A stretch of 64,000 nt of DNA from Stigmatella ashevillena (GTDB taxonomy: Bacteria > Myxococcota > Myxococcia > Myxococcales > Myxococcaceae), in contig NZ_JAQNDM010000002.1 in assembly GCF_028368975.1 (NCBI RefSeq), positions 310,001 to 374,000 of the forward strand. The letters run 5' to 3'. A model generated the notes under the pieces. The model was not told where the DNA came from. It did not search any database and was given only the letters and a program-made list of their open reading frames with translations. Positions 1 to 64,000 of this stretch are shown piece after piece. A program made the translations under genes and the position numbers. Positions within the stretch are counted from its first letter, which is position 1. Each line of letters opens with the position of its first letter.

Positions 1-2257
1 AGTCGGCGTGCGCCATCACCACCTGGTGGTGCTCGATCACGATGACCGACTTGCCGGAGTCGACCAGCCGGTCCAGCAGCCCGAGCAACTGCTCGAGGTC
101 GGCCAGATGCAGCCCGGTGGTCGGCTCGTCGAGCACGTAGACGCCGCCGTCGGTACCCATGTGCGTCGCGAGCTTGAGCCGCTGCCGCTCGCCACCCGAC
201 AGCGTGGTGAGGGGTTGGCCGAGCCGCAGGTAGCCGATCCCCACGTCGGCCATGCGCTGCAGGATCGCGTGCGCGGCCGGCGTACGCGCCTCACCGGTGC
301 CGAAGAAGCCGACCGCGTCTTCGACCGACAGGTCAAGCACCTCGGCGATGTTGAGCCCGCCGAGCCGGTAGTCCAACACCGACGCCTGGAACCGTCGACC
401 CTCGCACTCCTCGCAGACCGTGGTGACGCCGGCCATCATCCCCAGGTCGGTGTAGATGACCCCGGCGCCATTACAGGTCGGACAGGCCCCCTCGGAGTTG
501 GCGCTGAACAGTGCGGGCTTCACGCCGTTGGCCTTCGCGAACGCCTTGCGGATCGGCTCCAGCAGATCGGTGTACGTCGCCGGGTTGCTCCGCCGCGAGC
601 CCCGGATCGGAGTCTGGTCGACCGACACCACCCCGTCCCGGCCACACACCGAGCCGTGGATCAGTGAACTTTTGCCCGACCCGGCCACGCCGGTCACCAC
701 CACCAGCACCCCGAGCGGGATGTCGACCTTGACGTCCTTCAGGTTGTGGGTTCGGGCGCCGCGCACCTCCATCACACCCGACGGTGTCCTCACCGACGGC
801 TTCAGGGAGGTCCGGTCATTCAGGTGACGCCCGGTGAGAGAGCCGCTGGCCCGCAGCGCGTCAACGGTGCCCTCGAAAACCACTTCGCCGCCGGCTGTGC
901 CGGCGCCGGGGCCGAGGTCGACGACGTGGTCGGCGATCGCGATCACCTCCGGCTTGTGCTCGACCACGAGGACGGTGTTGCCCTTGTCGCGCAGCCGCAG
1001 CAGCAAGTCGTTCATCCGCTGAATGTCGTGCGGGTGCAGCCCGATCGTCGGCTCGTCGAACACGTAGGTCACGTCGGTGAGCGACGACCCGAGGTGTCGG
1101 ATCATCTTGGTGCGCTGCGCCTCGCCGCCCGACAGCGTCCCCGCCGACCGGTCGAGGCTGAGATAGCCCAGACCGATCTCCACGAACGAGTCGAGCGTCT
1201 GCTGCAACGTCGCCAGCAGCGGCGCGACGGACGGCTCGTCCAGACCGCGCACCCACTCGGCCAGCTCGTTGATCTGCATCGCACAGGCGTCGGCGATGTT
1301 GATCTTCTTGATCCTGGAGGACCGGGCGGCCTCGTTGAGCCGGGTGCCGCCGCACTCAGGACAAGCGGTGAACGTCACCGCCCGCTCGACGAACGCACGG
1401 ATGTGCGGCTGCAGCGCGTCGACGTCCTTGGACAGGAACGACTTCTGGAGCTTGGGGACCAAGCCCTCGTAGGTCATGTTGATGTTCTCGATCTTGACCT
1501 TGGTGGGCTCTCGATAGAGGAAGTCGTGGAGTTCCCGCTTGGTGTAGCGCCGGATCGGCTTGTCCGGGTCGAGGAAGCCCGAGGCCGTGAAGATGCGCAC
1601 CTGCCAGCCGTCGGCGTTGTAGCCCGGGATGGTGAGCGCGCCCTCGGCGAGCGACTTCGTGTCATCGTACAACTGGGACAGGTCGATATCGGTCACCGAG
1701 CCCATGCCTTCGCACCGCGGACACATGCCGCCAGCGACCGTGAACACGCGTTTCTCGGTCTTCTCGGCCTTCCCAGCGCCCTTCTCGATCGAGATCTGCC
1801 CTACCGCGCGGACCGATGGGACGTTGAAGGAGAAGGCGTTGGCAGAGCCGATGTGGGGTTTGCCGAGGCGACTGAAGACCACCCGCAGCAGCGCATTCGC
1901 GTCGGTGGCAGTGCCAACCGTCGAACGGGAGTTGGCGCCCATCCGCTCCTGGTCGACGATGATCGCGGTCGTCAGCCCTTCCAGGACGTCGACCTCGGGC
2001 CGGGCCTGCGTCGGCATGAACCCCTGCACGAACGCGCTGTAAGTCTCGTTGATCAGCCGCTGTGACTCCGCCGCGATGGTGCCGAACACCAGCGATGACT
2101 TGCCCGATCCCGAGACGCCAGTGAACACCGTCAGCCGCCGCTTGGGGAGCTCGACGCTCACATCCTTCAGGTTGTTCTCCCGGGCACCTTGAACGCGGAT
2201 CAGGTCGTGGCTGTCTGCGGGCTGCTGGCGAGAGGGCACTACCGGCAAGCGGCTCAT
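1..2257 (-). CDS. UvrA-like ABC ATPase (class II/UvrA2 type), partial at left edge
   Basis: The reverse strand is open from an ATG at 2257 through the left edge, about 752 codons. Two ABC ATPase halves are visible: Walker [10 protein letters not shown] near residue 50 and GVAGSGKSS in the second half, signature LSGGE twice, and Walker B-like YVFDEPT and YVLDEPT. CxxC pairs (CPRC, CPEC, CPTC, CEEC) match UvrA zinc modules. Between the first Walker A and the CPRC module there is only about 130 residues, so the UvrB-binding insertion of classical UvrA appears absent. This is typical of UvrA2/DrrC-like proteins linked to drug tolerance rather than core repair (family knowledge). The start overlaps the stop of the upstream AHSA1 gene as ATGA, indicating translational coupling. 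Probably only a few dozen C-terminal residues are missing. Confidence 0.9.
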
Positions 2258-2694
2258 GAGAGCCTCTCGAGCAGGTCGACGAGCTTCCCGCCCATCATCT
2301 TCCAGCCGTAGCGCGCGCCACCGAAGTTCTGCTTCTGGTCCGGCTTGAAGCCCGACTGCACGAGGGACAGGCGCGTGCCCGACGCCGTGGGCGTAAGCGT
2401 GAAGGTCACGACGGTGTCGAGGAAAGGGACGTTCCACGCGTAGCTGAGCTTCCGATGCGCTTCAATCTCGAGGATCCGGCAGTTCACGACGCCATCCCAC
2501 CCGGGGTACGGCTGCGTCTTGAACGTGAACGCGGCCCCCGACTCGAGCTTGAGTTCGACGACGGGCAGGAGCCACTCGGTGAGCAGCACGGGATCGGTGA
2601 GCGCGCGCCACACCTTCTGCGGCGAATGATTCAAATCAAATTCGAATGAAATGGATTCGGTTTGAGATGGGGCGGTGTTGTCGACGGGGTTCAT
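2254..2694 (-). CDS. SRPBCC / AHSA1-family protein
   Basis: A 146-residue soluble protein with the AHSA1 (START-like, SRPBCC) pattern: an N-terminal strand FEFDLNHSPQKVWRALTDP, then TEWLLP, and a C-terminal GGARYGWKMMGGKLVDLLERL helix. The length is normal for the family, which forms a hydrophobic-ligand-binding helix-grip fold. It overlaps the ArsR gene upstream by 4 nt and the UvrA-like gene downstream by 4 nt (ATGA), so all three are probably made from one message. ArsR-AHSA1 pairs are common in bacteria, but the ligand is unknown. Nothing is truncated or unusual. Confidence 0.85.
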   Translation of the reverse strand: MNPVDNTAPSQTESISFEFDLNHSPQKVWRALTDPVLLTEWLLPVVELKLESGAAFTFKTQPYPGWDGVVNCRILEIEAHRKLSYAWNVPFLDTVVTFTLTPTASGTRLSLVQSGFKPDQKQNFGGARYGWKMMGGKLVDLLERLS

Positions 2695-3020
2695 TCGTCC
2701 ATTTTCTCCAGCAGTTGTTCAAGGCGATCGACGTGCTCTGTCCAGAAGGCTCGGTAGTGCGCGATCCAGTCGATGAGCGGCTTCATCCCGCGTGGCTCCA
2801 CCCGGTAGTAGACACAGCGCCCGTCGCGCCGACCGTTCACCAGGCCGGCATCTTTCAAAGTGGCGAGATGCTGCGAAATCGCCGGCTGCGAGATGTCAAA
2901 GCGCGCCGTGAGGTCCTTCACCGCCGCTTCGCCGCGCGTGAGCGACTCGAAGATCGCCCGGCGGCTGGGATCCGCCAGTGCCTGGAAAATCTTGTTTTCG
3001 GCCACGGTCGCGCTCTGCAT
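2691..3020 (-). CDS. ArsR-family (winged-helix) transcriptional repressor
   Basis: 109 residues with the classical ArsR fold: an N-terminal FQALADPSRRAIFESL helix, the HTH core VKDLTARFDISQPAISQHLATLKDAG, and the wing VNGRRDGRCVYYRVEP. The CxC metal site of true arsenic sensors is absent, so it belongs to the metal-independent SdpR-like autorepressor branch often paired with AHSA1 genes. The start codon lies just downstream (in the transcribed direction) of a perfect 7-2-7 palindrome, the probable operator. It is the first gene of a coupled three-gene operon with AHSA1 and the UvrA-like ATPase. Confidence 0.9.
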   Translation of the reverse strand: MQSATVAENKIFQALADPSRRAIFESLTRGEAAVKDLTARFDISQPAISQHLATLKDAGLVNGRRDGRCVYYRVEPRGMKPLIDWIAHYRAFWTEHVDRLEQLLEKMDE

Positions 3021-3029
3021 GAGCGATAC

Positions 3030-3045
3030 ATAAGCACTTGCTTAT
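3030..3045. promoter_or_regulatory. Palindromic operator of the ArsR operon
   Basis: ATAAGCA-CT-TGCTTAT is a perfect inverted repeat with 7-bp arms and a 2-bp spacer, 9 bp upstream of the arsR start codon. Its AT-rich composition stands out in this GC-rich sequence. Position and symmetry fit an ArsR/SdpR dimer site for autorepression. The binding itself is inferred. Confidence 0.7.
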
Positions 3046-3085
3046 GGGTTGTCAAGCGCTCGGAGTCCGGCACCGCGCCCGGGCT

Positions 3086-3248
3086 TCACCCCAGGAAGGC
3101 GGCGATCTCGAACCATCCTTCGTCGATCACCTCGACCGAGATCGATCGCGTGGTTCGATCCACCTGCATCTGTCCAGCGCTTCGCCCCGACTTCCTCAAG
3201 CCTCGCGCGCAGCGGTGGCTCTGCCTCGTTGATGTCGTGCTCTTTCAT
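3086..3248 (-). pseudogene. Probable frameshifted small gene
   Basis: An ATG at 3248 has an excellent Shine-Dalgarno (GGAGGAAG, 7 nt away) and opens a plausible N-terminus (MKEHDINEAEPP, RARLEEVGAKRW). That frame then turns Arg-rich and implausible. The next frame from about 3170 reads naturally (RSISVEVIDEGWFEIAAFLG) to a stop at 3086. The simplest reading is one gene of about 50 codons broken by a frameshift around 3165-3175. I do not recognise the family. The rest of 3046-3362 holds only the leaders of arsR and of the TPR-CHAT gene. Confidence 0.35.
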
Positions 3249-3362
3249 CGTTGTGCTTCCTCCACTGTGACACTCGGCATCGAGCATAGCTTGCCCACTT
3301 GCACGAACGAGGGGATGGCTTGGATGATGGCGGGCGCTACGTCACCTCTTGGAGGGGAAGAG

Positions 3363-6300
3363 ATGCGTCAATTCTTCGATTGTCTGTTGGCCGTCTTCCT
3401 TTGCTGGGCATTCGCAGGACACGCCAGCGAGGCTCCGCTCGATGCTCGGCTGGCCGAGGCCCAGTCTCACTTCGACGAGGCATCCAGGCTCAGGGCCGCA
3501 GGCCAATATTCCAACGCCCTCCCTCGGATTGAACGTGCACTCGCACTCCGGGAGGCCGTGCTGGGGGAATCGCATCCCGATGTCGCCTCCTGCCTGATTC
3601 TGATGGGTGACATTCATTGGCAACAAGGAGACTTGGTTACGACCGAGCCTCTCTTTCTGCGTGCGCTCGCCATCCGCGAGGCCGCCTTTGGCAAGAGCCA
3701 TCCCGAGGTCGCCCAACCGCTCAACGGCCTCGCCTCCATATACATTGACCAGGGCCTGTATGACCAGGCTGAGCCCCTTTGCCTGCGCGCGATTGCCATT
3801 CAAGAAGCCGCTCCCAACGACAAACACCCCGGTTTTGCCCTCTCACTCAACAACCTCGCCAAGCTCTACCATGAACAGGGATTGTATGGCCAAGCCGAGC
3901 CCTTCTACCTGCGTGCACTGGCCATCCTGGATGCACCCCTCGGAAAGAGTCACCCCCACGTTGTCCTTCCTCTCACCAATCTCGCCACCCTCTACACGCA
4001 TCAGGGGGCGTACAGCCGCGCCGAGCCCCTCCTCCTGCGCGCACTCTCGATTCAGGAAGCCACACTCGGCAACAACCACCCCTCTCTCGTCATTACGCTC
4101 ATCAACCTCGGCAACCTCTATTCAAATCAAGGGCTTTACGACCGGGCCGAACCCCTTTTCTTGCGCTCACACTCTCTCGCGGAAACAGCTCTCGGCAAAA
4201 ACCACACCTCTGTCGCCACCGCTCTCAACAACCTCGCTGTCATTTATCAGGATCAAGGCCTTTATGACCGAGCTGTCCTCTCCTTACAGCGTGCGCTCGC
4301 CATCTGGGAGGCCTCTCTCGGCAGCCAGCACCCCGTGGTCGCCACCGCTCTCAGCAATCTCGCGGTTCTCTATTCCAATCAGGGATTGTACGACCAGGCG
4401 GAGGCCCTCTTGCAACGCGTCCTCTCCCTTTCGGAGACTGCCTTCGACAAACACCACCCTCTTATCGCCGAATCTCTCCACAACCTCGCCAATCTCTATT
4501 CTCTGCAAGGCTTGTACGCACAAGCCGAGCCTCTTCACCGCCGCGCACTCGCACTTCGAGAAGCCTCTCTCGGCCACTCTCACCCCCTCGTCGCTGCCTC
4601 CCTCCACAGCCTCGCGGTCCTCTACCAATCACGGGGCTTGTATGGCCGCGCAGCGCCTCTCCACCAGCGCTCGATCGCACTCCGCGAAGCCGCCTTTGGC
4701 CACGCTCACCCGGATGTCGCACTCTCCCTCAACCACCTCGCTCAGCTTCGTCTGGCACAGCATCGCCTCTCCGACGCCCTTCCTCTCCTCTCTCGCTCCT
4801 TCTCCATGTCCGAGCGCCGCCTTCGCCGTGAAGCCCTCGACTTCTCAGAATCCCGCCTCTCCTCCTTCCTCTCTCATCTCCGCTCTGACGAGCAACGGCT
4901 CTATTCCCTTCTCCGCGATCACCCTCGGGACGCCCGCGTTCAACGCCTCGCCCTCAGCGCCGCCCTTTTGCTCAAGGGCCGCTCTGTCTCAGAGACCGCA
5001 CACATCTCTCGTACCCTCTTGCTCAGCTTGAGTGCCGAAGACCGCGATTCCTTCGAGCGCCTGCGCAGCCTTCGCACTCAACTGGCCTCCCTCTCCTTCT
5101 CGGGCCCAGGCGATCTCTCCCCTGAGGCCTATCAGCAACGCCTCCAATCTTTCGCCCTGGAGGGCGACTCCCTCGAGACGGAACTCGCCAAACGCTCCGC
5201 TCCCCTTCGCGCTCTCTCCTCTCTTCCTTCCCCTGACGACATTGTCCACCGCGTCGCCTCCTCCCTCCCCAAGGACTCCGCTCTCGTCGAATTCATCGCC
5301 TACAAAGACAGCCCCCTCCTTCCCTCTCCCGACACCGCCTCCCGGATGCGCTACCTGGCACTGGTCCTCTTCCCCAATTCCTCCATCCGCTCCGTGGACC
5401 TGGGACCCTCTTCTCCCATTGACCTTGCCGCTTCTCGCCTTCGCGATGCTCTGGCTGACCAAGACGCCTCTTTCCAATCCTCTTCCCAGGAACTCTACCG
5501 GCGCGCCTTCCTCCCTCTCCTTCCCCTGCTCGGCTCCACCCGCCGCCTCTTCCTTTCTCCTGACAGCCAGTTGAACCTCGTCCCCTTTTCCGCACTCCAC
5601 GACGGCCACGCCTTCCTCCTGGACTCCTTCGACTTCTCCTATCTGACCTCCGGCCGGGAACTGCTGCCTCGCCCCCAGGACCTCATCCCCTCCTCTTCCA
5701 TCTTCGTCCTCGCCGACCCTGACTTCGCTGCTCCTTCTCCCGCCCCGCCTCCCGGTGCCCCTCCTTCCCCCACACGCTCTCCGCTTCCAAACTCCCTCCA
5801 GCGCTTCTTTTCGACGCCTCACCTGGATGTGCTCAGAGAGGCCTGGGTGTCCCTGCCAGGCACTCGCTTGGAGGCCCAAGCCATTCAGCGCCTGCTTCCT
5901 CAGGCTCAGCTCTTTCTGGGCTCAGACGCCTCCAAAGAAAGACTTCTGGACCTGCCCACCCCGGGCATTCTCCATCTGGCCACCCATGGCTTTTTCCTCG
6001 GCAATTCTCCCTCCTCACCTGATTCCCGGGGCTTGGCCTTCGTCGATTCCCTGGGCGGTCCTCCTGCCCCCCAGCAGGAGCCTTTGCTCAACTCCGGCCT
6101 CGTCCTCTCCGGCGCTCTGTCCTCGGCTCCTGACGCCTCTTCTCTCCGTTCCGAGGCTTCTCTCGTCACCGCTTTGGAACTGGCTGGGCTCAACCTCTGG
6201 GGCACTCAGCTCGTTGTCCTTTCCGCCTGCGACACGGGCCGCGGCGAGATCCACCTCGGTCAGGGCGTCTTCGGCCTTCGCCGCGCCCTCGTGGCCGCTG

Positions 6301-6587
6301 GCGCTGAAACCGTCCTCGTCAGCCTTTGGAAGGTCAACGACGACTCCACCCGCCTTCTCATGGATCTCTACTACCGCAACCTCTTGAACGGCCTGGGCCG
6401 CGCCTCCGCTTTGCGCGAGGCCATGCGCGTGTTCTGGACGACCCATCCCCATCCTCATGATTGGGCTCCCTTTATTGCGCTGGGCAGCGATGCCCCCCTT
6501 CGAGCCATCTCTCCAGCCCTTCCCCCAAAGCCAAAGGCTTTGACTGTAAGGAGGCACTCAAGCTCGACAACCTGTGTAGAGCGATAG
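3363..6587 (+). CDS. Exported TPR-CHAT domain protein
   Basis: The ATG at 3363 was chosen over longer in-frame starts because GGAGG lies about 8 nt upstream and a signal peptide follows (MRQFFDCLLAVFLCWAFAGHA). The 1074-residue protein has ten uninterrupted 42-residue kinesin-light-chain-type TPRs at residues 59-478, a helical linker, and a C-terminal CHAT (caspase HetF-associated with TPRs) peptidase domain. Candidate catalytic residues are His875 in HLATHG and Cys956 in LSACDTG, followed by the family block GVFGLRRALVAAGAETVL and a terminal DWAPFIALG. CHAT proteins are clan CD cysteine proteases; the substrate is unknown. The signal peptide implies periplasmic or surface action. Long C/T-rich runs give it a codon texture unlike its neighbours. 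Confidence 0.88.
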   Translation: MRQFFDCLLAVFLCWAFAGHASEAPLDARLAEAQSHFDEASRLRAAGQYSNALPRIERALALREAVLGESHPDVASCLILMGDIHWQQGDLVTTEPLFLRALAIREAAFGKSHPEVAQPLNGLASIYIDQGLYDQAEPLCLRAIAIQEAAPNDKHPGFALSLNNLAKLYHEQGLYGQAEPFYLRALAILDAPLGKSHPHVVLPLTNLATLYTHQGAYSRAEPLLLRALSIQEATLGNNHPSLVITLINLGNLYSNQGLYDRAEPLFLRSHSLAETALGKNHTSVATALNNLAVIYQDQGLYDRAVLSLQRALAIWEASLGSQHPVVATALSNLAVLYSNQGLYDQAEALLQRVLSLSETAFDKHHPLIAESLHNLANLYSLQGLYAQAEPLHRRALALREASLGHSHPLVAASLHSLAVLYQSRGLYGRAAPLHQRSIALREAAFGHAHPDVALSLNHLAQLRLAQHRLSDALPLLSRSFSMSERRLRREALDFSESRLSSFLSHLRSDEQRLYSLLRDHPRDARVQRLALSAALLLKGRSVSETAHISRTLLLSLSAEDRDSFERLRSLRTQLASLSFSGPGDLSPEAYQQRLQSFALEGDSLETELAKRSAPLRALSSLPSPDDIVHRVASSLPKDSALVEFIAYKDSPLLPSPDTASRMRYLALVLFPNSSIRSVDLGPSSPIDLAASRLRDALADQDASFQSSSQELYRRAFLPLLPLLGSTRRLFLSPDSQLNLVPFSALHDGHAFLLDSFDFSYLTSGRELLPRPQDLIPSSSIFVLADPDFAAPSPAPPPGAPPSPTRSPLPNSLQRFFSTPHLDVLREAWVSLPGTRLEAQAIQRLLPQAQLFLGSDASKERLLDLPTPGILHLATHGFFLGNSPSSPDSRGLAFVDSLGGPPAPQQEPLLNSGLVLSGALSSAPDASSLRSEASLVTALELAGLNLWGTQLVVLSACDTGRGEIHLGQGVFGLRRALVAAGAETVLVSLWKVNDDSTRLLMDLYYRNLLNGLGRASALREAMRVFWTTHPHPHDWAPFIALGSDAPLRAISPALPPKPKALTVRRHSSSTTCVER
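3537..4796 (+). repeat. Ten in-frame 126-bp TPR-encoding repeats
   Basis: Ten contiguous units of exactly 126 bp (42 aa) follow the consensus ALAIREAxLGxxHPxVAxxLNNLAxLYxxQGLYDxAEPLxxR, split here only for description. No indel disturbs the period. Units differ mainly at the solvent-facing positions. This is internal duplication within the TPR-CHAT gene, not a CRISPR or mobile repeat. Confidence 0.9.
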
Positions 6588-6721
6588 CGCCATACAGGCA
6601 TCACACAACCCATAGGGTGAGCATGGAGTTCCATTTCTGTGGGCGGTGGCTGTAACCTCCCGCGAGACTTGTTTCGAAGCTTCGCCGTATACGCCTTGAA
6701 GGACTACAGAAGGGGGCTGCC

Positions 6722-7540
6722 ATGAAGCTCGTATCGACCAGTGCCATTGTGACGGGAGCGGGACAGGGAATCGGGTTGGCAATCGCCGCGCGGCTCATGG
6801 GGGACGGCGCCAACGTTCTCCTCTTCGGCCGTACCCGGGAGAAGGTGGAGGTCGCCGCCGAGGGGCTCAATCGAACCCTGGCGGGGCGCACGCGGGCCGT
6901 GCCCTTCGTGGGAGATGTGGTCCGAGCCGCGGACGTGTCCCAGGCGATCGAGACCGCCACGCGTGAGTTCGGTCTGCCGGGCATCCTGGTGAACAACGCC
7001 GGGACGGGCGCCCTCTCGCCGATCATCCACATGCCGGAAGAGGAGTTCGATCAGATCCTGGCCATCAACCTGAAAGGACCCTTCCTCTTCACCAAGGCTC
7101 TCGGGCGGGCGCTCGTGGACGCGAAGCAGCCCGGCTCCATCGTCAACATCTCGTCGTTGAACCAGACGGGCGTGACAGATGGGCTCGCCCACTACTGCGC
7201 CTCCAAGGCGGGGCTCGCGAACTTCACGAAGGTCACGGCCTCGGAGCTGGGCCGCTACGGCATCCGCGCCAACATCGTCGCTCCGGGCGTCATCCGCACA
7301 CCCCTGGCCGAGGCGGCCGGTCTGCAGACGGAGGCCATGATGAGGGAGTTCCTCAACCGGACGCCGCTCGGCAAGCCGCTCGGCGAGCCGGAGGACGTGG
7401 CGAAGGTGGTGTCGTTCCTGTGCAGCGATCTCGCGTCGTGGGTCACCGGTGAAACCATCGCCGTCGACGGCGGCAACCACATCCGCGGAGTCCACAGCTA
7501 CCTGGACACGCTGGGCATCACCAGCCCCGGGGGGGGCTGA
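6722..7540 (+). CDS. SDR-family NAD(P)-dependent oxidoreductase
   Basis: A 272-residue classical short-chain dehydrogenase. The Rossmann motif TGAGQGIG is at residues 11-18, NNAG at 91-94, the catalytic Ser in NISS near 144, and YCASK gives Tyr158/Lys162. The end GETIAVDGG is the usual SDR C-terminal strand. AGAAGGGGG precedes the ATG by a normal distance. Substrate cannot be inferred. It is most like 3-oxoacyl-ACP reductase/glucose dehydrogenase-type SDRs and stands alone in transcription, converging on the HIT gene with a hairpin at its stop codon. Confidence 0.9.
   Translation: MKLVSTSAIVTGAGQGIGLAIAARLMGDGANVLLFGRTREKVEVAAEGLNRTLAGRTRAVPFVGDVVRAADVSQAIETATREFGLPGILVNNAGTGALSPIIHMPEEEFDQILAINLKGPFLFTKALGRALVDAKQPGSIVNISSLNQTGVTDGLAHYCASKAGLANFTKVTASELGRYGIRANIVAPGVIRTPLAEAAGLQTEAMMREFLNRTPLGKPLGEPEDVAKVVSFLCSDLASWVTGETIAVDGGNHIRGVHSYLDTLGITSPGGG
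7522..7539. terminator. Hairpin between convergent SDR and HIT genes
   Basis: CAGCCCC / GGGGCTG arms with a GGGG loop form a 7-bp GC stem overlapping the SDR stop codon, 15 bp from the stop of the facing gene. No T-tract follows, as is common in GC-rich genomes. Confidence 0.4.
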
Positions 7541-7554
7541 GGCGCGTTCTCCCA

Positions 7555-7935
7555 CTACCGGCCCAGCAAGTAGTTGCCCTTGGCCGGGATGACATGCCGC
7601 ACACCGCCGCGCGGATCCTCCATGTCGCCCCGGTACCGAGGGATGACGTGCACGTGCAGATGGAACACCGTCTGCCCAGCCGCCTCCCCCACGTTGAACC
7701 CCACGTTGTACCCGTCGGGCTTGTGGCTGCTGTCCAGCTCGCGCCGGACCTCCTCCACGAGCGCGAAGAGGGCCCGCTGCTCCTCCTGCGTCGCCTCGAA
7801 CCAAGTGGCCACCAGCCGGTGGGGAATGACCAGCGTGTGCCCCGGACTCACCGGATGGGTGTCCCGGAGGGCGAAGGCCAGAGCGTTGGAGACCACCCAC
7901 CGCGTGCTGGGAACCTGCAGGAAGGAGGACGACAG
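7555..7935 (-). CDS. HIT-family hydrolase
   Basis: A small histidine-triad protein of the diadenosine-polyphosphate hydrolase group: SNALAFALRDxxPVSPGHTLVIP near the N-terminus and the triad HLHVHVIPR. No in-frame ATG, GTG or TTG occurs between the preceding stop and the GTG at 7896, which would cut off the conserved FLxxPSxxW lead. A CTG at 7935 has GAGG 6 nt upstream and restores a normal 126-residue protein, so I place the start there; 7896 is the fallback (113 aa). It is the last gene of the operon after gpsA, with a 23-bp gap. Confidence 0.85.
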   Translation of the reverse strand: MSSSFLQVPSTRWVVSNALAFALRDTHPVSPGHTLVIPHRLVATWFEATQEEQRALFALVEEVRRELDSSHKPDGYNVGFNVGEAAGQTVFHLHVHVIPRYRGDMEDPRGGVRHVIPAKGNYLLGR

Positions 7936-7958
7936 GACAGACCTCGTAGACAGGCCGC

Positions 7959-8969
7959 TCAGGGCCCGCGCGGAAGCTCCCGGAACTGCCGGTCAATGAC
8001 CTCCGTCATCGCGGCCTGGGCCCGCTTCTGGTGGTACGTGACGAGGTATACCTGATGGCAAATGGGAAGCTCCACCCCTGTGCGCAGCGAAAGCGCATGG
8101 GCGCTCTGCGCGGTCTTCACCCCTTCGATCATGGGCTTCTTGATGGAGCGGAAGATGTCCTCCAGCGCACGGTCCTTGGCCAGCTCGAAGCCCACCTGCC
8201 AGCTTCGGGACAGCTCTCCCGTACACGTCAGCACCAGATCCCCCATGCCGGACAAGCCACTGAGGGTTCGCGGGTCCGCCCCCAGGTGCACCGCCAACCG
8301 GGAGATCTCCGCCAACCCCAGGGTGATGATGGCCGAGCGCGTATTGAACCCGAATCCCAGCCCCTCGATCATCCCCACCGCGATGGCGATGACATTCTTC
8401 AATGCCCCGCCGATCTCGACCCCGATGACATCCGTGTTGGTGTAGGTGCGCAACGTCTGGGTCTGAAACAGCCGCTGACAATAGCGCGCCAGCGCCTCAT
8501 CCTCGGCGGCGATCGTCATCGTCGTGGGCAGCCCCCGCGCCAGTTCCTGGGCGAAGGATGGCCCGGACAGGATCCCGATGAAGGGATGGAAAGACGGGGG
8601 CAAACAGTCCTTCAGCATCTGCGTCATCGTGAAGAGCGTCTCAGGCTCGATCGCCTTGGACACCGTGAGAATGGGAACGCCTGCTGGAAGCGACGGAAGC
8701 GCCGCCCGCATCACGTTCCGGGTGGCGTGCGAGGGCACGGCGGAGACCACGAGCCCCGCGGACTGGAGCGCCTCCTCCAATTGGAGGGTCGCCCGGATCC
8801 GCGGGGACAACGGGATGCCCGCCAAGTAGGCGCTGTTCTCGTGCCGCTCGTTGATGCTTTCCACCACCTGGCCATTCCGGCCCCACAGCCACACCTGCTC
8901 ACAATGCACGGCCAGCACGTTGGCCAGGGAGGTCCCAAAGGGGCCAGAGCCGAGAACACAGACACGCAT
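7959..8969 (-). CDS. gpsA: NAD(P)H-dependent glycerol-3-phosphate dehydrogenase
   Basis: 336 residues, the normal GpsA length. It reduces dihydroxyacetone phosphate to sn-glycerol 3-phosphate for phospholipid synthesis. Visible marks are the N-terminal dinucleotide motif LGSGPFGTSLA, the second strand WGRN, SKAIE, GILSGPSFA, the catalytic-lysine motif EIGGALKNVIAIAVG, and the GxGDLxLT-like block GMGDLVLTCTG. GAGGAG lies 8 nt upstream of the ATG. It sits between two HIT-domain genes in a three-gene operon. Confidence 0.95.
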   Translation of the reverse strand: MRVCVLGSGPFGTSLANVLAVHCEQVWLWGRNGQVVESINERHENSAYLAGIPLSPRIRATLQLEEALQSAGLVVSAVPSHATRNVMRAALPSLPAGVPILTVSKAIEPETLFTMTQMLKDCLPPSFHPFIGILSGPSFAQELARGLPTTMTIAAEDEALARYCQRLFQTQTLRTYTNTDVIGVEIGGALKNVIAIAVGMIEGLGFGFNTRSAIITLGLAEISRLAVHLGADPRTLSGLSGMGDLVLTCTGELSRSWQVGFELAKDRALEDIFRSIKKPMIEGVKTAQSAHALSLRTGVELPICHQVYLVTYHQKRAQAAMTEVIDRQFRELPRGP

Positions 8970-9013
8970 CGGCTGTTCTCCTCGAAAACGCCTGCTCCGG
9001 CCAGGCAGGTGGG

Positions 9014-10180
9014 TTACTTGGACGGCTGCGGCTTCTGAAGAAAGCTGGGAGCCAGGGTGAAGGCCTCCTCGGCTGTCTTCGCGAAGCGGGTGACGTGGGC
9101 CTTGAGCCAGCGCCGGCCCTGGATGGGGGAGTCCCCCACGATGGCGATGACCGGCACCTTCGCCTCGGCGGCGTAAACCACCTCCATCAACGAGCCCACG
9201 TACTGCCAGTTGGGCCGTGAGAGGTCGACGATCAGCAGATCCGACGCCTCGATGAACTTCCTTTCGGTCTCGACCAGGTAGGCGTTGAGCCGCTCCTCCG
9301 GCAGATCCAGCTCCTGGAGCGACTGCTCCAGATGCTCATACATCGAGAACAGCGTCGTCTGGGGACAATGACTCCCCATCAGGGTCCGCGCCTTCTGGAC
9401 GATGGCCTTGACCTCGGCGGTGGGCAACTGCTCGATGGCGTGGGCGTAGTAGATGGCGCGCGGGGTGAGGCCTGCGTTCCGGAACATCCGGATCGTCTTG
9501 ATGGAATCGTCCTCCATCGGGTGGTGCTGCCAGTTCCAGCGATCTCCCTTGCCTGTCTTTTCAGCCAGCACCTGGCGGACGAACTGGGAGGAGTACGCGG
9601 GAGGAGTGAGCACGTAGTGCTTTCCGTCCGGGTTGCGCACGTAGATGTAATTGTCCGCGCCTGCCTCACGCACCTGGCGAAGGTCCTGCAGCGCCTCGAT
9701 GCGCCGGGCCTCGCACGACAATTGGCTGGCCAGCGCCGAGGCCAGATCCATGTTCACGGGAAGCAGGTGCAGGTGCAGGTGATCCACACAACAGGCCTTC
9801 AGGCCACAGTCGAGCGTCGTGCCATGCTCGAAGACCACCCAGCCCTGCGAGCCCGGCTGCTTCTCCAGCCTCGCCAACACCGAGTCGATGTCTTTCTGCA
9901 CGTTGGCCGCGTGCTCGGCGTTGAGCGTGGCGACCGAGCTGCGATGACGCTTGGAGACAAGCATCACGTAGCCTTCGATGATCGAGCCCAGCGCGGGCAC
10001 CACGACATGCTCGTCCGTGGAGTGGACAATCATGTTCGCCGGGTGCCGCTGTCCCTCCTCCGAGATTGCCCAGCAGAGCCGGCACCCATCGAACTTGCTG
10101 CGAACTTCGTTCTGGGAAACCTCGCTCAGAATTCCAAACTGATAGCGGCGCTCACCGGTAATTCCTGAAGAAAAAGACAA
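9014..10180 (-). CDS. HIT domain-nucleoside deoxyribosyltransferase-like fusion protein
   Basis: Two enzymatic modules in about 388 residues. The N-terminal half has CRLCW, a strand resembling the HIT fold, and the triad DHLHLHLLP, all typical of HIT nucleotide hydrolases/transferases. The C-terminal ~150 residues start with IYYAHAIEQL and contain DLLIVDLSRPNW, then LMEVVYAAEAKVPVIAI. This is the layout of nucleoside 2-deoxyribosyltransferases, with the Glu of LMEVV as the candidate nucleophile. TTG at 10180 is preferred because GGAGG lies 6 nt upstream; the GTG two codons earlier abuts the Shine-Dalgarno. It is first in the operon with gpsA, behind a good sigma-70-type promoter. Joint action on a modified nucleotide is inference. 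Confidence 0.75.
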   Translation of the reverse strand: MSFSSGITGERRYQFGILSEVSQNEVRSKFDGCRLCWAISEEGQRHPANMIVHSTDEHVVVPALGSIIEGYVMLVSKRHRSSVATLNAEHAANVQKDIDSVLARLEKQPGSQGWVVFEHGTTLDCGLKACCVDHLHLHLLPVNMDLASALASQLSCEARRIEALQDLRQVREAGADNYIYVRNPDGKHYVLTPPAYSSQFVRQVLAEKTGKGDRWNWQHHPMEDDSIKTIRMFRNAGLTPRAIYYAHAIEQLPTAEVKAIVQKARTLMGSHCPQTTLFSMYEHLEQSLQELDLPEERLNAYLVETERKFIEASDLLIVDLSRPNWQYVGSLMEVVYAAEAKVPVIAIVGDSPIQGRRWLKAHVTRFAKTAEEAFTLAPSFLQKPQPSK

Positions 10181-10210
10181 GCCCACCCTCCTGTTTTTTC
10201 GGGGGTTTCA

Positions 10211-10238
10211 ATTATTCAGTTCACATCAATCCTGTCAA
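10211..10238 (-). promoter_or_regulatory. Sigma-70-type promoter of the HIT-NDT/gpsA/HIT operon
   Basis: On the reverse strand TTGACA (10238-10233) and AATAAT (10216-10211, 5 of 6 to TATAAT) are 16 bp apart in an AT-rich island just upstream of the fusion gene. No activator site is evident. Confidence 0.6.
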
Positions 10239-10305
10239 GCCATGGTTCATGGACAGCTCCGTTTTGTCTGCCGCACTGTGGCAAAGATTGACGTGACCCA
10301 ATGCG

Positions 10306-11094
10306 TTACGCGGCTCGCCAGAAGTAATAGCCAGTCAGCACCCATGCGGTGGCGCCCACGAAGGCGCGGACGCGATCCGGATTGAGCTTCCGGGCCACGG
10401 CGGCGCCGAGGAAGCTGCCGGACGTGGTGCCCGCCGTCACCAGCGCCCCGTGCTCCCAAGCGATGGCGTCCGCACTCACGAAGATGGCCGTCACGAGACC
10501 ATTCAGGAGGACGCCTAGAACCGACTTCAAGGCATTGGCCTTGTGAATGTTTTTCAGCCCCATCACGGAGAAGAGCGCCAGCATCAGAATGCCAAGCCCT
10601 GCTCCGAAATACCCTCCATAGATGGAGACCAGGAACTGCAACACGAGCGAGACGCCCAGCGGCAGCGTCCGGTCCTCGGCGCCCGGTCCTCCGCCCCTCA
10701 GCCGTGCCAGCAACGGCCCCCCAAAGGTGAAGAGCAAGGTGGCCATCAGGAGCATCGCGGGGACCAGCGCGCTGAAGGTCGCGCGTGAGCTGTTGAGCAG
10801 CAGGATGGCCCCCACCGCGCCGCCCAGCAGGCTCGCGACACCCAATGACGCAGCAAGCCGTCCCTGTCCCTCCATCTCCCGCCGGTAGGCCAGCGCGCTG
10901 GCAACGTCTCCAGGCCAGAGCGCAACGGTGCTCGTGGCGTTGGCGCGGATGGGATCCACGCCCGTGGACATCAGCGCAGGGAAGATGAGAAACGTCCCCC
11001 CTCCTGCCACTGCCTTCAAAACGCCCGCCCCGAACGAGGCCAGCAGCAGCACCAAACCCTGGGCGAGTGTCATTGTGACATGGGCCTCTAGCAT
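10306..11094 (-). CDS. TauE/SafE-family membrane permease
   Basis: 262 residues, mostly hydrophobic, with about seven to eight predicted transmembrane segments. It shows the TauE/SafE (sulfite exporter/UPF0721) marks: an N-terminal segment with GAGVLKAVAGGGTFLIFPAL, the duplicated half with GGYFGAGLGILMLALF, NALKSVLGVLLN, and a terminal TGYYFWR. The family moves sulfite, sulfonates or other small anions; the substrate here is unknown. It is divergent from the cysteine desulfurase gene across 142 bp. A second in-frame ATG seven codons in is also possible. Confidence 0.85.
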   Translation of the reverse strand: MLEAHVTMTLAQGLVLLLASFGAGVLKAVAGGGTFLIFPALMSTGVDPIRANATSTVALWPGDVASALAYRREMEGQGRLAASLGVASLLGGAVGAILLLNSSRATFSALVPAMLLMATLLFTFGGPLLARLRGGGPGAEDRTLPLGVSLVLQFLVSIYGGYFGAGLGILMLALFSVMGLKNIHKANALKSVLGVLLNGLVTAIFVSADAIAWEHGALVTAGTTSGSFLGAAVARKLNPDRVRAFVGATAWVLTGYYFWRAA

Positions 11095-11236
11095 CCTGCT
11101 TTCCCTGCCAAAAGCACTTTCTCCGTCAAAACCCTATTGACAGAAGAGAGGAAAAAGAACTTTTTGTGTTTGCACCGTTGTGTGGCCTTTGCCGCCTTGC
11201 GTCGCAATCAGCGCGCCAACACATCGAAAGGCTCCC

Positions 11237-12562
11237 ATGAAGCAGCCTATCTATCTCGACAACCACTCCACCACCCGCGTGGATCCACGGGTGCTGGAGA
11301 CGATGCTTCCGTATCTGTCCGAGGAGTTTGGCAATGCTGCATCGCGCAATCACGCACATGGCTTGAAGGCGCATGCGGCGGTCGAGAAGGCGCGCGCGCA
11401 GGTGGCCGCACTGATCAGCGCCTCCAAGTCAGAAATCATTTTCACTTCCGGTGCGACCGAATCCAACAACCTGGCCATTAAGGGCGTGGCCGAGGCTTAC
11501 AAGACCAAGGGAGACCACATCGTCACCCTGAAGACCGAGCACAAGGCGGTGCTGGAGGCCTGCAAGCGCCTGGAGAAGCAACGGGCCGAGTTCATCGACT
11601 CATTGAAGCGGCTCCGGATTGTGGCGCTGGGCGGCCAGGAGGTCCGGTCCGAAGACCTTGCCATGCTGGCCGCACGGCATGACTTCGAACGCGATGACAT
11701 CTTCCAGCGCTGGTTGAATCTGCCCATGCCCGGCGCCCGAGTGACCTACCTGGGCGTCGACCCGAGTGGCCGGGTGGATCTCCAGGAACTCGAGGCAGCG
11801 CTCACCGGGAAAACCATCCTGGTCAGCATCATGCTCGCCAACAACGAAATCGGCACCCTCCAGCCGGTCAACAGCATCGGGGAGCTCTGCCGGCGCAAAG
11901 GGGTCCTCTTCCACTGTGACGCGGTGCAAGGACTGGGGCACGTTTCTTTCGATGTGGAGAAAGCCAAGGTGGACCTGGTCTCGTTCTCCTCGCACAAGCT
12001 GTATGGCCCCAAGGGGGTGGGCGCCCTGTACGTGCGCGGCAGCCCCCGGGTGCGGCTCTCCGCGATGATCGACGGCGGGGATCAGGAGAAGGGACTCCGC
12101 TCTGGCACCCTGAACGTGCCGGCCATTGTCGGCTTCGGAAAAGCCGCGGAACTCGCACAGGTGGAGCGAGAGCGCGAGGCCACCCGCGTGCTCGAACTCC
12201 GGGAGCGCCTCCGGAAGCACCTCTTCTCGCGGCTGGACCTGCTGACGCTGAACGGCTCGCTCGAACATCGCTTGCCGGGGAACATCAATGTCTCCTTTGC
12301 CTTCGTGGAAGGCGAGGCGTTGATGATGTCCCTCAAGGAGGTGGCCCTCTCCTCGGGCTCGGCGTGCTCGACCGCGTCCCTGGAACCCTCCTACGTGCTC
12401 CGGGCATGTGGTGTGCCAGATGATCTGGCGCACTCCTCCATCCGCTTCGGGCTGGGCCGCTTCACCACCGAAGAGGAGATCGACTCCGTGGGAAACCTCG
12501 TGGTGGAGTGTGTCCAGAGGCTTCGCCAGATGAGCCCCCGGTACTCAGCCTTCCGCCGGTGA
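11237..12562 (+). CDS. Cysteine desulfurase (IscS/NifS-type) with an internal insertion
   Basis: A PLP enzyme moving sulfur from cysteine to an active-site Cys persulfide. Motifs: YLDNHSTT at the N-terminus, SGATESNN, His102 in TEHKAVLE, Lys254 in [10 protein letters not shown], and Cys377 in [19 protein letters not shown] (the IscS catalytic loop). The protein has 441 residues against about 404 for E. coli IscS. The excess is a block at roughly residues 115-166, between the KRLEK helix and [10 protein letters not shown], absent from classical IscS. No iscR, iscU or iscA neighbours are present. The ATG at 11237 begins at the conserved N-terminus. A methyltransferase gene follows 11 bp after the stop. 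Confidence 0.9.
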
Positions 12563-12573
12563 GGAGCAGCCCC

Positions 12574-13239
12574 ATGGAAACACAGCACGCCCACGCTCCC
12601 GCCAGGCTGGCCTCGTGCGCGCGGATGCCCGAATGGATGCGTCACTTCGGCCATCCCACCGGAGTGCTGGGGGCCCTGGCAGGCCATCTGATGGCCTTGA
12701 GGAACCGCAAGCGAAGCCTTTTGGTCCTCACCCTGGTGGACCCACGCCCCGGAGAGCGCATCTTGGAGGTGGGCTTCGGGCCCGGGCTCGACATCCGCCG
12801 TGTCAGCCGCACCGCCGCCTTTGTCGCAGGCGTGGATCAATCGCCCGTCATGCTGCGGCAAGCGCAGCGCCGCAATGACGGCGCCCTCCGCGTGGGCAAG
12901 GTCGAACTCCACCAAGGCGACGCCCGCTCGCTCGCCTTCGCCGATGACTCCTTCGACAAGGCGTTCTCCATCAACTCGGCCCAGTTCTGGCCCGAGCCCT
13001 TCGTGGTCATCCGCGAGATGTACCGGGTTCTCAGGCCCCAAGGACAGCTCGTGCTCGCGGTCCAGCCCCGGACGATTGACGCCAGTTCGCGGACTTCCCA
13101 GGAGACCGCTGAGGAGCTGGCCGCGCTGCTGACTTCAGGCGGCTTCCAAGAAGTCACATCCGCGCTCAAGCCTGCGGGGCGGGTGCCCATCGCGTGCGCC
13201 ATCGCCCGAAAGCCGACCCTTCGTGAGCCGGCCCGATGA
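12574..13239 (+). CDS. Class I SAM-dependent methyltransferase
   Basis: 221 residues. The SAM-binding motif I is ILEVGFGPGLDI, motif II is the acidic VAGVDQSP, then GDARSLAFADDSFDKAFSIN and the post-motif REMYRVLRPQGQLVL. GAGGAG precedes the chosen ATG by 8 nt. It lies 11 bp downstream of the desulfurase, so the two are probably co-transcribed, but nothing in its sequence names the acceptor. The stop codon is inside a hairpin shared with the convergent lipoprotein gene. Confidence 0.85.
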   Translation: METQHAHAPARLASCARMPEWMRHFGHPTGVLGALAGHLMALRNRKRSLLVLTLVDPRPGERILEVGFGPGLDIRRVSRTAAFVAGVDQSPVMLRQAQRRNDGALRVGKVELHQGDARSLAFADDSFDKAFSINSAQFWPEPFVVIREMYRVLRPQGQLVLAVQPRTIDASSRTSQETAEELAALLTSGGFQEVTSALKPAGRVPIACAIARKPTLREPAR

Positions 13240-13254
13240 GCGCGGGGGCGCTCA
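13237..13254. terminator. Shared hairpin containing both convergent stop codons
   Basis: TGAGCGC-GGGG-GCGCTCA is a perfect 7-bp stem with a 4-nt loop. The left arm begins with the TGA of the methyltransferase gene. The right arm, read on the reverse strand, begins with the TGA of the lipoprotein gene. Confidence 0.45.
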
Positions 13255-14154
13255 CCGCGCGCAGGCGTAGTGGGCCGTCTTGCCGCCCGTGACGGTGGCC
13301 GTCCAGTTGCCGCCCACGGTGCTAGGGAAGTTCATCAAGGCACCGTCGGTCCAGTTGTTCTGGTTGAACGCGCCCTGAATCCCCGTCAGCGCGCACGCCT
13401 TGACGCCGGTCCCCGTGGTGAGCGCTTCGGTCACCGTGGTCCCGGTCTCTGCGGTCACCGTCTTCGTGGAGAGCACCGTCCCGGCAGGGAAGTCCACACA
13501 CCGGCCCATCACTCGGGCACGCGGGTAGTTCAGGACCATATTGGATTCGACATACCAACCGTCTGCCTTCTTCGTCACACGTGCATACCGACTGTTGTTG
13601 TTCCACGCGCCGTCGACACCCAACAGTCCGCTGAGGAAGCACTGCCGCCGATCATTCGGATCCAGGTCGGCAATCTTGACCGGGGCGCTGACCGTGCCAT
13701 CGCTTATCCACGTTGCGTTTTTCACGTTGGTGGCGGTCAAGTAGCACGTGGCCTGGGCCATGACCGGGTTGTTGTACCACACCTTGTCGTTGACCTGATT
13801 CGCGGTAGCGCCTCCGTGCCCCACGAGCCAGTAGTTGCCCGGAGATCGATAGAGCACCGCGGCGACCGATTCCTCTCCGAGGGCCATCTCTTCGCCCCGG
13901 CTGAGATTGCCCGCGACCCCTGAGAGGAAGCACGTGCGATCGGTGCTCGAGTCGAGGGTGAAGCCCGTCGTGTCCGTCGTGGTCCCCCACGAGGCGGCCG
14001 TATAGCCGTTCCCGACGAGCGCGCTTTCAGCCCGGAGGGGTGTCTCCTGCTCTGCGGCCAGCTCCTCTTCTGGCATTCCTCCGCATCCCGTGGCCACGAA
14101 CACCATCGCCGCGAAACCCCAACGCTTCGACATCACACCTTGCTTGGAAAACAT
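13252..14154 (-). CDS. Secreted lipoprotein, unknown function
   Basis: A 300-residue protein starting at an ATG with AGGAG 8 nt upstream. A short signal sequence ends in the lipobox VATGCGG, so it is probably an outer-membrane lipoprotein. The mature part holds three related Cys-containing modules, each beginning CFLSG or CALTG (CFLSGVAG, CFLSGLLG, CALTGIQG), rich in Asn, Thr, Tyr and Trp as in beta-sandwich surface domains. I do not recognise the family. It converges on the methyltransferase gene. Confidence 0.75.
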   Translation of the reverse strand: MFSKQGVMSKRWGFAAMVFVATGCGGMPEEELAAEQETPLRAESALVGNGYTAASWGTTTDTTGFTLDSSTDRTCFLSGVAGNLSRGEEMALGEESVAAVLYRSPGNYWLVGHGGATANQVNDKVWYNNPVMAQATCYLTATNVKNATWISDGTVSAPVKIADLDPNDRRQCFLSGLLGVDGAWNNNSRYARVTKKADGWYVESNMVLNYPRARVMGRCVDFPAGTVLSTKTVTAETGTTVTEALTTGTGVKACALTGIQGAFNQNNWTDGALMNFPSTVGGNWTATVTGGKTAHYACAR

Positions 14155-14416
14155 GTGGTTTGCTCCTGTGGAAGGTCCCTCCACGACCCAGAGCAAAGGC
14201 TGCGCCAGCGGCGGTTCCCTCTCCAGAAGGAGCCGAAAGAGGATAGGGACGGCAAGGTTTGCCCGCGCTCCTTGCCAACAGCGCAAAGATTGCCCGCTGG
14301 CGAAACTTTTCGACAACCCCTCGTCCGAAAAGGTTGCCTTCCCTGTCAAGAACAGTAATTAAGGAAATATGGGCGTTAGTGGCAATGAGGCCACTCCCAC
14401 AAAAGGAATGCATTCC

Positions 14417-14740
14417 ATGCTCAAGATCCTCGCCGCCGGGCTGCTCTCGGTCTCCGCGCTCGTCACCGACTCCGGCGCCGCCAATCCATCCCCTGCGCGA
14501 TTCGAGATCCCCAGCTCGGGCCTCACCTTCTGGGCGCAGAAGAGCTTCAACGGTCCGTACATCAACTACCAGACCGTGTCGACCGGGTGCACCAACCTGC
14601 CTTTTGACGCGTGGGCCGGCCTGAACATGATCAGCGGTGATCAGATCCTCGCCTACACGGGACCCGACTGCACGGGCATCGCGTTCGGTTTCAGCTTCCA
14701 TTCCTTCAATCACGCGGCGAAGAGCTTCAAGCCCCGCTGA
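14417..14740 (+). CDS. Small secreted beta/gamma-crystallin-like (peptidase-inhibitor I36-like) protein
   Basis: 107 residues with a cleavable signal peptide (MLKILAAGLLSVSALVTDSGA). The mature ~85 residues are beta-rich: FNGPYINYQTVSTGCTNLP, then SGDQILAYTGPDCTG and FNHAAKSFKP. The spacing of Tyr/Gly, the two Cys and the closing N-x-A-x-S-F motif resemble the beta/gamma-crystallin fold of I36 inhibitors and small bacterial crystallins. AAGGA lies 9 nt before the chosen ATG. The assignment rests on pattern only. Confidence 0.65.
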   Translation: MLKILAAGLLSVSALVTDSGAANPSPARFEIPSSGLTFWAQKSFNGPYINYQTVSTGCTNLPFDAWAGLNMISGDQILAYTGPDCTGIAFGFSFHSFNHAAKSFKPR

Positions 14741-14810
14741 TCCGAGATCGGGCATTCCCAAGCAAGCGAGAGTTCGTTAGGGTTTGGGGCGCAACCCCAA
14801 CGGAGGACAC

Positions 14811-15074
14811 ATGCGAGCGAGCATTTTCGGTGGTCTGTTGACGGTAGGGCTGATGGCGGTGGGCTGTGGCGCGCCCGTCGAGCAGGACGAGGGACCGGAG
14901 CTCTCCACGCAGGAGGCCCCGATTCCCGACTGCTCCGGCAGCCCCGACACCCTGATCACCTACTGGAGTGACGCTTCCTATACGGTGCAGATCGGTGGCC
15001 GGGGTTGCCACTGCGGCTGGTGGGAGAGCTGGGGCAAGACGTCGGTCTACAGGCAGTCCGTCAACGACTGCTAG
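14811..15074 (+). CDS. Small Cys-rich lipoprotein
   Basis: 87 residues preceded by GGAGG. The signal sequence ends in a lipobox (LMAVGCGAP), followed by an acidic linker and a C-terminal domain with four Cys (DCSGS, GCHCGWW, NDC) that could form two disulfides. Trp/Tyr-rich short secreted proteins of this kind are frequent in myxobacteria. The function is unknown. Confidence 0.7.
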   Translation: MRASIFGGLLTVGLMAVGCGAPVEQDEGPELSTQEAPIPDCSGSPDTLITYWSDASYTVQIGGRGCHCGWWESWGKTSVYRQSVNDC

Positions 15075-15124
15075 AACGTCCGCCCAGGACGTCACGCGAC
15101 TGAAACCCGCGCCCAGGACGAGTG

Positions 15125-15208
15125 TCAGCGCAGCATCCGGAAGCCGTCGCGCAGCTCGCGCATGAAGAGGCCGAGCTGCTCGAAGGCCGCGAAGTGGCCT
15201 CCCTGACC
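15125..15208 (-). pseudogene. C-terminal stump of an alpha/beta hydrolase (epoxide hydrolase-like)
   Basis: The reverse strand reads GGHFAAFEQ then LFMRELRDGFRMLR and a stop. That is the catalytic-histidine end of epoxide hydrolase/alpha-beta hydrolase proteins, where GGHFxAxE carries the triad His. A stop codon lies two residues upstream of the GGH and no ORF continues beyond it, so only this tail survives. It lies in the leader of the lipoprotein gene on the other strand. Confidence 0.55.
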
Positions 15209-15268
15209 CTACCCAGCCACGGTGCGGCCCCATACACTGCGTGTGAAACCCTCTCTGTGAAGGATGCC

Positions 15269-16039
15269 ATGGGCCTGACACGCAAATCCCTCTACTCGTG
15301 CCTTGCAGTCCGTGAATACGCCCCGCTCATGGTGTCTGCGCTCCTGTCTGCGCTCCTGTCTGCGGTGCTCGCGGGCTGCGGTGAAGAAAAGCTCGAGTCC
15401 ATCCCCTCTCCTCCCCCCTCCTCTGAGTTCACCCAGATCGAGTTCCAGGCGCAGCTTCCCCAGAGCCCATTCGCCTCGGAAATCACCCTGGTTCACGTGC
15501 AAATTGTCGGGCCTCTTGAGGTCGGCACCACCGTCCCCCTGTCCCGGCAAGGCGATACCTGGAAGGGAAGTGTCCTCGTCCCCACGACCCCAGAGGGCTA
15601 TTACTTCGTGGGCAGGGCGCTCAACGCCTCAATCCAGTTTCTTTTCGAGAGCACCGCCAGCGCTCCCGCCGCGGGTCCAGACGGCATCCTGAACGTGGTC
15701 CTCCCCTTTCAGCTGCGGACGCCCCTGCCGTTCACCCAGCTTGAGTTCCAGGCGCAGCTTCCCCAGAGCGAGCTCGCCTCGGAGATCGCCGCCGTTCAGG
15801 TGCAAATCGCCGGGCCTTCCGAGGCCAGGAGCTTCGTCTCACTGTCCCGGCAAGGCGATACCTGGACCTGGACGGGAAGCGTTCGCGTCCCTCCAGTCGA
15901 AGGGGGCTATTCCTTGGTGGGCAGGGCGTTCAGCGCAGACCCCCTCATGTTCCTCTTCGAGAGCACCATCCACACTCCCTCTGCGGGTCCGGACGGCATC
16001 CTGAACGTGGTCCTCCCCTTCCAGCCGCGGACGCCTTGA
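15269..16039 (+). CDS. Lipoprotein with two tandem ~105-residue repeats
   Basis: 256 residues from an ATG at 15269 with AAGG about 5 nt upstream. A hydrophobic signal ends in the lipobox AVLAGCGE. The mature protein is an almost perfect tandem duplication: each half starts FTQxEFQAQLPQS, contains LSRQGDTW and VGRA, and ends GPDGILNVVLPFQ. These look like two Ig-like or carbohydrate-binding beta domains. No family is recognised. A weak hairpin follows the stop. Confidence 0.75.
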   Translation: MGLTRKSLYSCLAVREYAPLMVSALLSALLSAVLAGCGEEKLESIPSPPPSSEFTQIEFQAQLPQSPFASEITLVHVQIVGPLEVGTTVPLSRQGDTWKGSVLVPTTPEGYYFVGRALNASIQFLFESTASAPAAGPDGILNVVLPFQLRTPLPFTQLEFQAQLPQSELASEIAAVQVQIAGPSEARSFVSLSRQGDTWTWTGSVRVPPVEGGYSLVGRAFSADPLMFLFESTIHTPSAGPDGILNVVLPFQPRTP

Positions 16040-16050
16040 CGCCGGGCGGG

Positions 16051-16067
16051 CCTGGAGGGTTTCCAGG
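16051..16067 (+). terminator. Weak hairpin after the duplicated lipoprotein
   Basis: CCTGGA and TCCAGG arms around a 5-nt loop lie 11 bp after the stop codon, followed by a modestly AT-rich stretch. The stem is only 6 bp, so the call is tentative. Confidence 0.3.
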
Positions 16068-16093
16068 TCACACATCCGTGGCCCCGGCGCCAG

Positions 16094-16111
16094 CTAAGAG
16101 ACTGTTTCGGT
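16094..16111. other. IS-end-like 18-mer, also present at 22908
   Basis: CTAAGAGACTGTTTCGGT matches the segment at 22908-22925 at 16 of 18 positions and resembles the GAGACTGTTTC termini of IS5-family elements. No transposase adjoins it, so it may be a solo terminus left by decay. Confidence 0.3.
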
Positions 16112-16200
16112 TTCATCGTTGGGGTGAGCACGCAAGCGCACAAAGATGCGCTGCTGCAACGGGATGAGTCCCTTAAGATCGTCGTCACGGGGTGTAAACG

Positions 16201-16959
16201 ATGACCAAGCGTAGAGCCCTCAGCGTCAGAGTCTACGCGCCTGCGCTCGTGGGCAAAGACGGCCGCACGCTCGATGTCATCCATGGGATGGAAGCGGCAC
16301 TTCCCGGTTTGCGCATGGCGTGGAGGATCTCCGAAGGCGGGCGCCCCATCGCCTTGCCGCATCGCGACGCGTGGCTCGCGGAGAGGACGCAGGACGGGGG
16401 GTTCCCTCTTCTGTGCAACGGGGACGAGAGTTACCCCGTGACGGTTTCGGGGAGGGGAACCTCGGCACTCTTCAGCCCGGGCGGTCAGTCCCTGTTTGAA
16501 GTGAACGCAAAACTGCCACTGGACGAGCCCGTCATCGTGGCAGCGGCGGCTATGCTTGAGGCCGTGGCGGAGGGGGCGCGCTCGTTCTGGGGGCGTGCGA
16601 CGCCAGACGACGCTGCGCTGGACATCGCGTATCAGACAGCACCCACGCTGGAAGGGCCTCCGTCCCCACGCCGGGGGCTGCCCGCCCTGAAGCTCGCCGA
16701 GCACATCCGTTCGCCCGAGATTCCCTACTACCTCGGGTGGCTGAACTATTGGTCTGCCGCTGCCGCGCAGGCCATCGGCTTCCCGGATCCTGTCCGTGAT
16801 GCCGAGTTGCTTACGCGGGCGCGCCGCACACCGTCGGGCGGTTGGGTCGTGCAGCTCACCGATGCGCCGCTCGATCTCGACAACCCCGCCCATCTGGACG
16901 CGCTCAAACGGGCCTACGAGCGCTTCCCGGAGATCGGCGGGCGCGTCACTCCGCGCTGA
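16201..16959 (+). CDS. DUF5953-like protein
   Basis: 252 residues, soluble, no signal peptide. I recognise the general pattern of the myxobacterial DUF5953 family: an N-terminal VRVYAPALVGKDGRTLDV, a middle LEAVAEGARSFWGRATP, and a C-terminal LDLDNPAHLDALKRAYERF followed by PEIGGRVTP. No biochemical function is known. A truncated, inverted second copy lies at 18890-19165, and DNA similarity between the copies runs past the stop codon. Families that duplicate and decay like this are often polymorphic-toxin immunity or related accessory genes, which is inference only. Confidence 0.7.
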   Translation: MTKRRALSVRVYAPALVGKDGRTLDVIHGMEAALPGLRMAWRISEGGRPIALPHRDAWLAERTQDGGFPLLCNGDESYPVTVSGRGTSALFSPGGQSLFEVNAKLPLDEPVIVAAAAMLEAVAEGARSFWGRATPDDAALDIAYQTAPTLEGPPSPRRGLPALKLAEHIRSPEIPYYLGWLNYWSAAAAQAIGFPDPVRDAELLTRARRTPSGGWVVQLTDAPLDLDNPAHLDALKRAYERFPEIGGRVTPR

Positions 16960-16989
16960 AGGAGGCTGCTGCGCGTCTCCTGGCACACT

Positions 16990-17150
16990 CCACCGGCCCG
17001 AGCTGGCTCTGTCAGACGCGCGCCTCCACCGGCCCGAGTTGACACTGTCCGACGCGCGCACCACGGGGCCGAGCTGGCGTTGTCCGGCGCGGACGGCTCC
17101 ACCGGGCCCGGGCTGCCACCATCTGACACGCGCGCACCACCGGCCCGAAG
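16990..17150. repeat. Degenerate tandem repeat, ~36-bp period
   Basis: Units begin at 16990, 17026, 17061, 17099 and 17137, each opening CCAC(C)GGSCCGAG and most ending in (G)ACGCGCGC. Lengths are 35-38 bp and conservation is moderate. The whole 16960-17706 stretch holds no credible gene: reading frames are Arg/Ala/Pro-rich and broken. Unit lengths vary and there are no distinct spacers, so it is not a CRISPR. Confidence 0.7.
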
Positions 17151-17516
17151 CCCTCGACGATGGCTGCCACCGTGGCGCGCGCCGCTGAGCCGAGATAGCG
17201 CGCGGCATTGGCGCCTTTCCTGGCCGCCCCGACGGGCGCCATTCGCGCTGAGCTGGTGCGCCATCGGCGCTTTTCCTGGGAGCTGAGCGCGCGGCGTCTT
17301 CCGTGGGCGAGCACGCGGCGCCTTCCGGGTTGCGCAACTCGCGGCGTGCACTATGAGCGGCCAGGCAGGCAGGGCGTCGAAACGCCGGACGGGCGCCGCG
17401 TCGTTGCGCAGTGGGCCTCATGCCGCGCGATGTCGCGCCGAGGGCAGACGGATCGTAGTGATCGCTGGCTCGTGTCGCACGTCCCGCAGAGGCACCCCGG
17501 CGCGGTGCGCTCTACG

Positions 17517-17635
17517 ATTTACCGGCGATTTACCGGCGCCATCGTCGGAATTTACCGGCGTTTTACCGGGGTTCGCGCCCGGTGCTTCCCGGGACTGTTA
17601 CCGGCGCCACCACGGCGCCACCACGGCGCCACCAC
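17517..17635. repeat. TTTACCGGCG and GGCGCCACCAC short repeats
   Basis: Four or five copies of TTTACCGGCG or near variants occur from 17517 to about 17606. They are followed by three exact tandem copies of the 11-mer GGCGCCACCAC (17603, 17614, 17625). No coding sense is apparent. Confidence 0.65.
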
Positions 17636-17706
17636 GCACAGCTATGGCCGAACGAGGGCGATTTCCGCATTCATCGCGTCTTCAACGCGGGACACCCGCG
17701 CTCGAC

Positions 17707-18300
17707 TCATTTGGGCGAATCGTACTGGTGCTCACTGCGGAAGATTTCGACTCTCTCGAGAAAGATATCTTTGATTGGTCTGTCGCGGTTTGTGGGTTCG
17801 GTGGCAATCCTGTTCACCACATCCATGCCGCCGATTACTCTGCCAAAGACGGAGTGTTTGTTGTCGAGGTGTGGCGTGCTTTCCCCGGTAATGAACCACT
17901 GGGAGCCATTGGCGTTTTGGCCAGAATTGGCCATGGATAGGATGCCTTCCGAGTCGTGTTTGAGTTCGGGATGGAACTCGTCTGAGAATTTATAGCCGGG
18001 CCCTCCAGACCCCCATCGAGCGGCCTCCTCGGGATGGCGAGAGAGGGGGTCGCCACACTGAATCATGAAGCGGGGAATGACACGGTGGAAGCGCACGCCG
18101 TCATAGAGCGGTGTGCCGAACATGGACTTTCCGGTCTTCGGATCCTTCCAGTCGATGGAGCCAGTGGCGAGGCCCACGAAATTCTTGACGGTCTTGGGGG
18201 CGCGTAGTTCCTCTAGACGGATGATAATATCGCCGAGGGATGTCTTGAGGCGAGCATAAAGCTGACCGGAACCGGGGACGTGGATGGGAGGGAAATCCAT
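17707..18300 (-). CDS. Cyclophilin-type peptidyl-prolyl isomerase
   Basis: 197 residues from an ATG with AAAGG 8 nt upstream. The enzyme catalyses cis-trans isomerisation of Xaa-Pro bonds. Cyclophilin signatures are TSLGDIIIRLEE, APKTVKNFVGLA, the active-site block VRFHRVIPRFMIQCGDP, GPGYKFSDEF, SMANSGQNANGSQWFIT and HSVFGRVIGGMDVV. There is no signal peptide, so it is cytosolic. Its GC content and codon bias are lower than the neighbouring core genes, and it lies between the two DUF5953-like copies, so it may belong to an acquired segment. Confidence 0.92.
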   Translation of the reverse strand: MDFPPIHVPGSGQLYARLKTSLGDIIIRLEELRAPKTVKNFVGLATGSIDWKDPKTGKSMFGTPLYDGVRFHRVIPRFMIQCGDPLSRHPEEAARWGSGGPGYKFSDEFHPELKHDSEGILSMANSGQNANGSQWFITGESTPHLDNKHSVFGRVIGGMDVVNRIATEPTNRDRPIKDIFLERVEIFRSEHQYDSPK

Positions 18301-18544
18301 ACCGAGTGCCTTTCGCGGTGGGAGTGATGTCTCACGAAGGAAAACTGCTTTTAGCGCGCTTGTTGGGCAGTCGTGGCAATATGTGATCAGTAGTGTTGCA
18401 AAGGAAACGTGGCGCAGAGACGACTGTCGCGAACTGGAGGAGTCAGTCCGAGTCGACAGCGTGCGGTTGTGATGGTGTTCGTCGCACCGAGGGGCGACGA
18501 CGGACCCACAGCGCCATTCTATGCGAGACCGTCCTTGTGCTCGG

Positions 18545-18775
18545 AATGCGGTCCCTGGTCTCTTTGATACGTGAGTCCGGGTCGGTGAAAAAGTGACACA
18601 GCGTGTCGTGGTCCGGCCTCTCTCCTCCGGCAAGGTAGCGGAAGCCCAGGTCTATCTCGCACCGCCTCTCTATCTCCCGGCTGCTATTGACACCCCTCGC
18701 ATACGCGTACATCAACAACAGCGTCACTGCCCCTGCTCTGGCTGCCAGGGCCGGAACGGCCTCGGAGACACGAAC
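18545..18775 (-). pseudogene. IS1182-family transposase remnant
   Basis: The reverse strand reads LLLMYAYARGVNSSREIERR, continues CEIDLGFRYLAGGERPDHDTLCHF, and joins FTDPDSRIKETRD. The first part is the N-terminal DUF772-type block of IS1182/IS5-like transposases. The second resembles the central TDPDSRIMKT motif that normally lies over 100 residues later. The catalytic core between them is missing, so this is an internally deleted, dead element. Confidence 0.6.
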
Positions 18776-18889
18776 CGGCCCTTCGCTTCCTTCGACTGCT
18801 CTGGCCTCTCGTCCTACGCGGGAAGCACTACCCCATGGGTTCTCCGACAAGCTCCTAGGCGCGCGCCAGGAGGCACCCAGCAACCTCAC

Positions 18890-19165
18890 TCAGCCCGGAG
18901 TCACGCGCCCGCCAATCTCCGGGAAGCGCTTATACACGCGCAAGAGCGCCTCAAGGTGCGCGGGGTTGTCGAGATCGAGCGGCATAATCGATTGTCTGCC
19001 CCGTGATCTCCACCGCTGCTTTGGACGGCGTCGCGTGCCCCCAGTACGCGCGTTCTCCCTCTGCCACGCTTTCAAGCACGTCCGGCGCTGCCGCGATCAT
19101 GGCCCATATGAGTTGAATCGCTCTCGCCAGAAGCTCCGAGCGGCGGGCCACACTCTTCGTCAGGG
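18890..19165 (-). pseudogene. Degenerate second copy of the DUF5953-like gene
   Basis: One frame reads DVLESVAEGERAYWGHATPS, matching the middle of the intact protein at 16201. A second frame reads PLDLDNPAHLEALLRVYKRF then PEIGGRVTPG and a stop, matching its C-terminus. The N-terminal half is absent, a middle segment is deleted and the frame is shifted between the blocks. It lies in inverted orientation to the intact copy, and similarity continues about 35 bp past the stop. Confidence 0.7.
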
Positions 19166-19200
19166 GTAGAGCGTGCGCTTCAGTGCTAGGTCATGCTGCC

Positions 19201-22200
19201 ATGTCCGGCGACTCACCCGTCCCGCCCCCCGGCGGCTTGCCCACCCTGCACTTCCCCCCCGAGCTCCCCATCTCGAGCCGGGTGGAAGACATCACCGCGG
19301 CCATCACCGCCCATCAGGTGGTCATTGTCGCGGGGGCCACCGGCTCGGGGAAGACGACGCAGCTGCCGAAAGTCCTGCTCGCCATGGGGCGCGGCCGCCC
19401 GCGCCAGATTGGCGTCACCCAGCCCCGGCGTATCGCCGCGACGAGCGTGGCGGCGCGCGTGGCACGCGAGCTCGGCACGGAGCTGGGCACGGACGTCGGC
19501 TACCAGATTCGCTTTGAAGACCGCTCGTCCCGGCAGACGGCCGTGAAGTTCATGACCGACGGGGTCCTGCTCGCGCAGATTCACAGCGACCCGCTCCTGA
19601 GCCGCTACGACACAGTCGTGCTCGACGAGGCCCACGAGCGCAGCCTCACCATCGACTTCCTGCTCGGGTGGCTCAAGCGCATCCTCCCCAGGCGCCCCGA
19701 CCTCAAGGTGGTGGTGAGCTCGGCCACCATCGAGACCGAGCGCTTCTCGCAGTTCTTCGGGGGGGCTCCGGTCATCCAGGTGGAGGGCCGTACCTTTCCG
19801 GTGGACGTGCTCTACGAGCCGCCCCCCGAGGACGCCGAGCTCGCCGACTCCGTCGCCGATGCGGTGGCGGATGTGCTCTCGCTCGACCCGGACGGGGACG
19901 TCCTCGTGTTCCTCCCCGGGGAGCGGGAAATCCGCGAGGCCGAGAATGCCCTGAACGCACGCGAGCTCCGCGGCACGGTCGTGCAGCCCCTGTATGCGCG
20001 CCTGTCGGCCGCCGAGCAGTCGCGCGTCTTCGCTACCATCCCCGAGCGCCGGGTCATCCTCGCCACCAACGTTGCGGAGACGTCGGTCACCATCCCGGGG
20101 ATCGTGTACGTCGTGGATACGGGGGTAGCGCGCCTGTCGCGCTACGACCCGCGCTCGGGCACCACACGCTTGCACATCGAGCCGGTCTCCCAGGCCAGCG
20201 CCGAGCAGCGGAAAGGGCGCTGTGGCCGCGTGCGCGAGGGGGTCTGCGTGCGCCTTTACGACGAGGCGAGCTTCACCACGCGGTCCGCCTTCACCGACCC
20301 GGAAATCAAGCGCACCGGGCTCGCGGGGGTCATCCTGCGGATGAAGTCCCTCGGCCTCGGTGACGTCGAGGACTTCCCCTTCCTCGACCCGCCCCAGCCG
20401 AGGGCCATCGCCGAGGGCTGGCGGGTGCTCGAGGAGCTCGGGGCCGTCGAGGGCAAGGAGCGCACCTTGACGCCGCTCGGGTACCAACTCGCGCGCTTCC
20501 CAGTGGACCCGCGCATCGCGCGGATGATTCTCGCCGGCGCCGAGTACGGGTGCCTGGACGAGGTGCTCATCGTCGCCGCGGCGCTCAACCTGCAGGACCC
20601 GCGCGAGCGGCCACGGGAGCTCGCGCAGAAGGCGGACGAGTTGCACCGGCGCTTCCGCGACGAGCACTCGGACTTCACGGGGCTCCTCAAGCTGTGGGCG
20701 TTCGTGCGCGAGGCCGAGGGCCGGGGGACGTCCCATCTGCGGCGCGTGTGCCGGGACAACTTCCTGTCCTTCCTGCGGGTGCGCGAGTGGCGGGACGTCC
20801 AGCGCCAGCTCGAGGAGACCGTCCGCGAGCTGCGCCTGCCGCGCAAGGGCCGGGGCGCCCCGTCGCGCGGGGACGCCCTGCACCAAGCTCTCCTCACCGG
20901 GCTCCTGTCCCGCATCGGCCAGTGGAATCCGGAGCAGCGCCACTATACGGGCGCGAAGCAGACGCGCTTCACGGTTCACCCCTCGTCGGCGCTCGCGAAA
21001 AAGCCTCCTGCCTGGGTGATGGCGTTCGAGCTCGTGGAGACGTCCCAGCTGTTCGCGCGCACCGTGGCGAAGCTCGACCCGGAGTGGCTCGCGGCGGCGG
21101 CCCCCCACCTGCTCAAGCGCAGCTACTCCGAACCGCACTGGTCGGAGAAGTCCGCGCGCGCCGTGGTGAAGGAGAACGCGACCCTCTTCGGGCTTCAGGT
21201 CTTCAAGGAGCGCCCCGTGGCCCTGGCCAGCATGGATCCCGCCCGGGCACGGCTGATGTTCCTCGAGCATGCCCTGGCGCGCGGCGAGTACCGCACCCGA
21301 GGGGCGTTCCAGGAGAAGAACCGCCAGGTGCTCGAGCGCGTGGCGCGCCTGCGGGACAAGGCCCGGCGCAGCGAGCTGCTCGACAGCGAGGCGCTGCTGA
21401 CATTCTTCGACCAGCGCCTCCCGGCGGACGTGACGGACGGAGCGAGCTTCGAGGCATGGCGCCGCAAGGCCGAGGCGGCCGACCCCGACGTGCTCGTCCT
21501 CTCGATGGAGGATGCGCTCTCGCACGACCCGGACCTGTCCCCGGCGCACTACCCAGACGCCATCACCTTGCACGGCGCGTCCGTGCCAGTGACGTACACC
21601 TTCGACCCCTCGGCCGAGGACGACGGCATCACCCTGAGCGTGCCGCTGCTGCTGCTCGCACAGCTGGTCTCGGGTGAGCTTGACTGGACCATCCCCGGGT
21701 GGCAGCGGGAGAAACTCACCGCCCTGCTCGAGCAGGTCCCCCGCGCCCAGCGCAAGCAGCTGGGGCCGGTGCCGGACCTGGTCGACCGTCTCGAGAAGGA
21801 GCTTGTGCCCTTCCGCGGGCCGATGATTCCAGCGCTCGCGCGTGCGGTGTCCCGGCTGTGCGGCGTGAACGTGCCCGAGGAATCCCTCCGGACGGATGCC
21901 GTGGCGCCGTACTTGCGCATCACGCTCCGGGTGCTCGATGAGCAGGGAAAGGAGCTCGCGCGGAGCCGCGACGCCGACGCGCTGCTCGAGCAGTACGGGG
22001 GACGTGCACGGGCGGCGCTGCGCAGCGTGGCACCGACTTCGGACTGGGAGCGCAAGGGGCTGACGGCCTGGACCTTCGGCGAGCTGCCCCCTGTGGTCAC
22101 CCGGCGGGTCGGCGGGCTCGAGGTCCGCAGCTACCCCGCGCTCGTCGACCGGGGCGCTGCCGTAAACATGGTGCTGCTTGAGACCGCCGCCGCCGCCGAG

Positions 22201-22911
22201 GCGGCCACGCGCACGGGGGTCCGCCGGCTCCTGATGCTCGCCGCGCGCGGACACGTGGCTGTCAGCGCCGCGCGCATGCCGCTGCCCTTCCCGTCCCTGG
22301 ACGGCGCGCCGCCCGCGCGGGGCCAGGCCGAGGCCTTCCGGGCGCTCCTCCTCGCACGCAGCGTCGACGATGCGTTCAAGCTCGCACCGGGTGCGCCGCT
22401 GCCCCGCACGAAGGCGGCCTTCGAGGCGCTGGTTTGTGATGGCTCACCGCACATCGAGCGTGCGGCCCGGGACTGGGCAGACGTCGTCGTTGCCACCTCC
22501 TCGGAGCTCGCTGCGACGCTCGCTGCACTCAAGGCAGCATCAAAGGGGCCGAGCGGCGCGGCGGCCGTGCGGGACATCCGCTCGCAGCTCGGGCATCTGT
22601 TCCCCGCAAACCTCATCGAGTGGATTCCTTTCATGCGCCTGCTGAACTACCCGCGCTACCTCCGCGCGGCCCAGGCCCGGCTGTCGCGTGCGGTGGCAAA
22701 CCCCGGCAAGGACGCAGGGAAGACCGCGCCCTTCACCCCCCTGTGGGAGACCTTCCTCGCCAGGCGCGCCACCGTGCGTGACCAGGAGGCGGCGCAGGAG
22801 CTGCGGTGGGCCTTCGAGGAGCTCCGCGTGGCCATCTTCGCTCCGGAGGTGACGACGCCCGTGTCGGTGACGGTGACGAAGGTCGGCGCAGCCCTCGCGG
22901 CGCTGCGCTAA
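19201..22911 (+). CDS. hrpA: DEAH-box ATP-dependent RNA helicase HrpA
   Basis: 1236 residues, close to E. coli HrpA (~1300). Helicase motifs in order: Walker A GATGSGKTT at 45-53, TQPRRIAATSVA, motif II DEAHERS at 142, SSATIE, LPGEREI, TNVAETSVTIPGI and QRKGRCGRVREG. They are followed by the winged-helix/ratchet and OB-fold regions and the HrpA-specific C-terminal extension with EEL and PRYLRAA segments. It is a cytosolic RNA helicase (family knowledge: ribosome rescue/RNA remodelling). The ATG at 19201 is used; the Shine-Dalgarno is weak. Its start lies just downstream of the DUF5953 debris and its stop abuts an inverted-repeat element. Confidence 0.93.
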   Translation: MSGDSPVPPPGGLPTLHFPPELPISSRVEDITAAITAHQVVIVAGATGSGKTTQLPKVLLAMGRGRPRQIGVTQPRRIAATSVAARVARELGTELGTDVGYQIRFEDRSSRQTAVKFMTDGVLLAQIHSDPLLSRYDTVVLDEAHERSLTIDFLLGWLKRILPRRPDLKVVVSSATIETERFSQFFGGAPVIQVEGRTFPVDVLYEPPPEDAELADSVADAVADVLSLDPDGDVLVFLPGEREIREAENALNARELRGTVVQPLYARLSAAEQSRVFATIPERRVILATNVAETSVTIPGIVYVVDTGVARLSRYDPRSGTTRLHIEPVSQASAEQRKGRCGRVREGVCVRLYDEASFTTRSAFTDPEIKRTGLAGVILRMKSLGLGDVEDFPFLDPPQPRAIAEGWRVLEELGAVEGKERTLTPLGYQLARFPVDPRIARMILAGAEYGCLDEVLIVAAALNLQDPRERPRELAQKADELHRRFRDEHSDFTGLLKLWAFVREAEGRGTSHLRRVCRDNFLSFLRVREWRDVQRQLEETVRELRLPRKGRGAPSRGDALHQALLTGLLSRIGQWNPEQRHYTGAKQTRFTVHPSSALAKKPPAWVMAFELVETSQLFARTVAKLDPEWLAAAAPHLLKRSYSEPHWSEKSARAVVKENATLFGLQVFKERPVALASMDPARARLMFLEHALARGEYRTRGAFQEKNRQVLERVARLRDKARRSELLDSEALLTFFDQRLPADVTDGASFEAWRRKAEAADPDVLVLSMEDALSHDPDLSPAHYPDAITLHGASVPVTYTFDPSAEDDGITLSVPLLLLAQLVSGELDWTIPGWQREKLTALLEQVPRAQRKQLGPVPDLVDRLEKELVPFRGPMIPALARAVSRLCGVNVPEESLRTDAVAPYLRITLRVLDEQGKELARSRDADALLEQYGGRARAALRSVAPTSDWERKGLTAWTFGELPPVVTRRVGGLEVRSYPALVDRGAAVNMVLLETAAAAEAATRTGVRRLLMLAARGHVAVSAARMPLPFPSLDGAPPARGQAEAFRALLLARSVDDAFKLAPGAPLPRTKAAFEALVCDGSPHIERAARDWADVVVATSSELAATLAALKAASKGPSGAAAVRDIRSQLGHLFPANLIEWIPFMRLLNYPRYLRAAQARLSRAVANPGKDAGKTAPFTPLWETFLARRATVRDQEAAQELRWAFEELRVAIFAPEVTTPVSVTVTKVGAALAALR

Positions 22912-23072
22912 GAGGCTATTTCGGTAGGGAAGAAAAGGGCCTACCTGTGGGGTTATACGGGTAGGAGGAAGAACGAGATGGGAGTAGCCAAGTACGACGA
23001 TGGTTGAAGGATGTCGGGAGAGGTTTATCCTGGGGTTCACCTCACCCGCCGCCTCCATACCGAAAAGCCCAT
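22912..23072. mobile_element. ~160-bp inverted-repeat (MITE-like) element
   Basis: GGCTATTTCGGTAGGGA (22914-22930) and the reverse complement of 23054-23069 (GGCTTTTCGGTATGGA) form imperfect terminal inverted repeats. Inside is a good Shine-Dalgarno (AGGAGGAA), then ATG and MGVAKYDDG and a stop, which resembles the start of an IS5-type transposase. It fits exactly between the hrpA stop and the stop of the heme-oxygenase-like gene. Mobility is inferred from structure only. Confidence 0.45.
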
Positions 23073-23077
23073 CGATC

Positions 23078-23863
23078 CTATCGGCCCAGATCGGGGCTCT
23101 TCATGCCGAGGGCTCCGCGCGACAGGGAATCGGAGAGCTGGATCTCCAGCCGGAAGGCGAGCCGGGCCTCCTGCACCACTTCCCGCATCTCATCGTCGGT
23201 GAGGTTGAGCGAGTCCATGTTCCGGCTCACCCGGCGCTGGAAGATCTCCAGCGAGCTGGGGCCTACGGACTGGTAGAGGGCAATTCCCTCCCCGTCCGTC
23301 AGATCGAACGCGCGCGCCACCATGTTCCCCAGCATGGGCCCCGACAGGATGTCCCGGATGTAGCGGACATAGGCATGCGCCACGAGCAGGTGGGGCGCCT
23401 CCTCCGCCAACTCCTGGATGCGCGTCACGTGGGTGGTGGTGAGGTGCACCGGCCGAGGCGTGTCCCGCCAGTCCTCGCCCAGGAAGCAGCTCAAGTCCTC
23501 CTGGATGGCGTGGGAGCGCCAGAGCTCGGGGAAGACAAACCCCCCCACCGCCGCATGCGTGCGCTGGGACTCCAGCGCCTCTTCCAGGGCCTCGTACACC
23601 TCCAGGAGGCACTGGAGGTAGGTGACGTAGTGGCGGCCCCGGACGAACTGGCCGTAGACGCCCGTGCCCCACGCGCCCCGGAAGAGCCCCTTCATGAAGA
23701 GCGTCTGCTCGGATTCCCGGCGCGGGGCCGCCGTTCCCTCCTCCAAGCGCTTGGACAGCGGGATGCGCTCCAGCAACGGCTCCGTCTCCCGGGCGACGGC
23801 GTTGCTGGCCTCGGACCCCGAGGCGAAGGGATGGGCAATTCTCAGAACGGCGGTGGCAGACAT
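23078..23863 (-). CDS. Heme oxygenase-like protein lacking the proximal histidine
   Basis: 261 residues from an ATG with GGGAGG 4 nt upstream. It aligns by eye with biliverdin-producing heme oxygenases: LSKRLEEGT, QTLFMKGLFRG, LEVYEALEEALE, AYVRYIRDILSG and VARAFDLTDGEG correspond to the HO helices. At the position of the heme-ligating His (consensus ATxxxH before AExxxFM) this protein has GTAAPR, so Arg replaces His. The usual GDLSGGQ distal helix is RDILSGPML. It could use another ligand or be a non-heme member of the HO-like fold. A Fur-box-like site and a promoter lie upstream, fitting iron control. Confidence 0.72.
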   Translation of the reverse strand: MSATAVLRIAHPFASGSEASNAVARETEPLLERIPLSKRLEEGTAAPRRESEQTLFMKGLFRGAWGTGVYGQFVRGRHYVTYLQCLLEVYEALEEALESQRTHAAVGGFVFPELWRSHAIQEDLSCFLGEDWRDTPRPVHLTTTHVTRIQELAEEAPHLLVAHAYVRYIRDILSGPMLGNMVARAFDLTDGEGIALYQSVGPSSLEIFQRRVSRNMDSLNLTDDEMREVVQEARLAFRLEIQLSDSLSRGALGMKSPDLGR

Positions 23864-23880
23864 GGTGCCTCCCAACAAAC

Positions 23881-23899
23881 GATATCGATAATCAAAATC
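23881..23899 (-). promoter_or_regulatory. Fur-box-like operator
   Basis: GATATCGATAATCAAAATC agrees with the 19-bp Fur consensus GATAATGATAATCATTATC at 15 of 19 positions. It lies 17 bp upstream of the start codon of the heme-oxygenase-like gene and just downstream of its candidate -10 element, a position suited to iron-dependent repression. Confidence 0.6.
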
Positions 23900-23905
23900 G
23901 AAATC

Positions 23906-23935
23906 ATGATGCCCGCAGGCCATACCTGGAGTCAA
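23906..23935 (-). promoter_or_regulatory. Candidate promoter of the heme-oxygenase-like gene
   Basis: On the reverse strand TTGACT (23935-23930) and CATCAT (23911-23906, 4 of 6) are 18 bp apart. The Fur-like site follows immediately downstream. Confidence 0.4.
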
Positions 23936-24023
23936 GAGGCAGAACGCCATCGCTTCCTTGGGGAGGGCCCGGGGGGGCATGTCGCGCCTCCCACCGTGGC
24001 GGAGCTTTGGTAGCTTCCCGCGC

Positions 24024-25040
24024 ATGAAGAAGCTCCTCATCGTGGTTCTCGGCCTCATTGTCCTGGGGGCTGTCGCCCTCACGGGGGCGTACCTGTGGGC
24101 GGAGAAAGGGACGCAGACGCCGAAGCTCGCCAGCGACGCGCCAGAGGTCGTCTTCGTGGTGAAAAAAGGGATGACGGCCCGGACGCTCGGTCCCGAACTC
24201 CAGGCGCAGGGCTTCATCGATGACCCGCGGCTGTGGCGCTACCACCTCTGGAGGCGGGGGGGGCTGGCGCTGAAGGCGGGACGCTTCAAGCTCCGCGCCT
24301 CCATGCCCATCGTGGAGATCGCCCGTGTCCTGGAGGGCTCCCCTCTTCCCGAGGACATCCCGTTCGTCATGATCGAAGGGTGGCGGCTCCGGGATACCGA
24401 TGAGGCCCTCACCGCCAAGGGGCTCATCAAGGCCGGCGAGTATGTCGCCGCGGCGAGCCGCCCCTCCCGGTTCACGGCCTCGTTCCCCCTGCCCTCGCGC
24501 AGCCTGGAGGGCTACCTCTACCCGGAGACCTATGGGGTGGTGCCCGAGGGGTTCAACGTGCACGACTTCATCCAGCGGCAGCTCAACACCTTCGGGCTGC
24601 GCTTCTACGACATCCACAAGAGCGAGATCGACCAGGGCAAGCGCAGCCTGAACGACATCGTCGTGATGGCCTCCATGCTGGAGCGGGAGGAGCCCCTGCC
24701 GGAGCAGCGGCCCCTCGTCGCGGGGATCCTCTGGAAGCGGATCGACAAGGGCTTTCCCCTCGGCGTCGATGCCACGAGCCGCTACGAGCTCGTGGAGTGG
24801 AACGAGCGCAAGGAGTTCCTGAAGAAGCTGCGCGACAACACGGACCCTTGGAACACCCGCACCCGTCCTGGGTTGCCGCCGGGTCCCATCGGTGCTCCCA
24901 CCGTGGACTCCCTCCTCTCGGCGCTCCGTCCCCAGGCCAGCGAGTACTGGTACTACCTGCACGATGCGCAGCGGAAGCTCCGCCCCTCGCGCAATGCCCA
25001 GGAGCACGAGGAGCTGCGGGCCAAGTACAACGTGTATTAG
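24024..25040 (+). CDS. mltG: Endolytic murein transglycosylase MltG (YceG-like)
   Basis: 338 residues. The enzyme cleaves nascent glycan strands at the periplasmic face of the inner membrane, limiting chain length. An N-terminal membrane anchor (MKKLLIVVLGLIVLGAVALT) is followed by a LysM-like segment (VVFVVKKGMTARTLGPEL) and the YceG catalytic domain with GYLYPETY. Glu220 in VMASMLEREE corresponds to the catalytic Glu of E. coli MltG, and NTRTRPGLPPGPIGAP is the conserved C-terminal block. The stop TAG directly abuts the stop of the convergent kinase gene (TAGCTA). Confidence 0.92.
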   Translation: MKKLLIVVLGLIVLGAVALTGAYLWAEKGTQTPKLASDAPEVVFVVKKGMTARTLGPELQAQGFIDDPRLWRYHLWRRGGLALKAGRFKLRASMPIVEIARVLEGSPLPEDIPFVMIEGWRLRDTDEALTAKGLIKAGEYVAAASRPSRFTASFPLPSRSLEGYLYPETYGVVPEGFNVHDFIQRQLNTFGLRFYDIHKSEIDQGKRSLNDIVVMASMLEREEPLPEQRPLVAGILWKRIDKGFPLGVDATSRYELVEWNERKEFLKKLRDNTDPWNTRTRPGLPPGPIGAPTVDSLLSALRPQASEYWYYLHDAQRKLRPSRNAQEHEELRAKYNVY

Positions 25041-27602
25041 CTAGCTCCCCGCCGGAGGCGTTCCTCCGGCGAGCTGTGCCAGGGCCCGGCCGATGCCGGC
25101 CAGATCATAGGGCTTTGGAAGCAGCACGGCGCTCCCCATCAGGGCCCCTTCCCCCGGGGTCAGGGTCACGCCGTAGCCCGAGGCAATGATGACCTGCAAG
25201 CGGGGGTGCCGGAGGACCGCCTCGCGGGCCAACTCCACGCCCGACTGGCCCGGCAGGCTCACGTCCGTGAACAGGATGTCGAAGCGGTCCGTGGCCAGGG
25301 CCTCGCGGGCTTCTTCCGCGCTCGCCACGGCCAGCACCCGGTGCCCCAGGACATCCAGCAGCTCCAACGCGGACGTCCGGATGGCCTCGTCATCCTCCAC
25401 GAGGAGCACATGCCGGGACACTTTCGCCGCGGGGAGGGAGGTCCCCCCTGCCGTCAGGGGTGGAGAACGGAACATCTGGCGCAGCTTCCGGGCCAAGTCC
25501 TCCCGCCGGTAGGGCTTGCTCAGCAGGCTGACGCCGGGATCGAGCCGTCCTCCATGGACGATGGCGTTCTCCGTGTAGCCCGAGGTGAACAAGACCTGGA
25601 TGTGCGGGAAGAGCGCCTTGGCCTGCCGGGCCAGCTCGGGGCTGCGGACCGGGCCGGGCATGACCACGTCGGTGAACACCAGATCGATGGGTACCCCACT
25701 CTGGAGGACCGCCAGCGCGGTCTGGCCGTCGTTGGCCTTGAGCACGCGGTAGCCCAGCTCGGTCAGAATCTCCACCACGGTGGCGCGCACCTCGGCATCG
25801 TCCTCGACCACCAGGATGGTCTCGGAGCCCCCTTCGACGGGGCCCGTGACGATCTCGGGGAGGCTCACCTCTGACTGGAACGTGCGTGGCAGGTAGATCC
25901 GGAGGGTCGTTCCGTGGCCGATCTCGCTGTAGATCTTGATGTGGCCCTCGGTCTGCTTGACGAAGCCATACACCATGCTCAGCCCGAGGCCCGTCCCGCG
26001 TCCCTCGGTCTTGGTGGTGAAGAACGGTTCGAAGGCACGCTCCAGGATTTCGGGGGTCATGCCACAGCCCGTATCGGAGACGGCCAACAGAACGTACTGG
26101 CCGGGCACCACTTCTGGATGCAGCAGGGCGTAGTGATCATCCAACATGGCGTTGCCCGCCTCGATGGTGAGCTTGCCCTCCCCGTCCATGGCATCTCGGG
26201 CGTTGATCGCCAGGTTCAGGATGACGTTCTCGAGCTGGTTGGGATCCACCAGGGTGTTCCAGAGCCCACCGCCGATGACCGTCTCGAGCTGGATGTTCTC
26301 GCCCAGCGCGCGCCGCAGCAGTTCGTCCATGCCGCGCACCAGCCGGCCCAGGTTGAGGACCTTGGGTTCGAGCGGCTGCCGCCGCGCGAAGGCGAGCAAC
26401 TGGGAGGCCAGCCGGGCTCCCCGGTCAACGGCGCCAATGGCGGTCTCCACGCGGCGCTGCGCCCGCTCACTCCCGGCCACATCCCGGTGCAGGAGTTGGA
26501 GGTTGCCGCTGATGACCTGGAGCAGGTTGTTGAAGTCGTGTGCCACCCCGCCCGTGAGCTTGCCGACCGCTTCCATCTTCTGGGCCTGCCGCAGCGCGGC
26601 CTCGGTCTTCCGCTGTTCCGCCTCGCTCTCTTCGAGCGCGCGGGTGCGCTCCCGGACCAGCTCCTCGAGGTGCTCCCGGTACTTGCGCAGCTCATCCTGG
26701 GCGCGCTTCTGCTCGGTGATGTCGTGGCCCTGGACGAAGATCCCCGAGATCGCCCCATGGGAGTCGACGATCGGCTGGTACACGAAATCGAGGCACACCT
26801 GCTCTGGCGGAGCGTTGGGATGCCGCTGCAAGAGCAGCTCCATGCCCCGGCCGACGAAGGGTTCTCCCGTGGAGAACACCCGGTCGAGCAGCTCGAAGTA
26901 ACCCTGCCCCTCGAGTTCGGTGAGGATGTCCCGGACGCTCTTACCAATGATTTCGCGGTGGCCCACCAACTGCAAATAGGTGGCGTTCGCCATCTCGAAC
27001 ACATGGTGGCGCCCTCGCAGAAAGGCCATGAAGCTGGGGGCCTGCTCGAACAGCCGCAGGAGGTGACGGCGCTCCGCGTCCAGCAGCCGGTTGGCCTCTT
27101 GAACCACCTGCGCGCGGTGGAGGACACCGGCCTCCATCTGCTCCGGGGGAGGCCTCACCGCGAGCGCCTTCTCGGAGTCCTTCACGGACTGCTTGAGGTG
27201 CTGGAGCTCGGTCACGTCCACGGTGTGCTGGAGGATGTGGGTCACCGTTCCCCTCGCGTCGAGCAAGGGGATGTGGGTCGCACTCCAGTAGCGATCCTCG
27301 ATGACCGTCTTTCCGTCGATCTCCTTGGGGACCCGGTAGGGGATCAGCGCCAGCGTGTCCGGGACGCGCTGGGTCAAGACCCGGACAAATGACTCCCTGA
27401 GCTGGCGCGCGCTGCTGTTCTCGAGATCATCCGGATCATGGGGAAAGGCAGCGAATAAGTTGCGGCCGATGAGCTCCTCGCGCCGGCTCGCGGTGATCCG
27501 CAGATAGGCTTCATTGGCCGCGACGTACCGCAACTCGCGATCCAGCAACATGTACGGATTGGGGGAGAGGTTGAAGAGCGTCTCGAAATCGATGTGGGAC
27601 AT
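25041..27602 (-). CDS. Hybrid sensor histidine kinase: PAS-PAS-HisKA-HATPase-REC-REC
   Basis: 853 residues, no membrane segment, so cytosolic. PAS domain 1 covers about residues 5-135 and PAS 2 about 180-300, then a coiled coil. The H-box [11 protein letters not shown] has phospho-acceptor His355. N-box [11 protein letters not shown]1 SDTGCGMT, F-box PFFTTK and G2 GTGLGLSM complete the ATPase. Two receivers follow, with Asp645 in VFTDVVMPG and Asp780 in LFTDVSLPG. The His-Asp-Asp layout predicts internal phosphotransfer; no output domain or partner regulator is adjacent. It is transcribed towards mltG with no gap between stops. Confidence 0.92.
25050..25071. terminator. Hairpin at the mltG/histidine-kinase convergence
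   Basis: CGCCGGAGG-CGTT-CCTCCGGCG is a perfect 9-bp stem with a 4-nt loop, 10 bp after the mltG stop. It lies within the last codons of the facing kinase gene. No T-tract is present. Confidence 0.4.
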
Positions 27603-27701
27603 GGGTGAGCGAGGGCCGGTGCCGTCCCCTTCCTGGTCTCCGCACTTACACGGACTCGCGGATCCCCTCTAGTGACGCGTGCAGTTCGAGCCTCGTGGCG
27701 C

Positions 27702-28286
27702 TCAGTCCTGGACGGACTGAACAATTTTCCGGGGTGCGTTCCCCGGGGCGGCGTAGAGGTAGATCGGGGTGCGGTAGAGATCCGCTGCCACGGCGGTGCG
27801 ATACGGCGTCCATCCTCGCAGCGCGAAGGTATGGCTCAGGATGAAGGCGCCCGGGGGAAGCTCCGCCGCCAGCTTGGGAGCCAGGCGCCGCATGGCCTCG
27901 GGGAAAAGGTAACAGACGGCCAGCGAAGCCCCCGCGAACGAGACCTGGGAGAAGTCCCGGCGCACGAACCGGAGGTTGCGCCGGGGAGCCAGCCGCTGGC
28001 GCAACCAGCCAAACGCGTACGGAAGGGGGGACAGCTCGAAGCCCACCACCTGGGCCCGTGGGCACGCATCCGCCAACGCGAAGGCCAGCGTTCCCCAGCC
28101 GGAGCCAAGCTCCAGCACCGTCCCCTCCAGGTCCGGAGGGAGGAGCTTCAGCAGCTCCCTCCGGACCCTGGCGGAAGTCGGCATGGGGGAGATGCCCGTC
28201 CGCAGCGTAAAGAAGACAATGGACAGCATGCCCCCCAAGAGGAGGGCCAACAGCGTCAGGTAGAGAAAGGTGCCGCCCGGGCTCAC
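27702..28286 (-). CDS. Membrane-anchored class I SAM methyltransferase
   Basis: About 194 residues. One N-terminal transmembrane helix (FLYLTLLALLLGGMLSIVFF) is followed by a cytosolic methyltransferase fold: motif I TVLELGSGWGTLAFALA, acidic motif II VVGFELSP, then RRDFSQVSF and CYLFPEAM. GTG at 28286 is used; a TTG at 28304 would add six residues, and neither has a strong Shine-Dalgarno. The acceptor is unknown; the anchor suggests a lipid or membrane-associated substrate. It lies 52 bp downstream of the serpin gene on the same strand. Confidence 0.75.
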   Translation of the reverse strand: MSPGGTFLYLTLLALLLGGMLSIVFFTLRTGISPMPTSARVRRELLKLLPPDLEGTVLELGSGWGTLAFALADACPRAQVVGFELSPLPYAFGWLRQRLAPRRNLRFVRRDFSQVSFAGASLAVCYLFPEAMRRLAPKLAAELPPGAFILSHTFALRGWTPYRTAVAADLYRTPIYLYAAPGNAPRKIVQSVQD

Positions 28287-28338
28287 GGCGGCGGAGCATG
28301 TCAACCGTCGAGGGAAAGAACCACCCTCCCCCCGCTGC

Positions 28339-29652
28339 CTACGGCTTCACGTATCGGCCGAGGAAGAGCACGGTCTTCGTTTCCGCATCCTCGATGAGGA
28401 AGAGAAAGGGCCGGTTCACGGTGAGTGGCTCGGGCACGGACGGGGGCCCCACGATGACCGCCGTGGCCGCCGCTGCTTCGGTGCCCTTCTCATCCACGGC
28501 GACGAAGGCCTTGTGCTCCACGCGCGCGATGGCCAGGGCCTCCTGGGTGGTCAGGCCCGAGAAATCGGCCCTGTCCGAGAACGCATCGGTCATCCCCAGC
28601 GCCTTAAGCGTAGCGGCCAGGGAGAAATCCTTCTCCACCTGGAAGCGAGGAAAGCCGAGGGCCACGTAGCGGTTCACCAGGGCGCCCCGGACCTCGGACA
28701 GGAAGGCCGCCGAGAGCCGGGATTCGATCTCCGCGAACCGCCCTTGCTGGGGAACGATGAGCAGCATGCGGTAGGTGTTCTTTATGTAGGGCAGGCCCAC
28801 TGCCTCGAAGCCCTCTCCCTGCATGTAGTCGACCCCGCCACTGCGGTTCATCATCTGAACCTGCTGCGTGCTTCCATCCAGCAAGGTGAACGGGGCGGCA
28901 CGGGTCGCCGTAGGAATGAACGGTGAGGCCCACGCGCCCTTGAAATAGAGCGCGTTGACCAGCAGAAGACGCGTGCTGCTCTCCACCGAGCCCACCGGAA
29001 GCAGATCCTTGATGCGGCCTTCCGTCTGGTTCTTCACCCACTCGTTGATGGCGTCGCGGATGGCCGAGGCCTGGGTGGTGAAGTCCACCACGCGCATGCC
29101 ATTGCCATAATAGAGCGCCAGCACATCGAGGAACGCGGGCACGAAGGAGAAGCCCTTCTGGCTCCAGGTGGCGTTCACCAGGCGCAGAAAGGTCGGCGTG
29201 CCCTGTCCTCCCACCGTCGCGTCCGCCTGGGCCTGAAGCTTCAGGTTCAGCGCATTGGAGGCAGGGTGAAGCCGTGCCTGGGGCAGCGAGACGTGAAGGG
29301 TCTCGGCCATCTCGGCCTCGGTGTTGCCACGGGCGCCCGTGTACACCATGGACAATGCCTGGGTGATGCTGAACGGCGAGAAGAAGAGGTTCTCTCCGGG
29401 TTTGGCAATCTTCCGGTACAGGGACGCGCCAAAGTCGGTGTTCCCGGTGACGAGCTCGGCGATGTCCTGGGCAGGCACATCGGGGGTGGTCACCCGCTCC
29501 TTGCCCGAGGAGACATACTCACCCAGCGAGTCTGTCTCGCCTGGAGATTCGGACGCTGGCCTCCCCTCCTCTGGATTCTCGGCCTCAGAGCAGTGCGCGA
29601 GTGCCATGGCGGCGGTGAACAGGGGGACGAGCCACCTTCGGGATGAAGTCAT
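28339..29652 (-). CDS. Serpin-family protease inhibitor, lipoprotein
   Basis: 437 residues; ATG with AGGAG 6 nt upstream. The signal ends in the lipobox ALAHC, giving a surface lipoprotein, then an acidic linker of about 50 residues. The rest is a full serpin: FSPFSITQALSMVYTGARGNT, NATWSQKGFSF, LLLVNALYFKGAW, and the C-terminal VNRPFLFLIEDAETKTVLFLGR. The reactive-loop hinge VDEKGTEAAAATAV has the Gly, Thr/Glu and Ala run of inhibitory serpins, so it should trap a serine or cysteine protease. The P1 residue cannot be fixed by eye; the loop continues VIVGPPSVPE. Confidence 0.93.
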   Translation of the reverse strand: MTSSRRWLVPLFTAAMALAHCSEAENPEEGRPASESPGETDSLGEYVSSGKERVTTPDVPAQDIAELVTGNTDFGASLYRKIAKPGENLFFSPFSITQALSMVYTGARGNTEAEMAETLHVSLPQARLHPASNALNLKLQAQADATVGGQGTPTFLRLVNATWSQKGFSFVPAFLDVLALYYGNGMRVVDFTTQASAIRDAINEWVKNQTEGRIKDLLPVGSVESSTRLLLVNALYFKGAWASPFIPTATRAAPFTLLDGSTQQVQMMNRSGGVDYMQGEGFEAVGLPYIKNTYRMLLIVPQQGRFAEIESRLSAAFLSEVRGALVNRYVALGFPRFQVEKDFSLAATLKALGMTDAFSDRADFSGLTTQEALAIARVEHKAFVAVDEKGTEAAAATAVIVGPPSVPEPLTVNRPFLFLIEDAETKTVLFLGRYVKP

Positions 29653-29718
29653 TCCTTGCTCCTGACAGCGAGTTTCCGCCATCAGGAAGCAATTGGCATG
29701 CTCACTCGCAGTCTCAGT

Positions 29719-29738
29719 GACTCCAAGGGCTTGGAGTC
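29719..29738 (-). terminator. Hairpin downstream of the ELWxxDGT-protein gene
   Basis: GACTCCAAG-GG-CTTGGAGTC is a perfect 9-bp inverted repeat 41 bp after the stop of the repeat-protein gene, before the serpin start. It is the probable end of the protease-FHA-repeat operon. Confidence 0.4.
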
Positions 29739-29779
29739 TGTCCGCGGAGGGAAGTCCTCAAATTTCCGTCGAGGACCAA

Positions 29780-32700
29780 TCACCGATTCGAGCGGCGCCG
29801 GCGCACCATGGGCAGCAGGGCCATCACGGCCCATCCCAGGAGGCTGCCAGGAGAGGCCGCACAGCCAGACTTCTCCGGCTTCGGATCGGGATCCGGCAGA
29901 GGCACCGTGTTGTCCTTCACCTTCACCGTGACAAAGAACGTGCAGGTGGACTTGTTGCCCGAGGCGTCCTCGGCGGTCACGCTCACTGGCGTCGAGCCCA
30001 CGTCAAAGGAAGCCCCCGAGTCCTTGCTGTAGGTGAGCACCACGTCCGAGAACGCATCCTCGGCCTGGGCCGCGCCGTAAGTCGCCGGGCTCGAGGTGCC
30101 TTCGGGCACCTCCAACACCGTCTCCGCGGGGCAGACCAGCTTGGGGGGCTCGACGTCCCGGAAGCCATTGTCCCCGATGGCCCAGAGCTCCGCGCCCGTC
30201 GAGCCCACCTGGGCCACGAAGAACACGAAGTTCCCAGCACCGGTGAAGCTTCGGGGCTCGGAGCTGTTGTTGCCCGGGGCCAGGTCCACCACGCGGAAGG
30301 TTCCCCCTTCCGACCCATCGCTGGTCCAGGGCTCGAGTGAGCTTTCCCCGTCCGATGCGGCGAAGTAGAGCCTTCCCCCCACCGCGCGCAGCTCCTGGGG
30401 GAGGGAGTCTCCAGGGCCTGGGGAGATGTCCTTCACCCGCAGCGTCCCCGAGCTCGTTCCATTGCTCTTCCACAGCTCGATGCCATTGAGGCCGTTCGAG
30501 CCCGCGAAGAAGAGCGTGGAGCCCACCACGGTCAGCTCGCTGAGCACGGCCTCTCCGGAGCCCACGAAGAGATCCTTCACCTCCACCGTGCCCTGCTCCG
30601 TTCCATCGCTTCGCCAGAGCGCCAGACCGTTTCCGTCGTTCGCGGCGAAAAAGAGCGTGTTTCCCACTCCAACGAGCTGAGAGGGATAGGCACTCGCCGC
30701 CCCAGGCGCGATGTCCTTGACGCGAACGGTGCCCGCCGTCGTCCCATCGCTCTTCCACAGCTCCTGATCGCCTCGCGCATCCGTGGCGACGAAGAACAGC
30801 GTGTTGCCCACGCCCATCAAGGACGTGGGATCAGCGCTCTGAGCGCCTTCGGCGATGTCCTTGACGCGAACGGTGCCCGCTTCCGTCCCGTCGCTCTTCC
30901 ACAGCTCACGCCCCACGGTGCTGGACTCCCACACGGAGAAGAAGACGCGGTCTGCCACCACCGTGAGCCCCGCGGGCTGGACACTGCCCGGATCCAGACC
31001 GAATGCCTTGACCTGCACCGTCCCGGATTCCGTTCCGTCGCTCTTCCAGAGGCCCAGCGGCTCTCCCGCCCGGTTGCCAAAGAAGAACAGCTCGCTGCCC
31101 CGCGCCACCATGGACGTACGGCCCCGGGGATCCAAGAACACTTGCGTGTCCTTCACCCGCACCGTGCCGGTTTCGGTGCCATCGCTTCGCCACAGGCCCG
31201 CCTGCTTTCCATCGGAGGCGCTGAAGTAGAGCTGCCCCTGGAAGGCCGTCAGTGCCTCTGGAGTGCCACTCGCCTCTCCCGGGGCCAGGTCCTTCACCCG
31301 GGACGTGCCTCGAAAGCGCGCGTTGCTCTTCCAGAGCTCCGCTCCCGTGACGCCATCATCCGCCTGGAAGAAGAGCGTTCCATTCACTTCCGTCAAATGG
31401 CGGGGATTCGAAGGGCTCTCCGGCGGGGAGGCGAAGTCCCTCACCAAGGCCGTGCCCGCTTCCGTCCCATCGCTCTTCCATAGCTGGAGCTGGCGCGCCT
31501 CCGTGCCGGCGTTCACCGTGAAGAGGACCGCCCCATTCACCTCCGTGAATCCCGAGGGGGCGGGCCCCTCGGTGCCCGGGAGAATGTCCTTCACCCGCAC
31601 GGTGCCCGCCGCCGTGCCATCGCTCTTCCACAGTTGCTGGTCCGCCGCGCGGAAGAACAGCGTGCCGTTGATGACGCGGTGGTCCGCACCGCTGTCCAAG
31701 GGCGCCGGAAGGTCCGCCCGCACCTTCACCGTGCCCGCCTCGGTGCCATCGCTCTTCCACAGCACCGTGCCGCCCGCCGCATCCGCCGCCTTGAACACGA
31801 GCTGTCCATTCAGCGCCCGGAACCCCATGGGCAGCGAATCCGAGGGCCCGGGGAAGATGTCCTTGACCCGCACGGTCCCGGCCGCCGTCCCATCGCTCTT
31901 CCACAGCTCGGCACCGGAGCCGCCATCCTCGGCGCGCAGGAAGAGCTGTCCGTTCACCCAGAGCATCTCGCGGATGTTCGAGCTCCCGGCTCCCGGGTGG
32001 ATGTCCTTGACCATCACCGTGCCGGCTTCGGTTCCATCACTCTTCCACAGCTCGTCCCCATGCTCCCCATCCGAGGCCTGGAAGTAGAAGGTCTCTGCTT
32101 CGGCGGGGATGAACGAGGACTCCAGACTCAGGTGGAGCTCCTTCACGCGCATCGTCCCGGAGGAGGTGCCGTCGCTCTTCCACAGCTCCGTGGCGCCGTT
32201 GGCGCCCGTGGCACCGAAGTAGAGCACCTTGCCGATCACCCGCGGGTTGCTGAGGGGCAGACCGCGCTCTCCAGGAATGAGCTCCCGGATGAGCTGGGTC
32301 CCTTCCGCCGTCCCATTGCTCTTCCACAGCTCGTAGCCCGTCTTCCCGTCGCTGGCCTGGAAGAGGATTCCCCCCGCGAAGGGCTGGAGGAAGCGAGGCT
32401 CGGAGTCTCCGGCTCCTGGGGCGATGTCCCGGACCATCACCGTGCCGGCTTCCGTCCCATCACTCTTCCACAGCTCCGTGCCCGTGGTCGTCGCGCCCCG
32501 GGCGGTGAAGAAGAGCGTCTCTCCGGCCGCCAGCAGGTTGTGGGGATTGGAACTCCCAGGACCTGGAAAGAGGTCCTTCACCCGCACGGTGCCCGAGAGG
32601 GTGCCGTCGCTCTTCCACAGCTCCGTGCCCGTCCGGGCATCCGTGGAGACGAAGAAGACCGTCTTGCCCACCGTGGTGCTCCAGGTCGGTCCCGCCTCGA

Positions 32701-32905
32701 CCGGAGGCCCCTCCACGAAGTGCGTTCCGTTGATGTCCTGCACCTGGAAGGCCCACCACCCCGAAGGGCTCGCCAGGAATCCCTCCGCCTGGGAGGGCTG
32801 GGGAGCCAGGCGCCGGGCTTCGTGCTCCGGTTCCATCGGACCACAGCCTGCCCCCAGCGCCAGTGCGACATACACCCATCCCCATCGGGGGCTTCCATTC
32901 ATCAT
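29780..32905 (-). CDS. ELWxxDGT-repeat surface lipoprotein with HYR domain and MYXO-CTERM-like tail
   Basis: 1041 residues. The ATG at 32905 is 4 nt after GAGGAG and starts a signal with lipobox LGAGCG. About 17 repeats of roughly 47 residues follow, each with ELWKSDGTxxGTxxVKD, probably forming one or more beta-propellers. A hyalin-repeat (HYR) domain comes next (PPKLVCPAETVLEVPEGT, GSTPVSVTAEDASGNKSTCTF). The end, SGCAASPGSLLGWAVMAL then MVRRRR, is a MYXO-CTERM-type sorting signal (Cys, membrane span, Arg cluster). Two potential anchors in one protein is unusual. It is the third gene of an operon, 13 bp after the FHA gene. Confidence 0.88.
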   Translation of the reverse strand: MMNGSPRWGWVYVALALGAGCGPMEPEHEARRLAPQPSQAEGFLASPSGWWAFQVQDINGTHFVEGPPVEAGPTWSTTVGKTVFFVSTDARTGTELWKSDGTLSGTVRVKDLFPGPGSSNPHNLLAAGETLFFTARGATTTGTELWKSDGTEAGTVMVRDIAPGAGDSEPRFLQPFAGGILFQASDGKTGYELWKSNGTAEGTQLIRELIPGERGLPLSNPRVIGKVLYFGATGANGATELWKSDGTSSGTMRVKELHLSLESSFIPAEAETFYFQASDGEHGDELWKSDGTEAGTVMVKDIHPGAGSSNIREMLWVNGQLFLRAEDGGSGAELWKSDGTAAGTVRVKDIFPGPSDSLPMGFRALNGQLVFKAADAAGGTVLWKSDGTEAGTVKVRADLPAPLDSGADHRVINGTLFFRAADQQLWKSDGTAAGTVRVKDILPGTEGPAPSGFTEVNGAVLFTVNAGTEARQLQLWKSDGTEAGTALVRDFASPPESPSNPRHLTEVNGTLFFQADDGVTGAELWKSNARFRGTSRVKDLAPGEASGTPEALTAFQGQLYFSASDGKQAGLWRSDGTETGTVRVKDTQVFLDPRGRTSMVARGSELFFFGNRAGEPLGLWKSDGTESGTVQVKAFGLDPGSVQPAGLTVVADRVFFSVWESSTVGRELWKSDGTEAGTVRVKDIAEGAQSADPTSLMGVGNTLFFVATDARGDQELWKSDGTTAGTVRVKDIAPGAASAYPSQLVGVGNTLFFAANDGNGLALWRSDGTEQGTVEVKDLFVGSGEAVLSELTVVGSTLFFAGSNGLNGIELWKSNGTSSGTLRVKDISPGPGDSLPQELRAVGGRLYFAASDGESSLEPWTSDGSEGGTFRVVDLAPGNNSSEPRSFTGAGNFVFFVAQVGSTGAELWAIGDNGFRDVEPPKLVCPAETVLEVPEGTSSPATYGAAQAEDAFSDVVLTYSKDSGASFDVGSTPVSVTAEDASGNKSTCTFFVTVKVKDNTVPLPDPDPKPEKSGCAASPGSLLGWAVMALLPMVRRRRSNR

Positions 32906-32918
32906 CGGTCTCCTCAAC

Positions 32919-33917
32919 TCACTCTTCCTTCGCCAGCGTATCCACCTGCTCCTGGATGTCGGCCGTCTCCTGGAAGAACTCCTCCAGGGTCGAGGCAGGC
33001 ACCAGCCGCAGCGATGACGGCAACAAGGTGCGAGGGAAATCCAGCGCGGTGCTGAACCCCTCGTTGCCCAGCAGCTCCTGCGCTTGGACGAGCGTACCAA
33101 AGCCCAGCACGACGACGCCCACCCCCGCACCCAACCGCCGTGAATCCCAGCGCGTCACATACCGCAGGTGCCAGAACAGACACCATGTCAGCAACACCGA
33201 GTAGCCGAGCAAGCTCAACCACTGGATGCTCCCGCCCAGAGAGAGACTGAATCCCAGCACAGTGAGGATTCCCGGCGTACAGACGAATCCCAGCAACGTC
33301 AGGCTGCCGATCGCGCCGTGGGCCCGGAAGTAGAATTGTCGGCGGGCGATCCGGCTCGCGATGGACCAGGCCCCCGCCCAGAAGAGGGAGAGCGTCGCGG
33401 GAAGGAGCACGGCGTACACCAGCTCGCCCCAGTCCGTCTTGTCGTAGCTCGTCAGGTATTCGGACAGCGCCGACGCCACCAGCGCCGACACGAGCGCCGC
33501 CATGAAGAGCGGGGGTTGCTCGAAGAAGCGTCGGCGCGGAACCACGGGCGCCTCGGACACCCAGGTGGTCTCCACCGCGTGGTTCTGGCCCCTGAACCGC
33601 AGCACCGTGTCCCCCACCGCCACGCGGGCGCCGGGGGTGAGCATCAGCTCGGCCAGCGGCGCCCAGGGCTCCAGCCGGAAGGTCCCATTGCGGCTGCCCA
33701 CATCCCGTACCAGGAACCCGCCGCTCTCGGTGCGCTCGATGCGCAGGTGTTTCGTGGAGACCTTGGGATCATCGAGGATGACGTCATTGGTGTAGCCCCG
33801 CCCCACCGTGACGGGAAAGCGCTCCAAGCGGTGGCGCGATTGGACGGCGTCCCCCTCCAAGACCTCCAGGAAGAGCACGTCTTCGTTCAGGACTGCTCCT
33901 AAGGTCACCGCATCCAC
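32919..33917 (-). CDS. FHA-domain membrane protein
   Basis: 332 residues. The N-terminal FHA domain (about residues 30-110) has the phosphothreonine-reading residues VGRGYTND, STKH and SRNGTF. Then come about five transmembrane helices (MAALVSALVASAL, VYAVLLPATLSLFWAGA, GSLTLLGFVCTPGILTVLG, WLSLLGYSVLLTWCLF, VGVVVLGFGTLV) and a short acidic C-terminal tail. The domain should bind a phospho-Thr partner on the cytosolic face; Ser/Thr kinases are encoded nearby. Its start overlaps the upstream protease gene by 13 nt, indicating coupled translation. Confidence 0.85.
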   Translation of the reverse strand: MDAVTLGAVLNEDVLFLEVLEGDAVQSRHRLERFPVTVGRGYTNDVILDDPKVSTKHLRIERTESGGFLVRDVGSRNGTFRLEPWAPLAELMLTPGARVAVGDTVLRFRGQNHAVETTWVSEAPVVPRRRFFEQPPLFMAALVSALVASALSEYLTSYDKTDWGELVYAVLLPATLSLFWAGAWSIASRIARRQFYFRAHGAIGSLTLLGFVCTPGILTVLGFSLSLGGSIQWLSLLGYSVLLTWCLFWHLRYVTRWDSRRLGAGVGVVVLGFGTLVQAQELLGNEGFSTALDFPRTLLPSSLRLVPASTLEEFFQETADIQEQVDTLAKEE

Positions 33918-35269
33918 GACATTCCCTCCAGGTAGCGGCGGGCGAGCCGTTGGGCGTTCTCCGGCGAGAAGCCGGCCAGGGTCAGGCTGGTGTCCACCCC
34001 TTGGGTGCCCGAGGGGAGCGCCGCGGCCCGGAGCACCAGATCATAGATGCCGGGGAACTTCTTGTAGGCCCGCAGGCACAGCGCAGCCCGCAGGGTCAGC
34101 CCTCCCGAATCCACGAACTCCGAGCGGCACCGGAAGTTCGTCACGTCGTCGCGCGTGGCCTCCACGAGCATCGGATCCGAGGAGAAGATCTCTTCATAGA
34201 GGGTCGCGAAGCGCAGGATGCTCAGCTTCGTCGAGGAGACGTATTGGTGGACATAGGAGACCACTCCGGTGCGGTGCGCGGAGGTCAGGAACAGATCTTC
34301 CTCGGAGGAACACTGGTAGTTCGTCACCGAGTAGGGCCGCTCGGCGTCGTGGGGGGTATCGCCCCAGCACTTGAGAAAGGGCAACCACCGGCCAGGGACC
34401 TGGTAGGCCCCGAGGGTCTGGGGAGGCAGGGGGGTGGCCATCAGGTGATCGGTGACACGTTGCTGGTGCTCGAAGATCTGGGTGCGGACCGAGTCGAACA
34501 GGGCCTCCTGGGAGGGGCCCTCCGCTAAACGCTCGCGGGCGCGTGTCAGAAGTGCCCGGGCATGCTCCACCGGGACCAGGAAGCCCACCTGGTTGCCCAT
34601 GGTGGCCACGTTGACGCCCACCACGCGGCCTTCTCCCGTGAGGGTGGGCCCACCGCTCATGCCCGGATTGATGGCCCCGCTGAAGTGGACACGATCATAG
34701 AGGGCGTCCTGAACGAGGCCGTTGTAGGTCCCCTCGACAATGGTGGTCCCCAGGTCTCGCGGATTGCCCATGGCGAACAGGCGCGTGCCTTGCGGCGGAG
34801 GGCGCTCTTCCAGGGCGAAGAAATCCGCCATCCGCTGCTCGAACCGGACCACCGCCAGGTCATGCACCACATCCACGTCGATCAGCCGCACCGGGACGGC
34901 CTGCTGCCCATCCCGGACCAGCTCGGCGGTGTAGTCCTCCGGGTGGAACACGAGGTCCGAGACGACATGGTAGTTGGTGATGGCATGCCCCTCGGCGCTC
35001 ACGAAGAAGGCGGAGCCGATGGAGGACTTGGTGCCCGAGCGGCGCTCGATGATGCGCACCTGGGCCACCCGGCGCTTGATGCGCTCGAACAGCTCATGCG
35101 TTGCGGGAGGAAGCGAGGCCACCGGCAGCGGGGGCACGGGCTCCTGGGAATCTCCTGCCCCTGGTGAGGGCTCCAGCGTCTGCTCCGGAAGGACCGAGGA
35201 ATCCGGCTCACGGGGGGGAATGGGCACCGGCACCTGGGCAAGCGTGGCGAGGACGAGAAGGGCGAGCAT
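33905..35269 (-). CDS. Exported trypsin-like (HtrA-type) serine protease
   Basis: 454 residues with an N-terminal signal (MLALLVLATLAQVPVP) and a Pro-rich linker. The protease domain has the triad His in AITNYHVVSD, Asp in HDLAVVRFE and Ser in INPGMSGGPTL, with the typical RLFAMGNPRDLGTTIVEG between them. There is no PDZ domain; instead about 190 C-terminal residues with several Cys (CWGDTPHD, YQCSSEEDLF, FRCRSEF, ALCLRAYKKFPG) form an unrecognised module. It heads the operon with the FHA protein and the ELWxxDGT lipoprotein and is divergent from a secreted protein gene. Confidence 0.9.
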   Translation of the reverse strand: MLALLVLATLAQVPVPIPPREPDSSVLPEQTLEPSPGAGDSQEPVPPLPVASLPPATHELFERIKRRVAQVRIIERRSGTKSSIGSAFFVSAEGHAITNYHVVSDLVFHPEDYTAELVRDGQQAVPVRLIDVDVVHDLAVVRFEQRMADFFALEERPPPQGTRLFAMGNPRDLGTTIVEGTYNGLVQDALYDRVHFSGAINPGMSGGPTLTGEGRVVGVNVATMGNQVGFLVPVEHARALLTRARERLAEGPSQEALFDSVRTQIFEHQQRVTDHLMATPLPPQTLGAYQVPGRWLPFLKCWGDTPHDAERPYSVTNYQCSSEEDLFLTSAHRTGVVSYVHQYVSSTKLSILRFATLYEEIFSSDPMLVEATRDDVTNFRCRSEFVDSGGLTLRAALCLRAYKKFPGIYDLVLRAAALPSGTQGVDTSLTLAGFSPENAQRLARRYLEGMSWMR

Positions 35270-35460
35270 GGAGGCCGCACAGTACCGGACGTCTGTCCCT
35301 TCAGCGCTTCCGCAGATTCGAGCAACCTCCCAGGTAGGGCCCGCTCACCCACCTCTGGACAACCTGCTGGGTCACCGCCGCGACTCCAGCCCGCGTTCGA
35401 AGGAAGTTGTGCCGAGCCTCGCGCCGCGTCGTGACAGGATGCCTTCAGGAGACCTCTTGC

Positions 35461-36249
35461 ATGTACCACCTCCTCGCTTCGCTCTGTGTCTGTGCCCTGC
35501 TCCTTCCTCCTGCCGCCTTCGCGGTGGAAGATCCCTTGGCGAAGGGCCAGGGGGACCATGTGGCCCAGGTGATTGGCTGGTCCCAGGATGAGAAGCGCTT
35601 CGCCCTCCGGCTGTATGCCCACGCTCAGCGCCCTGCCCAGGGCGTGGAGACAGCGCCAGAGGCCTGTGAAGGCTACGTCAACCCCGAGGGAAACCCCTTC
35701 CATGGAAGTCTCGCCGTGCTGGCTTATGAGGGAACGCGGCTCCTGGCCCTCTTTCCCATTCAGGACGAGGGCGCGTGCACGCCCCTGAGCGAGGCGCAGA
35801 GACGGCTTGACGCGGCGACGAAGCGACTGGCGTCGCTGGGCATCCCTTTGGGCAGCCCCTCGAAGGAGCTTCTCTTCTCCTCGGGGCCGGGAAGTCTCCA
35901 GGTCCAGGCAGGTCCCCAGGCGCCGTATCGCTTGGAATACGTCGAGCGAATCCTGCCCCAAGCCCCCGAGCCGAAGTCTGGCATGCAGCGCGGCACCCTG
36001 GAGCAGGAGCTGTATGTGATCAAGGCGGAGGTCCGGAAGAAAGTGCTCAGCCGCCGGACGGCATATGCCTACTCCACGGGGGCCGCAGGCTACTGGAGGC
36101 CAGGGCTGGACCGGATTTTCGTGTCTCCCTCGGGCAAGACGCTGGTCGTGGTGGGCGCCGAGCGCGTGGGAAACCTGAGTGGAGGACGCAAGTCACTTCG
36201 GCTGCTGGGCGTGCTGAGCTGGGTAGGAGAGACGCTCAAACCCGACTAG
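35461..36249 (+). CDS. Predicted secreted protein, unknown function
   Basis: 262 residues; ATG with AGGAG upstream. The signal peptide is MYHLLASLCVCALLLPPAAFA. The mature part opens VIGWSQDEKRFALRLYAH, a pattern like the predicted secreted DUF2259 group, contains GYVNPEGNPF, and ends DRIFVSPSGKTLVVVGAERV. No enzyme motif is visible. It lies 66 bp upstream of the kinase-MshEN gene on the same strand and could be co-transcribed with it. Confidence 0.7.
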   Translation: MYHLLASLCVCALLLPPAAFAVEDPLAKGQGDHVAQVIGWSQDEKRFALRLYAHAQRPAQGVETAPEACEGYVNPEGNPFHGSLAVLAYEGTRLLALFPIQDEGACTPLSEAQRRLDAATKRLASLGIPLGSPSKELLFSSGPGSLQVQAGPQAPYRLEYVERILPQAPEPKSGMQRGTLEQELYVIKAEVRKKVLSRRTAYAYSTGAAGYWRPGLDRIFVSPSGKTLVVVGAERVGNLSGGRKSLRLLGVLSWVGETLKPD

Positions 36250-36315
36250 ATTCGCCGCCGAATCGACTTGGGCCCTTGCCCGAGCGTTGAGCAACCGACC
36301 ACCCGGAGAGCTGTC

Positions 36316-39300
36316 GTGGGGACTTACCGGATCATCCGAAGACTGGCCGTGGGTGGAATGGCCGAGGTCTTCCTCGGCAAGATGGTGGGAGCCGAGGGTT
36401 TCGAGAAGCCCGTGGCCGTCAAGCGCATCCTGCCCTCCTTCGGGCAGGACGAGGCGTTCATCCACTTGTTCCTGCGCGAGGCCAAGGTCTCCGTGGCGCT
36501 CCAGCACGCCAATGTCGTGCAAGTGATGGATCTGGGGGCGGTCAAAGGCCAGTACTACATGGTCATGGAGTTCGTGGATGGGGAGAACCTCCGCGCCCTC
36601 CTCAAGGCCGCGCGTGCGCGCCAGCTCTCGCTGGGACTGCGCGAGGTGTGCTTCATCACCCAGCAGGTGGCCGATGGGCTCGCCTATGCCCATTCCCGCC
36701 TGGATTCCACCGGCGCACCGCTCAACATTGTCCACCGGGACGTCAATCCCTCCAATGTGATGGTGTGTGGCAATGGTGAAGTCAAACTCGCCGACTTCGG
36801 CATCGCCAAGGTCGCCGACGGTCACCAGGAGACCCAGGCGGGCGTGCTCAAGGGGAAGATCAACTATCTGTCTCCGGAGCAAGTGCTCAGCAAGCCGGTG
36901 GACAAACGCAGCGACATCTTCCTGCTCGGTCTGCTTCTGCACGAGTTGCTCGCGGGAAAGCAGCTGCTTCAGGGCACGCAATTGCAGATCGTCCAGCAGT
37001 TGGGCACGTTCAATGAGCGCGCGCTCGAGCCCATCCCGGGGGTTCCCGGCCCCTTGTGGAGCATCCTCCAGCGCGCCCTGGCCTTCTCCCCGGCGGCGCG
37101 CTTCCGCACCGCCAACGAGTTCTCCGAAGCCCTCCAGAGCTTCCTTTTCGATCACCGGCTGCGGGTGGGGACCGCCGACATCGCCGCGCTCTTCAGCCGG
37201 GCCTTCCCCGGGCGGCGCTCGCCGCTGGAGGATCTGGCCGGCGCTCGGGGCGAGGAGATCCACCTGGACAGCCGGGAGACGCCCCGTGCCTCGGCTCCGC
37301 CCGTTCTCCGTCCTGATGTGCGAGGCCCCAGCACCCCTGCTCCTGTTCAGACCGCCGTGCTGCGCACGACCCCGGTTCCCATCGCAAGCCCGGGGCGGGC
37401 CCCGCCTGCGCCTCCCGCGGGACGCTCCCCCCCGGAGCCGCCCACCCGCGTGGTACCCGGTGGGGAGCCCCTACCCGTTTCTCCGCAGCTTCGGGCCACA
37501 GGCCGGCAGCACCGTGTCGGCCGCCGCATCGGCGACATTCTCCTGGCAAGGGGGGTGCTGACTTCCGAGCAGTTGGAGGAAGCCCTGACCCTTCAGAAGC
37601 GCTTGGGCGGAAAGCTGGGCCAGGTGTTGCTGGGGGCGCGGTTGGTGGAGGCGGAGGAACTGGTCCGGGCGCTCTCCGAACAGTGTGGCCTGCCCCACAT
37701 CTCTGGAGAGCGGCTCCAGACGATGCAGGTCCCGGCGGAACTGATGCGGCTGTTGCCCATGGAGTTGTGCGAGAAGCTCTGCGCGGTCCCGGTGGCCCAG
37801 CGCAACCGGGAGCTCTACTTCGCCGTGCTGGAGCCGCGTGACCTCAAGGTCATGGATGCGTTGAAGTTCGCCACCGGCACCATCTCGGTGCATGGCCTGT
37901 TCGCGGCCGAGGCCGCCATCCGCCGGGCCATCCGGCGCTTCTACCTGGGCGACGAGGCCGCTGAGGTCGAAGAGAAGAGCGAGACGGCCCTCAACCGTGA
38001 ACGTGTCCTGAACTTCGTGGAGCGCTTCACCGGCCGCACCATGGTCAACCTCGATCTGGAGCTCGAGCCGTCCGAGGAGCCCGTCCCCGCGCCGCCCAAG
38101 CCCCCTCCGGCGCTCACGCCGCCCCCGGTGCCCACCCTCCCGGCGCGCGCCCTCTCCTCGTCCGGGAGCAGTTCGCGGGCCCGCATGGTGCTGGTGGTGG
38201 GTGATGCGCCCGAGGCCGCCGGCATCGCCGTGACGCTGCTTCTCCAGCAGGGCATCGCGGCGGCCGAGAGCCGATCGAGCACCGCCGAGAAGGCCCTGGC
38301 CCTCGGTGGGTATGATCTGGTGCTGGTGTTGGAGGACGCGGTGGTGGATCCCCCGGCGGTCGCCGCACGGCTGCGCGCCGCGTACCCCGGAATGGGCGTG
38401 CGTTCCATGCCCTCGCTGAGCGCGGCGCTTCTCGGCGAGGGAGGGCCGCTGGCGCGGCTGCTGACGGTCCACGCCCGGATGCTCGAGAGCGCCGTGGCGA
38501 TGATGGGCGGCAGCGCCATGATGGCCCCTTTCCTGGTGAAGCTCGCGCGACGTTGTGCGGTGCGGCTGGGGGCGGGCAGCGTCGAGGAGAGCCTCGCCGG
38601 TGTCGCAGCGGCGGCGCTCGCGCTGGGCGCGAGGATGGAGGAGTCCTCACACTTCGTTCTCCCCTCGCTGGCGCGCGTCCACTCCCTGGTGGGCCACGAT
38701 CTGCCGGAGGTGGCGGAGCTGCTGACGGCGGTGCTGTCCGGGGGGGCCGAGGCCGGTCCTCCCGCGGACCGGCTGGCCCTGGCCGTGCTGGCCGCGACGG
38801 CCTTCGTCCTCCAGACCCAGAGTGCCCAACCCACCCCCACGGAGGCCATCGAAGCCCTGCTGGCGCTGCGCAAGAGCTCGCGGTTGACCCCCGCGGCCCT
38901 CGAGGCGCTGGCCCAGGAGCTGGGCACGGGCACCGAGGGGCCCCACAGCGCGGCCCCCCGCGTGGTGGTGGTGGACAACGACTTGAGCACGGCCCTGGCG
39001 CTCCAGCTGCGCCTCATGGCCGATGGCCTCGGGATGAAGCGCGTCCGCACCCTGGCCGAAGTCGAGCAGGCCCTGGGAGGCGCCCATGCCGCCATCCTGG
39101 AGGCGCCCCTTCCGGATGGAGATGTGCACACCCTCATCCGCACGCTGCGGGCCACGCCCGCCACGGCCCACCTGCCCTTGTTCCTGATCGTTCCGCGCGA
39201 GGATCCTGCCGGGGTGATGATGGGCATCGATGCGGGCGCGGACGACGTGCTCGTGCGGCCCGTGAACGTGGAAGTCCTGATGGCGAAGCTGCGCCGGGCG

Positions 39301-39348
39301 ATTGCCCAGCAACATGCCGTCCAGCGCGCGGGGGGGCCTCATTCCTGA
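36316..39348 (+). CDS. Ser/Thr kinase-MshEN-pseudoreceiver fusion protein
   Basis: 1010 residues from a GTG with GGAGAG 5 nt upstream; a TTG 48 nt earlier is less likely. The Hanks kinase domain (residues 4-275) is complete: glycine loop RLAVGGMAEVF, Lys36 in VAVKR, HRDVNPSN with Asp142, and DFG at 160. After a Pro-rich linker, residues 402-545 form an MshEN/GSPII_E_N domain (IGDILLARGVLTSEQLEEAL), a module known to bind c-di-GMP in some proteins. Two receiver-like domains follow. In the last one the phospho-acceptor Asp is replaced (AILEAPLPDGD). No membrane span. It may integrate c-di-GMP level and protein phosphorylation (inference). Confidence 0.85.
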   Translation: MGTYRIIRRLAVGGMAEVFLGKMVGAEGFEKPVAVKRILPSFGQDEAFIHLFLREAKVSVALQHANVVQVMDLGAVKGQYYMVMEFVDGENLRALLKAARARQLSLGLREVCFITQQVADGLAYAHSRLDSTGAPLNIVHRDVNPSNVMVCGNGEVKLADFGIAKVADGHQETQAGVLKGKINYLSPEQVLSKPVDKRSDIFLLGLLLHELLAGKQLLQGTQLQIVQQLGTFNERALEPIPGVPGPLWSILQRALAFSPAARFRTANEFSEALQSFLFDHRLRVGTADIAALFSRAFPGRRSPLEDLAGARGEEIHLDSRETPRASAPPVLRPDVRGPSTPAPVQTAVLRTTPVPIASPGRAPPAPPAGRSPPEPPTRVVPGGEPLPVSPQLRATGRQHRVGRRIGDILLARGVLTSEQLEEALTLQKRLGGKLGQVLLGARLVEAEELVRALSEQCGLPHISGERLQTMQVPAELMRLLPMELCEKLCAVPVAQRNRELYFAVLEPRDLKVMDALKFATGTISVHGLFAAEAAIRRAIRRFYLGDEAAEVEEKSETALNRERVLNFVERFTGRTMVNLDLELEPSEEPVPAPPKPPPALTPPPVPTLPARALSSSGSSSRARMVLVVGDAPEAAGIAVTLLLQQGIAAAESRSSTAEKALALGGYDLVLVLEDAVVDPPAVAARLRAAYPGMGVRSMPSLSAALLGEGGPLARLLTVHARMLESAVAMMGGSAMMAPFLVKLARRCAVRLGAGSVEESLAGVAAAALALGARMEESSHFVLPSLARVHSLVGHDLPEVAELLTAVLSGGAEAGPPADRLALAVLAATAFVLQTQSAQPTPTEAIEALLALRKSSRLTPAALEALAQELGTGTEGPHSAAPRVVVVDNDLSTALALQLRLMADGLGMKRVRTLAEVEQALGGAHAAILEAPLPDGDVHTLIRTLRATPATAHLPLFLIVPREDPAGVMMGIDAGADDVLVRPVNVEVLMAKLRRAIAQQHAVQRAGGPHS

Positions 39349-39409
39349 GGCCCTCGCGGCCCCTCCGTCCCCCCTCCCCGGTTTTGCCCATTGGTTGCAT
39401 CATGCGCCC

Positions 39410-40189
39410 ATGGCTCCCCCGACTTACGAGACCGTGGATGGCTCGACGCCGGACATCACCCCGCTGGCGGCCGAGCATGGACGCCGGCTGCCCCTGTCCG
39501 CCTTCATGCTCCTGAATGGCGGCGATGTGTTCGAGTCGCGCCAGGGACGCCCCCCCTCCGAAGGGCCTGCCCGAGCCCGGGCCTATGTGAAGGCGCAGAT
39601 CACCTTCGTGGCCCATGGGGCTCCTTCCGAGCTGCTCCAGCGTGTCGAAGGCGACATCGTCCGGCAACTCTCGGCGAATTTGCAGCTCATTGGCCGGATG
39701 GAGGCCTCGCGCCCCATCACCGTGGACTTCATTCCCGCTGGGCAACCCATGGCGAAGTACGGCTATCCCCGCGCCGTGTCACCGCTGGCCGCGGGGCTGT
39801 TCTGGGATCACCCGAGCTGGGAGCGGGCCCGCATCGCGCTGCGGCAGGACAAGCTGGGCACAGAGCCTCACCTCGTCTTCCACGAGATGGCCCATGCGGT
39901 TCAGGGCCTGGCTTTCACCCAGGAAGAGAATGATCTCATCTACCGGGTCATGCTGCGCACCTACCGGAGCCGGGCCATGGTGGATGAGGTGTTCGCGCTC
40001 TACAGCGAGCGGGAGTTCATCCCCTCCGTCACCGCCCATGATCTGCGTGCGCCCGGCGTCTACGGCATGGCCCGCCAGCGCTGGAACGAAGAGCACCTCT
40101 TCACCCGCTTCGTGCGCAACCTGTACGCCCCTCACAAGCCCCTGGCGGGACAGGGCTCTGGCAACCCAGCCTCTTCCTTCGAGGGCTAA
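39410..40189 (+). CDS. Putative zinc metallopeptidase (zincin, lethal-factor-like fold)
   Basis: 259 residues, no signal peptide. The zinc-binding HExxH motif is in LVFHEMAHAVQGL, and about 45 residues later MVDEVFALYSEREF offers the third Glu ligand. This spacing matches the anthrax lethal factor-like (ATLF) clan. The N-terminal half includes GRRLPLSAFMLLNGGDVFES. The start at 39410 is 61 bp after the kinase gene, so it may belong to the same transcript. The substrate is unknown; assignment rests on the motif alone. Confidence 0.7.
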   Translation: MAPPTYETVDGSTPDITPLAAEHGRRLPLSAFMLLNGGDVFESRQGRPPSEGPARARAYVKAQITFVAHGAPSELLQRVEGDIVRQLSANLQLIGRMEASRPITVDFIPAGQPMAKYGYPRAVSPLAAGLFWDHPSWERARIALRQDKLGTEPHLVFHEMAHAVQGLAFTQEENDLIYRVMLRTYRSRAMVDEVFALYSEREFIPSVTAHDLRAPGVYGMARQRWNEEHLFTRFVRNLYAPHKPLAGQGSGNPASSFEG

Positions 40190-40220
40190 GGCCCCCGAGC
40201 GCCTGCCTGACTGGCCGTCG

Positions 40221-40249
40221 TTGACAGCGCATCCGCTATAGCAGATATT
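40221..40249 (+). promoter_or_regulatory. Candidate sigma-70-type promoter before the small ORF/XRE-cupin pair
   Basis: TTGACA (40221-40226) and GATATT (40244-40249, 4 of 6) are 17 bp apart in an AT-richer patch, 49 bp upstream of the small ORF start. Confidence 0.45.
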
Positions 40250-40298
40250 TGGTCATCCGCTTTCACGGACAACTGTCCAACTTCAAAGAGGCCGTCTC

Positions 40299-40433
40299 AT
40301 GAGTGCCGCCGTTATCGACCTGGAGGACTTTCGCAAGAAGCGTGGTGTCGGCCAGTGTCAGATGATGCGGTCTACTCCTCCTTCCCGCCCATGGATCCCC
40401 ATCTGGGTGTGGGTCATAGTCTGGCCGGTATGA
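40299..40433 (+). CDS. 44-residue protein coupled to the XRE-cupin regulator
   Basis: ATG with AGAGG at normal spacing. The peptide has a charged N-terminus (MSAAVIDLEDFRKKRG) and a strikingly aromatic tail (RPWIPIWVWVIVWPV) ending at TGA. That stop overlaps the ATG of the downstream regulator as ATGA. The Trp-rich tail could insert in or lie on a membrane. The ribosome site, the coupling and a promoter just upstream argue that it is translated. No function is known. Confidence 0.6.
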   Translation: MSAAVIDLEDFRKKRGVGQCQMMRSTPPSRPWIPIWVWVIVWPV

Positions 40434-41197
40434 AGTCCGTTCGGGAGAACTCAGGGCGAAAAGGCCGTGGCGGAGAACCCCGCCGCGAAGCAGACGAGCC
40501 AGCTGCCAAGGCCGCGGCGGCACCACCTGTGGCGTCTGTTCCCGCGGAGCCCCCGGAAGATGCGGTGGGTTCGACGGCTCCCCCGGAGGGAGAGGCGGCG
40601 TGGGCTTACGAAGTGGCTCACCCGGATGCGGACCAGGACTTGGCCCCCGTGGTGGGAAAGAACCTGCGCCGGCTGCGCATCCAGCGAGGGCTCTCGCTCG
40701 AGCGGCTGTCGAAGGCCTCCGGCGTCAGCCGGGCCATGCTGGGCCAGGTCGAGCTGGGACAGAGCGCGCCCACCATCAATGTGCTCTGGAAGATTGCCCG
40801 GGCGCTGGATCTGCCGTTCTCGGCGCTCATCAGCAATTCGGCTGGCGCGGGAACACGGCTGATGCGGGCCCCGCAGGCCAAGCGGCTCACCTCGCACGAT
40901 GGGCGCTTCGCCTCGCGGGCGCTCTTCCCGTTCGATGAGCCCCGCAGGGTGGAGTTCTACGAGCTGTCGTTGAAGGCGCACAGCGAGGAACGGGCGGATG
41001 CCCATCCCCCGGGGACGATGGAGAACCTTGTCGTCACGCGGGGCACGCTGGAGATGGAGATTGGTGCGGACCACCACCTGCTCACCACCGGCGATGCCAT
41101 CCTCTTCGAGGCCGACAAACCCCACGTCTACCGGAACGTCGGGGCCGAGGACATCACCATGTATCTGGTGATGTCCTATGCCGAGGAAGTGGGCTGA
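40430..41197 (+). CDS. XRE-family regulator with C-terminal cupin domain
   Basis: 255 residues. After an Ala/Pro-rich N-terminal extension of about 80 residues comes an XRE helix-turn-helix (VGKNLRRLRIQRGLSLERLS, KASGVSRAMLGQVELG, TINVLWKIARALDLPFSALI). A C-terminal cupin follows (GTMENLVVTRGTLEMEI, LTTGDAILFEADKPHVYRN). HTH-cupin regulators usually sense a small metabolite in the cupin barrel; the ligand is unknown. The ATG at 40430 is chosen because it overlaps the stop of the small upstream ORF by 4 nt, indicating translational coupling. Confidence 0.88.
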   Translation: MKSVRENSGRKGRGGEPRREADEPAAKAAAAPPVASVPAEPPEDAVGSTAPPEGEAAWAYEVAHPDADQDLAPVVGKNLRRLRIQRGLSLERLSKASGVSRAMLGQVELGQSAPTINVLWKIARALDLPFSALISNSAGAGTRLMRAPQAKRLTSHDGRFASRALFPFDEPRRVEFYELSLKAHSEERADAHPPGTMENLVVTRGTLEMEIGADHHLLTTGDAILFEADKPHVYRNVGAEDITMYLVMSYAEEVG

Positions 41198-41204
41198 GCA
41201 GGCC

Positions 41205-41735
41205 TTAGCGGCCCATGCACATCATCATCGGCATGCCGTTGCACATCATCATCATCGGCGCGCCCATGGCCATCATGGAGTTCATGGCGTCACAGCACTC
41301 CTTCATCATCGCCATGTCCTGACCTTCCATCGGCATCATCTTGCACATCATGCCGTCCTTGGTCATCTCGCAGGTCATCCGGACCATCATCGGCGCCATC
41401 TGACGCATCATCATCGGCATCATCATCGGCATTCCCATGCCGGACATGCCGCCCATCATGGGGTTCATCCCCATCATGCCGCCCATCATCGGGTTCATGC
41501 CGCCCATCATCGGCATCATGCCCGGCATCATGCCGCCCATCATCGGGTTCATGCCGCCCATCATCGGCATCATGCCCGGCATCATGCCGCCCATCATCGG
41601 GTTCATCCCGCCCATCATCGGCATGGGCATCATGTTCCCCATCGGCATGCTCTGATTCGAGTTCATCGGCATCGCGTTCATGGCCATCATGGGCAGCGCT
41701 CCTCCCGCATTGCGGGCTTGAAGAATCCGCCGCAT
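41205..41735 (-). CDS. Extremely methionine-rich repeat protein
   Basis: 176 residues, 74 of them Met (42%). The ATG has GGAGGGAG 9 nt upstream. The N-terminus (MRRILQARNAGGALP) lacks a signal peptide. The centre has about three 18-residue units of the type MMPMMGGMNPMMGGMMPG, then MMM clusters. The C-terminal third adds six Cys (TCEMTKDGMMCK, KECCDAM, MMMCNGM, MMMCMG). Met/Cys clusters of this kind bind Cu(I) or Ag(I) in known metal-handling proteins; copper binding here is inference. The opposite strand reads His-rich but uses CAT throughout, against the genome's codon bias, so this strand is the coding one. Confidence 0.75.
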   Translation of the reverse strand: MRRILQARNAGGALPMMAMNAMPMNSNQSMPMGNMMPMPMMGGMNPMMGGMMPGMMPMMGGMNPMMGGMMPGMMPMMGGMNPMMGGMMGMNPMMGGMSGMGMPMMMPMMMRQMAPMMVRMTCEMTKDGMMCKMMPMEGQDMAMMKECCDAMNSMMAMGAPMMMMCNGMPMMMCMGR

Positions 41736-41896
41736 GAATAAGTCTCCCTCCGCGGCGCGGTCGAGTGGACGCCAGGGGCTCCGCGCTCTTTCCTCCAACG
41801 CAACAGACGGCTGACCAAGAGGGCGGAAAGAATGATGGTTCAGACGGATGCGTGTCTGTTTACACGGACAGTGAAGCCCGGGAAATGCTGGACAGC

Positions 41897-42559
41897 TCAC
41901 ATGAGAGGGTTTCCCGGTCTGCGTCTGCGCCACGCGGTGTAGGAGGCCACCAGCGCACCGGCCAGCGCACCGGCCAGCGCACCGGCCGCTCGGTTGGACA
42001 GCCCCGTGTGTGCAGGCGCCTCCATCCGAAATGTCTCCAATGAGGCACGCACCTGGGGAGCCAATGCCTCCCACCGAACCGCCGGCGCACTCACCGTCAC
42101 CACCGCGTGACGCCCGGGGGAGGCCAGCCCCGCCACCAACACCGTCCTCACCTGCCCTGCCTCTCGCAGTGTTCCCAGCACTTCGACCCGAGGCACGGTC
42201 CCCGTCAGCCGATCCACGCGCTCCGGCGTCAGCGCCAGGCCCAGCTCCCGCTCGAAGTGCCGCACCACCGCCGCGCTGAAGTCATCCCGCTCGGAGGGGC
42301 TCGCCGAGAACGGGCCTTCCACCACCGCCACGAGCATGACCGCCGCCTCCGCCCCCTCGCCGTCCGAGAGGGCCACCGAGAGGGAACGCGACCTGCTGGA
42401 CTCCAAGGACACCGCGCCCGCCCGCGTCCCTGTGAAGGGCTCCGGGCGCACCATCACGAACCCCTCGGGGGGCTGGAAGCCGTAGCCGTCCTTGCGCAGC
42501 TCGGACCCCAGGGCTCCCTGGGTCAGCAGCAGGCTGGCGGCAAGCGAGGCGAGGAACAT
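41897..42559 (-). CDS. Exported protein with C-terminal membrane anchor, unknown function
   Basis: 220 residues: a signal peptide (MFLASLAASLLLTQGALG), then a lumenal domain (KDGYGFQPPEGFVMVRPEPF, VVRHFERELGLALTPERVDR). It ends in a C-terminal Ala/Gly/Leu transmembrane helix and an RRRR cytosolic tail. Three exact 12-bp DNA repeats (CAGCGCACCGGC, 41951-41986) encode the AGALAGALAG part of the helix. The arrangement resembles stress-response or lipid-associated envelope proteins, but no family is recognised. It is divergent from the TPR gene at 42621. Confidence 0.7.
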   Translation of the reverse strand: MFLASLAASLLLTQGALGSELRKDGYGFQPPEGFVMVRPEPFTGTRAGAVSLESSRSRSLSVALSDGEGAEAAVMLVAVVEGPFSASPSERDDFSAAVVRHFERELGLALTPERVDRLTGTVPRVEVLGTLREAGQVRTVLVAGLASPGRHAVVTVSAPAVRWEALAPQVRASLETFRMEAPAHTGLSNRAAGALAGALAGALVASYTAWRRRRPGNPLM

Positions 42560-42620
42560 GGTTCGGTCCGAGGATAACCCCGTGCGCGGTTTCGTCCCGT
42601 ACGGTAACGTTGCACCCGCG

Positions 42621-43106
42621 ATGACCCTTGAAGCCCGGGCCGAGATGCAGGCGCGTGCCGAACGCGCCCTGCGCCGCGGAGAACTGGCCGAAGCCGTGGG
42701 CCTTTACGAGACGCTCGTCCGGGAGTGCCCTTCCGATGAAGCCCTCTCCCAGAGGCTTGCCCTCTTGCGCGAGTCCCTCCAGCCCATGGAGCTTCAGGCC
42801 CTTCAGAAGGCCTCTTCCGCTCCGCGCGAGGAACGCGTGACGCTCGGTCCCTCCTCGCCCATCCAGGAAGGAGAACGCCTCTTTGCCCTGGGGGACTATG
42901 CGGGCGCCGCCGCCGCCTACCGCCGGGCCTTGCAGCAACGGCCCGACAGCGAGCTCATCCAGGAGCGGCTCCTGGAGCTGTTCCAGTTGGCCCGGGTGGC
43001 CCCCGGCCACTCTCCGACGGATCGGGCCCTGCCCAAGGAGACGGAGCCTCTCTTGCAGGCCTTGTTGGACCGGTTGGCGTCCCGGCGGCGTCTCAAGCGC
43101 GGCTGA
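42621..43106 (+). CDS. TPR-repeat protein
   Basis: 161 residues from the ATG at 42621; an ATG at 42558 in frame is possible. Two tetratricopeptide-like helical hairpins are visible: AERALRRGELAEAVGLYETL and GERLFALGDYAGAAAAYRRA, separated by a linker. There is no signal peptide or membrane span. It probably acts as a protein-interaction scaffold. It lies upstream of the phosphofructokinase remnant and the Pkn4-like kinase on the same strand. Confidence 0.7.
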   Translation: MTLEARAEMQARAERALRRGELAEAVGLYETLVRECPSDEALSQRLALLRESLQPMELQALQKASSAPREERVTLGPSSPIQEGERLFALGDYAGAAAAYRRALQQRPDSELIQERLLELFQLARVAPGHSPTDRALPKETEPLLQALLDRLASRRRLKRG

Positions 43107-43266
43107 TCCCACGTCTCCCCCCTCTTTTCCTTATAGAGAGGTGAAGCCCGGCACGGCCGGGAGGACCGCGTGATTCGCGCGTTGCGGACCCCGGGGGCGG
43201 CTCCTAAACTCCGCCCAGACGCCGCTGTCATAGGCGCCTCTCGTCCCCTGACACCCGCGTCCGACC

Positions 43267-43380
43267 ATGCCTCGTCCCCTGAGACTCGGAGTCCTTACCG
43301 GCGGTGGCCAGTGCCGCGGCCTCGATGCGTTGAGCCCGTGGCTCGTCCAGAAGTGCTTGGAGATCTGTTTCAGGGACTAG
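43267..43380 (+). pseudogene. 6-phosphofructokinase remnant upstream of the Pkn4-like kinase
   Basis: A 37-codon frame starts MPRPLRLGVLTGGGQCRGLDAL. This is the unmistakable N-terminus of ATP/PPi phosphofructokinase (consensus GVLTGGGDCPGLNAVIR), with the substrate/ATP-site Asp and Pro replaced (GGQCRG). After about 25 residues it changes to SPWLVQKCLEICFRD and stops. The end may be the old C-terminus fused by an internal deletion. Over 300 residues are missing, so it is inactive. It ends 19 bp before the kinase start. In Myxococcus xanthus pfk and pkn4 form an operon (from memory). Confidence 0.65.
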
Positions 43381-43399
43381 GTGGGGACCCTTGCACACG

Positions 43400-45241
43400 A
43401 TGACGCTCGTAGGCCGCCAGATCGGTCGCTACCGCATCCTTGAGCAACTGGGCTCGGGGGGCATGAGCGTCGTGTACAAGGGGCTGGACACCGCCCTGGA
43501 CCGGGAAGTGGCGGTGAAGGTGCTGCACCCGCACCTGGCCGGCAAGGACGAGTCCCGGAAGCGCCTGGCCCGCGAGGCCCGGGCGGTTGCGCGGCTGCAC
43601 CACCCCAACATCCTGGAGGTCTTCGACTTCTCCGCAGCCGATGCGCAGAACGCCTATATCGTTACCGAGTACATCCGCGGCCATACCCTGCGGCAGTACC
43701 TGGACGAGGGGGGTCTGGAGCCGCCCGAGATCGCCGCGATGATCATCCACGAGCTGGCCGCGGCGCTCGCCCACGCGCACGAGTCCGGTGTCATTCACCG
43801 CGACCTCAAGCCCGAGAACGTCATGGTCCGCGAGGACGGCGTCCTCAAGCTGATGGACTTCGGCATCGCCAAGCTCCTGGAGACCGAGGAGCGGATGACC
43901 GTGACCGGGACCCTGGTCGGCTCGCCCGCGCACATGGCCCCCGAGATCATCGAAGGGCTGGAGGCAGGCCCCGAGGCGGACGTCTTTTCGCTGGGCATCA
44001 TGCTCTATGCCTTCGTCACCGGCCGACTGCCCTTCACCGCGCCCAACACGACGGCCACCCTCAAGCGCATCCTCGATGGCACCTATGAGGATCCCCGGCG
44101 CCGGGTGAGCGCGCTGTCGGACGAGTTGGCGGAGATCATCGCCACCTGTCTGGCCCGCGACCGCCACCACCGGTACCCGCACGCGGGGCGCCTCCGGGAC
44201 GCGCTCGCCGACTACCTCGCCGGGCTGGGGTTCCCGCGCGTCGGAGAAGAGCTGGCCTCCTTCTTCGCGGATCCCCCTTCCTATAAGAAGACCACCCGCC
44301 AGCGCCTCGTCGCGGCGCTGCTGGAGCGGGGGGAGCGTTTCCTCACCGAGAAGCGGACGCCCCGGGCCCTGGCCAGCCTCAACCAGGTGCTCGCCCTGGA
44401 CGCGCAGAACGCCCAGGCCCTGGCGATGCTCGAAGGGTTCAACCGGGCCCGGCGCCGCCAGCTCTGGGTGAAGCGGAGCCTCCAGGCAGGCGTGGTGCTG
44501 ACGGTCTGCGCGGCGCTCGGCACGGGCGGGTACCTGCTCTTGCGCCAGCTCCCCCCACCGCCCGTTCCCGTGATGCCCGTGCAGGAGGCCCCCCTGCCCC
44601 CGGCGGATGCGCCCCCGCTGGAAATCCCCACGCGCGCGCCCTTGCCCCTGCCGGACGCAACCCCGCTCGCGCCCCCGCTTCCGGAGCCGGTGGAGGGCCC
44701 TGCCGCAGTCCAGAAGAAAGCCCCGGTCCGGCCTCCCGAGCCCCCCGCGTCTCCCGACGGCAAGCCCGAAGCCCATCGGCCCGCGAAGGTGCACGTCTCC
44801 ATCCTCGTGCGCCCCTATGGCGCCATCCAGGTGGACGACACGCAGCCCAGCCCGCAGCCCCTCGCCCAGCATGATCTCCAGCTGGCCCCTGGCCCGCACA
44901 CCGTCACCGTGCGGTGCGAGTGGTGCGAGGACGCCGTGGACACCATCCAGGTGGCGCCGGATGCGGACAACGTCTTCCGGCTGCGGGCCCTGCTCAAGGG
45001 CTCACGGCTCTCCTTCGATTACCAACCCTCCGAGGCGCAGGTCCGCGTGGGCGAGGAGCTGCGCACCGCGCGAGAAACCCTGGAGCACCCATTCGATATC
45101 CAATCGCCCCGCGGACCGGCGAGCTTCCAACACCGCGTGGAGTACGAGGTGAGCCATCCCGGCTACAGGACGGAGAAGCGCGCGGTGATGGTGGAGCCGG
45201 GCAAGCCCATCACCTTGCGCGGGAGCCTCGTCGCCGAATGA
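43400..45241 (+). CDS. Membrane Ser/Thr protein kinase, Pkn4-like
   Basis: 613 residues. The Hanks kinase domain occupies residues 10-275: glycine loop LGSGGMSVVYKG, VAVKVL, HRDLKPENVMV, DFGIAKL and GSPAHMAPEI, all catalytic residues intact. A TPR-like segment, one transmembrane helix (AGVVLTVCAALGTGGYLLL) and a Pro-rich stretch follow. A periplasmic C-terminal domain of about 160 residues with PEGA-like beta repeats ends the protein. The pfk remnant directly upstream supports a Pkn4 assignment, since Pkn4 of M. xanthus phosphorylates PFK. It is first in a five-gene operon and its stop overlaps the next start (ATGA). Confidence 0.85.
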   Translation: MTLVGRQIGRYRILEQLGSGGMSVVYKGLDTALDREVAVKVLHPHLAGKDESRKRLAREARAVARLHHPNILEVFDFSAADAQNAYIVTEYIRGHTLRQYLDEGGLEPPEIAAMIIHELAAALAHAHESGVIHRDLKPENVMVREDGVLKLMDFGIAKLLETEERMTVTGTLVGSPAHMAPEIIEGLEAGPEADVFSLGIMLYAFVTGRLPFTAPNTTATLKRILDGTYEDPRRRVSALSDELAEIIATCLARDRHHRYPHAGRLRDALADYLAGLGFPRVGEELASFFADPPSYKKTTRQRLVAALLERGERFLTEKRTPRALASLNQVLALDAQNAQALAMLEGFNRARRRQLWVKRSLQAGVVLTVCAALGTGGYLLLRQLPPPPVPVMPVQEAPLPPADAPPLEIPTRAPLPLPDATPLAPPLPEPVEGPAAVQKKAPVRPPEPPASPDGKPEAHRPAKVHVSILVRPYGAIQVDDTQPSPQPLAQHDLQLAPGPHTVTVRCEWCEDAVDTIQVAPDADNVFRLRALLKGSRLSFDYQPSEAQVRVGEELRTARETLEHPFDIQSPRGPASFQHRVEYEVSHPGYRTEKRAVMVEPGKPITLRGSLVAE

Positions 45242-46245
45242 GCCGTGGCCTGTTCCTTGCGCTGTGTCTGCTGCCCACCCTGCTCCTGCCCGTGAGCACC
45301 CGGGCCCAGGAGTCAGATCCCGAAGCGGCGGCGATCCGCTCCAACTTCGAGTACGGCAAGTACGCGGAAGTCATCGATCGCGCCAAGGCCCGCATCGACC
45401 GGGGGAACCTCAACGAGCAGCAGCTGGCGGATCTGCACGAGCTGGCGGGCCTGGCGGCCTTCAACCTCCAGCGCATGGCGGACGCGGAGCGGCATTTCGC
45501 GGCGATGCTCCGGTTGGATCCGGACAGCAGCCTGGACCCTTTCGTGGTGCCGCCTCCGGCCGTGGCGTACTTCGACAAGCTCAAGGAGCGGATGGCCTCG
45601 GAGCTGGAGTTCCTCCGGCAAGAGCGGCGGCTGCGCCAGGAGCGCGCCCGCGGCGAGGCCGAGCGGCGCGAGCGGGAGCGCCTGGCCGCCGAGGAGCAGC
45701 GCCGCCGCGTCGAGGCGCTGGCCCGGCAGGTGACGGTGCGCACCGTGGAGAAGCGCAACTTCCTCGTGAACTTCGTCCCCTTCGGCGCGGGCCAGTTCCA
45801 GCAAGGCCGTAACAGCTTGGGCATCGTCTTCGCCGCCACCGAGGGTGTGCTCGCCGTCACCAGCGTCATCGCCTACTTCGCCTACGAGGCCCTCTTCGAG
45901 ACCTCCACCATCGAACTCGACGATGTGCTCACCGAGACCGGGCGCGCCTCCATCACCGTGCGCTACATCCCCACCCGGCGCTCCGGCCAGGCGGATGCGT
46001 GGCGCCTGCTCAAGGTCGGCTCGGCGGCCGGCTTCTACAGCATCTACGCGCTGGGCGTGGCCGATGCCCTCTACCACCACGAAGACCAGGTGGTCCGCAC
46101 CTCCATCGAAGAGCGGCCCGAGCCCTCCCGGCCGCCGCCTCCGCCCTCCCGGTCCCCTGACGAGTTGGAGCGTGGCACCTCGGCCCGGTTCCAGCTCTTT
46201 CCCACCTCCGGCGGGCTCGGCGCCGGGCTCACCCTCACCTTCTAG
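45238..46245 (+). CDS. Exported TPR/coiled-coil membrane protein
   Basis: 335 residues; the ATG overlaps the kinase stop (ATGA). The signal peptide is MSRGLFLALCLLPTLLLPVSTRA. A TPR-like region follows (YGKYAEVIDRAKARIDRGNL, AAFNLQRMADAERHFAAMLR), then an Arg/Glu-rich coiled coil at about 120-160. Hydrophobic segments come next (FVPFGAGQFQQGRNSLGIVF, GVLAVTSVIAYFAYEALF). The tail is Pro-rich and ends in a beta strand with terminal Phe (LGAGLTLTF), as in outer-membrane proteins. Translational coupling suggests that it works with the kinase at the envelope. Confidence 0.8.
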   Translation: MSRGLFLALCLLPTLLLPVSTRAQESDPEAAAIRSNFEYGKYAEVIDRAKARIDRGNLNEQQLADLHELAGLAAFNLQRMADAERHFAAMLRLDPDSSLDPFVVPPPAVAYFDKLKERMASELEFLRQERRLRQERARGEAERRERERLAAEEQRRRVEALARQVTVRTVEKRNFLVNFVPFGAGQFQQGRNSLGIVFAATEGVLAVTSVIAYFAYEALFETSTIELDDVLTETGRASITVRYIPTRRSGQADAWRLLKVGSAAGFYSIYALGVADALYHHEDQVVRTSIEERPEPSRPPPPPSRSPDELERGTSARFQLFPTSGGLGAGLTLTF

Positions 46246-46290
46246 CCCCCGGCATCTTCCGCCCCCGGCACCCCCAGGAATCGTCCCACC

Positions 46291-48161
<1,871 letters not shown>

Positions 48162-48162
<1 letters not shown>

Positions 48163-48701
48163 TGCGATGGCTGACGTGGATGGGGGCCGTGTGTCTGGCC
48201 AGTGGATGCATGCTCCCCCAGGACGACATCTTCCTGGAGGCGCTGCCCGAGCGCCGCAACCGCCCTCCGCGGATCGTGGAGACCCAGGTCCAGCCCCCCG
48301 TGCGCATCATCCGAGACTTCGGCGCGGCGGGCCAATGCGAGCTGGAGTTCTCCGTCATCGTGGAGGATCCGGACGTGGACGATCGCATCTCGGTGAAGTG
48401 GTACCTGGACTACAACACGCAGAATCCCATCGGCCCCTACCGTGAGACGGATCTCGCCCGGAATGGCCAGAGCCAACGGGGGGAGCGCGCCACGCTGAAC
48501 ATCAACCTGCGGGCGGCCAACAGCCCGCTGCGCGAGCTGGGGACGCACCTGGTGGAGGCCCTGGTGACTGACTCCCGTTTGCTCGCGGGCCGCCAGCCCG
48601 AATCCACCACCTATGAGGGCGATGGGGGCGTCATCGTCAATCCCGGCTATGTGGTGACCTACTCGTGGTTCGTCACCACGGTGCAGGGAGATTGCACATG
48701 A
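48162..48701 (+). CDS. Lipoprotein, unknown function
   Basis: 179 residues; the start overlaps the activator stop by 1 nt (TGATG). The lipobox is CLASGCML. The mature domain includes RPPRIVETQVQPPVRIIRDF, CELEFSVIVEDPDVDDRISV and a C-terminal VNPGYVVTYSWFV, an Ig-like beta pattern. No family is recognised. Close coupling on both sides suggests that it assembles with its neighbours at the outer membrane. Confidence 0.75.
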
Positions 48702-50320
48702 GCCCCCTGAGCTTCGCGCTCCTGATGCTCGCCCTGGCGAGCGCTTCCTGCGCCTACCTGCCGGACTCCTCCGAGGATGTGCAGCTCGTGTGCCGCCGGG
48801 ACGCCGAGTGCGCGGAGGGACAGGTGTGCTTCGCGGACGGCTGTGGCGATCCCGGGCAGAACATCGTCGTGGAGGTCAAACCCGATCCCGCCGCCGGGTT
48901 GCACGCACAGGATTTCGCCGTGGAGAACCTGCGTCCCCAGCACAACCTGGAGCTGTTCGGCCCCGCCACCCTCCAAGGCCGGGTCCAACGGCAACTGCCC
49001 CAGCTCAACCAGGATGGCTCGCCCACCACCGTGCCCTACCTGAACCCCGTGTTCGTCCGGGCCACCGGCGAGAGCCGCCTCATTCCCGGCCTCGCGCGCA
49101 GCTTCGAGGGCAACCTCGTTCCGGACAACGAGGGTTACAGGCTCGCGGTGGGTTCCGGGAATTACACCGTCACCCTGCTGACGAAGGATGCAGCGATTCC
49201 CCCGCAGACTTTGGAGGGCGTGAGGGTGGAGCCCGGCTGGACCGTGCCGCTCGACTTCGTCCTGCCCTCCTCCGCTTCCCTCACGCGACTGGCGGGCAAG
49301 GTGGTGCTCGAGAACAACCAGCCCGTGAACGAGGCGCTCGAAGTCCAAGCGCTGGATGATGCGCTCAAACCCCTGTCCCAGCGCGTCTCCGTGACGCGGG
49401 AGACGGGCGAGTTCCTGTTGTCGCTGCCCCCGGCCGCTGCCCGGCTGGAGCACGTCCTCGTCCAGGTGACGGCGCCTCGGGCCGGCGGGCTGTTTCCCCA
49501 GCGGGAGTTCTCCGTGGACCCGCGCCCGGGCGTCACCGCGCCGCTCGTCCTGGCCGATGCGGGCGAGGCCGTGAAGGTGAGCGGCCGGGTGGTGGATCGC
49601 GCAGGCCAACCCGTGCCCGACGCCGGCGTGTACCTCCAGGGCAAGGTCCGGGGGGGCGGCCAGTTCCACAGCCTCACCGTCCGCACGCGGGAGGATGGCC
49701 GCTTCGAGCTCCTGTCCCTGCCGAGCCTTCCGGACACCCCCTTGACGCTCTACGCGATTCCCCCCGGAAGCGCGGTTCCGGGCATCACCCGCCAGGCCAC
49801 GCTGGTCCCCCTGGGGGGGGTGGCCGCGCAAGAGGTGGTCTGCCCCAACAAGGTCATCGTCCGAGGGGTGCTGCTGCGGCCCGAAGGAGGCCCCGCGGCG
49901 GGCGTGAAGGTGGTGGCCGATCCCGTGGGGGCCGTCCCCGGCTGGCCCCTGCCGGCCCAGGGCGCCGAGGTGAGCTCCGCCACTGATGAAGACGGGGCCT
50001 ACAGCCTCCGGTTGGATCCGGGCGAGTACCGCTTCGACTTCATGCCGGGAGAGAACCTGCCGCGCGTCAGCCGCTTCGTGCCTGTGCTGCCCTCGGAGGG
50101 CATGCAGGTGGAGCCCTTCATGCTCTCCAAGGGGCGCCGCGTCACCGGCCGGGTCACCTTGAGCGATCCGCAGCGCCAGCTCCCCGTGCAGGTGGCACCG
50201 TATGCGGACATCCAGTTCTTCCGCGTGGTGAACGTGGCCGGCACCCCCACGGCCATCCGGTTGGCGCAGACGGTGGCCGACAGCGCGGGCGATTACACCG
50301 CCACCCTCCCTACACGTTGA
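48698..50320 (+). CDS. Lipoprotein with carboxypeptidase-regulatory-like repeats
   Basis: 540 residues; the ATG overlaps the preceding stop (ATGA). The signal ends in the lipobox ASASCAY and a small Cys cluster follows (VCRRDAECAEGQVCFADGCG). Several CarboxypepD_reg-like beta sandwiches come after, for example VSGRVVDRAGQPVPDAGVYL, REDGRFELLSL, VIVRGVLLRPEGGPAAGVKV and TDEDGAYSLRLDPGEYRF. These are structural modules of large surface proteins. It is the last gene of the operon, followed by a strong hairpin. Confidence 0.82.
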   Translation: MSPLSFALLMLALASASCAYLPDSSEDVQLVCRRDAECAEGQVCFADGCGDPGQNIVVEVKPDPAAGLHAQDFAVENLRPQHNLELFGPATLQGRVQRQLPQLNQDGSPTTVPYLNPVFVRATGESRLIPGLARSFEGNLVPDNEGYRLAVGSGNYTVTLLTKDAAIPPQTLEGVRVEPGWTVPLDFVLPSSASLTRLAGKVVLENNQPVNEALEVQALDDALKPLSQRVSVTRETGEFLLSLPPAAARLEHVLVQVTAPRAGGLFPQREFSVDPRPGVTAPLVLADAGEAVKVSGRVVDRAGQPVPDAGVYLQGKVRGGGQFHSLTVRTREDGRFELLSLPSLPDTPLTLYAIPPGSAVPGITRQATLVPLGGVAAQEVVCPNKVIVRGVLLRPEGGPAAGVKVVADPVGAVPGWPLPAQGAEVSSATDEDGAYSLRLDPGEYRFDFMPGENLPRVSRFVPVLPSEGMQVEPFMLSKGRRVTGRVTLSDPQRQLPVQVAPYADIQFFRVVNVAGTPTAIRLAQTVADSAGDYTATLPTR

Positions 50321-50321
50321 A

Positions 50322-50362
50322 AAGCCCATCCTCCGGTGCGGCAAGGACCGGAGAACGGGCTT
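50322..50362. terminator. Bidirectional terminator between convergent genes
   Basis: AAGCCCATCCTCCGGT pairs with ACCGGAGAACGGGCTT (14 of 16 positions) around a 9-nt loop. The reverse-strand product runs into TTTTC. It lies between the convergent lipoprotein and NTF2-like genes. Confidence 0.6.
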
Positions 50363-50388
50363 CCTGGATGCGGGAAGTGGCGAGAGGC

Positions 50389-50955
50389 TCAGCTCTTCGA
50401 GCGAGTGATCAGCTCATTCATCGGCATGACCGGGTTGAGCGCCTGCCGGGCATGGTCCGCGCCGCGCACCGGCAGCGACGCATCGATGAGGCCCGCCTGG
50501 AGCATGATCGAACCCATGTCCCAATAGAGGTTCTCGGACTCGATTTTGACTCCGTGCGGGTCGAACTGGACGATGACCACCATGGCCATCTCGATCCGCC
50601 GGCCCGTGGGGGGAATCCCCGGCAGGATCCAATCCATCTGGATGGAGTGGGTGAACGCCAGCACGAACTCATCCACGATCCGGCTCTGGCCCACGGTGCG
50701 AGTGATGGGCGAGATGGTGATGTCCGGGGGAAGCTGGTTGAGGAAGTGCTTGGAGTAGAAGACCTTGAGTTCCTCCGCGTTCAGAGCACCCACCATCAAG
50801 GGCACGATGTTCACGCGGGGCGTATCCGTCATGGTCGCCATCGCATCCTCCGTGCTCTTGGCCTTGAACTCGGAGTGCAGATGATCGTCCCAATGACTCG
50901 CCATCTCATGCACGTTCGTCTGCTCCACGTCTGTCGATGCCAACGACTCACTCAT
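50389..50955 (-). CDS. NTF2-like (SnoaL/ketosteroid-isomerase fold) protein
   Basis: 188 residues; ATG with AAGGAG 7 nt upstream. No signal peptide. The cone-shaped NTF2-like pattern is suggested by the N-terminal helix (HWDDHLHSEFKAKSTEDAMA), NIVPLMVGA, VDEFVLAFTHSIQMDWILPG and the paired strands MAMVVIVQFDPHGVKIESEN. The final ALNPVMPMNELI resembles dienelactone-associated SnoaL-like proteins. Whether it is enzymatic is unknown. It is monocistronic. Confidence 0.7.
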   Translation of the reverse strand: MSESLASTDVEQTNVHEMASHWDDHLHSEFKAKSTEDAMATMTDTPRVNIVPLMVGALNAEELKVFYSKHFLNQLPPDITISPITRTVGQSRIVDEFVLAFTHSIQMDWILPGIPPTGRRIEMAMVVIVQFDPHGVKIESENLYWDMGSIMLQAGLIDASLPVRGADHARQALNPVMPMNELITRSKS

Positions 50956-51135
50956 GGGCGACTCCTTTCAAAAGACCACTGTATTGGCTTCGCGGGGACT
51001 GAGCCACGGCGCAGACAGCGTCGTGAGGTCCCATGGCTACGTTAACAGCGGTACGTGACACGCACGGAAAAGAGCGGGGTCACCCCCGAGTGAGATCCAA
51101 CGGATCTGCACGATTGAAACAAGAGTCTAAGATTG

Positions 51136-51165
51136 CCCTGGGGGTCTGTCTTTACATCCCCGGGG
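51136..51165 (-). terminator. Hairpin after the 51206-51721 gene
   Basis: CCCTGGGG and CCCCGGGG arms (one G-T pair) enclose a 14-nt AT-rich loop, about 40 bp after the reverse-strand stop at 51206. The remaining stretch between 50956 and 51205 holds no gene that I can support. Confidence 0.35.
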
Positions 51166-51205
51166 TCCAACTCACCCCGCCCCGCGAAACACGTCAGGGA
51201 AAGAC

Positions 51206-51721
51206 TCAAGGACCGTGATTTCCGTTCTTCTGACGCGCGGCAGCGAAGGCGGTTTGAAGCGCGTCCACGGCGCCGCCCACCTCGTCGGCGTATTGCACGG
51301 CGTGGATGGTGTAGAGGTCCTGCACCTCTTCCATGCGGCGGAAGACCGTGCGCAGCTCAGAGCGCTCGCGCGAGTTCAGGGCACAGTGGCTCTCGCGCTC
51401 GCGCAGCTTCTGCAGCCATCCGGTGCGCACGCGCATCCACTGTTGATCCACATCGCGGGGAGCGATCTCGGAAGCGCGGACCAGCTTCTCGCGCTCGGTC
51501 TCCAGTTCCGCCCACAATCCCTGTGCGCTCTGGAGACACTCGCCGTAGCTGAGCACCTGCTCCGCCGCGGGCAGCCGCTCCGGGGTCATCGACGCCACCG
51601 AACGGCTGACGTTCACGATGAGCCACAGGCAGAAGAGCGTGACCAGGATGAGGTAGCCCCCATAGGTCGCGGCGCGGAAGGGGCGGTACTGGGGGTCTTT
51701 CCGAGGGTCTGAGACGGACAC
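51206..51721 (-). CDS. Single-pass membrane protein, unknown function
   Basis: 171 residues from a GTG. One transmembrane helix near the N-terminus (YLILVTLFCLWLIVNV) is followed by a long helical, charged domain with two Cys (YGECLQSAQGLW, RESHCALNSRERSEL), probably periplasmic and coiled. No family is recognised. The GTG is the last base pair of a strong hairpin and no Shine-Dalgarno is available, so translation initiation is unusual. It lies downstream of the TPR membrane protein on the same strand. Confidence 0.65.
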   Translation of the reverse strand: MSVSDPRKDPQYRPFRAATYGGYLILVTLFCLWLIVNVSRSVASMTPERLPAAEQVLSYGECLQSAQGLWAELETEREKLVRASEIAPRDVDQQWMRVRTGWLQKLRERESHCALNSRERSELRTVFRRMEEVQDLYTIHAVQYADEVGGAVDALQTAFAAARQKNGNHGP

Positions 51722-51751
51722 GGGGCCCTGGTCTTACGACCCAGGGCCCCG
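51721..51751 (-). terminator. Perfect 11-bp hairpin abutting a start codon
   Basis: CGGGGCCCTGG / CCAGGGCCCCG with a 9-nt loop. On the reverse strand it lies 48 nt after the stop of the TPR gene, and its last base is the G of the GTG start of the next gene. No T-tract follows. It may be a terminator or a translational block. Confidence 0.5.
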
Positions 51752-51798
51752 CGTGGCAACACCCATCCCGGTCTCCCAGGGAGGGAAGGATGAGGGGA

Positions 51799-52800
51799 TT
51801 ACTGTCCCGCGGGCTGCCCGGGGGCCGGGGCGGGGGGCGCCGCCTGAGCGGGCGCGGGGGCCGCCGGGGTCGGTACGGGGACGGCCGGGGCCGCTGCCGC
51901 ATCGGGGCCACCCAGTTGGCGCTTGGCCGAGTTCAGGCGCGCGCGCATCGCCCCCAGGTACTGGGTCGCCGGGTAGTTGGCGATGGCGTCACGCACCGTG
52001 GCCAGGGCTTTCTCGAGCTGATTGGTCTCCTGGTAGGACTGGGCCAGCAGCACCATGGCGTAGTCGCGCGTCTTGGAGCGCTTGTCCCCGTCCACGAAGC
52101 GGGCCAGGAGCGGCACGGCCTGGTCGTGCTTGCCCAGGTTGTTGTAGGCGGCCCCCAGGAAGAAGGAGGCATCCAGCGCGTCCGCCTCGGAGGGGTTCAT
52201 CGCCATGAAGCGCGAGAGATCCTCCACCGTGCCCTTCATGTCGTTGCGGCGGAAGGCGGCCTTGCCGCGCTCGAAGGCGGAGTCACCGATCTCCTTGCGC
52301 AGCAGGGCGGCGCGATCGTTGAGTGCCTGACGTTCCAGCCCTGACAGGCGCGTGGTGTCCAGCTTCACCAGCGCGTCGATGCCCTTGAGCCGCTCGTCTC
52401 CCGGCAGCGTCGTCATCAGCTTGTAGACCTCGGCCGCGGAGCGCTGAGCGCCCTGGTTGGCGGCCAGCTCCGCGCGCTGCTTCTCGAGCTCCGACGTCAG
52501 ATCCGTCACCATCTTCTCGAGCCGCTCACGCTCGGCGCCCGCGGTGGAGGTGCGCGCGTTGCTGATGAGCAGCGCGCCGCCCGCGGCCAGAATGGCGAAG
52601 AGGGCATAGGCCACCCCCGAGGAGATCCATTGCCGCTTCTGGAAGTCCTCGTGGCGCTTGCCGACGGCCTTCACCTCGGCATGCAGGTTCTTCAGCAGGT
52701 TGTCGGTCTTGATGACGAGGTTGCGGGCCTCGATCACCTCCTTGCGGATCTCCGACAGTTCCTTGTCGACCTCTGGCTTTTGCTCGGATGCCATGGACAT
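51799..52800 (-). CDS. Membrane-anchored coiled-coil TPR protein
   Basis: About 333 residues. The N-terminus is a heptad-rich helix (KELSEIRKEVIEARNLVIKT), then one transmembrane segment (SSGVAYALFAILAAGGALLI) and a second coiled coil (LEKMVTDLTSELEKQRAELA). TPR-like helices follow (GKAAFRRNDMKGTVEDLSRF, LGAAYNNLGKHDQAVPLLAR, QSYQETNQLEKALATVRDAI) and an Ala/Pro tail. ATG at 52800 or the one two codons on could be used. It is probably an envelope scaffold. No specific family is recognised. Confidence 0.75.
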   Translation of the reverse strand: MSMASEQKPEVDKELSEIRKEVIEARNLVIKTDNLLKNLHAEVKAVGKRHEDFQKRQWISSGVAYALFAILAAGGALLISNARTSTAGAERERLEKMVTDLTSELEKQRAELAANQGAQRSAAEVYKLMTTLPGDERLKGIDALVKLDTTRLSGLERQALNDRAALLRKEIGDSAFERGKAAFRRNDMKGTVEDLSRFMAMNPSEADALDASFFLGAAYNNLGKHDQAVPLLARFVDGDKRSKTRDYAMVLLAQSYQETNQLEKALATVRDAIANYPATQYLGAMRARLNSAKRQLGGPDAAAAPAVPVPTPAAPAPAQAAPPAPAPGQPAGQ

Positions 52801-52958
52801 CTTTCTGTTGGGCCCGGATACGACTTCGACCGGATCACGCATCTTTAAAGTTCCCCCGACGGATCAGTGAGTTTCCGGCAGCGGAACAGGGTTTGGAGAA
52901 ATCTCATTTCCAGGCATTTGCCCAGCGGCAAGCAGCAGGGCAAGCGCCCGAAAGTGGG

Positions 52959-53633
52959 CTAGAAGGAGGGTCGGCCCAGGTGGGAGGGCTCCGGGGGGAA
53001 GGTGTAGGTGACGCCCACGCCCAGCCAGCTTCCCCCCGCATTGAAGGTGCCGAACTTCTTGCCCTGGGACTCGACCGCGCCCCGGGCCAGGATCCACCGG
53101 TACTCGGCGGTAAGGCCCCAGACGGGCGTCAGGCGCAGGGTTGCCCCCGCGGTTGCCCCCCAGGCCTGGGTGACGGTTTCCTTGGGGGACTGCCCCTCGA
53201 AGGCCGCCGAGGCCAGCAAGGGCCCCGCCAGAATGCCCACGAAAGGCACCAGCCCCTCGGGGCCCACGTCCAGGGCGCTCTGGAAGCGCAGGCCCACCAG
53301 GGCCCCATAGGCGGCCGTGGTCAGCCGGGGCTGGCCGGTGAGCTTCAGCCGCTCCAGGGTGCCAAACAGGTCGATCCCCACCTCCACCAGGCCGGTGATG
53401 CCATACGCGAAGGAGGCCATCCCGATGGGGCCACCCCGGGAGCGGCGAGAGGGCGTCAGGCCCGCGTTCTCCGGCCGGGATTCGTAACGGTCATAAAAGG
53501 TGTTGTTGGCCACGAGCCGCCAGCCCCCCTGCACGGTGACGCGGCCCACGTCCTCGGTCGGCGGCGTCACGTCCTCCTCGGCGAAGGCGCCAGGGGCCGC
53601 CAGGAGGGCGGCGAGGGCCAGAGGCCAGCGCAT
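52959..53633 (-). CDS. Outer-membrane beta-barrel-like protein
   Basis: 224 residues with a signal peptide (MRWPLALAALLAAPGAFA). The mature sequence alternates polar and hydrophobic residues in strand-length pieces rich in Gly/Tyr/Phe (WRLVANNTFYDRY, MASFAYGITGLVEVGIDLFG, AAYGALVGLRFQSAL, WGLTAEYRWILARG) and ends GVGVTYTFPPEPSHLGRPSF. It is probably a small barrel. The ATG overlaps the stop of the short upstream gene (TGATG), so the two are coupled. Confidence 0.78.
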   Translation of the reverse strand: MRWPLALAALLAAPGAFAEEDVTPPTEDVGRVTVQGGWRLVANNTFYDRYESRPENAGLTPSRRSRGGPIGMASFAYGITGLVEVGIDLFGTLERLKLTGQPRLTTAAYGALVGLRFQSALDVGPEGLVPFVGILAGPLLASAAFEGQSPKETVTQAWGATAGATLRLTPVWGLTAEYRWILARGAVESQGKKFGTFNAGGSWLGVGVTYTFPPEPSHLGRPSF

Positions 53634-53788
53634 CAGGGGCCCTTCCGGCGCAACGCGATGTCGAGGAAGGTCGTCCGCTGACGGCTCACCGAGGCGATCA
53701 GGCACCGCACCACGCACACCGCTCCAAACTCCCGGAGCACGATGTCGAGGTTCGCCAGCACGTCCCGGAGGGTGATGACACCGCGCAT
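53633..53788 (-). CDS. 51-residue protein coupled to the beta-barrel gene
   Basis: ATG with AAGGA 7 nt upstream. The peptide (MRGVITLRDVLANLDIVLRE, then CVVRCLIASVSRQRTTFLDI) is amphipathic with two Cys and a basic tail. Its TGA overlaps the ATG of the barrel gene by one base (TGATG), the usual sign of coupled translation. It has no recognisable domain. It could be a small regulatory or membrane-associated peptide, or only a leader for translational coupling. Confidence 0.5.
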   Translation of the reverse strand: MRGVITLRDVLANLDIVLREFGAVCVVRCLIASVSRQRTTFLDIALRRKGP

Positions 53789-53863
53789 GCATCCGTCCTT
53801 GTTTCCCGACCGCGCTACAGGAATGTGGCGCACCGTAGCAGCGACCCTTGGAGCGTCAATTTT

Positions 53864-55675
53864 TCAGCGGGCGCGCCGCTCCAGCTCCAGCAAGGGCATC
53901 TCCAGCACCACCACCGTGCCGTGGCGGCAGGTGGGGTGGAAGTCCGCCGTGTCCAGCTCGCCCAGCAGGGCGCGCAGCCGGGCATCGGTGAGCTTGTCCG
54001 AGGAAGTCTGCGCGGCGTGACAGGCCATCACCCGGAGGACCTCGGCCAGACCGACCGCGTCGGGTGACGTTCCCGCGGGGGGCAGCGCTTGAGCGAGGGC
54101 TTCCAGCAGGACGCGGGGCTCGGCGCCCTCCAGCCCCGGGGGAACCGCCTTGAGCGCGAAGCTCGTTCCCCCAAAAGGCTCCAGATCGATGCCCACCCGC
54201 GCGAGCGCCTCACGCCCTCCCATCAGGGCCCGGGCCGCCGGGACGGGCACCTCCACCGTGGTGCCAAAGAGTGAGGGAGGGGGGGCCTTGCCCTCCTCCA
54301 ACAGGCGGTGGAAATCCATCAGCCGGACGCGCTCCAGGGCCGCGTGCGGATCCAACACCACCAGCGTGCCGCCGGGGCCCTCACAGACCTGGAAGCGTCC
54401 GCCCAGCGCCCCCATGGGCCGCAGCGCCGCGAAGTAACCCGGGGGCGGGGCCTCGTTGAGCTGGGGCAGTGCTTGTCCGAAGGCGGGGGCCCGGCCCAGG
54501 GGCACCGGGACGGAGGCAGGCACGAGGGACAGGGACGCCGGGGCATCCGCGGCGGAGGGCAAGGGCAGCGGCGCGCCCCAGGTGGCCTCCTGGGCACGGG
54601 TGAGGAAGCGCTCCACCGCCTGGGCATAGTGGGCGGCCTGGCGCCGGGGGTCTCCCCCCTCGGGTGGGATGGGCCCGAGCCAGGGGGCAGCCCGGATGGT
54701 GCGGACGATGGCGGCCAGCACCGCGTCGTACACGCCGCGCGAGTCGGCGAAGCGTACCTCCATCTTCTGCGGGTGCACGTTCACGTCCACCGCGTGGGGC
54801 TCCACGTCGATGAAGAGCACCACCAGCGGCTGGCGCCCGGAAGGCAGGTACTCCTGGTAGCCCCGCTGGATGGCGCCGATGAGGCCCCGGTCTCTCACAT
54901 AGCGGTGGTTGACGAAGGTGTAGATGCCTCGCGCCGTGGGCAGGGTGTACTCGGGCGAGGCGATGTGGCCGGAGACGCTCAGGCCCAGCCGCCGCTCCTC
55001 CACCGCGAAGAGGTGGGGGTGCACGTCCGTGCCGAGCGCCGCGGCGATGCGCTCGGTGGGATCGTCCGGGCAGGCGGGGCTGGTGAACAGCGGCAGCCCC
55101 CCGTGCTCCACCAGGAAGGACACCTCCGGGTGCGCCAGGGCGATCCGGATGACGGCCTCCTCCACGTGCTTGAGCTCCGTCTCCCCCCGGCGCATGAACT
55201 TCAGCCGCGCGGGGGTGTTGTAGAAGAGGTCCTCCACCGTCATCACCGTGCCCACGCGCGGCGGCGCGTCCTCGACGTGAAGCCCTCCCCCTCCTTCCAC
55301 CCTCACCCGGGTGCCCACCTCCGCTTCGGGCTCGGCGGTGTGCAGCGTGAAGCGCGACACGGCGGCGATGGCCGGCAGCGCCTCGCCCCGGAAGCCCTTG
55401 CTGACGAGGTTCTCCAGGTCGTCCAGCTCGCGCAGCTTGCTGGTGGCATGGCGCTCCAGGCACAGCACCGCGTCCTCGCGCCCCATGCCATGTCCATCAT
55501 CGGACACGACGATGCGCTGCAACCCCCCACCCTCCAGCGCCACCTGGACCGTGTGAGCCCCCGCATCCAGCGAGTTCTCCACCAACTCCTTCACCACGGA
55601 GGCAGGGCGCTCCACCACCTCACCGGCGGCGATTTTGTTGATGAGATCGTCACGAAGTCGGGCGATGCGGGCCAT
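53864..55675 (-). CDS. mutL: DNA mismatch repair protein MutL
   Basis: 603 residues. The GHKL ATPase motifs are complete: KIAAGEVVERPASVVKELVE, NSLDAG, SDDGHGM, SKGFRGEALPAIA and a late VNVHPQKMEVRF. The C-terminal dimerisation domain has ACHAAQTSSDKLTDARLRAL. The metal-endonuclease motif DQHAxxExxxxE is degenerate (DPHAALERVRLM) and the later CPHGRP is CRHGTV, so nuclease activity is doubtful. It couples MutS recognition to downstream repair. The start is the conserved MARIARL; an ATG 42 nt upstream is less likely. Confidence 0.95.
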   Translation of the reverse strand: MARIARLRDDLINKIAAGEVVERPASVVKELVENSLDAGAHTVQVALEGGGLQRIVVSDDGHGMGREDAVLCLERHATSKLRELDDLENLVSKGFRGEALPAIAAVSRFTLHTAEPEAEVGTRVRVEGGGGLHVEDAPPRVGTVMTVEDLFYNTPARLKFMRRGETELKHVEEAVIRIALAHPEVSFLVEHGGLPLFTSPACPDDPTERIAAALGTDVHPHLFAVEERRLGLSVSGHIASPEYTLPTARGIYTFVNHRYVRDRGLIGAIQRGYQEYLPSGRQPLVVLFIDVEPHAVDVNVHPQKMEVRFADSRGVYDAVLAAIVRTIRAAPWLGPIPPEGGDPRRQAAHYAQAVERFLTRAQEATWGAPLPLPSAADAPASLSLVPASVPVPLGRAPAFGQALPQLNEAPPPGYFAALRPMGALGGRFQVCEGPGGTLVVLDPHAALERVRLMDFHRLLEEGKAPPPSLFGTTVEVPVPAARALMGGREALARVGIDLEPFGGTSFALKAVPPGLEGAEPRVLLEALAQALPPAGTSPDAVGLAEVLRVMACHAAQTSSDKLTDARLRALLGELDTADFHPTCRHGTVVVLEMPLLELERRAR

Positions 55676-55793
55676 GGTGTGATGGAGCCTCTCAGGGTAG
55701 GACATGCCTCGCAACACCCAGTGCGTTGGCCTCCTTTCTTTGCGGGAAAGGCTGACAATGCGCCACAGGTTGGGCTAACACATCCACCCCGGA

Positions 55794-56756
55794 ATGGATG
55801 CGACCCAGGCAGGAAAGAGGGGGCTGCGCGTCGCCGTCACCGGCGCCAGTGGGGACTTTGGCAAGTTGCTCCTGCCAAGGCTGGAAGCCGACTCCGCCGT
55901 GGAGAGCGTCCTCGTGCTGGATGTGGCCAATCCCGGAGGCACCAAGGTGGAGTTCCACCGGGTGGACCTCACGCGCCATGACGCCGAGAGCGAGCTGACC
56001 GACGCGCTGAGCGACCATCCCGTGGACGCGCTCTACCATCTGGCGTTCCCCTTCGGCCCCATGACCAACGGCTCGGTGGCGCACGAATTGGAAGTGGCCG
56101 GCACCATCCATGTCCTGGCCGCCGCGGGCCGCGTGCGGGTGCCAAGGCTCGTGGTGCCCTCGCTCACCGCCGTCTACGGGGCCCGAGGCCAGCACCCTGC
56201 CCTGCTGCGCGAGGAGGCCCCGCTGGTGGGCTGTCCCTTGAGCCGGTTCGTCTCCGACAAGATCGAAGTGGAGGGCCAGGTGCGGGCCTTCCGCGAGCGC
56301 TATCCGGCCACGCGCGTGCTCGTGCTGCGCTTCGCCCCCGTGCTGGGCCCCTCGATGGACAACCCCGCCACACGCATGCTCAAGCGCTCCGTGGTGCCGA
56401 CCCTGATGGGGTTCGATCCGCTGTGGCAGGCGCTCCATGAGGACGATGCCGCGCGGGCGCTGCACCTGGCGCTCACGGCGGATGCCTCGGGCGAGTTCAA
56501 CATCGTGGGCCAGGGGGTGCTGCCGCTCTCTGGCCTGGTCTGCCAGGCAGGAGCCCGGCCGCTGCCCGTGCCAGGGCCCCTGTTCCGCACCGCCTTGCAC
56601 GTGCTCGATGCGGTCGGCGCCTCGGGATTGCCGATCGCCCTGCTCGACTACATCCATTACAGCCTGGTCGCGGACGGCGAGCGCGCCGAGACCGAGCTCA
56701 ATTTCATTCCCATCCATCACGCCCGGGATGCTGCCGCGGCGCTGAGGAGGAGCTGA
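55794..56756 (+). CDS. NAD-dependent epimerase/dehydratase (extended SDR)
   Basis: 320 residues. The N-terminal nucleotide-binding loop is VTGASGDFGKLLLPRL, followed by acidic VLVLDVAN, HLAFPFGP, and the variable active-site region with SLTAVYGARG and RFVSDKIEVEG. The substrate is not evident; the catalytic YxxxK appears altered (FVSDK replaces YxxxK), so activity may differ. It is divergent from mutL and followed after 3 bp by the acyltransferase gene, so the two are co-transcribed. Confidence 0.8.
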   Translation: MDATQAGKRGLRVAVTGASGDFGKLLLPRLEADSAVESVLVLDVANPGGTKVEFHRVDLTRHDAESELTDALSDHPVDALYHLAFPFGPMTNGSVAHELEVAGTIHVLAAAGRVRVPRLVVPSLTAVYGARGQHPALLREEAPLVGCPLSRFVSDKIEVEGQVRAFRERYPATRVLVLRFAPVLGPSMDNPATRMLKRSVVPTLMGFDPLWQALHEDDAARALHLALTADASGEFNIVGQGVLPLSGLVCQAGARPLPVPGPLFRTALHVLDAVGASGLPIALLDYIHYSLVADGERAETELNFIPIHHARDAAAALRRS

Positions 56757-56759
56757 GTC

Positions 56760-58514
56760 ATGGCCACCAAGGGTGTGCTCGGGAACGACCCATTCCAGCG
56801 CGGTGCCGCGCGGCGTTCCACCGAGCCCCAATCCGCCTCCTCCGCGGAGCCGCCGAAGAAGGCCGCGCCCGCCCGGAGCAAGCCCAAGACCCCAGGGGCG
56901 GCGAAGAAGGCAGCGCCTGCCAAGGCCCCGCCCCCCAAGGCCGCGCAGCCGCCCAAGGCCCCGCCCCCCAAGGCCCCGAAACCTCCCAAGGAGCGCAAAC
57001 CGGCGCGGCCCGCGGCCGTCGCCGCGGAGTTCCCCAAGAGCCTGAGAGAGCCCGCCCCGTCCCAGCCCTCCCGTCGCTCCTCCGCGAGAGGATCCAAGGG
57101 AGTTGCTCGCCCGGAAGACGCAGCAGCGCGGGAACAGGCGGTCGACGAAGTCATGGCCACCGCCGCCGCCGAGGAGGCCACCCAGGCCGCCGCCGAGGCC
57201 GCCGCGGAGACCGCGGTGGCCACCCTGCTCACGCTCGGAGCACAGCAGGCCTCGGCGGGAGCAGCTCCGGAGCCCAACTCGCTGGAGGCCACCTGGAACC
57301 GGGAGCTGGCCACCGCCGTGGTCGCCGAGGCTGCGGAAGCCGCCGCGGAGGCCGTCCTGGGCGTGGCCCTCTCCTCGGCCAGCACGCCCCTCACGCCCGA
57401 GGAAGGACCGCTGGACAGCGCCGAGGGCTCGCTCGAGACAGCGCCCGCGGTCAACGCCTCCTCGCCCGGCGATGAAGCGGAAGTGCCGGACACTCAAGAG
57501 GACGAATTCCCGCCCGCGCGCAAGGCACCCCTGTCCCTCGTTCCCTCGCTGGACAGCGCGGACGCGGCGGAGGCCGAGGCGTCCCAGGAGTCTGGCGCCT
57601 CCGAACCCCTCCCGTCCGAGCAGGTCGGCGCCACGCCGACACCGGGGAGCATGCTCTCCCTGGCCAAGGAGATCGCCCTTCAGGCGCTGTCGAGCGCCTC
57701 GGTGAGCAAGACGCTGGAGGCGGCGCAGGGGGTGGTGAATGCCCTGCGCGCGGGGCTGGGGACGGCAGGCAGCACGTCCCTGGACGAGTACGGACGGGAC
57801 GCGGAACTGGTCTCGGAACTCCAGCCGCTGATGGACTTCCTCTACGAGCGCTATTGGCGTGTCACGCTGCAGAGCGTGGAGTGGATCCCCGCCGGGGGCG
57901 CCATCCTCGTGGCCAACCACTCGGGGGCCCTTCCCTTCGATGGGCTGGTGGCCACGCAGGCCATCCTCCGGGAGCGCCCCGAGCTGCGAGAGCCCCGGTG
58001 GCTGGTGGAGGATCAGGTCTTCCACGCGCCCGTGCTGGGCACGATCTTCAACCGCCTGGGGGCCGTGCGCGCCTGCCCCGAGAATGCCTTGCGGCTGCTG
58101 GACGAGCAGCGCCCGGTGCTGGTCTTCCCCGAGGGCTACCAGGGCCTGAGCAAGCCGTTTGCCCAGCGCTATCAGCTCAAGCGCTTCGGGCGCGGAGGCT
58201 TCGTCAAGCTGGCGCTGCGCACCGGGGCCCCCATCATCCCGGTGGCCATTGTCGGCTCCGAGGAGACCTCTCCCTTGCTGGGCCGCATTCCCGCGGGCTT
58301 CCTCGGCGTACCCTACCTGCCCCTGACAGGTCCCGTGCCCCTGCCCGCCAAGTGGACGCTGCGCTTTGGCGAGCCCATCAGCATGGATGGCCTGAGCCAG
58401 GACGCCGCCAATGATCTGGCCGAGGTGCAGCGGCTGACCGAGCGCACCCGAGAGGCCATCCAGAGCATGATCCAGGCGTTGCTGCGCGAGCGTCGTTCCG
58501 TCTTCGCGGGCTGA
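56760..58514 (+). CDS. Lysophospholipid acyltransferase-like protein with a long low-complexity N-terminus
   Basis: 584 residues. The first ~110 are Lys/Pro/Ala-rich and histone H1-like (KKAAPAKAPPPKAAQPPK). Residues 120-330 are Ala/Glu-rich. The last ~240 form a PlsC-type acyltransferase: the HX4D motif ANHSGALPFDG, then FNRLGAVRACPEN, the glycerol-phosphate motif VFPEGYQGLSK and IIPVAIVGSEE. It probably acylates a glycerolipid at the membrane. The basic tail could bind DNA or acidic lipids (inference). It is 3 bp after the epimerase gene. Confidence 0.85.
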   Translation: MATKGVLGNDPFQRGAARRSTEPQSASSAEPPKKAAPARSKPKTPGAAKKAAPAKAPPPKAAQPPKAPPPKAPKPPKERKPARPAAVAAEFPKSLREPAPSQPSRRSSARGSKGVARPEDAAAREQAVDEVMATAAAEEATQAAAEAAAETAVATLLTLGAQQASAGAAPEPNSLEATWNRELATAVVAEAAEAAAEAVLGVALSSASTPLTPEEGPLDSAEGSLETAPAVNASSPGDEAEVPDTQEDEFPPARKAPLSLVPSLDSADAAEAEASQESGASEPLPSEQVGATPTPGSMLSLAKEIALQALSSASVSKTLEAAQGVVNALRAGLGTAGSTSLDEYGRDAELVSELQPLMDFLYERYWRVTLQSVEWIPAGGAILVANHSGALPFDGLVATQAILRERPELREPRWLVEDQVFHAPVLGTIFNRLGAVRACPENALRLLDEQRPVLVFPEGYQGLSKPFAQRYQLKRFGRGGFVKLALRTGAPIIPVAIVGSEETSPLLGRIPAGFLGVPYLPLTGPVPLPAKWTLRFGEPISMDGLSQDAANDLAEVQRLTERTREAIQSMIQALLRERRSVFAG

Positions 58515-58532
58515 GCGGTGCCCACCGGCCGG

Positions 58533-58551
58533 GACGGTGCCTGGCACCGTC
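58533..58551. terminator. Hairpin between convergent acyltransferase and GGDEF genes
   Basis: GACGGTGCC-T-GGCACCGTC is a near-perfect palindrome 19 bp after the acyltransferase stop and 22 bp from the stop of the facing gene. It is probably a shared terminator. Confidence 0.45.
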
Positions 58552-58573
58552 TCCCTGCGCCGCGCGGGCGTGC

Positions 58574-59452
58574 TCAGCCGCAGACGCGGTTGCGGCCCGT
58601 GTTCTTCGCCTCGTAGAGCTTCTCATCCGCGGCGCGCACCAGCTCCGAGGGCTCGCGGTGCTCGGGCAGCAGCGTCGCGATTCCCAGCGAGATCGTCACC
58701 GAGATGGTGTGCTTGTCGAACACGAAGTGCGCCTGCTCCACCATCTGGCGCACCTTCTCCGCGAACAGCCACGTGCCCTTGGCGTCGACTTCCGGGAGGA
58801 GAATTCCAAACTCCTCACCCCCGTAGCGCGCGAAGACATCCTCTCTCCGGATGTTCACGCTCACCGTGGAGGCCAGGTGCTTGAGCACGTAGTCCCCCGC
58901 CAGGTGCCCGCGCTTGTCGTTGATGTGCTTGAAGTGATCGACGTCGAACATCACCAGCGACAGCACCCGCTCGTAGCGTCGGCTCCGGGAGACTTCACGA
59001 TCGAGCTGCTCGTCGAAGTAGCGCCGGTTGTGCACCTGCGTCAGCCCGTCCATCGTCGTCAGGCGGTAGATCTCATCGTGGTACGCCGCCTCGATGTTCC
59101 CCCCCGCGATGAACTTGAAGATCGTCCGGCCGATCTTCACCAGATCTCCATTGCGCAGCTCTTGCGCGCTCTTCACCGCATCGTCATTGACGAACGTGCC
59201 GTTGGTGGAGCCCAGGTCCTGGATGAACACACCCTTGACCGTGTTGGTGATGCGCGCGTGGTTGCGGCTGACCGACTCTTGATCCAACGAGATGTCCGAC
59301 TTGGACGAGCGGCCAATCAGGATTTCGCTCCGGCCCAAGTCGTACTTGTGCCCCAGATCCAAGCCGTAGATGACGACGAGCGCCGCGTCCAGATTGACCG
59401 GACGATCGGAGATCTTCGAGATGAGCGTGACGACGGTCTCTCTCTGCGCCAT
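58574..59452 (-). CDS. FHA-GGDEF diguanylate cyclase
   Basis: 292 residues. An FHA domain (residues 38-115) has IGRSSKSD, SRNHARI and STNGTF. The GGDEF domain follows, with TxxDGLTxxHNRRYF and the active-site loop ARYGGEEF (211-215). The inhibitory I-site RxxD is present as RRED at 202-205, so product feedback is likely. It should make c-di-GMP from GTP under control of a phosphothreonine partner. There is no membrane span. Nearby Ser/Thr kinases and the MshEN fusion make a c-di-GMP/phosphorylation link plausible (inference). Confidence 0.93.
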   Translation of the reverse strand: MAQRETVVTLISKISDRPVNLDAALVVIYGLDLGHKYDLGRSEILIGRSSKSDISLDQESVSRNHARITNTVKGVFIQDLGSTNGTFVNDDAVKSAQELRNGDLVKIGRTIFKFIAGGNIEAAYHDEIYRLTTMDGLTQVHNRRYFDEQLDREVSRSRRYERVLSLVMFDVDHFKHINDKRGHLAGDYVLKHLASTVSVNIRREDVFARYGGEEFGILLPEVDAKGTWLFAEKVRQMVEQAHFVFDKHTISVTISLGIATLLPEHREPSELVRAADEKLYEAKNTGRNRVCG

Positions 59453-59538
59453 ACCCGCTCAACGTTATCTCTCGAAATCCGAGAAAGCCAGCCGCCCGCG
59501 CCTTCCGCCCTCTTCACTCCGTTGTCCTTTGGAAAGAT

Positions 59539-62148
59539 TCAAAGGATGTGAACCTGACGCGTGGAGGCCACGGGTGGACGAAGGGGCTGTCCGCCGGAGT
59601 CCACCCGCGTGACGGTGAGGGACACGTCCCTTCCCGAGCAGCCTGGAGGCAGTGGCAGTTCCACCTCGCAGAGGCCCAGCGAGGCCTTCCGCTCGCCTCT
59701 CACCGTCAAACCCTCACAGCCCAGGCCTCCCCTGAAGGAGAGTTCAACAAAGCCCTCGCCCTCTGGGGCAGTGCCCAAACGAAACCCCGTGGCGCGCACG
59801 CGAAGGATGGAGGCGCGCGGCACGCTCCGCCCTTCGCTGTCCGGGGTGAGCCAGGTGAGCTCCGGGCGCTGGTAGTCGAGCACGGCGAAGGCGCGCGTGA
59901 ACTCGTCCAGGTGGGCCAGGGAGGCCGTCCGTCCGTCCGCCAGCAAGGCCAGGCTCAACCGCTTGCCGTCCGGAGCGCGCACTGCGAGCGCCTGCACCCA
60001 CAGCCGCGAGCGCGTTCCGGTGATGTCTCCGAAGAAGGTCCGGTCCTCGAAGGGGGTGGGAGGCACCGGCAGCCGCACGGAGGGATTTTCGAGCGACGGC
60101 TCGTACAGCACCGTCCACTGACGGCCGAACCGGTTGGTGAAGCGAACCCGCAGCAGCGTCCCCACGCGCCCTGCGCTGTTCGTGAACCAGAACTGGCGGC
60201 CCTCGAGGTCTCCAGAGGGCACCGGCTCGAAGTTGTAGCGAGCCCCTTCGGGGATGGGCAGGAAGCCGCTGGAGAGCGTGAGCGGCGCGCTGCCCTTGGG
60301 ATCAAACGTGAGCGCGGAGAGCGGCTCCACCACGGCGCTCAGGGCCGCTCCCTCCGGATCCTCCAGGGCGGCCACGTGGGTGCTGGCCATGACCGTCAAC
60401 TGATACGGGTTGCCCTCCAGCCCGTGGTGCGCCGGGGCCATGCGCACTCCGACGAGCCCGGGCGCGGGCAGTCCGGACTGAAGATCCGTGTTCGGATCCG
60501 AGGGGGCCACGTTCACCGCGAGCCCCAACCCCAGGGGCACCCTGCCCCTCCCCGGAACATCCACCGCACCCACCACGAGGGCATTCTTCAGGAAGGCCCC
60601 TTGGTACACCGGGAGCGTGGGCACGCGGACGACGAACGGGAACCCCAGCGGCATCTGCATGGCTTCAGGGTCCACCGGGGTGTAGTGCCGCGTGTCGTGG
60701 AGATCGGGCGTGCCCTCGCTGGCGCCCGGAATCGGCTGGAGCCGGAACCGCACATCCCGCACGACAGAGGAGTGAAAGTGCCGCAACAGCGGGATGCCCT
60801 GGGCAAGCAACTGGCTCGTGTCCTGCGAGGCGCCAAAGAGATCCGGAGGTAGCCCGGCGGTGGGCATGTCACCCGACAGCGCCCACGCCGTGCGCGTTCC
60901 GCACCGGCTGGAGGACGGGGCCTTGTCCGCTCGGGAGGCCGCCACGGGGTCCTCGGCACAGTCTCCTTCCATGCCCGGCGCCGTGTACTCCGCCTCGCCC
61001 TGCGTGGAGGGGGTCGTCAGGGAGAAGTTCGTGGGCAGGAGCAGTTCCCGGGCTTGCCCCCCCAGCTCGAACTTCACCTCCCGCGAGGCCCCCAGGCGTT
61101 GCTCCCGCGCCGCGTCCATCCCCATTCCGGGCAGGGACAATCCGGTAAAGCCCAGGTGGAGGTTCTGGCCCGTCGGCCTGTTCTGGAACAGACCCCGGAT
61201 GCCGCCGTGCACCTCCCCGGGGTTGCGCCGCAGCGGCAACATCACCTCTGCCGTGCCTGCCCCCACGTCGTGGTTCGCCAGCGTCAGGTAGCCGTATGCC
61301 TCATGAAAGGCGGTGAAGCTCACCACGCCCGAGGCGGACACGAGCGCCACCCCCTCCTCATCCGTCCGGCCGCTGGCGGTGATGAGGCCCGTCTCGTCAG
61401 ACACCCCCACCCAGACCTCCGGGATCGGCCTGCCGGTCAGCTCGTCCGTCACCCCCACGCGCACCCGCTGGGCCGCGACGGTGGCCTCCAGGATCGTCAG
61501 GTGCGCCTCGCAGAACGCCTGGCCTACCCGGACTTCGAGCCGCTCCAGGGACCGGTCCGGCGACATCCACGTGAAGAGGGCCTGTGTGCCCTGACCGCTC
61601 CCGCTCACCGCTGCGCTCGTGGCGCTCCAGGAGATGCCCTCGGCGGGCACCAGGGGATGGCCCTCGGCGTCGCTCACCGCCACGCTGAAGCGCACCTGCG
61701 TTCCCTGTCGGCCGATGGCGAACGCGGGGCTCACCTGGCACGTGGCCGCCTTCTCGGCGGAGGGCGGCGCCCCACACCGTCCATTCCGGCACACCTGGGC
61801 CCCGCAGACGGCATCCACCGAGCACAGCGACGCCACGCACTTGCCCTGATCGCACTGGCAGCCCAGTGGGTTGCGGTCGCAATCGCCCAGCGCGTACTGC
61901 CCCCGGCGGTCCGCGCCACAGTCCACCTGCGTCCGGCAGGAGGCCTCGCACCGCGACGTGGCCGGGTTGCAGAAGAAGAGCGCCGGATCCGGGCAATCCT
62001 CGTCCACGGTGCAGGGCCCCCGCGGGGCCACGTCGCCCGGTCCCCCTCCGGGGAAGAACGCCTCGGGGTCCTTCGACGCGCACCCCGCCCACGCCAGGCA
62101 CACGCCCAGCAGGCCCAGCAGCCATGGCGCGCGGGTGTGTGCACTCAT
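59539..62148 (-). CDS. Large Cys-rich lipoprotein, unknown function
   Basis: 869 residues with lipobox LAWAGC. Residues 45-130 hold about 16 Cys in EGF/dickkopf-like spacing (CTVDEDCPDPALFFCNPATS and following), a pattern common in myxobacterial cell-surface proteins. A domain with QGTQVRFSVAVSDAEGHPLV and a carboxypeptidase-regulatory-like module (TDELTGRPIPEVWVGVSDET) come next. Long beta-rich regions of unrecognised type complete it. It is probably a surface or adhesion component. It is monocistronic and divergent from the DciA-like gene. Confidence 0.75.
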   Translation of the reverse strand: MSAHTRAPWLLGLLGVCLAWAGCASKDPEAFFPGGGPGDVAPRGPCTVDEDCPDPALFFCNPATSRCEASCRTQVDCGADRRGQYALGDCDRNPLGCQCDQGKCVASLCSVDAVCGAQVCRNGRCGAPPSAEKAATCQVSPAFAIGRQGTQVRFSVAVSDAEGHPLVPAEGISWSATSAAVSGSGQGTQALFTWMSPDRSLERLEVRVGQAFCEAHLTILEATVAAQRVRVGVTDELTGRPIPEVWVGVSDETGLITASGRTDEEGVALVSASGVVSFTAFHEAYGYLTLANHDVGAGTAEVMLPLRRNPGEVHGGIRGLFQNRPTGQNLHLGFTGLSLPGMGMDAAREQRLGASREVKFELGGQARELLLPTNFSLTTPSTQGEAEYTAPGMEGDCAEDPVAASRADKAPSSSRCGTRTAWALSGDMPTAGLPPDLFGASQDTSQLLAQGIPLLRHFHSSVVRDVRFRLQPIPGASEGTPDLHDTRHYTPVDPEAMQMPLGFPFVVRVPTLPVYQGAFLKNALVVGAVDVPGRGRVPLGLGLAVNVAPSDPNTDLQSGLPAPGLVGVRMAPAHHGLEGNPYQLTVMASTHVAALEDPEGAALSAVVEPLSALTFDPKGSAPLTLSSGFLPIPEGARYNFEPVPSGDLEGRQFWFTNSAGRVGTLLRVRFTNRFGRQWTVLYEPSLENPSVRLPVPPTPFEDRTFFGDITGTRSRLWVQALAVRAPDGKRLSLALLADGRTASLAHLDEFTRAFAVLDYQRPELTWLTPDSEGRSVPRASILRVRATGFRLGTAPEGEGFVELSFRGGLGCEGLTVRGERKASLGLCEVELPLPPGCSGRDVSLTVTRVDSGGQPLRPPVASTRQVHIL

Positions 62149-62258
62149 CAGGGGCTCCCAGCTCCGGAGGGGTCCCTGAACCTTACAGGCAGGCGAACCG
62201 CTCCGCGACTCGGCCTGTCATTGGCTTTCCCGCCGCGCCAGCCGATGATTCCCCCGTC

Positions 62259-62555
62259 ATGCCCCGCCACGAGCCCAAAGCCCTGGAGGCCCTGCTGCCC
62301 CGTCTCCTGGCCCGTCTTGCCGAGGAGTCCGGCAAAGGCCAGTCCCTGATGCCCGTCTGGGCCGCGGCGGTCGGCCCTCAGATTGCCAAGCACACCTCTC
62401 CCTACGTCCTTCAAGGCGCCACGCTGGTGGTCACCGTGGAGAGCGCCGAGTGGGCCCAGACGCTGACGCGGGAACAGGCCTCTGTGTGTGAGCGGCTCAA
62501 CGAAAGGCTGGGGACTGGAAGGGTGACGGCGCTGTCCTTCCGGTTGCAAGGATGA
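62259..62555 (+). CDS. DUF721 / DciA-like protein
   Basis: 98 residues matching the DUF721 pattern: LLARLAEESGKGQSLMPVWA near the start, AVGPQIAKHTSPYVLQGATL, then VTVESAEWAQTLTREQASVC and a final strand. DciA proteins load the replicative helicase; the short DUF721-only form is common and its role less certain. The stop overlaps the next ATG (ATGA), so the CAP-domain gene is translationally coupled. Confidence 0.8.
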   Translation: MPRHEPKALEALLPRLLARLAEESGKGQSLMPVWAAAVGPQIAKHTSPYVLQGATLVVTVESAEWAQTLTREQASVCERLNERLGTGRVTALSFRLQG

Positions 62556-64000
62556 TGTTCGCTCTGGCGCTGACGGCCCTCGTCGCGGCCGCTCCCCTGT
62601 CCTCGGAGCCCTCGGAGTCCTCGGAGCCCTCGGAGTCCCTGGAGCAGCAAGCGATCCTCCACGTGGCCCGCGAGTTCGAGCGCGTGGGGCGCCGCCTGCC
62701 CGCGAAGGATCTCGCGCTGACCGAGGCCGCCCGAAGGCTCGCCCGGGAGGCGCTGGACCCCCAGGCGCCCTCCGGCGCGCCGGACCTGCTCGCGTTCACA
62801 TTGGCCCTCAGCGACTCGGGCAGCACCGATCCCAGCCCTCGCACCTTCTTCATTCGCGCCTGGGCCCACGCACACGCCATCGAGACCTTCCTGGCCCGCA
62901 CGGACATCAGCGCGGAGCCCGCGACCCATTTTGGCGTGGGCGTGGCCACCGTCGACGAGCGTGCTTCGCTCGTCCTGTTGCTCGCCGAGCGCAAGGCGGA
63001 GCTTCAGCGCTTCCCGCGCGCCTTCCCCCGCCCAGGCGTCTCCCAGATGCTGTGCGGTGCGCTGGTGCCCCCCCTGAACGCAGCGGAACTCTACCTCTCG
63101 CTGCCCGATGGCACCGTGAATCGCCTGGGGATGGCACGGCAGGACGGACCGGCCTTCTGTGCGCGGCTCGCGTTTCCCCAGAGCGGGGGCTACACCGTGG
63201 AGGTGTTGGGGAACGGGGCCAAGGGGCCCGAGGTCGTCGCGCTCTTTCTCGTGGATGTGGGCGGGCCGCGGGAGCGGGCCAGCGTCGAGGCGGTGGACGA
63301 GCCCACCACCCTCGCCGAGGCACGGCAGTTGATTCTGGCCCGCATCAACCGCCTGCGCCGGGCCCATCGCCTGAACCCGCTGGCCCCCGACAGCACCCTG
63401 GAAGGCGTGGCCCAGGCCTACAGCGAGCGCATGGCCCAGGAGGGTTTCTTCGCCCACGTGGCGCCCGATGGCTCGGACGTGCGCTCACGCATGGCCACCG
63501 CGGGCTCGGCCTACGGCAGCTTCGGGGAGAATCTGGGCTTGGCCGGGGGGCCCCTGGCCGCGCACGCGGGCATCGAGTACAGCCCTGGCCACCGCAGGAA
63601 CCTGCTCGCCCCGTCGTTCACGCACGCGGGCATCGGGGTGGTCTTCCAGACCGTGGACGGGCAGCCGCGGGCCCTCGTCACCGAGGTGTTCTCCGCCGCG
63701 CTGCTCGCCCCACCCGCGGATCCCCTCGAGGAGGCCTACAAGGCCATCGACGCCCGGCGCAAGAAATCCAAGCTGCCGCCCCTCGAACGCAGCGAGGTGT
63801 TGGAGCAGATTGCCCTGGACCACGTGCGCCGGGCGCTCCAACTGGACACGCCCAAGAAAAGCCTGCCCGGCTCTTCGCTGTACGAGCGCGTCTTCCAGGC
63901 CTTGCCAGAGATGGACGCCACCGTGGCGGACTTCTACGTGGCGGAGGCTCCCACCGCCCTGGCCGAGTCCAAGAACCTCTTGGAGGCTCGCCACAGACAG
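62552..64000 (+). CDS. Exported CAP (SCP/PR-1)-domain protein, partial at right edge
   Basis: 483 codons are visible from an ATG overlapping the DUF721 stop; the frame is still open at the window end. A short signal (MMFALALTALVAAAPL) is followed by a Ser/Glu microsatellite-encoded linker (SEPSESSEPSES). A region with a Cys pair and beta strands comes next, then the CAP domain: ARQLILARINRLRRAHRLNP, YSERMAQEGFFAHVAPDG, FGENLGLAG, YSPGHRRNLL and THAGIGVV. CAP proteins are secreted lipid- or protein-binding domains, and bacterial roles are poorly known. A further helical region lies beyond residue 390. Confidence 0.85.
   Translation, partial: MMFALALTALVAAAPLSSEPSESSEPSESLEQQAILHVAREFERVGRRLPAKDLALTEAARRLAREALDPQAPSGAPDLLAFTLALSDSGSTDPSPRTFFIRAWAHAHAIETFLARTDISAEPATHFGVGVATVDERASLVLLLAERKAELQRFPRAFPRPGVSQMLCGALVPPLNAAELYLSLPDGTVNRLGMARQDGPAFCARLAFPQSGGYTVEVLGNGAKGPEVVALFLVDVGGPRERASVEAVDEPTTLAEARQLILARINRLRRAHRLNPLAPDSTLEGVAQAYSERMAQEGFFAHVAPDGSDVRSRMATAGSAYGSFGENLGLAGGPLAAHAGIEYSPGHRRNLLAPSFTHAGIGVVFQTVDGQPRALVTEVFSAALLAPPADPLEEAYKAIDARRKKSKLPPLERSEVLEQIALDHVRRALQLDTPKKSLPGSSLYERVFQALPEMDATVADFYVAEAPTALAESKNLLEARHRQ

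Follow-up and report, generated by a model that had tools for sequence, protein, structure and literature searches.

A Ser/Thr kinase fused to an MshEN domain and degenerate signaling domains in Stigmatella ashevillena is a candidate for gating by c-di-GMP

INTRODUCTION

Ser/Thr kinases are very numerous in myxobacteria. A search of the open-licence literature, mostly at the level of titles and abstracts, returned no Ser/Thr kinase for which switching by c-di-GMP had been demonstrated. The pairing of such a kinase with an MshEN domain is listed in a passage of Wang et al. (2016) and is as such already known. In Myxococcus xanthus, c-di-GMP controls motility and development according to the abstracts and passages available, and the Ser/Thr kinase Pkn1 is important for development. 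For the Caulobacter kinase ShkA, passages of PMC7010744 describe that c-di-GMP relieves autoinhibition by the C-terminal receiver via a pseudo-receiver.

Measured MshEN domains tolerate changes at residue 1 of their motifs: K and L are found in a binder with a KD of 6 nM, and binding persists (KD near 500 nM) in a domain that has Pro as residue 1 of one motif (passages in PMC11731258). Ile can likewise replace Leu, whereas Gly3, Gln24, and the motif II Arg are important (passages in PMC12002112). The same source describes PilF GSPII-A as a non-binding homologue in which restored motifs were insufficient. XpsE is a further MshEN homologue without c-di-GMP binding.

Here, we describe a kinase gene in a stretch of 64,000 nucleotides of S. 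ashevillena DNA (contig NZ_JAQNDM010000002.1, positions 310,001 to 374,000), which is referred to as the window.

SEQUENCES AND COMPARISONS

The orthologue set comprises 29 rows, the window protein and L041–L068, of which 18 belong to type A and 11 to type B. From the 30 loci, L040 (the window itself) and L069 (a fragment of 257 amino acids) were omitted; short fragments and the second copies in the genomes G000, G037, G038, and G041 were excluded. Among the 21 loci of the kinase search, L012–L021 are kinase-level relatives; of eight, only the ORF length was used. Neighboring genes were compared by BLASTP (E 1e-15, ORFs of at least 110 amino acids, flanks of up to 6 kb). Fusions of kinase and MshEN were surveyed in 16 chosen genomes, with four matches examined. 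The MshEN trees left out L124 and L127 of the MshEN-HD-GYP set and included L084 under the entry L038; the second tree omitted five of our own rows, all of them long-branched in the first. One profile comparison used 14 HD-GYP rows, of which 13 came from the MshEN-HD-GYP-REC subfamily; L124 was the remaining row. L084 was equated with MXAN_2807 by the shared domains.

RESULTS

Gene and domain layout

The reading frame is open from its GTG to the stop codon (Table 1). A longer ORF would begin with a TTG at 36268, but the GTG is a plausible start because the orthologues align from the same VGTYRI/ATYRL position. No transmembrane segment was apparent: the mean hydropathy over 19 residues peaks at 1.77 (residues 625–643), within receiver 1. 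The protein is apparently cytosolic and soluble. The earlier note, made from the letters of the window, had described a Hanks kinase, an MshEN domain, and two receiver-like domains in one polypeptide. Pfam, NCBIfam, and profile matches bear out this composition, including both receivers, but an HD-GYP-like predicted fold between the receivers had been overlooked. From sequence and model, the C-terminal half apparently consists of three non-catalytic domains: a truncated pseudo-receiver, an HD-GYP-like domain, and a second pseudo-receiver.

Table 1. Features of the kinase gene; positions are those of the window
Feature	Residues	Position	Strand	Basis
Whole gene, 1010 aa (kinase, MshEN, pseudo-REC, pseudo-HD-GYP, pseudo-REC)		36316..39348	+	ORF, orthologue alignment
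Hanks-type Ser/Thr kinase domain, catalytic residues present	about 5–279	36328..37152	+	PF00069, residue positions, conservation
Candidate autophosphorylation site in the activation loop (inferred)	Thr173	36832..36834	+	conservation
Pro-rich linker 1	280–400	37153..37515	+	dN/dS above kinase C-lobe in 8 of 9 pairs
MshEN (GSPII_E_N) domain	404–548	37525..37959	+	Pfam, PilF/PilB/MshE chains by sequence
c-di-GMP motif I (R-I-G ... Q)	404–427	37525..37596	+	NF053729, conservation
c-di-GMP motif II (K-L-G ... Q; turn Gly replaced by Arg442)	433–456	37612..37683	+	residue alignment
Truncated pseudo-receiver 1, four strands in model	624–705	38185..38430	+	AF2 model, profile match
HD-GYP-like helical domain without catalytic motifs	706–875	38431..38940	+	AF2, Foldseek, VIA, profile comparison, motif check
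Pseudo-receiver 2; phospho-Asp replaced by Glu929 (39100–39102)	881–1000	38956..39315	+	Pfam, structure comparison, residue alignment

Kinase domain

The Pfam family Pkinase matches residues 5–228 with an E-value of 3e-35. All residues expected of a Hanks kinase are present: the catalytic Lys (K36), the αC Glu (E55), H140-R-D142, N147, D160-F-G, and the APE-type Glu in S-P-E188. The Gly-rich loop (LAVGGMAEVF) is atypical. Judging from these residues, the kinase is apparently working. Thr occupies position 173 in all 27 orthologue rows that have a letter there, out of 29.

MshEN domain and its putative c-di-GMP pocket

The MshEN family (PF05157) matches residues 458–548 (E 2e-18), and the c-di-GMP motif model NF053729 matches residues 404–456 with 53.6 bits (cut-off 38); PilF, PilB, and MshE chains were found by sequence with a best E-value of 1e-33. 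The two 24-residue motifs are separated by a 5-residue spacer, as in MshEN receptors. The earlier note had assumed that the domain can bind c-di-GMP and had named the absence of the ligand contacts as the finding that would speak against it. These contacts are present in the window, namely R404/K433 (residue 1), G406/G435 (Gly3), and Q427/Q456 (Gln24), together with the hydrophobic triads I405/L420/L424 and L434/L449/L453, and they are conserved in the orthologues. Gly3 and Gln24 of both motifs are kept in all 29 rows, position 1 of motif II is always K or R, and the triad positions are always L, I, or V. Position 1 of motif I is more variable: the window has R, three of the 29 rows have P, and 12 have Q, which corresponds to 12 of the 18 type-A rows. 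At position 10, the turn Gly is found in motif I (Gly413) but is replaced by Arg442 in motif II. Arg or Lys occurs at this position of motif II in 18/18 type-A rows, whereas Gly is present in 11/11 type-B rows. In the literature passages available, no measured binder with Arg or Lys at position 10 of motif II or Gln at position 1 of motif I was found.

These substitutions are the main argument for a different reading, possible but on the whole unlikely, according to which the MshEN domain has lost c-di-GMP binding and forms, with the degenerate domains, a structural or partner-docking platform (e.g., for secretion or pilus machines), the kinase being regulated otherwise. It would be in line with the branch of 0.55 leading to the type-A clade in the MshEN tree, with the existence of non-binding MshEN relatives, and with the precedent of Pkn1, a kinase whose PilZ domain is predicted not to bind c-di-GMP. 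However, a disused pocket would not be expected to retain Gly3, Gln24, a basic first residue in motif II, and the hydrophobic triads in 29/29 rows. In the MshEN trees, all 12 MshEN rows linked to a kinase group in one clade (fork 99/100). Inside this clade (97/98, on a long branch) also falls the MshEN domain of a TPR-like-MshEN-kinase protein, which belongs to another family and carries its kinase at the opposite end.

Degenerate receivers

In the last domain, the Pfam family Response_reg matches residues 883–992 with an E-value of 2e-4, under the family cut-off, and the structure comparison with the TorR receiver gave a Z of 19.6. The positions of the phosphorylatable receiver (DD, D, T, K) are occupied by D887, N888, E929, V959, and R981, so that only D887 is kept. 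Since the active-site alignment reads E929, a Glu stands in place of the phospho-Asp within AILEAPLP; the Asp is absent in all 29 orthologue rows. The domain fits the definition of a pseudo-receiver or Asp-less receiver (PMC12632262). The loss of the phospho-acceptor proposed in the earlier note is thus confirmed, and the acidic pocket, whose intactness would have contradicted it, is gone.

Receiver 1 was matched with a probability of 80% (P 1.4e-5) to a reference profile built from only the two canonical receivers of the window, and by this profile its receiver origin appears real. It possesses neither the five beta-alpha units nor the full set of five active-site residues of a receiver: the fifth strand bearing the Lys is missing, and the position of the first Asp of DD is G, S, or A in 29/29 rows. 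The phospho-Asp position is ambiguous and corresponds to L672 in the ungapped alignment or to D674, kept in 27 of the 29 rows, if an insertion of two residues is allowed. The description of both receivers as dead is therefore firm for the last and likely for the first.

HD-GYP-like domain between the receivers

Apart from USP11 in one VIA row, the best 50 Foldseek and VIA rows for the model of the whole C-terminal half were receivers or proteins that contain one, for instance PleD; the middle domain was therefore modeled alone. The AF2 model of residues 706–875 reached a pLDDT of 87 and a pTM of 0.85; four of the five models had a mean pLDDT of 81.5–87.0, and one was poor (47.5). The top five Foldseek rows were DvhD HD-GYP entries (probability 1.00, E 0.02–0.05, none at 0.001). 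VIA gave a Z of 13.0 over 161 residues (4.1 Å), which taken alone is borderline because a Z under about 13 can arise by chance for helical bundles; its ten best rows were all HD-GYP or related HD domains. The best structural match was DvhD, of which one entry is bound to c-di-GMP. Residues 706–875 are thus predicted to adopt the helical fold of an HD-GYP phosphodiesterase domain.

The catalytic motifs, the HD dipeptide and GYP, are missing. GYP was found in none of the 29 orthologue rows, and the only HD pair (H794-D795) occurs in the window but in none of the other 28 rows and is distant from the motif helix. In the profile alignment, which has a gap here, an invariant Glu (E775) falls close to the HD position. 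By sequence alone, an HD-GYP identity was initially unsupported: hhalign gave a probability of 0.1% against six HD-GYP domains of the own genome, with a domain profile that then included the wrongly extracted row L077, and 0.8% (P 0.07) against 34 general myxobacterial HD-GYP domains, with a score of 17.7 narrowly above 300 shuffles (best 17.5). The 14-row set gave 14.7% (P 0.0018), and its score of 27.35 was reached by none of 300 column shuffles (best 22.8) and not by the reversed profile (12.7). One local segment carries most of this score, because 11 of 14 rotations stayed above 27. With receiver 2 added, the comparison rose to 98% (E 7e-14), a value dominated by the receiver. The profile comparison weakly supports an HD-GYP-like fold, and the structure comparison of the model was weighed most.

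The match to DvhD raises the question of a second sensor, in which the HD-GYP-like domain would bind c-di-GMP or another nucleotide beside the MshEN domain and the kinase would read two sites. When the window protein is compared with L041, its nearest relative, this domain is the most conserved of the segments compared (97% identity, dN/dS 0.05). It does not hold this rank in every pair, however (83% between L047 and L048, below both receivers), conservation may equally reflect packing, and the catalytic motifs are gone; we consider a second sensor quite improbable.

Selection and distribution

Across nine sequence pairs, dN/dS was 0.05–0.33 for the MshEN N-subdomain, the HD-like domain, and receiver 2, and 0.04–0.39 for receiver 1. 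The MshEN C-subdomain ranged from 0.03 to 0.76, the highest value stemming from one pair with low dS. The gene is patchily distributed, the C-terminal query being matched over almost its full length in 29 of 96 family genomes. The own genome carries a paralogue around 4459 kb (C2). Some relatives are reduced: L071 and L073 have no receivers, L072 stops after the HD-like part, and L075 and L078 are degraded copies in which Pfam finds no MshEN domain (the kinase match of L078 is below the cut-off). Such copies would suit multidomain drift, that is, a kinase trailing functionless, decaying remnants of a REC-HD-GYP-like protein. This is highly improbable given that dN/dS is under 0.4 for each of the three C-terminal domains in 9/9 pairs and that the layout is common to subfamilies with only 42–45% identity in the C-terminal half. 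Domains of c-di-GMP and two-component signaling appear to persist here under selection after catalysis was lost.

Gene neighborhood and the FHA-GGDEF cyclase

Apart from kinase-to-kinase matches, L001 (Hyalangium versicolor) was the only one of L001–L009 to share neighboring genes with the window, so that an operon or conserved-neighbor reading is unsupported by BLASTP of the flanks. The FHA-GGDEF cyclase at 58574–59452 carries GGEEF and an RxxD motif, which we take to be the I-site, in its translation. The cyclase is present in all 20 chosen genomes. The kinase is found in 18, some with the type-B form only; in the other two (G062 and G018), the kinase C-terminal half gave only receiver-level matches. 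The two genes are linked at a distance of about 20 kb in four of the 18 genomes (G000, G036, G037, and G038), the linkage being confined to the closest relatives; they lie on the same contig 1.8 Mb or more apart in 10 and on different contigs in four drafts. The feedback loop that the earlier note had suggested for this cyclase is rejected, because linkage and co-occurrence fail and the own genome has 16 GGDEF matches, of which this cyclase is one.

DISCUSSION

The gene product is best read as a Ser/Thr kinase under the control of c-di-GMP, a reading to which we assign a probability of roughly 0.55. As a kinase and an intact-looking MshEN sensor are joined in one protein, the former may be switched by the ligand. 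One c-di-GMP would bind to the two MshEN motifs. According to passages on PilF GSPII-B, a helical turn of that domain unwinds upon ligand binding and its two subdomains reorient. With a comparable change, the C-terminal pseudo-domains would move with respect to the kinase, so that autophosphorylation at Thr173 and the phosphorylation of substrates would be either allowed or prevented. The pseudo-domains might serve as a dimerization, autoinhibitory, or docking scaffold, for which ShkA is a precedent; by analogy with ShkA, we favor relief of autoinhibition by c-di-GMP rather than inhibition.

Gating is suggested by the retention of the MshEN pocket while the phospho-Asp of receiver 2 was lost throughout the orthologues, by the low dN/dS, and by the kinase-linked MshEN clade with a second MshEN-kinase family inside it. 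Against it count the loss of the motif II turn Gly in type A, the Gln at position 1 of motif I in most type-A rows other than the window, the fact that MshEN and kinase are linked only covalently, the non-binding MshEN homologues, the dN/dS of up to 0.76 in the MshEN C-subdomain, and the patchiness of the gene. A more far-reaching version, the first Hanks-type Ser/Thr kinase gated directly by c-di-GMP, with the HD-GYP fold of the dead module as a second ligand-sensing or autoinhibitory part, is improbable on present sequences and models. With a concrete, apparently soluble candidate that has a defined sensor pocket and degenerate domains, the question becomes approachable with one purified protein.

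Among known systems, Bd1817 of Bdellovibrio also has an HD-GYP fold with an incomplete motif according to its entry titles (HDG"Y"P), but its comparison with the modeled residues 706–875 gave only a Z of 11.3; we know of no kinase context for it. The MXAN_2807-like MshEN-HD-GYP-REC-DUF4388 proteins, with L084 as the own copy, likewise unite MshEN and HD-GYP with a degenerate receiver-like part in a single chain, and their profile similarity to the HD-like domain is weak but becomes strong once receiver 2 is included. They differ in the presence of the HD dipeptide and the absence of a kinase. In the MshEN trees, the two groups are not joined, and a derivation of the C-terminal half from such proteins finds no support there. 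ShkA resembles the window protein as a kinase with a pseudo-receiver. It is, however, a hybrid histidine kinase, and in the passages available its ligand docks on the pseudo-receiver itself instead of an MshEN domain, at a site on β5-α5 that receiver 1 does not have. Pkn1 is likewise a myxobacterial Ser/Thr kinase fused to a domain of the c-di-GMP receptor type, but this domain is the PilZ mentioned above. With MshE of Vibrio cholerae and PilF of Thermus, the protein shares the two 24-residue motifs, the spacer, and the retained contacts; unlike these, it has no ATPase domain, bears an N-terminal kinase and additional pseudo-REC and pseudo-HD-GYP domains, and has replaced the turn Gly of motif II.

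Domain layout and kinase domain

The start of the kinase gene is consistent with its orthologues in the alignment, and the domains of the product are listed together with the neighbouring genes in the table. On residues 640-880, Pfam returned nothing but a chance-level VWA row (E 0.24), and hydropathy indicated no membrane stretch in the 1010-aa protein. Two Pro-rich linkers separate the kinase from MshEN and MshEN from the C-terminal half.

Features of the kinase product (residues) and of genes in the window (nucleotides)
Feature	Position	Strand	Evidence or remark
Kinase gene	36316-39348	+	1010-aa product
Ser/Thr kinase	residues 5-228		Pfam, above cut-off
c-di-GMP motif	residues 404-456		NCBIfam
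MshEN	residues 458-548		Pfam, above cut-off
HD-GYP-like domain (predicted)	residues 706-875		structure ranking
Receiver	residues 883-992		Pfam, below cut-off
Full-length bacterial serpin gene	28339-29682	-	Pfam E 6e-107
FHA protein	32919-35269	-	sub-threshold MFS match; overlaps trypsin-like protease gene; adjoins kinase
Second Ser/Thr kinase gene	43391-45241	+	4 kb downstream of kinase; Pfam E 2e-58
FHA-GGDEF protein	58574-59452	-	GGEEF and RxxD I-site seen in translation

The Hanks kinase, described as intact in the earlier note, is predicted to be so, as all catalytic residues were found (Lys36, Glu55, His140-Arg-Asp142, Asn147, Asp160-Phe-Gly, Ser-Pro-Glu188). Loci in the 29-row orthologue set (the window plus 28 others; 18 type-A and 11 type-B rows) cut off part of the kinase; among the rows with a letter, Asp142 (18/18), Asp160 (25/25), Thr173 (27/27), and Glu188 (27/27) are conserved. 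The Gly-rich loop LAVGGMAEVF deviates from the textbook pattern, likewise in the translated orthologues.

Putative c-di-GMP contacts of the MshEN domain

The MshEN part gave sequence matches to PilF, PilB, and MshE chains (best E 1e-33). According to structures and mutants, the binding motif comprises an initial RLG, a turn Gly, leucine triads, and a terminal Gln, in two copies (PMC5013675). Later work widened position 1 to R/K/L and reported 6 nM for an arginine-less domain and about 500 nM for a domain in which one of the two positions 1 is Pro (PMC11731258). In the trimmed PilF GSPII-A domain, restoring measurable binding required a Gln in both motifs and an Arg in motif II, three changes in all; high affinity needed Gly3 too, and Ile in place of Leu was tolerated (PMC12002112).

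The motifs in the window read R-I-G ... Q (I) and K-L-G ... Q (II). The putative ligand residues, for which the earlier note had proposed a check, are largely retained: Gly3 and Gln24 of both motifs are invariant, the triad positions hold only L, I, or V, and position 1 of motif II is K or R, each in 29/29 rows. The turn Gly of motif II is kept in all 11 type-B rows and replaced by Arg or Lys in all 18 type-A rows, and position 1 of motif I, Arg in the window, is Gln in 12 of the latter. These two replacements count against c-di-GMP binding. The acidic contact of the C-terminal subdomain (D108 in MshE, D266 in PilF), reported as dispensable in MshE (PMC5013675), is placed by alignment at Glu506, where all 29 rows have Asp or Glu.

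Degenerate receivers and a predicted HD-GYP-like domain

An AlphaFold2 model of residues 616-1010 was built from ten rows (mean pLDDT 82, pTM 0.65). Receiver 2 adopts a receiver fold in this model (Z 19.6, 1.4 Å over 119 residues versus TorR). Its five active-site positions are D, N, E, V, and R, of which N (DD2), E (D), and R (K) are replacements reportedly often seen in pseudo-receivers (PMC12632262). The phospho-Asp is missing in 29/29 rows. Receiver 1 shows four strands and aligned with canonical receivers at a probability of 80% (P 1.4e-5) using a profile of two receivers only; it is devoid of the Lys strand and of the first Asp of the DD pair. D674 is a candidate for its old phospho-Asp. 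The claim of two dead receivers thus holds for the last, where Glu occupies the Asp position, and probably for the first, which is receiver-like and ambiguous in its phospho-Asp.

Residues 706-875, between the receivers, were modelled separately (pTM 0.85, pLDDT 87; of the five models, four scored pLDDT 81-87 and one 47.5). In Foldseek, HD-GYP chains of DvhD came out on top, with a probability of 1.00, E 0.02-0.05, and a query-based TM of 0.60-0.63; matches to Bd1817, PA4781, and a trinuclear HD-GYP were also obtained, and no match attained E 0.001. The best ten VIA rows represent six proteins, DvhD (Z 13.0, 161 residues, 4.1 Å) followed by Bd1817, PgpH, the trinuclear HD-GYP, V-cGAP3, and PA4781 (Z 11.3-9.7). 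Because helical models can attain such Z by chance, the case is based on the ranking, the helix order, and a weak profile test, in which the score of 27.35, mostly from one local segment, was reached by 0/300 column shuffles. None of the 29 rows has the GYP motif, and the window's row is the only one with an HD pair (794-795), which lies apart from the motif helix. Structure ranking and motif check together predict an HD-GYP-like fold that has lost its catalytic motifs. In the window's genome (C2 near 1489-1491 kb), an MshEN-HD-GYP-degenerate receiver-DUF4388 protein (L038/L084) has an altered GYP half, too (YEAYDGSG versus HQERWDGAG in the genome's HD-GYP protein L081).

Distribution, relatives, and selection

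The C-terminal 385 residues had a near-full-length match in 29 of 96 family genomes; at E 1e-20, 31 of the order's 145 genomes were matched, all 31 within the window's family. In the MshEN tree, the 12 kinase-linked rows fall into a single clade, separate from the other MshENs included (fork 99/100) and from the MshEN-HD-GYP group (100/100). This clade comprises a type-A clade and the rest, and the window's genome, with 18 MshEN matches, holds one of each. The MshEN of a protein from another family of the order (L158 in G096, 1053-3437) falls inside the clade (97/98, long branch); there, TPR-like repeats, read by eye and matched by no Pfam family, and MshEN precede a C-terminal kinase.

In the relatives L071 and L073, Pfam identifies kinase and MshEN, the alignment shows an HD-like part, and receivers are missing; L072 reaches a stop after the HD-like part. 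The paralogue L076 of the window's genome (C2:4456500-4464000) has a kinase, an MshEN that carries the motifs, and a receiver match at the C-terminal end; receiver 1 seems to be missing. Worn kinase copies in the genus of Archangium lansinium (L075 and L078, the latter below the Pfam cut-off for the kinase) keep the HD-like part but gave no MshEN match in Pfam. G033 contains a remnant (L070) similar to part of the kinase and of the HD-like domain; it precedes an amidohydrolase gene, in frame with it.

Simple Nei-Gojobori counts for nine pairs, without error bars, gave dN/dS of 0.05-0.32 (HD-like domain), 0.06-0.26 (receiver 2), 0.04-0.39 (receiver 1), 0.09-0.33 (MshEN N-subdomain), 0.03-0.76 (MshEN C-subdomain), and 0.09-0.61 (linkers).

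Genomic linkage to the FHA-GGDEF cyclase

The earlier note had suggested a possible loop between the kinase and the FHA-GGDEF cyclase, which the gene distribution does not support. The cyclase has an orthologue in 20/20 chosen genomes (73-100% identity), two of which are without the kinase. The genes lie ~20 kb apart in the four closest genomes, 1.8 Mb or more apart on one contig in ten, and on different contigs in four, all drafts. The FHA protein adjoining the kinase, much nearer to it than the cyclase, is conserved in the Hyalangium versicolor locus.

Proposed mechanism and comparison with known systems

The domains and residues found point, with a probability of roughly 0.55, to a c-di-GMP-gated Ser/Thr kinase. 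The MshEN domain would bind c-di-GMP, binding would be coupled allosterically to the kinase, which may autophosphorylate at Thr173, and the degenerate domains may serve as a scaffold. REC, HD-GYP, and Ser/Thr kinase domains were listed in 2016 as MshEN partners, each separately (PMC5013675). The open-licence literature, chiefly at abstract level, showed no precedent for the HD-GYP-like domain, the five-domain layout, or a kept sensor versus lost receivers. The closest myxobacterial comparison is Pkn1, whose kinase is joined to a PilZ domain predicted to be non-binding (PMC8316039, PMC8844925). The closest mechanistic precedent is ShkA, in which c-di-GMP bound to a pseudo-receiver relieves the autoinhibition of a histidine kinase (PMC7010744).
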